Notes under the pieces: generated by a model
What the model saw: only the letters and a program-made list of their open reading frames with translations
Database searches by the model: none
Told to the model about the DNA's origin: nothing
NCBI GenBank assembly: GCA_946055515.1
Contig: CAMGGA010000008.1
Span: 1 to 32,881, forward strand
Reading direction: 5' to 3'
DNA length: 32,881 bases
DNA from: an uncultured Bacteroidales bacterium
GTDB lineage: Bacteria > Bacteroidota > Bacteroidia > Bacteroidales > Bacteroidaceae
Translations under genes and position numbers: made by a program
Part shown: positions 1-32,881 of the stretch, in pieces
How positions within the stretch are numbered: the first letter of the stretch is position 1
Layout: every line of letters starts with the position of its first letter

Positions 1-170
1 AGCCGCAGCCTATTTTCTGGAAAGATAGTGCAAGGCGAGAGCTGTGCAAAAGAAAGCCGCAGGATTTTCTTATGCACAGCCGAGCCGCCGCCTATCTTGG
101 CGAAGCAAAGATACTGCAAGGCAAGTGCAGTGCAAAATGAAAAGCCCGAGGATTTTCGTGCGTTCAACGC
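1..170. repeat. Degenerate tandem duplication, ~82 bp unit
   Basis: agccgcagcctattttctgg...gatagtgcaaggc at position 1 recurs as agccgccgcctatcttgg...gatactgcaaggc at 83, followed by related 'gtgcaaaa.gaaag..gc.ggattttc' segments. Confidence 0.55.
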
Positions 171-295
171 AAAGGGCTGAAAGTCCTTTCTTTTGTCCCC
201 AGCCCAAGGCTACACTTTGGCAGCCGTTGCCCTTTTGAAGTAACTTTATAACCTCCTAACCTGCGCGAGGCGCAACACCTCATAACCTCCGTACT

Positions 296-735
296 TATAT
301 ACGTTATTTAAAGTCCGAAAATACGCTTCACAGCTTCACATAAAGGCCGTTTTGTGTTTAGTATCAAGGCAAAACAGTGTGAAGGCTCCGCATTTCGACC
401 CTTCACAGCAGTCCCTTGCATAAATATCGAAGCCAAAGGTCGGCGCATAGCGTTGTCAATCGCTGCGACAGAAAATCCTGAAGGCGGAGTTGGCGCTCCA
501 AAGCCTGGGACTGGCGCTCTACTCCTGCGCAACCCGAGTCGAACGCCCCGGCCAGTCGTTTCGGTGCAAGCTTTTCGTCTATATCGAAACGGTGTATTGC
601 ACGCTGCTCCGCTGAAAGAAAACCGGTGAAGGTTTAAGAGTTTACCCTTCACACTGTTTTGCGTTGATACTGATTGAAAAACGGCCACTCTGTGAAGCTG
701 TGAAGCGTTTTTTCGGGGAATAAATTACGTATATA
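296..735. repeat. MITE-like imperfect palindromic element, copy A (long terminal inverted repeats)
   Basis: Left arm 296-340 (tatatacgttatttaaagtccgaaaatacgcttcacagcttcaca) matches the reverse complement of 691-735 (tatatacgtaatttattccccgaaaaaacgcttcacagcttcaca) at ~39/45. Similarity continues inward to about 384 and 646. A related copy is at 32229-32505. No transposase inside. Confidence 0.75.
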
Positions 736-868
736 TAGCGCGTAAAAGCATGGAGGGAGCGCTGTTGTCTTGTTTTCTTGGCTTTTGCACATGGGATTTT
801 CCAGGTGTGCAAAAAGAAAGTGTGGTAATATTAAAAAATCTAAACATTGGATTTTTACCCCCCCCGAA

Positions 869-900
869 TTTGCTAATAATTCAATACTTCTTTATTTTTG
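869..900 (+). promoter_or_regulatory. Predicted Bacteroidetes primary-sigma promoter upstream of the gene block
   Basis: TTTG (869-872), 20-bp spacer, TATTTTTG (893-900), matching the -33 TTTG / -7 TAnnTTTG consensus. It lies ~190 bp upstream of the first ORF in an AT-rich intergenic region. Confidence 0.6.
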
Positions 901-1088
901 CCCCCATCTTTTAGGACCAACAAACAAGGCATACACGCCTACACTGCCGCGTCCGCATACTTAAAAGCTATTCTCTTGTCGAAAAGGACGCCAACAACAA
1001 ATACAAACGCCTAAAACAAGGTTAAAATATACCGAAACTGCAAAGCAGAGAAATAACCTGAATTATTAACCTTTTAATTGGAAAGATT

Positions 1089-1313
1089 ATGATGGACAAC
1101 CTATCTATCGGCAATAATGCCGGCATCGTTTGGCGGATGCTGTATGACAACCGCAACGGCTTGAGCTTCGAGGCTCTGCAGGAAAAGACGCAACTCCAGA
1201 CCATCGACTTGGCAGCGGCGGTAGGTTGGCTCGCCCGCGAGGACAAACTCCAATTCCTCACCGACGACCAAGGCCACCACAAGCTGAGCGTCTTCCAAGA
1301 CTTCTTCTTCTAA
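1089..1313 (+). CDS. Small winged-helix protein (DUF2582-like)
   Basis: 74 aa ORF 'IGNNAGIVWRMLYDNRNGLSFEALQEKTQLQTIDLAAAVGWLAREDKLQF', typical of small Bacteroidetes winged HTH proteins. Confidence 0.75.
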   Translation: MMDNLSIGNNAGIVWRMLYDNRNGLSFEALQEKTQLQTIDLAAAVGWLAREDKLQFLTDDQGHHKLSVFQDFFF

Positions 1314-1415
1314 AACAATCCAATCCACGCTTCTGTGGGCAGACTAAACGCAGCGCGCAGACTTATCTTCCCACACGGAGAACAAAAGAAACAACATAAC
1401 AAACAGAAAGATATC

Positions 1416-1754
1416 ATGGCAAAAATGGTCATCAACCACAAAGAAGTGGAAAAAGTAGACATGGGCAAAGGCGTAGTGCGCCAGGACTTTGCTGAAGGAA
1501 ATAACATGAACGTCCTCCATTGGAACATGGCAGACCAGAGCGAAGTGGGCACCCACACCCATCCGCAGGAACAGTTCGGCTACGTAATCAAAGGCGGTTT
1601 CCACCTCACCATCGGCGACGAAACCTTCGAACTCTCCGAAGGCGACGCCTATCTCGTGCCCGCCAATGTGCCCCACTCCTTCATCGCTGTGGGCGAAACG
1701 GAAGCCATCGACGTGTTCGCACCCGTGAAAACCGAGTTCCCCTGGGACAAGTAA
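1416..1754 (+). CDS. Cupin-domain protein
   Basis: Internal ATG at 1416 (MAKMVINHKEV...) preferred over the ORF-track start at 1335; cupin motifs 'GTHTHPQEQFGYVIKGGFHLTIGDE' and 'GDAYLVPANVPHSF'. Confidence 0.85.
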   Translation: MAKMVINHKEVEKVDMGKGVVRQDFAEGNNMNVLHWNMADQSEVGTHTHPQEQFGYVIKGGFHLTIGDETFELSEGDAYLVPANVPHSFIAVGETEAIDVFAPVKTEFPWDK

Positions 1755-1776
1755 TCCACCTTCCCGCTAACCTTTC

Positions 1777-3114
1777 ATGCCTACCACGATGGACTGCAAG
1801 CCCCACCCCACACACATCTCCCGCCGAGCCATGCTCGTGGAGCAAGGAGTCTATGCCGTCAACACAGACCGCCTCGACATTGTCGAGCCCTGCGCCGACA
1901 ATCTCTTCATCTACCGCTATGCGGCAGGCTCGCAGTTCAACGTGAGCCGCAAGCTCCAGAACGATGTCATCTGCGGCATGGTTGCCCTCACCGAAGACCC
2001 CCATTCGCCGGGCGACATGATGCTCGCACCGAACGCCACGCTCGTGAACAAAGGCGAAATCACCATCCGCTTCAGCGAACTCTATGCCAACCACATCCGG
2101 CAGCAGCAGACCCTTGGTGATGCCTACCACGTCGATGCCCTCCGCGGCTACGCCATGGCGGCGGGCGAGAACTCACTGCTCATCAACGAAGGGCGCATAA
2201 ACATCGTCATGGACCACGATGCCGACGCCGAGACCACCATGTACTGCTGCGCCATGTGGGCCGAAGCCAACTCCCACCTCATCAATCGGGGCGAAATCCA
2301 CTTCACGGGCAACGGCTCCTGGCAGGCACTCGTGCGCGGCGTGGGCGGCGTGGCCAACCACCTCCATGTCGTGAACGAAGGGCTCATCACCGTCGATGTC
2401 GAGCGCGCCTTCCAGACGCGCATTCTCCACACCGCCGGCATGAGCGGTTCGCTCTGGAACAAAGGCGAAATCCGCATCCGCGTGGCCGGTCGCGTGATGA
2501 CCCTGGGTAGCGTCACAGGCACGCAGATGGTAAACGACGGACTCATCGACGTGACCTCCTTGGCCACCCTCATCGAAGGCAAGATACCCTACCTCTTCAA
2601 CTTCCCGCCCATGGCCACGGGTCTCTACGAGCACTTCCGTCCGGGCACGGCACTCCCCGCCCCCGTCATCAACCGCGGCACCATCCGCGTCCACCTCGTG
2701 GGCAGCGAAGCCTCCGGTCCCGATGCCATCGCCTTCGGCTTCTACTACCAAATGGAGGACCAGGACCACGGCGAAACGCCCGTGCGCGTGATGGCCAACG
2801 AGGGCACCGTCGAAGTGACGCAGGAAGGTCCGCAGCGCTACGTGACGGCCGAAGTGGGCATCAACATGCAGCGCCACACCGACAACCCCATCCGCTTCAA
2901 CGTGCCCGTGTGGCACACCCGCTACCGCCGCTTTGCCGAGACCCGCGACCTCTTCGCCTGCCACAGCGCACAGCTCGACTTCAGCCAGCTCGACCTCCGC
3001 CTGGACGGTGCGCCCGAAGGGGCGGAAGTGGACCTCCGCGACCTCGTTTATCAAACCGAAGACGCCCAGCAGCGCGGCGACACGCTCCACGTAATCTATC
3101 CTTCAGAAAAATAA
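1777..3114 (+). CDS. Beta-solenoid-like repeat protein, paralog 1 (no signal peptide seen)
   Basis: Repeated [LIV]-x-N-x-G-x-[IV]-x-[IV] motifs (LVNKGEITI, LINEGRINI, LINRGEIHF, VVNEGLITV, MVNDGLIDV, VINRGTIRV); C-terminal 'RRFAETRDLFAC' signature shared with the next two genes. Confidence 0.7.
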   Translation: MPTTMDCKPHPTHISRRAMLVEQGVYAVNTDRLDIVEPCADNLFIYRYAAGSQFNVSRKLQNDVICGMVALTEDPHSPGDMMLAPNATLVNKGEITIRFSELYANHIRQQQTLGDAYHVDALRGYAMAAGENSLLINEGRINIVMDHDADAETTMYCCAMWAEANSHLINRGEIHFTGNGSWQALVRGVGGVANHLHVVNEGLITVDVERAFQTRILHTAGMSGSLWNKGEIRIRVAGRVMTLGSVTGTQMVNDGLIDVTSLATLIEGKIPYLFNFPPMATGLYEHFRPGTALPAPVINRGTIRVHLVGSEASGPDAIAFGFYYQMEDQDHGETPVRVMANEGTVEVTQEGPQRYVTAEVGINMQRHTDNPIRFNVPVWHTRYRRFAETRDLFACHSAQLDFSQLDLRLDGAPEGAEVDLRDLVYQTEDAQQRGDTLHVIYPSEK

Positions 3115-3130
3115 GAACCCTCACTACCTC

Positions 3131-4639
3131 ATGACGCTGAAAATCCACACATCCTTCCGCCGCCTCTTTTGGCTGCTCCCCGTTGTCCTTACGCTCGGAC
3201 TCCTATTCTCCTGTAGCGACGACGATGACGACTACGACCCCGACTTTCCCACGCCCAGCCTTTCCACCCGTCCCGTGACCACGGACCAGAGCAACACCGT
3301 GCTCATCAACGACCGCACCATCGAAGTGGGGCAGGGCGAGGGCAGCGACGTTGTGTTCGAAATGAGTTCGACCATCATGAACGAAAACGGCCGCGTTGTC
3401 GAGACCACCCTGAACTGCAGCGGCATGGCCGGTGTAGCCCTTAACGGCATGGCCACAGACTCCACGCGCACCGTCGAAAACGTGACCCTCATCAACCGCG
3501 GCACCATCAACGTGCATACGAAGAAAATCGTCGAAGCCTACGGCCCGCTCATCAACACCCTCTCCGACAAGACAAAGAAATACGTGTACCTGCGCGTGCT
3601 CGTCATGTACGGCGGCAAGAACAGCATGATCATCAACGAAGGCACCATCAACGTCTACTTCGACCACGACCCCAGTTCGCGCATCACCGTCTACGCCATG
3701 GCCCTCTCGGGCGGCCCCGGCTCCTCGCTCATCAACCGGGGTGAGATACACTTCTACGGCAACGGTTCCGTAGCCACCCGCCTGCGCGGCATGGCCACCT
3801 TTGGCGACAATATCTCCGCCTGGAACACGGGCACAATGACCGCCGAAGTGGACATGACCGAAGACGCCCGCATGATCACGACGGGAGGCAACAATTCGAA
3901 TGTCATCAACGACGGCGTGATGCGCATGAAGCTCCCCGGCAAAGTGCTCTGCTGCACCCGCTATGGCAACAGCAACCTCATCAACAACGGAACCATCGAG
4001 GTGACCTCCGTCGACATGCCCCGCGGCTACGCAACCATCGTCACCGAAGAAGACCGCTTCGTGTGTGGACTCTACGAACCCCTTCAGGGCAGCCGCGCCC
4101 AGATGCCCTCGATGATCAACCGCGGCACCATCACCATCAACATGGAGGGAACGGCACAGTCCGACCCCCTTCGCCAAGGCTACGGCATACTTTGCGACCT
4201 CATGGGCGCAGGGGCTGAAAAACTGGAAGTGAACCTGGAAAACGACGGGCATGTCTACGTGAACAACCTCACCTCCGTTCCCTTCCTCCTCGGCGAAGCC
4301 GGCTTTATGGGTCGCAGCCTTTCCCAGACCGGCGCATGCAACATCCACCTGGTCCGCTGGAACACCACCCTGCGCGATTTCGCCCGTACCAAGGACCTTT
4401 TCGTGGCCAAGGGCGTGAAAATGAACTATGCGGGCGGAAAACTGACGCTCGGCAAGGCCGACAACTACGTGCCGGGTACCCCCTACAGCATTGCCCCCGA
4501 AGCCCTCGTCTACAACGCAGGGGCAGAGGCCGGCTTCCGCTTCGAGTACAGCAACTACGACAACCTGACGGTGAAAGCCGCCAGTCTGGACTACACGCTC
4601 GTCTGGGACAAGGAAGCCCGGACGGCTGCCCTCCAATAA
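3131..4639 (+). CDS. Beta-solenoid-like repeat lipoprotein, paralog 2
   Basis: Lipoprotein signal 'RLFWLLPVVLTLGLLFSCSDDDDD'; the same NxGxI repeats; 'LRDFARTKDLFVAKG' C-terminal signature. Confidence 0.75.
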   Translation: MTLKIHTSFRRLFWLLPVVLTLGLLFSCSDDDDDYDPDFPTPSLSTRPVTTDQSNTVLINDRTIEVGQGEGSDVVFEMSSTIMNENGRVVETTLNCSGMAGVALNGMATDSTRTVENVTLINRGTINVHTKKIVEAYGPLINTLSDKTKKYVYLRVLVMYGGKNSMIINEGTINVYFDHDPSSRITVYAMALSGGPGSSLINRGEIHFYGNGSVATRLRGMATFGDNISAWNTGTMTAEVDMTEDARMITTGGNNSNVINDGVMRMKLPGKVLCCTRYGNSNLINNGTIEVTSVDMPRGYATIVTEEDRFVCGLYEPLQGSRAQMPSMINRGTITINMEGTAQSDPLRQGYGILCDLMGAGAEKLEVNLENDGHVYVNNLTSVPFLLGEAGFMGRSLSQTGACNIHLVRWNTTLRDFARTKDLFVAKGVKMNYAGGKLTLGKADNYVPGTPYSIAPEALVYNAGAEAGFRFEYSNYDNLTVKAASLDYTLVWDKEARTAALQ

Positions 4640-4685
4640 CCACCGCAAGGATTGTACGACGAACACTTCCCTAATTATACCTGCA

Positions 4686-5990
4686 ATGGACACGAACAAC
4701 CCAACTCTCACACTGACGCACGAAAGCCTCCGCACGGGCGCAGGCCAAGTGTGTGTGAACAACCAGCATATCCTCATCACCCAACCCCTCCCCGGCAACT
4801 TGGCCGACGTCACTGAGCGCGCCGTGGCCGCGGGCAAGGTGCTGGTGGGCCGCAACATCGCCCTCTATGGCATGGCCGCCCTCGAGGAGGACCCCGAAAG
4901 CCCCGGGCAGCAAAAGCTCGTACCCAACGCCACGCTCATCAACCGCGGCGTGATTGAAATCCACATGAAGGAAATGGTGGAAGCCTTCCGCGACAAGGTG
5001 AAGAAGTCCACCGAGGACGAAGAGGGCACTTACCGCTTCGTGAAGTGCTTTGCCATGGCTGCAGGCAAGGATTCGCTCATCATCAACGAGGGCACCATCC
5101 GCATCGTCTTCGACCACGACATCGACACCGAGACCGCCGTCTATGGCGAAACCCTCGTGGCTGGCGAAAACTCCACCGTCCTTAACCACGGCCGCATCGA
5201 AATCGTGGGCAACGGCTCGTTCAACACGCAGGCCCGCGCCATCGCTGTGCCGGCCAACAACACGAACATCCTGAACCACGGCGACATCCACCTCCAACTC
5301 GACCGTGCTGCCACAGTGCGCGTGCTGGCCACCACGGGTGTGGGCGGACTCATTGCCAACTATGGCCACATCTACGTGAACTCCACGGGGCGCATCATGA
5401 CCCTGGCGCGCTTCACGGGAACCCGCATCCTCAACGAAGGTAGCATCGACATCGTGTCGCGTGCCCGCTTCATCGTGAACAAGGTGTCGTTCCTCTACCA
5501 GTCCTACCCCTTGGCCTGCGCCTTCTACGAACACTCGCTCCCCAACCAGGTGCACATGCCGCCCATTATCAACAACGGCACGGTGAAAATCCACCTCGAG
5601 GGCAGCGAAGAGTCCACGCCCCAAGCCGTGGCCTTCGGCATCTACAGCGAAATGGTGGGCATGGAGGAACAAATCCACCACTTCGAGAACAACGGTACGA
5701 TTACGGTGACGAAGTCCGGCCCCTACGACTTCACCGTGGCCGAAATCGGGGCCAACGTCCAGGCCAAGAAGGATTTCCCCTACCACATCGAAATCGGCAC
5801 CTGGCGCACGGCAGCCCGCGACTTCGCCCAGACCAAGGACCTCTTCGTGTGCGGCAGCGGACACTTCGACTTCGCCCAGCTCCACCTGCTCGATGCCGAC
5901 GGCGCGCCCCTTCCCGTGGCCGACAAGGCCGCCCTGGTGAGCCAGACCGAAGAGGCCAAGGAACAGGGCTTCACTTGCGACCTCGTGTAA
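4686..5990 (+). CDS. Beta-solenoid-like repeat protein, paralog 3 (no signal peptide seen)
   Basis: 'LINRGVIEI', 'IINEGTIRIVFDHD', 'VLNHGRIEIVGNGS', 'ILNHGDIHL', 'ILNEGSIDI'; 'ARDFAQTKDLFVCG'; colinear with paralog 1. Confidence 0.7.
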   Translation: MDTNNPTLTLTHESLRTGAGQVCVNNQHILITQPLPGNLADVTERAVAAGKVLVGRNIALYGMAALEEDPESPGQQKLVPNATLINRGVIEIHMKEMVEAFRDKVKKSTEDEEGTYRFVKCFAMAAGKDSLIINEGTIRIVFDHDIDTETAVYGETLVAGENSTVLNHGRIEIVGNGSFNTQARAIAVPANNTNILNHGDIHLQLDRAATVRVLATTGVGGLIANYGHIYVNSTGRIMTLARFTGTRILNEGSIDIVSRARFIVNKVSFLYQSYPLACAFYEHSLPNQVHMPPIINNGTVKIHLEGSEESTPQAVAFGIYSEMVGMEEQIHHFENNGTITVTKSGPYDFTVAEIGANVQAKKDFPYHIEIGTWRTAARDFAQTKDLFVCGSGHFDFAQLHLLDADGAPLPVADKAALVSQTEEAKEQGFTCDLV

Positions 5991-6023
5991 CTGCTTCTTC
6001 TCTCCATCCCTTACCTCCGTTGT

Positions 6024-7256
6024 ATGCTGAAACAGATATTCCGCTCTTGTAGCCTCCTTCTCCTGGCCAGTGTCGTGCTGTCGGCCTGCTCAGACGACAA
6101 GGAGAAAGAAATCGCCAAGTCGTTCACCGTCTACACGCTCGCCGAGGGCGTGGACGACAACTACGAGGGGCTGCCGCTTCAGGTGGGTCTCGAAGGAGAC
6201 ACCCAGCCCTTTGCCCTGGGAACGATTGACAGCAAGGGTGAGGCGCACCTCAGTATCGACATGCTGCAATATGCCGAAAAGAATCTCTGGTTCTGCATTC
6301 CCAAAGTGGCGAAGTTCTTCCACCGCCTCTCCGCCGCCGAGGCCCTGGCGCGGCAGATTACCCTTCCCGACAAGGAAGCCGGTTCCACGCTTGACGCTAC
6401 GGGATTGGGCAACGATTGGATTGTGGCCCTCTACATGGGTGTGGACAAGGATGGCGTGGCGGGCCAAGAGCCAATCTATTGGGCCACGGGCAACCTTATT
6501 GCCGTGAAGACCAATGGTGCGGGCGATGGTGCCACCCAGGCTGCATTCCACATAGCTTCGGCCGAGGAAAGTAGGCTTGAGGCGCAGCAAAGTTCCCCCT
6601 TTGTGGGGCAGGACAGCCGCCTGGTGGCAGATGTGACCGATGCCTACGCGGCACTGCCGCAGGGAAGCCGCTGGGACCTCTACGGCTTCGGCGACGCTTC
6701 GGGCCTCATGCTCTACAACAACCTCAATGCCTACGTGGCCGCCACGGGGCAGAAAGACGGCGACATTATCGCCTACGACGTGAGCGGCGCAGCGCGCTTC
6801 GACATCGCCCGGGCCCAGCTCGGCAGTACGTGGCGCGTGCCGACAGGCGGCTTCGGCCCGCACAACGAGTTTGCCGCCTTTGAAGACAGCAGCGAAGAGT
6901 ATGCCACCCTCTTGCCCAACGCTTCGGTCTGGGAAGAGAACGGCGCATCATACGGACTCGAATATGTCTACACGGTCGAAGCGAACGGACGCCGGGTGAC
7001 GACCAACACGCTCCGCCTCCCTGCCACGGGCTATCGCCACGCGGCCTCCTTTGCCGGCGGGCGCGGCAAGAGCCTGTGGTACTGGAGTGCCACGGCCGAC
7101 CCTACGGCCACGCCGCCCTACGTGCCCCAAGGCACCTACGAGGGAACGGTCGACGAAACCACTACGGCCTTCAACTACGGCGCCTTCGCGGCCAAGCCCC
7201 GGTGGTATCCCCATCCCCGCACCAGCGGGCAGGCCATCCGCCCCGTGACCGAATAA
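6024..7256 (+). CDS. Lipoprotein with FISUMP/DUF1566-like C-terminal region
   Basis: Signal 'SLLLLASVVLSACSDDKEKE'; C-terminal 'YWSATADPT...FNYGAFAAKPRWYPHPRTSGQAIRPVTE'. Confidence 0.65.
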   Translation: MLKQIFRSCSLLLLASVVLSACSDDKEKEIAKSFTVYTLAEGVDDNYEGLPLQVGLEGDTQPFALGTIDSKGEAHLSIDMLQYAEKNLWFCIPKVAKFFHRLSAAEALARQITLPDKEAGSTLDATGLGNDWIVALYMGVDKDGVAGQEPIYWATGNLIAVKTNGAGDGATQAAFHIASAEESRLEAQQSSPFVGQDSRLVADVTDAYAALPQGSRWDLYGFGDASGLMLYNNLNAYVAATGQKDGDIIAYDVSGAARFDIARAQLGSTWRVPTGGFGPHNEFAAFEDSSEEYATLLPNASVWEENGASYGLEYVYTVEANGRRVTTNTLRLPATGYRHAASFAGGRGKSLWYWSATADPTATPPYVPQGTYEGTVDETTTAFNYGAFAAKPRWYPHPRTSGQAIRPVTE

Positions 7257-7313
7257 ACCGAATACAAACTATTTCAAATACCTAATTGTCTAACTAAACC
7301 TTTCATCAACATT

Positions 7314-8084
7314 ATGGCAAAGAAAGTCTTAATCATCGCCACAAACATGGGTTCATGGGGTGAAGAACTCCAAGCTCCTTGGGATGCCTGCAAGAAGGCA
7401 GGTTTTGAAGTAACGCTCGCTACTCCCCAGGGCAAGAAGCCCCTTCCCTTCCAGATCAGTGTAGACCCCGACTTCGTGGACGGCGTGCAGAACATCAAGA
7501 CGAACCCCGACTGGGTTTGCAAGCGCTGCAAGGAACTCGTCGACGGCGACGAATGGGCACACCCGTTGAAGTTCTCCGAAGCCAATATGGCCGACTACGA
7601 CTGTATCGCCCTGACGGGTGGCCCCGGTGCCATGCTTGACATGTGCAACTGCTGGGAACTCCACAAGCTCATCATGGACGCTTATAAGAGCGGCAAGATT
7701 GTGGCAGCTCTCTGCTACGCCGTTTCTGCCTTCGTGTTCCTCCGCGACCCCGAAAACGACTACAAGTCCATCATCTACGGCAAGAAGATCTGTGCCCACC
7801 CCCGCGCTTGGGACTTCTACGGCCCCGGCATGGCCATGAGCTACGACCTCTACGGCGCTACGCCCGACAACGCCGGCACGAACGTGGTGACTCCCGGCTT
7901 CCTCTGGCCGATTGAAGACCTCGTACGCGACGCTGTAGGCCCCAACGGCGCATGCATCGCCCGCATCAACACGAGCCGCGAAGATCCCCAGGTTTACTAC
8001 GACCATCCCTTCATCACGGGTACTTCCGTGGAATCCTCTATCGCCTACGGCGACATGATCGTGAAGGTGCTCAACTCTCTCTAA
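7314..8084 (+). CDS. DJ-1/PfpI-family (class I GATase-like) protein
   Basis: 'AKKVLIIATNMGSWGEELQAPWDACKKAGFEVTLATPQG', 'DCIALTGGPGAM', nucleophile elbow 'VAALCYAVSAF'. Confidence 0.85.
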   Translation: MAKKVLIIATNMGSWGEELQAPWDACKKAGFEVTLATPQGKKPLPFQISVDPDFVDGVQNIKTNPDWVCKRCKELVDGDEWAHPLKFSEANMADYDCIALTGGPGAMLDMCNCWELHKLIMDAYKSGKIVAALCYAVSAFVFLRDPENDYKSIIYGKKICAHPRAWDFYGPGMAMSYDLYGATPDNAGTNVVTPGFLWPIEDLVRDAVGPNGACIARINTSREDPQVYYDHPFITGTSVESSIAYGDMIVKVLNSL

Positions 8085-8159
8085 CCGAATTCCATTCCAG
8101 GAGAGTCGTGCAGTCCGGACCGGGCTGCACGGCCCTCCATTCCCCTTTTCCCCTCTACC

Positions 8160-8402
8160 ATGCCCGCAATCATCATCAACAGCATCGAGATGACCGACGA
8201 GCAGAAGAAGGTGATTGCAGACAAGTTTATCACCACGTTCTCCGAGGTCACTAATGTTCCCAAAGACCGCGTCTACCTCTTCTTCAATGGCTATGCCCTC
8301 AACGAGGTTTCGACAGGCGGCAAACTCTTCTCCGAACTTCCCGCCACGGGAGCACGCCACAAGTTCAACGAGGCCGATTGGGCGGAGAAAACAGATAAAT
8401 AA
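8160..8402 (+). CDS. 4-oxalocrotonate tautomerase-like small protein
   Basis: 80 aa, Met-Pro start (Pro1 after Met removal), 'MTDEQKKVIADKFITTFSEVTNVPKDRVYLFFNGY'. Confidence 0.7.
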   Translation: MPAIIINSIEMTDEQKKVIADKFITTFSEVTNVPKDRVYLFFNGYALNEVSTGGKLFSELPATGARHKFNEADWAEKTDK

Positions 8403-8446
8403 GTCATTCAACTCATAGCGTAACCCGCACATACACAAGCAGTCAA

Positions 8447-10105
8447 ATGGATGTAAATCAAACCGTAGTAAAAGTATTGGAAGAGATTGGAGTGAGCCAC
8501 GTGTTCGGTGGAAGCGGACAGGTGAATGCCTCCATGCTTTTGGCCCTTCGCGACTCTAAGAAAATCCAAACCGTCATCATCCGCAACGAACAGGCAGCCT
8601 CGTTCATGGCCTGCGGCTATACGATGTTCAACCCCGGAAACCTCGGCGTGTGTTTCGCCACGGGCGGACCGGGTGCCTTCAACCTATTCTCGGGCATGGC
8701 GGTGGCCCTTTCCGATTCCCTCCCCATACTCGCCATCACGGGCTATACGTCCATGAGCCAGCGTGGCAAGGGTGCGCTCAACGAATCGACTGGCCTGAGC
8801 CGTACCCCCGACTCGCAGGCCATGTTTGCAGCTACCTGCAAGAAATCGTACATCCTCGAGCGTGCAGAAGATACCTGCGACGTGCTCGAAGATGCCATCA
8901 ACACGGCCTTTGAAGGCCGCCCCGGCCCCGTCCACATCCACATCCCGAAGGACATCACCACGGCAGAAGTGACCAACTACCGTCCCATCCGCCTCCACGT
9001 GGCTCCCGTGCTCCCCGAAACGCAGGCACTCGACGCTGCCGCCGACCTCTTGGCACAGGCCATTGAGAAGGGGAGCAAGATGCTGGCCCTCGTGGGCTAC
9101 GGCTGCGTGAGAAGCGAGGCCGCCCCCGAACTGCTCGCCCTCATCGACCGCTACCAGATACCTTTCGTGCAGACCATGGATGCCCGTGGCTTGCTGCCCG
9201 AAAACCATCCGCTCTGCCTCGGCATGTACGGCACTTCGGGCGACAAGGCCGCCAACGAATGGTTTGACCAGGCCGAAGTGGTGTTGGCTGTCGGCAACTC
9301 TTATGCGCAAAACGCCACTTTCGCTTTTAAGGAAGACCTCTACACTGGCAAGAAGTTGGTACACATCAACATCGACCCCGCCGAAATCGACAAGGTCTAC
9401 AAGGCTGACGTGCGCGTGGTGAGCGATGCCAAACCTGCCCTGAAGGCCCTGCTCGCAAAGCTCGAACAGAAGGTTTCAGCTCCCGTGGCCAAGCCCGTTC
9501 TCCCGACCGGCAAGTTCTTTGAAGAAGCTCCCCATACCGACGCGGCACGCATCTTCCCCGGCGACATGGTACGCCTGCTCTCCGAGAACCTCCCCAAGGA
9601 CGCTATCGTTATGGGCGATGCCGGTTCCCACATGCTCTGGCTCAGCGCCTACCTCCAGCTGAACGGCAACCAGCGTTACCAGAATCCCGGTAGCTTCGGC
9701 CCGATGGCAAGCCACACGAATGGCTGCATCGGCGTGAAGTGTGCCAACCCCGACAAGGTGGTGATTGCCGGCGTAGGCGACGGCTGCTACCAGATGGCGG
9801 GCTTTGAACTGATGACCGCCGTGCAGTACAATATCCCCGTGGTGTGGATTATCTTCAACAACAGCGAGTTCAACATCATCAAGAAGTTCTTGCTCAACAT
9901 GTACAACGACGAGGCTTACATGCAGTTTGACAACCCCGACTTCGTGAAGTATGCCGAAGCTTGCGGCGCGAAGGGCTACCGCGTGGAAAAGCTCGACGAG
10001 TTCGTGCCCGCCCTGCAGGAAGCCATCCACCTGGGCAAGCCTTGCGTCATTGACGTGCTCGTGGACAGCCAGGTCTACCCGCCCTTCAACCTGGGCAAGG
10101 TCTAA
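8447..10105 (+). CDS. Thiamine-diphosphate-dependent enzyme, acetolactate synthase-like large subunit family
   Basis: 'HVFGGSGQVNASML', 'RNEQAASFMACGYT', 'GDGCYQMAGFELMTAVQYNIPVVWIIFNN' (ThDP motif), 'GRPGPVHIHIPKDI'. Confidence 0.9.
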   Translation: MDVNQTVVKVLEEIGVSHVFGGSGQVNASMLLALRDSKKIQTVIIRNEQAASFMACGYTMFNPGNLGVCFATGGPGAFNLFSGMAVALSDSLPILAITGYTSMSQRGKGALNESTGLSRTPDSQAMFAATCKKSYILERAEDTCDVLEDAINTAFEGRPGPVHIHIPKDITTAEVTNYRPIRLHVAPVLPETQALDAAADLLAQAIEKGSKMLALVGYGCVRSEAAPELLALIDRYQIPFVQTMDARGLLPENHPLCLGMYGTSGDKAANEWFDQAEVVLAVGNSYAQNATFAFKEDLYTGKKLVHINIDPAEIDKVYKADVRVVSDAKPALKALLAKLEQKVSAPVAKPVLPTGKFFEEAPHTDAARIFPGDMVRLLSENLPKDAIVMGDAGSHMLWLSAYLQLNGNQRYQNPGSFGPMASHTNGCIGVKCANPDKVVIAGVGDGCYQMAGFELMTAVQYNIPVVWIIFNNSEFNIIKKFLLNMYNDEAYMQFDNPDFVKYAEACGAKGYRVEKLDEFVPALQEAIHLGKPCVIDVLVDSQVYPPFNLGKV

Positions 10106-10146
10106 TCCCAACCGAATATACTCCTTAATATAATATAGCTTGTCCC

Positions 10147-11397
10147 ATGAAGAACCTTCTCTATCCAAACTTCAGCACGGCCCTTCGCCGAAGTGTGCTG
10201 ACCCTTTCCATGCTCCTGGCTGCCTTCACTGCTGCCCAAGCCCAAAACTTTGAGGTGAGCCTGGAGAACGACTCCACCTTCAACGCGGCGGAGGACTATG
10301 CCCGGACGAGTGAAGGCTTCGACGTGGACATCTCGAAAATCAATGTGGTCAATGTGGGCCTGCAATTGGCGCAGGACCTCATTGACGCCACGGCCAACGA
10401 CGACGGCATCGTGCATGGGCTGAAGAACAAGTCGTACTATCGCCAACGCGCCGACCTCATGCTTTCTTCCGCCCTTCCTGAACGGACCAACGTCTACTCC
10501 ATCATTTCGTTCATCAACAACGAGTCGGGCAACGCCGAGTCGATAGTGACCGTGACGAACCTGGAAGTGGAGCACTTCTTCAACACGAACTTCAAGTTCC
10601 GTGTGGGACGCCTGGTCAATTCCGTCTCCGAATCGCAGTTCTTCGGCCGCATTGCCCTGGAAGAAAGCTCCGCGCACGTCTACGGCCGCAAAATATTCGT
10701 GAACGACGCCATCGAGTTTGACGGAAGTTTCAAGAAGAAAGGAGGCCCTTCGTTCTTCATCGGACTCAAGCCCGTGTTCAAGGACCTCAACCTCAAAGCC
10801 GTCTATGCGGGCATCCACCAGCAGCTCCCCCGCCATACACAGGTGGCAGCCATCGTCTCCGTGAACCGCCAGTTCGAGGCAGACATGACCAAATACATCC
10901 CCACCTTCAAGGGCAAGGATGCCTACTTCTCCTACGAGGCCGAAGCCTCCTTCAAAGGCCCGACTACCACGTATTTCCTCAATGCAGGCGGCAACCTCGG
11001 CTTCACGGGAGTCATTCCCCACACGGGCGGCAACTTCGACTTTCTGAAGCAGATGGCCCCCGTGGTGACAGACAAAGGCGACTCCTTCCGCGAAACCTTC
11101 ACCACCGCTGCGGGCCTGCGAATCCGCCCCGCAAAGCTGTGGCCCTCGCTCAAATGGCTGGCGCAGGCGGGACTCGAAGGCGAGGTGCAGGGCGCGCTGA
11201 CCGACCGCTTCACAGCGCTCAACCTCTGTGCCTACCTCAAGGTGAACATCACCCGGCGACTCGTGCTTACCTACTACTGCACCCCGCAGTTCATCTGGCA
11301 GTACTACAACGCAGACAAGCCTTCGTACACGGGAGGCTTGGTGAATTTCCTTCGCCTCAGTGTCACCGTGGGCAAGCCCTCGCGTATGTTCCTGTAA
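10147..11397 (+). CDS. Predicted secreted/outer-membrane beta-barrel-like protein
   Basis: Sec signal 'SVLTLSMLLAAFTAAQAQ'; alternating aromatic/polar strand-like C-terminus; porin-like 'RVGRLVNSVSESQFFGR'. Confidence 0.55.
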   Translation: MKNLLYPNFSTALRRSVLTLSMLLAAFTAAQAQNFEVSLENDSTFNAAEDYARTSEGFDVDISKINVVNVGLQLAQDLIDATANDDGIVHGLKNKSYYRQRADLMLSSALPERTNVYSIISFINNESGNAESIVTVTNLEVEHFFNTNFKFRVGRLVNSVSESQFFGRIALEESSAHVYGRKIFVNDAIEFDGSFKKKGGPSFFIGLKPVFKDLNLKAVYAGIHQQLPRHTQVAAIVSVNRQFEADMTKYIPTFKGKDAYFSYEAEASFKGPTTTYFLNAGGNLGFTGVIPHTGGNFDFLKQMAPVVTDKGDSFRETFTTAAGLRIRPAKLWPSLKWLAQAGLEGEVQGALTDRFTALNLCAYLKVNITRRLVLTYYCTPQFIWQYYNADKPSYTGGLVNFLRLSVTVGKPSRMFL

Positions 11398-11505
11398 AGA
11401 CCGCAGAGAGGAAGAGCGGAGCGCCTGCCTGTCTTCTTCCTCTTCGCTACATCAAGAGCCGGAGTGTTACAGCTCCCTCATCACGACAACAAAACTGAAG
11501 CTATC

Positions 11506-12678
11506 ATGTCGAAACCCTCGAAACTGCTCATACCTTCGATACTCTCCATATCGCTGCTCACCATCATGGCCCCCACAGCGGTTTCGCCCGCATTGGCGGC
11601 CATCAAGGAAGCCTTCCCCGAAATCTCCGCCACGCAGGCCAAGCTGGTGCTCACGCTGCCGACCTTGGTGATGATGCCCATCGGGCTCTTCTCGGCCCGC
11701 CTCACCGCGCGGATTGACAAGAAGAAACTCTTGCTGACGGGTATGGCGCTTTTCCTCATCTTTGGTGTGGCCGGCGGTTTTGTAAATGATTTCCGTCTGC
11801 TGCTGTTGATGCGCGTGCTCTTCGGGGTGGGGTTGGGCATCATGACGCCTCTTTCAACCTCCCTCATCTTCGACTTCGCCCCAGACACCCAGAAGCGCAG
11901 CAAGCTCTTGGGCATTCAGGGCGCTTCGAACCAGTTGGGCGGCCTCGTGTTCATGAGCCTCTCGGGTATCCTGGCCAGCATCTCCTGGCGCTACTCCTTC
12001 CTCTGCTACGCCTTCGTGCTGGTGTCGCTCGTCCTCACTTTCTTCTTCCTGCCCTCCATCCCTCCGCAGCAGCCCCGGCAGGGCGAACAGGGCAAACAGC
12101 GATTGAGCAAGAAGCTCTTCGTCCTGGCCTTCTTCGCCATGATGATATTCGCCTGCTATTTCGTGATCAACACCGACCTCGCCCTCTTTATGGACGTGGA
12201 GGGCATCGGGGATGCCAAGCAGTGTGGCTACGCCCTCTCGCTCATGCGTATTCCAGCCATCATTGCGGGCATCACCTTGGCTTGGATCATGCGCAACCTG
12301 AAGGACTGGACCATGCCCTTCGCCACCCTCATCATGGCCTTGGGCTACGTGATTATCGGATTGGCCGAAAACTTCGCCGTGCTCATGGCGGGCTGTCTCG
12401 TGGTGGGCCTCGGCGGCGGATTTGCCCTGCCTCCCATTTCCCTCTTCCTGCCCCGCATCGTCACGCCGCGCCAGCGCACCCTCGGCGTGGCCATCATCAT
12501 GTCGGTGGCGCAGTTGGGCCAATTCATCTCTCCGCTCTACACGGACCTCTTCGTGGCGGGCAACTCGGGCGATGACTGCCGCATGCGCTTCTTCGTGTCT
12601 GCTGCGACAACCCTCGCCATCGGCCTCCTCGTGCTCTGCTTTGCACGCACACTTCCGCGCAAACCGTTGGAGAACTGA
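11506..12678 (+). CDS. MFS transporter
   Basis: ATG at 11506 (MSKPSKLLIPSIL...) preferred over a GTG at 11464; ~12 hydrophobic segments; 'ARLTARIDKKKLLLTGM', 'RVLFGVGLGIMTPLS'. Confidence 0.85.
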   Translation: MSKPSKLLIPSILSISLLTIMAPTAVSPALAAIKEAFPEISATQAKLVLTLPTLVMMPIGLFSARLTARIDKKKLLLTGMALFLIFGVAGGFVNDFRLLLLMRVLFGVGLGIMTPLSTSLIFDFAPDTQKRSKLLGIQGASNQLGGLVFMSLSGILASISWRYSFLCYAFVLVSLVLTFFFLPSIPPQQPRQGEQGKQRLSKKLFVLAFFAMMIFACYFVINTDLALFMDVEGIGDAKQCGYALSLMRIPAIIAGITLAWIMRNLKDWTMPFATLIMALGYVIIGLAENFAVLMAGCLVVGLGGGFALPPISLFLPRIVTPRQRTLGVAIIMSVAQLGQFISPLYTDLFVAGNSGDDCRMRFFVSAATTLAIGLLVLCFARTLPRKPLEN

Positions 12679-12748
12679 TTGGTCGGTCCCGTTCAGCTAA
12701 AAATACCCAAATAACTGCACTTTAAAGAATATCTAAAATACTATACGC

Positions 12749-14062
12749 ATGTATCTTTTCAAGAAACATTTCTTTGTGGCCCTGAGCCTCTTGCTTGCCT
12801 TTAATGTCGCTTGTAGCGATGATGACGAAGTGGTCCAGCCTCCCTCGGAACCCGCTGACTGGACGGTTCCCGGTGACCATCGAGGTCATACCTACGTGGA
12901 TCTTGGCCTGCCCTCGGGCACCCTGTGGGCACAGGACGATGTGTCCGCTCCCGTCAATGGCGTTGACTCCTATTTCTTTGCCTGGGGCGAAACGGCTTCC
13001 AAGGAAACGTTCTACGTGAATAACTACAAATACGCTGCTGGCGAAGACAACCAGATTATCAAGTATTGCAACAATGCAAGCTACGGCAAGGACGGGGCTA
13101 CGGACGGTATCGAACGCCTGCAACCCGAAGACGATGCGGCAACCGTCTTGTGGGGCGGCCGCTGGGAAACGCCCGATACCCTGCAGTGGCTGGAGTTGCA
13201 AAAGTACTGCACCGTGGAAGTGCTGAAGGAAGAAAGCGGCAACGTGTTTGTGTTCACGAGCACCGTGAACGGAAAGTCCATCCGCTTTGAAAGCCGCGGA
13301 ACCATCAACAAGGAGGAACTGCAATACCAGGGGGTGGCTGCTTACTATTGGGCTTCCAATCTCTCCGAAGACAACAACCAGGCCTGGGGTTTCTCCATCT
13401 CTCCGAAACAGCAGGTGCTGAACGATGGCAAACGAGCCTTGGGCCACTGCGTGCGTGCCGTGATTTCGGGTAGCAGTGTGCCCGCAGTTGCCGTAGACCT
13501 CGGGTTGCCCTCGGGGCTGAAATGGGCTTCGTGCAACATCGGTGCGCCCAGTCCCGAATTGCCGGGCACGCTCTACGCTTGGGGCGAAACCGTTACGAAA
13601 CCTTTCTACGACTTCACCAACTACAAGCACTGCAAGGGTACGCCGAAGTCGTTCACCAAGTATTGCACCAATGCCGAATTTGGCACGGTGGACGGCAAGA
13701 CTTCGCTTGATCCCGAAGACGATGCGGCCCAACAGCTCTGGGGACAAGGCTGGCGAATGCCTACCGTGGAAGAGGTGGAGGAGTTGCTCAATGTGTGTAC
13801 GTGGAACCTGGAACTCATCGGAGAACAAAAGGGCTGCCGCGTGACTGGGCCGAACGGCAATAGCATCTACCTGCCCATGGGCGGCACGATGTGGCAGCAC
13901 TCGATGGAGTTCGTGAACATGCGCGGCTTCTATTGGACTTCGACGCTGGACGACGAAGGCGATGCGTATGGCGAGGGACTCTTCATCAACCCCAAGTCGT
14001 GGTCGTTGGGCACAGGCTTTACGCGGGCCAGTGGCCGCAACATCCGCCCCGTGCATGAATGA
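12749..14062 (+). CDS. Lipoprotein with two FISUMP-like domains
   Basis: Signal 'ALSLLLAFNVACSDDDE'; two copies of 'VDLGLPSGtLWA...AWGET...NYK...KYC.NA..G...L.PEDDAA..LWG..W..P'; C-terminal 'SGRNIRPVHE'. Confidence 0.8.
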   Translation: MYLFKKHFFVALSLLLAFNVACSDDDEVVQPPSEPADWTVPGDHRGHTYVDLGLPSGTLWAQDDVSAPVNGVDSYFFAWGETASKETFYVNNYKYAAGEDNQIIKYCNNASYGKDGATDGIERLQPEDDAATVLWGGRWETPDTLQWLELQKYCTVEVLKEESGNVFVFTSTVNGKSIRFESRGTINKEELQYQGVAAYYWASNLSEDNNQAWGFSISPKQQVLNDGKRALGHCVRAVISGSSVPAVAVDLGLPSGLKWASCNIGAPSPELPGTLYAWGETVTKPFYDFTNYKHCKGTPKSFTKYCTNAEFGTVDGKTSLDPEDDAAQQLWGQGWRMPTVEEVEELLNVCTWNLELIGEQKGCRVTGPNGNSIYLPMGGTMWQHSMEFVNMRGFYWTSTLDDEGDAYGEGLFINPKSWSLGTGFTRASGRNIRPVHE

Positions 14063-14118
14063 GACAAGAATGAGAATATCCCTTAGAACATCCCGATACA
14101 AATTTAATTTAGACAATC

Positions 14119-15285
14119 ATGCCTGTCAAGATATTAAGCGTAGACGATGAATTGGACCTGGAAATCCTGCTCACCCAGTATTTCCGAAGGAAGATACGCA
14201 AGGGAGAATATGAGTTCACCTTTGCCCATAACGGCCTGGAGGCCCTTCAGCTCCTCCTGGAGAAGAAAGATTTCGACATCATCCTGAGCGACATCAACAT
14301 GCCCGAGATGGACGGTCTGACCCTGCTCACCCGCATCAACGAGATGCGAGACCCCGCCCTGAAGTGCATCATGGTGTCGGCCTACGGCGACATGGAGAAC
14401 ATCCGCTCGGCCATGAACAACGGCGCTTTCGACTTCGCCACGAAGCCCATTGACCTCGACGACCTCTCGCGCACCATCGAAAAGGCCATCGAGCAAATCA
14501 ATTTCGTCAAGGAATCGCAATGTGAACACCGCCAGCTGGAGTCCATCAAGAGCGACCTTGCCATTGCAGGCGAAATCCAGCAGGCTATCCTGCCCCGCAA
14601 GTTTCCGCCTTTCCCCGCACTCAAGGCGCAGGTGGACATCTTCGCCTCGATGACGCCTGCCAAGGAAGTGGGCGGCGACTTCTACGACTTCTTCCAAATC
14701 GACGAGACCCACCTGGGCTTCGTCATCGCCGACGTGTCTGGCAAGGGCGTACCGGCCTCCCTCTTCATGGCCGTGAGCCGCACGCTGCTGCGCGCCACGG
14801 GGTTGCGCGGACTGCCTTCCCACGAGTGCCTGAACATTGTGAACAAACTGCTCTGCAAGGAAAGTCTCGACTCGATGTTCGTGACTGTCTTCTATGGCAT
14901 CTACAACCTCGAAACGGGTGAGATTGACTACACCAACGCAGGGCACAACCCTCCCTACGTGCTGAAGCACAACAACCAGGTGGAGGCCCTGCCCTTGTCG
15001 CAGAATTTCATCGTGGGCGTGTTCGACGATTTCGTCTACAAGAATGCGTCCCTCACGCTCGAGCCCGGCGATACCCTCGTGCTCTACACCGACGGCGTGA
15101 CCGAAGCCTTTAATCCCGAGAAAACGCAGTTTGGCGAGGCGGGCCTGGAGAAGACGCTCAAGAGCGTGCCCGGTGCCGGCAGCCAGGAAATCACGGAAGC
15201 CCTGCTCGAGGATATCCACGATTTTGCGGGCGATGAGCCCCAGAGCGACGACATCACTACGCTCATGATTAAACGATTGAAATAA
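14119..15285 (+). CDS. Response regulator receiver + PP2C/SpoIIE-type Ser/Thr phosphatase (RsbU/BtrU-like)
   Basis: REC domain 'ILSVDDE...DIILSDINMPEMDG...KPI'; PP2C 'PAKEVGGDFYDFFQID...IADVSGKGVPASLFMA...NAGHNPPY...LYTDGVTEAFN...SDDITTLMI'. Confidence 0.93.
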   Translation: MPVKILSVDDELDLEILLTQYFRRKIRKGEYEFTFAHNGLEALQLLLEKKDFDIILSDINMPEMDGLTLLTRINEMRDPALKCIMVSAYGDMENIRSAMNNGAFDFATKPIDLDDLSRTIEKAIEQINFVKESQCEHRQLESIKSDLAIAGEIQQAILPRKFPPFPALKAQVDIFASMTPAKEVGGDFYDFFQIDETHLGFVIADVSGKGVPASLFMAVSRTLLRATGLRGLPSHECLNIVNKLLCKESLDSMFVTVFYGIYNLETGEIDYTNAGHNPPYVLKHNNQVEALPLSQNFIVGVFDDFVYKNASLTLEPGDTLVLYTDGVTEAFNPEKTQFGEAGLEKTLKSVPGAGSQEITEALLEDIHDFAGDEPQSDDITTLMIKRLK

Positions 15286-15303
15286 TACTAACAGCGTACC
15301 TAT

Positions 15304-17160
15304 ATGACAGACAAATTCAAAACCTTTCAGCCTGCCAGCCCCATGCAGTTCGAGTTTACCGACCTCATCGCTGGCTACGTGAGCGACTTCAACGAAGGAG
15401 AAAAGACCTTCCGACTCACTACCTCCGACAAGCGCGTGTTCACCGTGGCACTGACCGACACGACCTTCGCCCGCTTGTTGCGCAACCTCGACGAGCCCTA
15501 TCAGGACGCTACGGGCAACCTCTACACATTCCTCTCGCAGGAGGGCCGCATGGCTTTCGTCTTTGGCATCTTCTACCCCCAACACGACGGCAACTATAGC
15601 TTCGAGGCCAAGCAAATTGACTTCCCCGAGCGCGAGCCCGGCAAGTTCCGCTTCGAAGAGTCGAACTGGTGGATCAACCAGGCCAAGAGCATCTGCAACT
15701 TCTTCGTGAATGCGCAGTTCGGTGACGGCGACATCAACTACGAGAAGTACCGCACCGCCGTGAGCCTCGGTGGCAAGCGCGAAGTGAACTCCTTCCGCCA
15801 GGAGACCGATACCATCTCGCGTATGATTTACGGTATGGCTTCTGCCTTCATGCTCACGGGTGAGGATATCTTCCTCGAAACAGCAGAGAAAGGCGTGGAA
15901 TATCTCAAGAAGCACATGCGTTTCTACGATGTGGACGAAAATGTGGTCTACTGGTACCACGGCATCGACATCGATGGCGACAAGGAGAAGAAAATCTTCA
16001 CATCAGAGTTTGGCGACGACTACGACGCCATCCCCATGTATGAGCAAATCTACGCCCTCGCCGGCCCCATCCAGACTTACCGCATCAATGGCGACCCCTC
16101 CATCCTGCGCGATGCCGAGCTGACCGTTGACCTCTTCGAACGCTTCTTCAAGGACAAGAAGGGCGAAGGCTATTATTCCCACATCGACCCCGTGATGCTC
16201 AGCCCCGACAGCAGCAGCCTCGGTCCCAACCGTATGCGCAAGAACTGGAACTCCGTGGGCGACCATGCTCCTGCTTATCTCATCAACCTCTATCTGGCCA
16301 CGGGCGAGGAGAAGTACAAGGACTTCCTCGAATATACGGCCGACACCATCACCTCGCACTTCCCCGACTACGAGAACAGTCCCTTCGTCAATGAACGCTT
16401 CATGGACGACTGGAGCCACGACCTCACCTGGGGCTGGCAGCAGGACCGTGCCGTAGTAGGCCACAACCTCAAGATTGCCTGGAACCTGATGCGTATCAAC
16501 AGCATCTGCCCGAAGCAGTCCTACGAAGAGTTTGCCGAACACATCGCCGAAGTCATGCCCAAGGTGGGTATGGACGTGCAGCGTGGCGGCTGGTACGACG
16601 TGATGGAACGCCGCCTCCACGAAGGACAGGAATACTACCGCTTCGCCTGGCACGACCGCAAGGCATGGTGGCAGCAGGAACAGGCCATCCTCGCCTACGA
16701 AATCCTCTACGGCATCCTCGGCAAGGAAGAATACCTGAAGTACGCCCGCGAATCCGCAGCCTTCTACAACACCTACTTCCTCGACCACGAAGACGGCGCC
16801 GTCTACTTCAACGTGCTCGCCAATGGCCTTCCCTACCTGCTCGGCACGGAGCGCAAGAAGGGTAGCCACTCCATGAGCGCTTACCACTCCGTGGAACTCG
16901 CTTACCTCGCAGCAACCTACACCAACCTGCTCAACACGAAGAAACCCCTCACCCTTTACTTCAAGCCGATGATCAATGGCTTCAAGGACAATGTGCTCCG
17001 CGTGCAGCCCGACATCCTGCCCGTGGGCAGCGTGACCATCAGCAAGGTGTGGATTGACGGTAAGGAGTGGAACCACTTCGACGCCGAGAAGCTCACCATA
17101 CAGCTTCCCGCCGTAGAATACCGCCCCAAAGTGAAGGTAGAACTCACCCCCAAAGGATAG
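15304..17160 (+). CDS. AGE (N-acylglucosamine 2-epimerase)-family (alpha/alpha)6-barrel protein
   Basis: 'RAVVGHNLKIAWNLMRI' and 'DRKAWWQQEQAILAYEILY' are AGE-family hallmarks; ~110 aa extra N-terminal region. Confidence 0.7.
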   Translation: MTDKFKTFQPASPMQFEFTDLIAGYVSDFNEGEKTFRLTTSDKRVFTVALTDTTFARLLRNLDEPYQDATGNLYTFLSQEGRMAFVFGIFYPQHDGNYSFEAKQIDFPEREPGKFRFEESNWWINQAKSICNFFVNAQFGDGDINYEKYRTAVSLGGKREVNSFRQETDTISRMIYGMASAFMLTGEDIFLETAEKGVEYLKKHMRFYDVDENVVYWYHGIDIDGDKEKKIFTSEFGDDYDAIPMYEQIYALAGPIQTYRINGDPSILRDAELTVDLFERFFKDKKGEGYYSHIDPVMLSPDSSSLGPNRMRKNWNSVGDHAPAYLINLYLATGEEKYKDFLEYTADTITSHFPDYENSPFVNERFMDDWSHDLTWGWQQDRAVVGHNLKIAWNLMRINSICPKQSYEEFAEHIAEVMPKVGMDVQRGGWYDVMERRLHEGQEYYRFAWHDRKAWWQQEQAILAYEILYGILGKEEYLKYARESAAFYNTYFLDHEDGAVYFNVLANGLPYLLGTERKKGSHSMSAYHSVELAYLAATYTNLLNTKKPLTLYFKPMINGFKDNVLRVQPDILPVGSVTISKVWIDGKEWNHFDAEKLTIQLPAVEYRPKVKVELTPKG

Positions 17161-17164
17161 CCGC

Positions 17165-17461
17165 ATGAATACAGAAGTGTATAAGGTGGGTGCAGTGCTC
17201 GACTCCTCCACCAGTAAGACCGAACAGCAAAACATTCTTGCCCTCCTCGACCAGGGCAAGAATGTAATTCTCGACCTCACGGAGTGTACCTACGTTTCCA
17301 GTGCCGGTTTGCGGGTGATGCTCTATGCCTACAAAGTGGCCGCTTCCAGCAAGCTCCAAGTGCTTTTGGTCGGCGTGTCAGACGAGGTGCGCGACGTGAT
17401 GAAAATCACAGGCTTTGCCCAATTCTTCAAATACTTCGACACGGTTGAAGATTGCAAATAA
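17165..17461 (+). CDS. STAS-domain anti-sigma-factor antagonist-like protein (1)
   Basis: 98 aa; 'NVILDLTECTYVSSAGLRVMLYAYKVA', 'LVGVSDEVRDVMKITGF'. Confidence 0.92.
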   Translation: MNTEVYKVGAVLDSSTSKTEQQNILALLDQGKNVILDLTECTYVSSAGLRVMLYAYKVAASSKLQVLLVGVSDEVRDVMKITGFAQFFKYFDTVEDCK

Positions 17462-17476
17462 CAAATAGGATAAACC

Positions 17477-19708
17477 ATGCAGAGAGTAGACCTCTTCCCA
17501 ACCCATGAGTTCGAGGGCTTGAAGCTGCGGGCAGGACGCCCCTATCCTTTCGGCGCCACGGTAATCGGCAATGCCGTGAACTTCTCCATCTATTCGCGCT
17601 ATGCCACGGCTTGTACACTCGTGCTCTTCCACAACCACGAGCACGAGCCCTTCGTGGAAATTCCTTTCTACAAAGAATTCCGCATCGGCAACGTGTTCTC
17701 CATGATGGTCTTCGACCTCGACTATGAGAACATCGAGTACGGCTTCCGCATGGATGGTCCGTTCAATCCGCAGGAAGGTCACCGTTTCGACAAGACCAAA
17801 ATCCTGATGGACCCCTATGCCAAGCTCATCGTGGGCCGCGATGTGTGGGGCACGCCGCCCGATTGGAATTGCCCCTATCAGTACCGCTCCCGTGTGGTAT
17901 TCGACGACTTCGACTGGGAAAACGACCAGCCCCTCGAAACCCCCGTGAACGACCTCGTCATCTACGAGATGCACGTGCGCAACTTCACCTGTGGCGCAGC
18001 TGCAGGCGTGGAGCATCCCGGAACCTTCGCCGGCATTGCAGAGAAAATCCCCTACCTCAAGGAGCTCGGCGTGAACTGTGTGGAACTCATGCCCATCCAT
18101 GAGTTTGACGAGTTTGAGAACAGCAAGCCTTCTCCCGTAGACGGCCACATGCTCTACAACGTCTGGGGCTACAGCAACGTGGGCTTCTTCGCCCCCAAGG
18201 CCGCCTACGCCTCCACGGGACGCTTCGGCATGCAGGTAGACGAACTGAAAAACCTCATCAAGCAGCTGCACGCCAACGGCATCGAAATCATCCTCGACGT
18301 CGTGTTCAACCACACCGCCGAAGGCAACGAGAACGGTCCGTACATTTCCTACCGCGGTATCGACAACAAGACCTACTACATGCTCACACCCGACGGCTAC
18401 TACTTCAACTTCAGTGGCTGCGGCAACACGTTGAACTGCAACAATCCCAACGTCCGCGACATGATAGTGGAGAGTCTTCGCTACTGGGTGACCGACTACC
18501 ACATCGACGGCTTCCGCTTCGACCTCGCCGCCATCCTCGGCCGCGACCAGAACGGCTGCCCCATGTCCAACCCGCCCCTCCTCGAGTCCCTGGCCCACGA
18601 CCCCATCCTGGGCAAGACCAAGCTCATTGCCGAAGCTTGGGACGCAGGCGGTCTCTACCAGGTAGGCTCCTTCCCCTCGTGGGGTCGCTGGGCCGAATGG
18701 AACGGAAAGTACCGCGATGCCATCCGCCGCTTCCTCAAGGGCGACGAGCACGTGTTGCAGGATGTCAAGGAGCGCCTGGTCGGTTCGCCCGACCTCTATG
18801 CCTCACAGAACCGCGGCATCAAGGCCAGCGTGAACTTCATCACGGCCCACGACGGCTTCACCCTGATGGACCTCGTGTCCTACAACGGAAAGCACAACGA
18901 AGCCAACGGCGAAGACAACCGCGATGGCGAGAACAACAACAACAGCTGGAACTGTGGCTGGGAAGGCGAATGTGACGACCCCGGCATCAACTTCCTACGC
19001 CACCAGCAAATCAAGAATGCCATTTCTCTCCTCATGGTGAGTCAAGGCATCCCCATGGTCCTCTCTGGCGACGAGATGGGCAACACTCAGTTTGGCAACA
19101 ACAACGCCTACTGTCAGGACAACGAGATAGGTTGGCTCGACTGGAACAATCTCGAGAAGAATGCCGACCTTTACCGCTTCTTCCGCCAGATTATCCGTTT
19201 CAGAAGACAGCACAAGGTGCTGCGCTACGAGTACCACCTCGGCTACTGCGACTTCCGCAACCTCGGGTATCCCGACATTTCCTGGCACGGCGTGAAGGCT
19301 TGGGAACCCGCTTCGGGCTACAACAACCTCACCCTCGCCTTCATGCTCAACGGCCGCTATGCCGAAACCGATGGCCAGCCCGACGACTTCATCTACGTGG
19401 CCATGAACATGCACTGGGAAATGCACGGCTTCGAACTGCCCCAGCTCCCCGAAGGCATGCAGTGGCACGTGTTTGCCAACACAGGCATGGCCTCGCCCAA
19501 CGACATCTGCGAGCCTGGCCGTGAATGCCTGGCCGAGAACCAGCACGAAATCCTCGTGGGCGGCCGTTCCATGATGATAATGGTCGGCAAGGCCCCAGCG
19601 CCCGTGGTGGAGGCAACTGTTCCTGAAAAGGATTCTTCGGAAAAGGAGACTTTGGAAAAGGAAACTCCTGCCAAGGAAGCCCCCGCCAAGGAAAGCAAGA
19701 AAAAGTAA
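17477..19708 (+). CDS. GH13 glycogen debranching enzyme / isoamylase (GlgX-type)
   Basis: Conserved regions 'DVVFNHTAEGN', 'GFRFDLAAILGRD', 'LIAEAWDAGG', 'NFITAHDGFTLMDLVSYN'; N-terminal CBM48-like 'GRPYPFGATVIGNAVNFSIYSRYA'. Confidence 0.93.
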   Translation: MQRVDLFPTHEFEGLKLRAGRPYPFGATVIGNAVNFSIYSRYATACTLVLFHNHEHEPFVEIPFYKEFRIGNVFSMMVFDLDYENIEYGFRMDGPFNPQEGHRFDKTKILMDPYAKLIVGRDVWGTPPDWNCPYQYRSRVVFDDFDWENDQPLETPVNDLVIYEMHVRNFTCGAAAGVEHPGTFAGIAEKIPYLKELGVNCVELMPIHEFDEFENSKPSPVDGHMLYNVWGYSNVGFFAPKAAYASTGRFGMQVDELKNLIKQLHANGIEIILDVVFNHTAEGNENGPYISYRGIDNKTYYMLTPDGYYFNFSGCGNTLNCNNPNVRDMIVESLRYWVTDYHIDGFRFDLAAILGRDQNGCPMSNPPLLESLAHDPILGKTKLIAEAWDAGGLYQVGSFPSWGRWAEWNGKYRDAIRRFLKGDEHVLQDVKERLVGSPDLYASQNRGIKASVNFITAHDGFTLMDLVSYNGKHNEANGEDNRDGENNNNSWNCGWEGECDDPGINFLRHQQIKNAISLLMVSQGIPMVLSGDEMGNTQFGNNNAYCQDNEIGWLDWNNLEKNADLYRFFRQIIRFRRQHKVLRYEYHLGYCDFRNLGYPDISWHGVKAWEPASGYNNLTLAFMLNGRYAETDGQPDDFIYVAMNMHWEMHGFELPQLPEGMQWHVFANTGMASPNDICEPGRECLAENQHEILVGGRSMMIMVGKAPAPVVEATVPEKDSSEKETLEKETPAKEAPAKESKKK

Positions 19709-19742
19709 AAAGAGAATACAAACGCTTCAAACATTCACAATA

Positions 19743-20054
19743 ATGGACAACCAATTTCAAGTAAAGCTCGATGGCGACACTTTGACCATCGTTCTGGGCG
19801 AACAGCTCACCACGACCAATGCACCCGCCCTCATGGACGAACTCAACAACTACAAGGACAAGGGCGTGGCCAAGGTAGTGTTCGACGCAAGCCAGCTCAC
19901 CTACATTGCAAGTAGCGGCATCCGCACCATCATCTTCGCAAAGCAGAAGCTCGGCGGCAATCCCGAAATCGATTTCGTAAACTGCTCTGCCGACGTGCGC
20001 AGCGTGTTTGAAATGACGGGCTTGCAGAACTACATCAACTTTGTAAGCAAATAA
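19743..20054 (+). CDS. STAS-domain anti-sigma-factor antagonist-like protein (2)
   Basis: 103 aa; 'KVVFDASQLTYIASSGIRTIIFAKQKLG...DVRSVFEMTGLQNYINF'. Confidence 0.92.
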   Translation: MDNQFQVKLDGDTLTIVLGEQLTTTNAPALMDELNNYKDKGVAKVVFDASQLTYIASSGIRTIIFAKQKLGGNPEIDFVNCSADVRSVFEMTGLQNYINFVSK

Positions 20055-20065
20055 ACCCCAGCGCC

Positions 20066-20476
20066 ATGCCGTCATTGCATTACCAACCCATTGCAGGCAA
20101 GGCCGAGGAAATCATCGATGCCATCCTCCAGACCCCGGAGGTGGCATCGTGTTCCCGCGAACTCTTCGCCATCCATCTGGTGTGTGAGGAGCTGGTGGTC
20201 AATGTCGTGAGCTACGCCTATCCCCCGTCCGAGGAGGGCTATCTCCACGTCGACATCGACAAGTCCGACGGTGTGCTTACCATCCGCTTCACCGACGGAG
20301 GCGTTGCCTTTGACCCGCTCGGGAAGGAAGACCCCGATTTGAACCTGCCGCCCGAGGAGCGTCCCATCGGCGGTTTAGGCATCTTCTTGACCAAGCAGAT
20401 GATGGACGAGGTGGACTACCACCGCGTGGCGGACGAGAACGTTTTAACCATCAAAAAGAAAATATCCCAGGAATGA
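20066..20476 (+). CDS. Anti-sigma-type Ser kinase, HATPase_c (RsbW/BtrW-like)
   Basis: 'HLVCEELVVNVVSYAY', 'RFTDGGVAFDPLGKEDPDL', 'IGGLGIFLTKQMMDEVDYHRV..NVLTIKK'. Confidence 0.92.
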   Translation: MPSLHYQPIAGKAEEIIDAILQTPEVASCSRELFAIHLVCEELVVNVVSYAYPPSEEGYLHVDIDKSDGVLTIRFTDGGVAFDPLGKEDPDLNLPPEERPIGGLGIFLTKQMMDEVDYHRVADENVLTIKKKISQE

Positions 20477-21036
20477 AACACAAGATAGGCATTCTCATAG
20501 AAAGCGATTTCTACGAAAACGAAATCTTCTACTATCAGTTCCGCTTCCAGGAGGCCGGCTACGAAGTCCACTTCCTCTCGCGCCTTTGGGGTTGCGACAG
20601 CATCACCTTCTCCGGCCACGAGCTGCGCGCCCCCTTCCGCTGCGACGAAAGCTTTGAGGCCCTCGACGACGCGGCCCTCGACGACTATGCCGCCATCATC
20701 GTGCCCGCCGGCATGGTTTCCGACCGTTTGCGCTACACCGAGGACGTCACCAAGTTGCCCCCCGCCTGTGCGTTCATGAAGCGCGTGTTTGCCCGCAAGG
20801 ACATTGTGAAAGGCGTCATCTGCCATGGCCTCTGGCTTCTCTCCCCCATTGCCGAAGTGGTGAAGGGCCGCAAAATGACCGTCCACAACAACCTGCTCGG
20901 CGATGCGAAAAACTACGGCGTGGACTACGTCAATGAAGACGTGGTCGTAGACGGTGACCTCGTTTCGGCCCGCACGGGCGGCCACTGCTACCTCCTGGCC
21001 TCGCACATTCTGAAAACGATAGGGGACAACAAGTAA
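20473..21036 (+). CDS. DJ-1/PfpI-family protein (2)
   Basis: Overlaps the previous stop (ATGA); 'KIGILIESDFYENEIFYYQFRFQEAGYEV', 'AAIIVPAGM', nucleophile elbow 'VICHGLWLLS', 'VVKGRKMTVHNN'. Confidence 0.9.
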   Translation: MKHKIGILIESDFYENEIFYYQFRFQEAGYEVHFLSRLWGCDSITFSGHELRAPFRCDESFEALDDAALDDYAAIIVPAGMVSDRLRYTEDVTKLPPACAFMKRVFARKDIVKGVICHGLWLLSPIAEVVKGRKMTVHNNLLGDAKNYGVDYVNEDVVVDGDLVSARTGGHCYLLASHILKTIGDNK

Positions 21037-21074
21037 GCCCCCCCCCCGCCTCCCCCCCCCACAGCATAATCTCC

Positions 21075-22685
21075 ATGCAGATGAATACAAAGCAAGCCCT
21101 CCAAAGGCTGAGACACGGATTAAGACTGGCAACAAGCCTGCTGCTCGCAGCGGGCTTGTTGGCCAGTCTTGCCCGTATAGGCCAACTGAAGAAAGAGCGC
21201 GATGAACTCCAGGCCCGCCTGCGCCTGCTCGAAGACAAAGAGAGCGGATCGTACATCGTGGAGCGCATCAGCAAGCAGATGGAAGACATCGCCTACCAGC
21301 AGAAGGACATCTCCGACAAGCAGCGCGAAGAAGCCGTGTTCCAGATGGGAGTGGCAGAGAATATGCGAAAAAAGGCTGAGGCCGAACAGTCCCGGGCCAA
21401 CGAGGAAAAACAGCGGGCACAAGCCTATGCCCAGAATGCAGCCGAGGCGCGCAACATGGCCGAGCACCAGCGCAGCATGGCCGAAGAACAGCGAGAAATG
21501 GCCGTCATCCAGCAGCGCCTGGCCGAGAACGCCCGCAACACGGCCGACACACTCAGCTACGTGGCGATGGGCCGCTCCCTGGCCTCCCTCTCCCTCATGC
21601 AGCACCAAGGGGGAAACTACGACATCGCCTCCCTGCTGGCCTACAGCTCCTGGAAGTTTACCAGCGACTACCGCGGCAACCTCTTCTTCCCCGCCGTGTT
21701 CAATGCCCTGATGGAAAACAGCGGCTGCTACGAGACCGTCAAGCTCTTCAAGGGCGGCATCTCCCGCATCGTGCCCCTCCCCGCGGGCGGTTTCGCCTCG
21801 GTCAGCCGCTATGGCGAGATGGCCCGCTGGAGCTACAGTGCCACCGGCGTGCACAGCCAGCTGCTCCTCTCCGACCCCTCGTTTGACTTCCGCGACCTCC
21901 ACGCCGACAACTCTGGCCAGCTCTATGCGCTCGACTACAACGGCCGCCTCGTCGTGGTCTCCCCCAATGGCGAAAAGACCGAAAGGCTCCTGCCCGTCCC
22001 GAGCGGCTGGAAGTCCATCCACCCCATAGCGCCCCACAAGCTCCTCCTCGTTTCCGACCGCACCTATTGCTTCTACGACACCCGGCAAGGCATCGTCGAA
22101 GCAAGCCACGACTTCCCGCAGCCCGTTAGTTGTATCGGCCGCTTCAACGGCGCTCTCTATGCCTTCGGGGAAAAAGATGGCCTTTGGCAAATCGACAGCG
22201 AAGGCCAGCTCCACGTCGCCCCGCGCCATGTTGGCCAGCACGTCACCGCCTTTGCCTGCGACGCCGAGAACCGCCACACAGCAGTCGGCACCGACCAGGG
22301 CAACCTATTCATCGTGAACCTCGACGGCGAAGTCACCCAGCGTTTGGCGGGCCACCGCTCCCGCATCACCCAGTTGGCCTTTGTCGGCAACTACCTCATC
22401 TCCTCGAGCTACGACGGCGACCTGAAGCTGCTCAACCTCAGCGCGGGGAAGTTCGAACCCCTCACCCTCCACAGTTTCCCCGCTTGGGTGCATTGCTTCT
22501 ACATGTCTCCTGACAACATCCTCTGGGCCGGCGACGAAAACGGTTCGCTCTCGCGCCTGGTCGTCTCCCCCAACGGCATGGCCGAACTTATCCGCCAAAA
22601 CCTCAAGCGCGACTTCACCGACGAGGAGTGGAACTACTACTTCGGCAGCGGCGTGCCCCGTTCGAAACTCCTTCTCTTCCCCTAA
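21075..22685 (+). CDS. Membrane-anchored coiled-coil plus WD40/beta-propeller-like protein
   Basis: N-terminal TM 'RLATSLLLAAGLLASL'; long E/Q/A/R-rich coil (21190-21560); propeller-like repeats 'GHRSRITQLAFVGNYLISSSYDGDLKLLNLSAG'. Confidence 0.75.
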   Translation: MQMNTKQALQRLRHGLRLATSLLLAAGLLASLARIGQLKKERDELQARLRLLEDKESGSYIVERISKQMEDIAYQQKDISDKQREEAVFQMGVAENMRKKAEAEQSRANEEKQRAQAYAQNAAEARNMAEHQRSMAEEQREMAVIQQRLAENARNTADTLSYVAMGRSLASLSLMQHQGGNYDIASLLAYSSWKFTSDYRGNLFFPAVFNALMENSGCYETVKLFKGGISRIVPLPAGGFASVSRYGEMARWSYSATGVHSQLLLSDPSFDFRDLHADNSGQLYALDYNGRLVVVSPNGEKTERLLPVPSGWKSIHPIAPHKLLLVSDRTYCFYDTRQGIVEASHDFPQPVSCIGRFNGALYAFGEKDGLWQIDSEGQLHVAPRHVGQHVTAFACDAENRHTAVGTDQGNLFIVNLDGEVTQRLAGHRSRITQLAFVGNYLISSSYDGDLKLLNLSAGKFEPLTLHSFPAWVHCFYMSPDNILWAGDENGSLSRLVVSPNGMAELIRQNLKRDFTDEEWNYYFGSGVPRSKLLLFP

Positions 22686-22700
22686 ATCCCACCCTCCGCC

Positions 22701-25697
22701 ATGACCCGCAACCTCCTGCTGCTCCTCCTGTTGAGCCTCCTGTCCATGTTCCCGAAAGCCAGTGCCGTCCCCACCCGCGGCATCCCCTTCTTCGTGAACT
22801 ATGCGCCCTCCGACTACAGAGCGCACAACCGCAACTTCGACGTCATCACCGACGGCGCGGGGCGCGTGTATGTGGCCAACTTCGAGGGCCTGCTCTACTA
22901 CGACCAGACACAGTGGCACACGGTCCACACCCCGGGCATCTTCCGCGTCACCCGCCTCTTCCAGGCCAGTGACGGACGCATCTGGGTGGGCGGCTTCAAC
23001 CTCTTCGGCTACCTCGAGGCAGGGCCCCAGGGACGGCTCGCTATCCATTATGTCTTTTCCAAAAACAACAAAGGCTTCATCGGCGAAGTCACAGCCATCG
23101 GCGAAGAAAAAGGCCGCATCTGGCTCGAAACCTCCATCGGCACGCGCGGCCTGGAAGACCAGTCGATGAAAGGCTTCGAAGTGCGTGCTGCCGAGGTCCG
23201 CCAGCCCGAGCTGTACAAAGGCTTCAGAATCAACCAGAAGCTCCAGGCCCCCGACGGCTCCACGCTCCTCGCCACCGCCGGCAGCGGCCTGGTGCTGCTC
23301 GATGCCGAGGGGCGCGAACGCTACTGCCTCTCGGGGCGCAACGGCCTCTGCGACAACAACGTCAATGCCATCCACCTCGACGCCAACTCCAACGTGTGGG
23401 GCGCCACGGACAACGGCGTGTTCCTCGTGAACATCAAGTCCTCCTTCACCCACTTCGGCGAGACCGAGGGCCTCAGCGGCGACGTGCAGGCCATAGCCCA
23501 TTCAGCCACCGAAGGACTCTACGTCGGCACCCTGCGCGGCCTCTTCCACAAGCAGCCCGAAGGCAACTTCAGCCGTGTCCAGGGCATAGACTATGCCTGC
23601 TGGAACATCCAGGCCGATGCCCGTGGCGGCGTGTTGGCCTGCACCGCGGGCGGCATCTACAAGGTGCAGGGCAACCGGGCCACCCTGCTCAGGAGCGGCC
23701 ACACCCTCTTCGTCCACCCCGCCCCCGATGGCGGCTACTACACGGCAGAGATCGACGGCGTCTACCTCAACCGCGGCACCGCGCACACCCGGTTGAACAC
23801 CATAGAGAAAGGCGTGAGAATGTTTACCGACAAGCACGGCGCGCTTTGGGTGAACAACATCTACGGTCAGATATTCCGTTGCACAGGCGCGATGAAAGCC
23901 CTCCACCGCATCGTTCCGAAGGGAAAGGACGGCAAGGGCGAAGTCTACAAGAACACCATGTTCCAGTACCAGGGCGAAATCTACGTGCTCAGCCGTGCCG
24001 GCCTCTTCCACTGGGATGAAGCGCGGCAACAGCTCCGCCCCTCCGATGCGGGCAACCTCTGGGCCAGCGTGAGCCAATACCCCCAGCTCGTCTCCCCCGA
24101 TGCCGCCCGGCGCATCTGGCTCACCGACAACGAAGGGAAGAACCTCCACGCCATCAGCGGCGAAACCGACTGCTCCCGCCTCAACGCCGCCCTCCACCCC
24201 CTGCGCAACTACGAGGTCCGCGCCGTCGAGGCCGAAGGCCACAACCTCTGGGTAGGCTGGCAAAACGGCGTCGTGCTCTGGGACTTCTCCCACGTCAATC
24301 CCCGCAGCGTCCCCCTCAACAAAGCCTACTACCGCCGCATCGTGCTCAACCGCGACTCCGTCGTCTGGGGCGGGTTCAGCTGCGAGGGTCACACCCTCGG
24401 TGCCCGCATGCCCTTTGACGAACTCACCTTCGACAACGATGTCCGCGAAATCGCCCTCTACTTCTCCACCGACTTCATCCCCTCGCTCGGCGACACCGAA
24501 TACCGCTACCGCCTCTCCGAGAGCGAGCCCTGGTCCGCCTGGACCACCGACAATGCCGTCCACTTCGTCAATCCCCGTCCTGGCAGCTACCGCATGGAAG
24601 TCGAAGTGCGCGACCGCTACGGCCGCATCTCCTCCATGGAGCCGTTGAGCCTCACCGTGCGCTATCCCGTCTACCTCCGTTGGTACAGCCTTGTAGGATA
24701 TGCCGCCCTCCTTGCCCTCCTCGTCTTCCTCCTCATCCGTTGGCGCATGCACCGCCTCCTGAAGGAGACCGAGCGCCTCGAAGGCATCATCCAGGAGCGC
24801 ACCTCCCAGATACTTTGCCAGAAAGAAGAAATCGAGGAAAAGTCCAAAAACCTCGAGCAGGCCCTCGACTGCCTCACCAAGACGCAGTACCAACTTGTGC
24901 GCCAGGAGAAGATGGCCACCGTCGGTACCCTCACGAAGGGCCTTGTGGATCGCATCCTCAACCCCATGAACTATGTGAACAACTTCTCCCACATGAGCCT
25001 CGGCCTCGTCAAGGATCTCAAGCAGAACCTCGACGACGCCAAGGACGCCATGGAAGAAGACCTCTACGAAGACTCCGCCGACATCATCGACATGCTCTCC
25101 ACCAACCTCCGGAAGATTGAGGAGCACGGCGTCAACACCTCCCACATCCTCAAGGCCATGGAGGAAATGCTGAAAGAGCGCACGCCGAACTTCTCGCCCA
25201 CCGACCTGGCCGCTGTATGCCGGAAGAACATCGAGATGCTCCGTTCCTACTACGCCAAGGAAATCGCCGAGTGCCACGTCACCCTCACCGCACCCGACCC
25301 CGACATGCTCATCGTGGCCGAAATCGACGCCGACCAGGTGAGCCGCACCATCATGAGCATACTCGCCAACAGCGTCTATGCCCTCCGCAAGAAATACCGC
25401 CAGCAGCCCTTCGAAGCCCGGCTCAGCCTCAACCTCAGGGTAGAGGACCGGAAAGTCTGCGTGTGCATCCACGACAACGGCATCGGCATCGAGGACACCA
25501 TCATCGACCACATCTTCGACCCCTTCTTCACCACGAAGACAACGGCCGAGGCCGTGGGCGTGGGACTCTACATCAGCCGCGAAGTCATCCTCAACCACGG
25601 CGGCGACATCCGCGTGAAATCGGAGAAAAACGAGTACACCGAGTTTGTCATCACCCTCCCCGTGCAGCAGCAAGCCAACCAGACCCGCGAGGCATAG
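22701..25697 (+). CDS. Two-component propeller sensor histidine-kinase-like protein (Reg_prop repeats + Y_Y_Y + HATPase_c), Asp at the phosphoacceptor position
   Basis: Signal 'NLLLLLLLSLLSMFPKASA'; propeller motifs ('GRIWVGGFNLFGYLE', 'NSNVWGATDNGVFLV'); TM 'LVGYAALLALLVFLLIRW'; 'VGTLTKGLVDRILNPMNYV'; HATPase 'DNGIGIEDTIIDHIFDPFFTTK...VGVGLYI'. Confidence 0.9.
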   Translation: MTRNLLLLLLLSLLSMFPKASAVPTRGIPFFVNYAPSDYRAHNRNFDVITDGAGRVYVANFEGLLYYDQTQWHTVHTPGIFRVTRLFQASDGRIWVGGFNLFGYLEAGPQGRLAIHYVFSKNNKGFIGEVTAIGEEKGRIWLETSIGTRGLEDQSMKGFEVRAAEVRQPELYKGFRINQKLQAPDGSTLLATAGSGLVLLDAEGRERYCLSGRNGLCDNNVNAIHLDANSNVWGATDNGVFLVNIKSSFTHFGETEGLSGDVQAIAHSATEGLYVGTLRGLFHKQPEGNFSRVQGIDYACWNIQADARGGVLACTAGGIYKVQGNRATLLRSGHTLFVHPAPDGGYYTAEIDGVYLNRGTAHTRLNTIEKGVRMFTDKHGALWVNNIYGQIFRCTGAMKALHRIVPKGKDGKGEVYKNTMFQYQGEIYVLSRAGLFHWDEARQQLRPSDAGNLWASVSQYPQLVSPDAARRIWLTDNEGKNLHAISGETDCSRLNAALHPLRNYEVRAVEAEGHNLWVGWQNGVVLWDFSHVNPRSVPLNKAYYRRIVLNRDSVVWGGFSCEGHTLGARMPFDELTFDNDVREIALYFSTDFIPSLGDTEYRYRLSESEPWSAWTTDNAVHFVNPRPGSYRMEVEVRDRYGRISSMEPLSLTVRYPVYLRWYSLVGYAALLALLVFLLIRWRMHRLLKETERLEGIIQERTSQILCQKEEIEEKSKNLEQALDCLTKTQYQLVRQEKMATVGTLTKGLVDRILNPMNYVNNFSHMSLGLVKDLKQNLDDAKDAMEEDLYEDSADIIDMLSTNLRKIEEHGVNTSHILKAMEEMLKERTPNFSPTDLAAVCRKNIEMLRSYYAKEIAECHVTLTAPDPDMLIVAEIDADQVSRTIMSILANSVYALRKKYRQQPFEARLSLNLRVEDRKVCVCIHDNGIGIEDTIIDHIFDPFFTTKTTAEAVGVGLYISREVILNHGGDIRVKSEKNEYTEFVITLPVQQQANQTREA

Positions 25698-25754
25698 CCC
25701 CGTCCCGCAGTCCCCATTCACCGAATACTATCCACCCCCATACAATCCAGAGAC

Positions 25755-26585
25755 ATGGAAGCGCTCAATTCACGCATACAGCAACTGCAAGACCAAGTGA
25801 AGCAACAGGAGAAGCTGGCATCGCTCGGCATGCTCACAGCCGGCATCGTCCACGAAATACGCAACCCGCTCAACTTCGTCATCAATTTCAGCAAACTCTC
25901 CAAGGGCCTGCTCAAGGACCTCGAGGACGACCTCGCCGCCAACGAGCAGGCCATCGACGCCGAAGACCTCGAGGACATCCGCGACATCATGGCCTCCCTC
26001 GCCGAGAACCTGCAGAAGATACAGGAACACGGCGACCGCGCCGTCAGCATCATCCAGAACATCCTGCTCTACTCCCGCGGCAAGGAAGACGAGTTCATCC
26101 CCACCGACATCTGCAAGCTCGCCAAGGAATACGTCTGGCTCTCCTACCACGCCATGCGTGCCAACTACCCTGGCTTCAACATCAGCGTCGAGGAGCGCTA
26201 CGCCGAGGGCCTCCCCCTTGTGGAAGTCATCCCGCAGGACTTGAGCCGCGCCATCCTCAACGTCATGAACAACGCCTGCTACGCCGTGTGGGAGAAGACC
26301 CAGACCGCCCCCGCCGACTACAAGCCCAGCGTGCGTGTCAGCGTCGAAATCCGTGGCGAACAGTGCGCCATCACCATAGCCGACAACGGCAAGGGCATGA
26401 CCGACGAAGTCAAGCAGAAAATATTCCAGAGCTTCTTCACCACCAAGCCCATCGGCCACGGCACGGGCCTTGGCATGTCCATCACCCGCGACATCATCGA
26501 GCACAAACACCACGGCCACATCGAGTTCGATGCCGTCGAGAACGAAGGAAGCCAGTTCACCCTCTTTATCCCTTTGAAGAAATGA
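25755..26585 (+). CDS. Soluble histidine kinase
   Basis: H-box 'LASLGMLTAGIVHEIRNPLNFV', N-box 'NVMNNACYAVW', 'ADNGKGM', 'FQSFFTTKPIGHGTGLGMSITRDII'; no TM or sensor domain seen. Confidence 0.93.
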   Translation: MEALNSRIQQLQDQVKQQEKLASLGMLTAGIVHEIRNPLNFVINFSKLSKGLLKDLEDDLAANEQAIDAEDLEDIRDIMASLAENLQKIQEHGDRAVSIIQNILLYSRGKEDEFIPTDICKLAKEYVWLSYHAMRANYPGFNISVEERYAEGLPLVEVIPQDLSRAILNVMNNACYAVWEKTQTAPADYKPSVRVSVEIRGEQCAITIADNGKGMTDEVKQKIFQSFFTTKPIGHGTGLGMSITRDIIEHKHHGHIEFDAVENEGSQFTLFIPLKK

Positions 26586-28951
26586 GATTCATCCTCCTCC
26601 TGCTCTGCCTCCTCTGTGGCGGTCGCGTATGGGCCCAGGAAAACCTGGAGATACAGCGTTGCATGGCGGCCGAAGAATACTACCGTACAGGTCAGTTTTC
26701 CAAGGCCGAAGCCCTGCTCGCCACGGGCATCGACACCCTTTCCGACCGTGCCCGGGTCGAAGCCCTGCGCGTCATGACACTGTGCTGCATGGCCCAGGAC
26801 CGTGACGCGGAAGCCACGCGCTATGCCTCCCGTCTGCTCAACGCCTCGCCCTACTTTACCCCCGGCCTTTCCGACCCGCCCCGCTTTGCCGACCTCATCG
26901 AGCAACTCAAGGCGGGCCGCGGGAGCACCATCATCACGGCCTCGCAGCAGGCCGAGTCGGTCGAAGAAGCCCCGATGCCCGTCACCCTCATCACGCAGGA
27001 AATGATCCGTGCCTCGGGAGCCCGCAACATCAAGGAAGTGCTGCTCGCCTTCGTGCCCGGCATGACCGAAGTGGCCTCCAACGAGGAGTACAACATCGCC
27101 ATGCGCGGCATCTATTCAGCAGGGCAGGAGAAAATCCTCTTCATGCTCAACGGCCATCGCCTCAACAGCTATTCGACCAACACCGCCGTGCCCGACTACA
27201 GCATCGGCATCGACAAGGTCAAGCAAATCGAAGTGCTGCGCGGCCCCGCCTCCTCGCTCTACGGCGGCGCCGCCCTCACCGCAGCCGTCAATATCATCAC
27301 GCAGGACGGCCGCGACACGGATGGCCTGAAGCTGGCTGCGGGAGCGGGCAACTACGGGCAGGTCACTGCCAGTGCCCAGCTTGGCCAGCGCTTTCTCGAG
27401 GGCGACCTCTTTGCCTGGGCCTCCTACTACGAGGCCACGGGGCAGGAAGTCGAAATCCCTGCCGACCAGCAGCGGGGCCACTATCCCGTGCCCGGCACCA
27501 TCACCCTGGGCGGTTTCAACAAGAAACCCACCTACGAGTGTGGCCTCCAGATTTCCCTGAAGCGCTTCTCCTTCCTCTACGACACCTCCTACAGCAAGTA
27601 TGTCGCCCCCTATTCGATGAACTCTTTCTTCGCGCCCTATTCCTACGGGAAATACCGCACCTTCAACGGCATGGGCCCGGGCTACGGAAAGCTCAGCAAC
27701 CACTTCGAAGCCTCCTGGCTCATGGGCAAGGACGACTTCACCGTCAAGGCCACCATCAACTACGAAACCGAAGAGCAGGCCCGCTACCAGATTGCCAACG
27801 ACACCATCCCCTACTACTTCGGCATGTCGGCCACTCCCCCGGGCACCGACGAACCCATCACTGTGACGAAGGGCGTGTTCCAGTATCTGAAGTGGCAGGA
27901 GTACACCCTCGGGGCTTCGCTCCATGCCAACTACAACTACCGCCTCAACGCCCTCGGCCGGGGTACCATCAGTTTCCGCGCCGAGGCGAACCGCTTCCGC
28001 ATGAACGACTCCTACTATGTCGAGGGCGACCAGTTCAACCGCGTGCTCGTCACCTACGACAACTCCAAAAACCTCCTGACCGGCTCGGAAACCTCGGCCA
28101 ATGCCTACCTGCAGTTCAAGCACCGCTTCAGCGACCTGTTCCTTCTGAACTGCGGCATGCGCTACGACTACAAGAAGCGGAGCTCGGGCAAGGAAATCAA
28201 CGAGTTCTCGCCGCGTATGGCCTTCGTATTCTTGCAGCCAAAGTGGAGCCTGAAGCTGAGCTACTCGCGTTCCTACGTTGATGCGCCCTATTTCTACCGC
28301 AACAACACGCTCGACAACTTCCTCGCCTGGGAAGACATGCGTTCTGAGTATCTCCACTCCCTCCAGCTGACTTTCATGGGCAACCGCCTGTGGCCTCACT
28401 GGAACTTCGAGGCCAACGTCTACTACAATGTGGCCGAGAACCTCATCACCCAAAGCATTTTCGCTTTCACCAATTCCGACCAGATGCAGAACCTCGGCAC
28501 TGAAGTCCAGGCGTCCTATCAGGACAAGCGCTTCAGCTCCTGGCTCACACTCTCGTGGCAGCACTTGGTGAAGACGCGCGACTTCAGCCCTTTGGCAGCC
28601 AACGCCCCGTCCTACAATCTGCCCGAACTCACGGCCCATTGGGTGGCCTCCTACCGCTTGTTCCGGAACTTCAGTCTGAACACGCACCTCCAGTTCCTTT
28701 CGGCGCAAAAGTCGCTGTATGCCAGTTTCTACTACGACGAGCAGGGCGTGCTTGGCATAGCGAAGAACGAGCTCGACGTGCCCGCCCGCATAGTGTGGGA
28801 TGCCGGGGCACAGTTCGACTACAAGCGCTTTGGGCTGGAACTGCAAGTACACAACCTACTGAACAAAAAATACGAACAAGGCGGCACCAGCTATGCCCCA
28901 ATCCGACAAGAGGGCCTCTGGTTCACCGCAAAAGTGAAATACAAGCTCTAA
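26582..28951 (+). CDS. TonB-dependent receptor-like outer-membrane protein with TPR-like N-terminal extension
   Basis: ATG at 26582 overlaps the kinase stop (ATGA); signal 'MRFILLLLCLLCGGRVWAQ'; plug 'APMPVTLITQEMIRASGARNIKEVLLAFVPGM...IDKVKQIEVLRGPASSLYGGAALTAAVNIIT'; barrel to 'GLWFTAKVKYKL'. The ORF-track start (25217) is an out-of-frame run through the kinase genes. Confidence 0.9.
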   Translation: MRFILLLLCLLCGGRVWAQENLEIQRCMAAEEYYRTGQFSKAEALLATGIDTLSDRARVEALRVMTLCCMAQDRDAEATRYASRLLNASPYFTPGLSDPPRFADLIEQLKAGRGSTIITASQQAESVEEAPMPVTLITQEMIRASGARNIKEVLLAFVPGMTEVASNEEYNIAMRGIYSAGQEKILFMLNGHRLNSYSTNTAVPDYSIGIDKVKQIEVLRGPASSLYGGAALTAAVNIITQDGRDTDGLKLAAGAGNYGQVTASAQLGQRFLEGDLFAWASYYEATGQEVEIPADQQRGHYPVPGTITLGGFNKKPTYECGLQISLKRFSFLYDTSYSKYVAPYSMNSFFAPYSYGKYRTFNGMGPGYGKLSNHFEASWLMGKDDFTVKATINYETEEQARYQIANDTIPYYFGMSATPPGTDEPITVTKGVFQYLKWQEYTLGASLHANYNYRLNALGRGTISFRAEANRFRMNDSYYVEGDQFNRVLVTYDNSKNLLTGSETSANAYLQFKHRFSDLFLLNCGMRYDYKKRSSGKEINEFSPRMAFVFLQPKWSLKLSYSRSYVDAPYFYRNNTLDNFLAWEDMRSEYLHSLQLTFMGNRLWPHWNFEANVYYNVAENLITQSIFAFTNSDQMQNLGTEVQASYQDKRFSSWLTLSWQHLVKTRDFSPLAANAPSYNLPELTAHWVASYRLFRNFSLNTHLQFLSAQKSLYASFYYDEQGVLGIAKNELDVPARIVWDAGAQFDYKRFGLELQVHNLLNKKYEQGGTSYAPIRQEGLWFTAKVKYKL

Positions 28952-28955
28952 ACCA

Positions 28956-31472
28956 ATGCTTGACTTACTGACAGCTAACGACTATTTTACAGACAATACG
29001 GTGCGGCAGGCCAGCAAGACCGCCGTCATCGTTTCCGACAAATACTATACGTTCGACCAGCTCGACTGGCGCGCCAGCCAGTTCATCGCGCTCATTCAAG
29101 AGCAGGAATGCAGGCTGGGACTGAAAGTGGCGCGTGTGGGCCTCCATCTCCCCAAGAGTTTCGATGCCGTGGCCGCCATCTGGGCCTGCCTGAAAAGAGG
29201 GTGGTGCTTCGTTCCCCTCGTGCCCGAACTTCCCGCCGACCGCTTGCGCTTCATGGCCACGGACAGCGGTGTGGACCTCGTGCTCACGAATGCGCCCGAA
29301 GCGGCCACCTGGAGCCAGCTTCCCGTGTGCCACACCGATGAAGACACGGCCTTCGGTACCCAAGCAGCCAATCAGGCCGATGTGGAGAAGTCCGACAGCC
29401 AGACAGCCTACGTAATCTACACCTCGGGCAGCACGGGCCAGCCCAAGGGCGTGCCCATCAGTTTCGGCAATCTCGCCCATCTCATCCAGACTGCCGCTCG
29501 CCCCGACGTCTTCGACATCCGCGAAGACAGCATCTTCCTCAACTTCGCCAGCCTCAGTTTCGATGCCTCCATCATCGAACTCATCCCCGTGCTCGCCGTC
29601 GGGGGTACCGTTGTGGTCGCCACCGAAAGCGACCGCCACGACCTGCGCCGCCTGCAGGACCTCATCCGCCACTACGGCGTGACCCACGCGGCCTTCACCC
29701 CTTCGCTCACGGCCCTCTTCGCCAATCTCCGTTTCCCTTCGCTCCGCAAACTCATCATCGCAGGCGAGAAAATGCTCCCCGCCATCCAGCGCATGGCGAG
29801 CACCCAGCCCTTCGACCTCATCAATGGCTACGGCCCCACGGAGAATACCGTCATGGCCACCTTCGCCGTGGTCCGCGAGGGGCAGAGCCTGCAGTGCATC
29901 GGTCGCCCCACGCCGGGAACGGTAGCCCATGTGCTCGACGTGGACAGCCTGGAGCCCGTGGCCCTGGACGAGGTGGGCGAACTCTGCATCGGAGGCCGCC
30001 AGCTCACGGTGGGCTACATCAACCGCCCCGAACTCAATGCCGCCTGCTTCTTCGACAATCCCTTCGACGACCGCCCTGTGGCGCCGCGGCTCTACCACAC
30101 GGGCGACATGGTGCGCCTGCTTCCCGACGGCAACCTGGAGTACGTGGGCCGCATCGACGACCGTGTGAAGTACAACGGTTACCGCATCGAACTCCAGGAA
30201 ATCGAGCGCGTCGTCGAGCAGTCGCCAGCCGTGGTGCAGGCCTGCGTGAGCCTCGAGCAGCAAGGCAGCGGACAGCAGCTCACGGCCTACGTGAAGCTCG
30301 ACAGCGGCGACGACCGTGTGCTCGCCGAAGTGAAGCGCCGCGCTGCCGCCTTCCTGCCCGAATTCATGCGTCCCTCGCGGTGGGTGGCCGTCGAAGACTT
30401 TCCCCAGAACATCCATGGTAAAATCGACAAGCAACAACTGTCCCGCCTGGCCACTCTCCCGGCCACGGCGGAGGGCCGCTATGCCTGCGCGGCGGAGGAA
30501 CTCGTGGCCGAAGTGATAGCCCATCTCGTGGGCCGCGAAAGCATTGATCCCGAGGCCGACCTCTTCGACGAAGTAGGCCTCACCTCGCTCCAGGCGATGC
30601 AAGTGCCCTTCCACCTCGAAGTGTCGGGCCTGCACTACGTCATCGACGACCTCTATAAGCACCGCACCGTGCGCCGCATGGTCGAAAACCACATGGTGAA
30701 GCGGGGGTGGTGGTACAACGAGCCAGCAGCGGGCAAGCCCGTCCTCGTCGTGGTGAGCGGCTACACGAGCTTCACGCTGGTGTTCGGCGCCATGGCCCGT
30801 GCCCTTGCCGACAGTTATGCCATCTACGTCATAGAGTCGTACCACGACTACCCCGATGCGCTCACCGTCTCGTGCGACGTGCTCACGGATTCCTATATGG
30901 AACTCCTGCGCCCCATTGCCGAGACTCACGGCGTGGCGGTGATTACGGGCTTTTGCGTGGGCGGTGACATCGCGCTGGCTACGGCCATCAAACTCTCTGC
31001 ACAAACGGGCGTGGCCCCCCACGTCGTTTCGCTCGACGGCGAGATAGACCGCAACGTCGATCCCGAGAAGGACATCCCCGTCTACTTCGACATGCTTTCG
31101 CCCGAAATGAACCGCCGCCGCATCGCACGCGACCGTGCCATCGTGGGCACGATGGACCTCCACGGCTATTCTGGCCCCATTACCGCCATTCTTTGCGCCC
31201 GCCGCTTGACTGACTACCAGCCTTTCGCCACACAAACGGAAATCACCGATGAACAGGTGCGCTGGATGAATGAATATTTCGACCGCGCTCCCCGCTGGTG
31301 GAAGGAGGCATACCCCGACTGCACGCTGCGCTTCGTCGATGCCAACCACGACACGATGTTCTCGCGCCCCGAGTCGAGGGGGCCCATGTTCCAGTATTTC
31401 CTCTCCCTCGTGGGCAAGGAAAAGCCCGAATTGGATGTATTCCACTTCGTCGACGGGCGGATTGAATGTTGA
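28956..31472 (+). CDS. NRPS-like single module: adenylation - carrier protein - thioesterase/alpha-beta hydrolase
   Basis: A3 'AYVIYTSGSTGQPKGVPIS', A5 'NGYGPTENTV', A7/A8 'YHTGDMVRLLPDGNLEYVGRIDDRVKYNGYRIELQEIE', A10 'HGKIDKQQL'; PCP 'DLFDEVGLTSLQAMQ'; TE 'VITGFCVGGDIALATA' and C-terminal 'DANHDTMF'. Confidence 0.93.
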   Translation: MLDLLTANDYFTDNTVRQASKTAVIVSDKYYTFDQLDWRASQFIALIQEQECRLGLKVARVGLHLPKSFDAVAAIWACLKRGWCFVPLVPELPADRLRFMATDSGVDLVLTNAPEAATWSQLPVCHTDEDTAFGTQAANQADVEKSDSQTAYVIYTSGSTGQPKGVPISFGNLAHLIQTAARPDVFDIREDSIFLNFASLSFDASIIELIPVLAVGGTVVVATESDRHDLRRLQDLIRHYGVTHAAFTPSLTALFANLRFPSLRKLIIAGEKMLPAIQRMASTQPFDLINGYGPTENTVMATFAVVREGQSLQCIGRPTPGTVAHVLDVDSLEPVALDEVGELCIGGRQLTVGYINRPELNAACFFDNPFDDRPVAPRLYHTGDMVRLLPDGNLEYVGRIDDRVKYNGYRIELQEIERVVEQSPAVVQACVSLEQQGSGQQLTAYVKLDSGDDRVLAEVKRRAAAFLPEFMRPSRWVAVEDFPQNIHGKIDKQQLSRLATLPATAEGRYACAAEELVAEVIAHLVGRESIDPEADLFDEVGLTSLQAMQVPFHLEVSGLHYVIDDLYKHRTVRRMVENHMVKRGWWYNEPAAGKPVLVVVSGYTSFTLVFGAMARALADSYAIYVIESYHDYPDALTVSCDVLTDSYMELLRPIAETHGVAVITGFCVGGDIALATAIKLSAQTGVAPHVVSLDGEIDRNVDPEKDIPVYFDMLSPEMNRRRIARDRAIVGTMDLHGYSGPITAILCARRLTDYQPFATQTEITDEQVRWMNEYFDRAPRWWKEAYPDCTLRFVDANHDTMFSRPESRGPMFQYFLSLVGKEKPELDVFHFVDGRIEC

Positions 31473-31496
31473 CAAATCTTCCCAACATCTACATTC

Positions 31497-31928
31497 ATGG
31501 TAAACTATACCCTTCACCACATTGGTTATGTCGTGGCCGACATGGAGGCTTCGACCCGCGTGTTTCAGCAGCTCGGCTACGCGGCGGGCCCCGTGCTCCG
31601 CGAAGAAGCGCTCAGCGTGGACCTGCGCTACTTTGAGAAGGACGGTGAAACGCCCGTGGAACTGGTGCTGCAATACAATCCCGACTCGCCCGAACAGTTG
31701 CTGCTCGCCAAGAACGGCCCGATGCCCTACCACCTCTGCTACCGCGTGGACCACATGGAGGAGGCCGTGGCCGACCTCGAGGCTAAGGGCTTTGTCCGCC
31801 TCTTCGACCCGCTCCCCGTGGGCGTGCTGCAGGGCCAGCTGATTTGCTATCTGAGCCATCCCGCTATGGGATTGGTCGAACTGCTCGCCGTGGCATCCTC
31901 TCCCCAGATACCTTCATTCAAGGCATAG
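31497..31928 (+). CDS. VOC (glyoxalase/methylmalonyl-CoA epimerase-like) family protein
   Basis: 'LHHIGYVVADMEASTRVFQQLGY', 'VELVLQYNPDSPEQLLLAKNGPMPYHLCYRVDHMEEAVADLEAKGF', 'GLVELL'. Confidence 0.85.
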   Translation: MVNYTLHHIGYVVADMEASTRVFQQLGYAAGPVLREEALSVDLRYFEKDGETPVELVLQYNPDSPEQLLLAKNGPMPYHLCYRVDHMEEAVADLEAKGFVRLFDPLPVGVLQGQLICYLSHPAMGLVELLAVASSPQIPSFKA

Positions 31929-32015
31929 TTTGGAAATACTGCGGGGGTAGACATGGAGGTTGGGCTCTGTCTCCTCCAAGAGAGGCTGTTGCTCTTTCCA
32001 CTTCGGCCTTTCTGC

Positions 32016-32100
32016 GTTTAGTCCCTGCCTTTGCAATTTCAGTCCCTCTTTTTGATTTTTCAATCCCCCTCTTTGTGCGTTCAGTCCCTGGGCTTGTCAT
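32016..32100. repeat. Short intergenic tandem array, ~4 degenerate units, exact 21-bp period
   Basis: 'tttagtccctgcctttg / tttcagtccctctttttg / tttcaatccccctctttg / gttcagtccctgggcttg': the T of 'tcc' falls at 32022, 32043, 32064 and 32085. Confidence 0.7.
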
Positions 32101-32228
32101 CTCTGGCCCGGGGATTGTGGCGTTGGAAGGCAGGGTGGGGCAGGGCGGCGCGTTCGGGGCGAAAAATCGTAAAAGTATCGATGAAAACGGGGATTTTTGC
32201 GTTTTACCATGGTTGTTTGACATCCTCC

Positions 32229-32505
32229 TATATACGTAATTTAAGGGCGAAAATAACCTTCACAGCTTCACAAAATGCGCGTAATGTGCTGGAACTCATC
32301 GGAAAACAGTGTGAAGACTCCGATTTCGACCCTTCACACCCGCGCGGTCCTCGCCGCCCCCACAACTCCCGCGCGCTCCGCGCTGAAGGAAAACCGGTGA
32401 AGGTTTAATAGTTTACCCTTCACACTGTTTTGCTCTGATACTCAATGGAAAATAGACCGTGTGTGAAGCTGTGAAGGCTTTTTTCAGGGGAAAAAATACG
32501 TATAG
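32229..32505. repeat. MITE-like imperfect palindromic element, copy B
   Basis: Both arms related to copy A: 'tatatacgtaattta..cgaaaata..cttcacagcttcaca', 'aaaacagtgtgaag.ctccg.atttcgacccttcaca', 'ctgaa.gaaaaccggtgaaggtttaa.agtttacccttcacactgttttgc', 'tgtgaagctgtgaag'. Core differs and is shorter. Confidence 0.75.
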
Positions 32506-32583
32506 GAAGGCAGGTTTTTGTGTAAGTTGCACGATGAAACCGCGCTTTTTTGCATCTGCGCCGCCTTCCCGGCTTGTCACGTT

Positions 32584-32629
32584 GCAAAAAAGAAAAGTCC
32601 ATAACCCGCGGGCGTTTCCGGGGTTATGG
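32584..32629 (-). terminator. Rho-independent-like terminator for the minus-strand peroxidase gene
   Basis: Stem ccataaccc (32599-32607) / gggttatgg (32621-32629); on the minus strand it is followed by acttttcttttttgc. Confidence 0.7.
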
Positions 32630-32675
32630 GCAAATAGTTTGGGCTTGTAGCCCGTTTAAACCGTATGCAGATCGT

Positions 32676-32881
32676 TTACTGCTTGTTCGTGTTCGTGAGC
32701 GTCTGGCCCTTGTATTGGCCCGTGAGCGCGTCGAGGAAGCTCTTCACTTTCTTCACTTCGTCTTGGCCCATTTCGCGGCCCACCTGGTAGCGAGCCATCA
32801 TGGCCACAGCCTCTTCGAGCGTGGCCACGCTGCCGTCGTGGTAGTAGGGCCAGGTGAGGGCCACGTTGCGCAGGGTAGGCG
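32676..32881 (-). CDS. Cytochrome-c peroxidase family (MauG/CcpA-like), C-terminal fragment running off the window
   Basis: Minus-strand reading 'PTLRNVALTWPYYHDGSVATLEEAVAMMARYQVGREMGQDEVKKVKSFLDALTG'; open to the window edge. Confidence 0.85.
   Translation of the reverse strand, partial: PTLRNVALTWPYYHDGSVATLEEAVAMMARYQVGREMGQDEVKKVKSFLDALTGQYKGQTLTNTNKQ

Follow-up and report, generated by a model that had tools for sequence, protein, structure and literature searches.

The window, by which we mean the whole 32,881-nucleotide stretch of uncultured Bacteroidales DNA analysed here, encodes a propeller sensor related to histidine kinases in which Asp stands in place of the phosphoacceptor His. 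Judged from aligned sequences, this observation is correct and general across relatives, all of which carry Asp followed by Arg (a D-box) where ordinary kinases have His followed by Glu (an H-box). The D-box protein probably serves a split two-component system as its sensory subunit, dead as a kinase, and it probably belongs to the same pathway as the adjoining soluble H-box kinase and a REC-SpoIIE response regulator encoded upstream.

A kinase-like sensor with Asp at the phosphoacceptor site

The D-box protein is laid out as a signal peptide, a periplasmic propeller, one transmembrane helix, a coiled coil, and DHp and CA domains, with the signal peptide and the transmembrane helix assigned by eye. 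The features of this protein and of its neighbour are as follows.

22701..25697, + strand: D-box sensor, putative pseudokinase, 998 aa (open reading frame and translation)
24681..24740, + strand: predicted transmembrane helix, residues about 661-680, hydrophobic stretch WYSLVGYAALLALLVFLLIRW (by eye)
24939..24974, + strand: D-box GLVDRILNPMNY where an H-box is expected; G747, D, R, L753, N, P, N757 and Y are invariant in 150/150 relatives
24948..24950, + strand: GAT codon of Asp750, at the phosphoacceptor His position (codon and translation)
25326..25667, + strand: CA (HATPase_c) domain, which keeps the second N-box Asn, G1, the F box and most of G2 (Pfam, alignment)
25356..25358, + strand: AGC codon of Ser886, at the first N-box Asn (alignment)
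25755..26585, + strand: soluble H-box histidine kinase, 276 aa (Pfam HisKA and HATPase_c; translation)
25851..25853, + strand: CAC codon of His33 of this kinase (codon and translation); the motif HE[IV]xNP is kept in orthologues

A sequence-only reading of this DNA had proposed Asp for the phosphoacceptor His in the propeller protein and an ordinary His in the downstream paralogue. Both codons bear this out, with Asp750 lying within GTLTKGLVDRILNPMNYV and His33 within GMLTAGIVHEIRNPLNFV. The two proteins are paralogues (32% identity over 277 aa, E 1e-40). Pfam finds Reg_prop and HATPase_c (4e-19) in the 998-aa protein and HisKA only in the neighbouring kinase, and neither a sensor domain nor a transmembrane helix was seen in the 276-aa kinase by translation and Pfam. 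The same reading had taken the ATP-binding motifs of the sensor to be intact, which holds for G1, the F box, the second N-box Asn and most of G2, but not for the first N-box Asn, replaced by Ser886, nor for the first Gly of the G2 box, which is Ala951.

The kinase core predicted by AlphaFold resembles HK853, ZraS and DivL, and is closest to HK853 and ZraS; the model has a good core and low global confidence (pLDDT 78, pTM 0.56), and the arrangement of domains is uncertain. Asp750 falls in a predicted helix with no acidic pocket of the REC type. A family-specific salt bridge between D750 and Arg815 was considered and dropped, as Arg occupies the same position in 44 H-box kinases too.

Conservation and distribution of the Asp-Arg box

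Relatives were identified by profile score, which gave 150 non-redundant D-box proteins from three families and one more (L307) from another class. Among 271 aligned non-redundant kinase cores (150 with Asp at the site, 119 with His, 1 with Gln and 1 cut), all cores that score at least 300 bits have Asp and all that score 251 bits or less do not, a gap that makes the grouping of relatives independent of the residue itself. The phosphoacceptor site is D in 150/150 of the Asp set versus H in 119/119 of the other set, and the +1 position is R in 150/150 versus E in 119/119; the 151st relative, L307, also has Asp-Arg. At the box, the 150 relatives use both Asp codons and the full set of six Arg codons, and because synonymous codons vary, the identity of the pair points to selection and not to recent copying. 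Fixation of Asp goes beyond what mere loss of His explains.

The sequence-only reading had allowed that orthologues might all have His; the comparison found Asp in every relative. A sequencing error, an isolated mutation or a decaying pseudogene might be suspected in a window that comes from an incomplete draft genome (76% complete), but this explanation is rejected by the orthologues and is vanishingly improbable, given that Asp is fixed in 151 relatives from two classes with synonymous codon variation and that the reading frames are open.

A match to the D-box protein occurs in 20 of 301 sampled genomes of the window's GTDB family, counting the window's own genome and one match (G235) on a contig fragment that lacks the kinase region; the protein was not found in the 20 congeners listed. 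By profile search, the protein also occurs in a Cytophagales family (49 of 223 genomes) and in another Bacteroidales family (42 of 125), where the order-level names are those read from named loci. Named carriers include Prevotella MAGs, Dyadobacter alkalitolerans and Spirosoma endophyticum. Class- and phylum-wide samples yielded few further D-box proteins, with one in a genome of another class (G1126), and the family occurs in two classes of one phylum.

Residues lost and kept

The kinase activity of HisKA kinases depends on H and H+1 and their phosphatase activity on H+4, and HisKA proteins changed at either of the first two positions are kinase-dead (PMC3510030). The phosphoacceptor His and the H+1 acid of active HisKA kinases are both absent from the D-box family, and the N-box of the window protein does not hold both Asn; a HATPase_c domain with G1 and F boxes is present. 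The first N-box Asn is gone in 89 of 150 D-box proteins (N 61, S 57, H 11, G 10, A 4, Q 3, C 2, R 2) versus none of the H-box kinases (N in 119/119), and the position is Glu, read by eye, in L307. Kept in 150/150 D-box proteins are the H+4 Asn, the Pro, the second N-box Asn, the G1 Asp and the F box Lys. The Thr or Asn at H+4 that characterises HisKA-type phosphatases is thus present, always as Asn, and together with Asp750 it gives a D-x-x-x-N spacing. The second N-box Asn is a metal ligand in other kinases (PMC10017428).

Four further positions in DHp helix 1, +7 Asn, +8 Tyr, +11 Asn and +12 Phe, are invariant in 150/150 D-box proteins; they lie on the helix face that meets the response regulator in other kinases, and are expected to face it here. 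The helical hairpin is 52 residues long in 145/150 D-box proteins and in 94/119 H-box kinases. In the second DHp helix, all 150 D-box proteins have His809; at this position the H-box kinases have a mixture of Asn and His, 50 of them having the equivalent His with the normal His retained. The Tyr found at the His site in the DivL family is absent, as all relatives have Asp, and the D-box relatives group with kinases of the window's own phylum.

These sequence patterns support the earlier suggestion that the sensor is a pseudokinase: the acceptor His, the H+1 acid and, in 89/150, the first N-box Asn are missing, and the assignment of D-box proteins as kinase-dead appears well supported. The combination of losses and retentions would fit a kinase-minus, possibly phosphatase-plus protein. 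In CrdS, the H371A and E372A changes abolish kinase activity and spare the ability to dephosphorylate the regulator; the E372A form is, in vivo, dominant to the wild type (PMC3510030). A His at H+1 goes along with loss of the N-box Asn, an example being the phosphatase DrBphP (PMC8292422).

Genomic context and the partner kinase

All genes from the REC-SpoIIE regulator (14119) through a VOC protein (31497) lie on a single strand with short gaps. Those that bear on the pathway are listed below.

14119..15285, + strand: REC-SpoIIE (PP2C) response regulator, proposed output of the kinase pair (Pfam Response_reg and SpoIIE)
14290-14292, + strand: codon of the phospho-acceptor Asp58 of REC-SpoIIE (REC domain)
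17165..17461, + strand: STAS protein A, 98 aa (anti-sigma factor antagonist superfamily TIGR00377, above cut-off)
19743..20054, + strand: STAS protein B, 103 aa (Pfam STAS)
20066..20476, + strand: RsbW-like HATPase_c_2 protein (Pfam HATPase_c_2; weak RsbW/SpoIIAB matches below cut-off)
21075..22685, + strand: coiled-coil/WD40-like protein, directly upstream of the D-box gene (weak WD40-type matches)
26582..28951, + strand: TonB-dependent receptor plug protein, a frequent downstream neighbour (Pfam Plug; orthologous loci)

A PP2C phosphatase, STAS proteins and an RsbW-like kinase, the components of a partner switch, are thus encoded together in the window. No sigma factor or other target of the switch was identified among the window genes scanned with Pfam. 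The REC active-site Asp, Ser and Lys are invariant in 94/94 loci. Within clades, the REC domain is far more conserved than the PP2C domain attached to it (divergence 0.13-0.21 versus 0.28-0.43), as if REC had several binding partners.

In the family of the window the gene order is REC-SpoIIE, WD40-like, D-box and H kinase, usually followed by the TonB receptor, with the WD40-like gene in the same place in most orthologous loci. In a second family (f2), the D-box protein is often small and without a propeller, and STAS, RsbW-like, D-box, H kinase and REC-SpoIIE genes are contiguous in that order. The order of D-box, H kinase and REC-SpoIIE with STAS and RsbW genes contiguous is found in L163, L164, L271, L276 and L307, and the last of these, from another class, has the same five genes as the f2 block. 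Two other parts of the window may be mentioned. A single-module NRPS-like A-PCP-thioesterase protein (28956-31472) follows the kinases together with the TonB receptor in many relatives, and four successive open reading frames of 410-502 aa (1777-7256) have zero Pfam matches.

By automatic count, 116 of the 150 D-box genes have an H kinase next to them on their own strand. Of the other 34, about 14-15 can be put down to contig ends, removal of duplicate copies, tandem D-D-H arrays or, in one instance, an inverted order, and about 19-20, in Cytophagales, look like true singletons; both of the two smaller-type singletons that were scanned are TPR proteins. Strict co-occurrence of the two proteins was considered as a rule, and it fails in some Cytophagales. 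In five genomes of one Cytophagales genus (L233, L238, L193, L195 and L197), the H kinase and REC-SpoIIE are both gone and the propeller D-box protein stays, and in a sixth genome of the genus all three are present. That the two are lost together speaks for the H kinase and REC-SpoIIE forming a pair, and the persistence of the D-box protein shows that it can have other uses. Some f2 genomes (L135, L211, L216 and L218) have tandem D-box pairs followed by one H kinase and REC-SpoIIE. In one locus (L266:3131-4054, genome G962), the partner kinase has Gln for His (AQEIHNP), which could be an error or a second pseudokinase.

Signalling of the sensor through the adjoining kinase, as the sequence-only reading had suggested, is likely. 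Adjacency in 116/150, congruent D and H clades and a sensorless neighbour favour it, but the lone Cytophagales proteins do not fit. Direct action on the response regulator would accommodate the retained residues at least as well.

Origin and probable transfer

In a tree of 84 cores the Asp set falls on one branch (SH-aLRT 99), and it does so again (98) in a second tree with the box region removed and L307 added; both trees are quick ones without bootstraps, and their root was set by an H-box outgroup. The topology would need only a single change to the D-box. His is taken as the ancestral state, since ordinary H-box relatives, which carry HEIQNPLNFVNNFS, occur widely in the class. The window's pair clusters with the pairs of two genomes, G168 and G966, the latter from another family, in both halves of the tree, and G966 shares the block of neighbouring genes (14119-31928), with isoamylase at 90%, DJ-1 at 87% and STAS at 80%. 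The block was not found in the congeners listed, and it seems that the whole cluster passed from one family to another in one piece, by horizontal transfer.

L308 has a single dCache/HAMP H kinase beside REC-SpoIIE, RsbW and STAS genes, and in both L308 and L309 one ordinary sensor H kinase adjoins REC-SpoIIE. This gene order suggests that the D/H pair replaced a single kinase, in which case these two loci would likely represent the arrangement before the split.

Proposed function and alternatives

So, what might a histidine kinase without its His do? The propeller protein would read a periplasmic signal and be unable to autophosphorylate, and the adjoining soluble kinase would supply phosphoryl groups to Asp58 of REC-SpoIIE. 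On sensing its signal, the D-box protein would lower or gate phosphorylation of the regulator, and the PP2C domain would dephosphorylate the STAS antagonists to set an RsbW-type partner switch. The mechanism that we prefer, tentatively and at somewhat less than an even chance, is that the D-box protein acts as a phosphatase on REC. It would be a signal-gated brake that takes phosphate off the regulator, possibly also through contact with the H kinase, a reading that we favour because the H+4 Asn is kept and kinase residues are lost. A bolder extension, which we consider possible and hold more loosely, is that a bifunctional histidine kinase was split into a sensorless kinase and a sensor phosphatase that gates a REC-PP2C partner switch. 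In that case the family would consist of dedicated phosphatases derived from histidine kinases, in whose active site the exchange of His for Asp and of Glu for Arg would have produced the D-x-x-x-N acid-amide pair. Histidine kinases that act through REC-PP2C on STAS proteins have precedents in RsfSR and RsbKY, in which the sign of the effect differs (PMC10950880), and we therefore claim no sign here.

Several observations count against the phosphatase reading. The H+4 Asn-Pro is universal in the aligned H-box relatives, and its retention may be structural. Phosphatase activity is absent from DivL, another kinase-dead histidine kinase (PMC4211667), and PleC H610A is without either activity. Lone D-box proteins exist in Cytophagales, among them those of the five genomes that lost both the H kinase and REC-SpoIIE. 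The chief alternative, which we rate a little below the phosphatase, is an allosteric heterodimer. In it, the D-box protein, joined to the H kinase by DHp helices that are homologous in the two, would switch the autophosphorylation of that kinase without being an enzyme itself. The DHp-CA cores are paralogous, the helical hairpins are equal in length, the H kinase is sensorless, and the correlation of D and H distances persists after correction for REC-SpoIIE (partial 0.67). There are also precedents, as DivL modulates CckA (PMC12189002) and the paralogous kinases ChrS and HrrS heterodimerise (PMC9491836). However, such a heterodimer leaves the invariant H+4 Asn and regulator-facing residues unexplained and has to accommodate stand-alone D-box proteins, and tests of co-divergence within clades (DHp, CA, REC and PP2C) gave no clear D-H signal, in a setting where the expected contact of H kinase and REC itself reached only 0.09-0.20. 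These tests did not separate contact of the D-box protein with the kinase from contact with the regulator.

The invariant N, Y, N and F on the regulator-facing helix would also suit a reader in the manner of DivL, which binds phosphorylated REC-SpoIIE or another regulator and relays its state to the H kinase without catalysis. DivL is among the structural matches, and the slow divergence of REC relative to PP2C would agree with such binding. We nevertheless consider this improbable, as DivL binds ATP weakly versus the invariance of most ATP-site residues in the D-box family, and the residue (Tyr) and the sensor differ. The same ATP-site retention (second N-box Asn, G1, F box and most of G2) could serve a CA domain that phosphorylates the partner's His in trans, but the first N-box Asn is lost in 89/150 and the H-box kinases have complete sites themselves (119/119), which makes this very hard to credit. 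It is just as doubtful that the phosphoryl group is carried by Asp750 or, as the sequence-only reading had allowed for another His, by His809. Both are invariant in 150/150, but Asp750 sits in a predicted helix and not in a REC-type acidic pocket, the H+1 general base is Arg, and His809 is shared with the 50 H-box kinases that keep their normal His.

Comparison with known systems

The elements of the proposal are already known singly, as pseudo-histidine kinases, phosphatase-biased histidine kinases and chains of histidine kinase, REC-PP2C and STAS proteins. In the open-access literature searched we found no family of histidine kinases with Asp for His, no Asp-Arg family paired with a sensorless kinase and no REC-SpoIIE system of Bacteroidota. 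In the D-box family, kinase residues are relaxed, those of phosphatase function and of the ATP site are kept, and an active partner kinase mostly lies alongside. Whether a bifunctional kinase can be divided into kinase and sensor-phosphatase chains, and what role an Asp at the phosphoacceptor position has, are questions testable here in small proteins. The findings also suggest that the H-box should be inspected before every propeller sensor of Bacteroidota is labelled a kinase.

As proposed here, a histidine kinase controls a REC-PP2C phosphatase for a STAS antagonist in RsfS-RsfR of Mycobacterium and RsbK-RsbY of B. cereus, but those systems have one ordinary sensor kinase, no D-box partner and a known sigma factor. 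CheZ and the HisKA_3 kinase NarX have a D-x-x-x-Q phosphatase motif in which acid and amide are spaced as in the D-x-x-x-N found here; the amide is Gln, and the resemblance is in spacing only. DrBphP, a bacteriophytochrome phosphatase, has likewise lost the H+1 acid and the N-box Asn and needs its H+4 residue for regulator dephosphorylation, but it has His at H+1 in place of the Arg found here and Glu at H+4, and the part of its source available to us describes no partner kinase. The kinase-minus, phosphatase-plus state of CrdS E372A and H371A resembles a natural D-box, but these are laboratory mutants and not a natural family. DivL of Caulobacter also combines a histidine kinase fold that lacks the phosphoacceptor His with a separate active kinase, and matches structurally, but it has Tyr and not Asp, senses through PAS domains, binds ATP weakly and acts with DivK and CckA. 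Few pseudo-histidine kinases have been studied, DivL being an example, and the D-box proteins add a natural family in which Asp-Arg has taken the place of His-Glu throughout.
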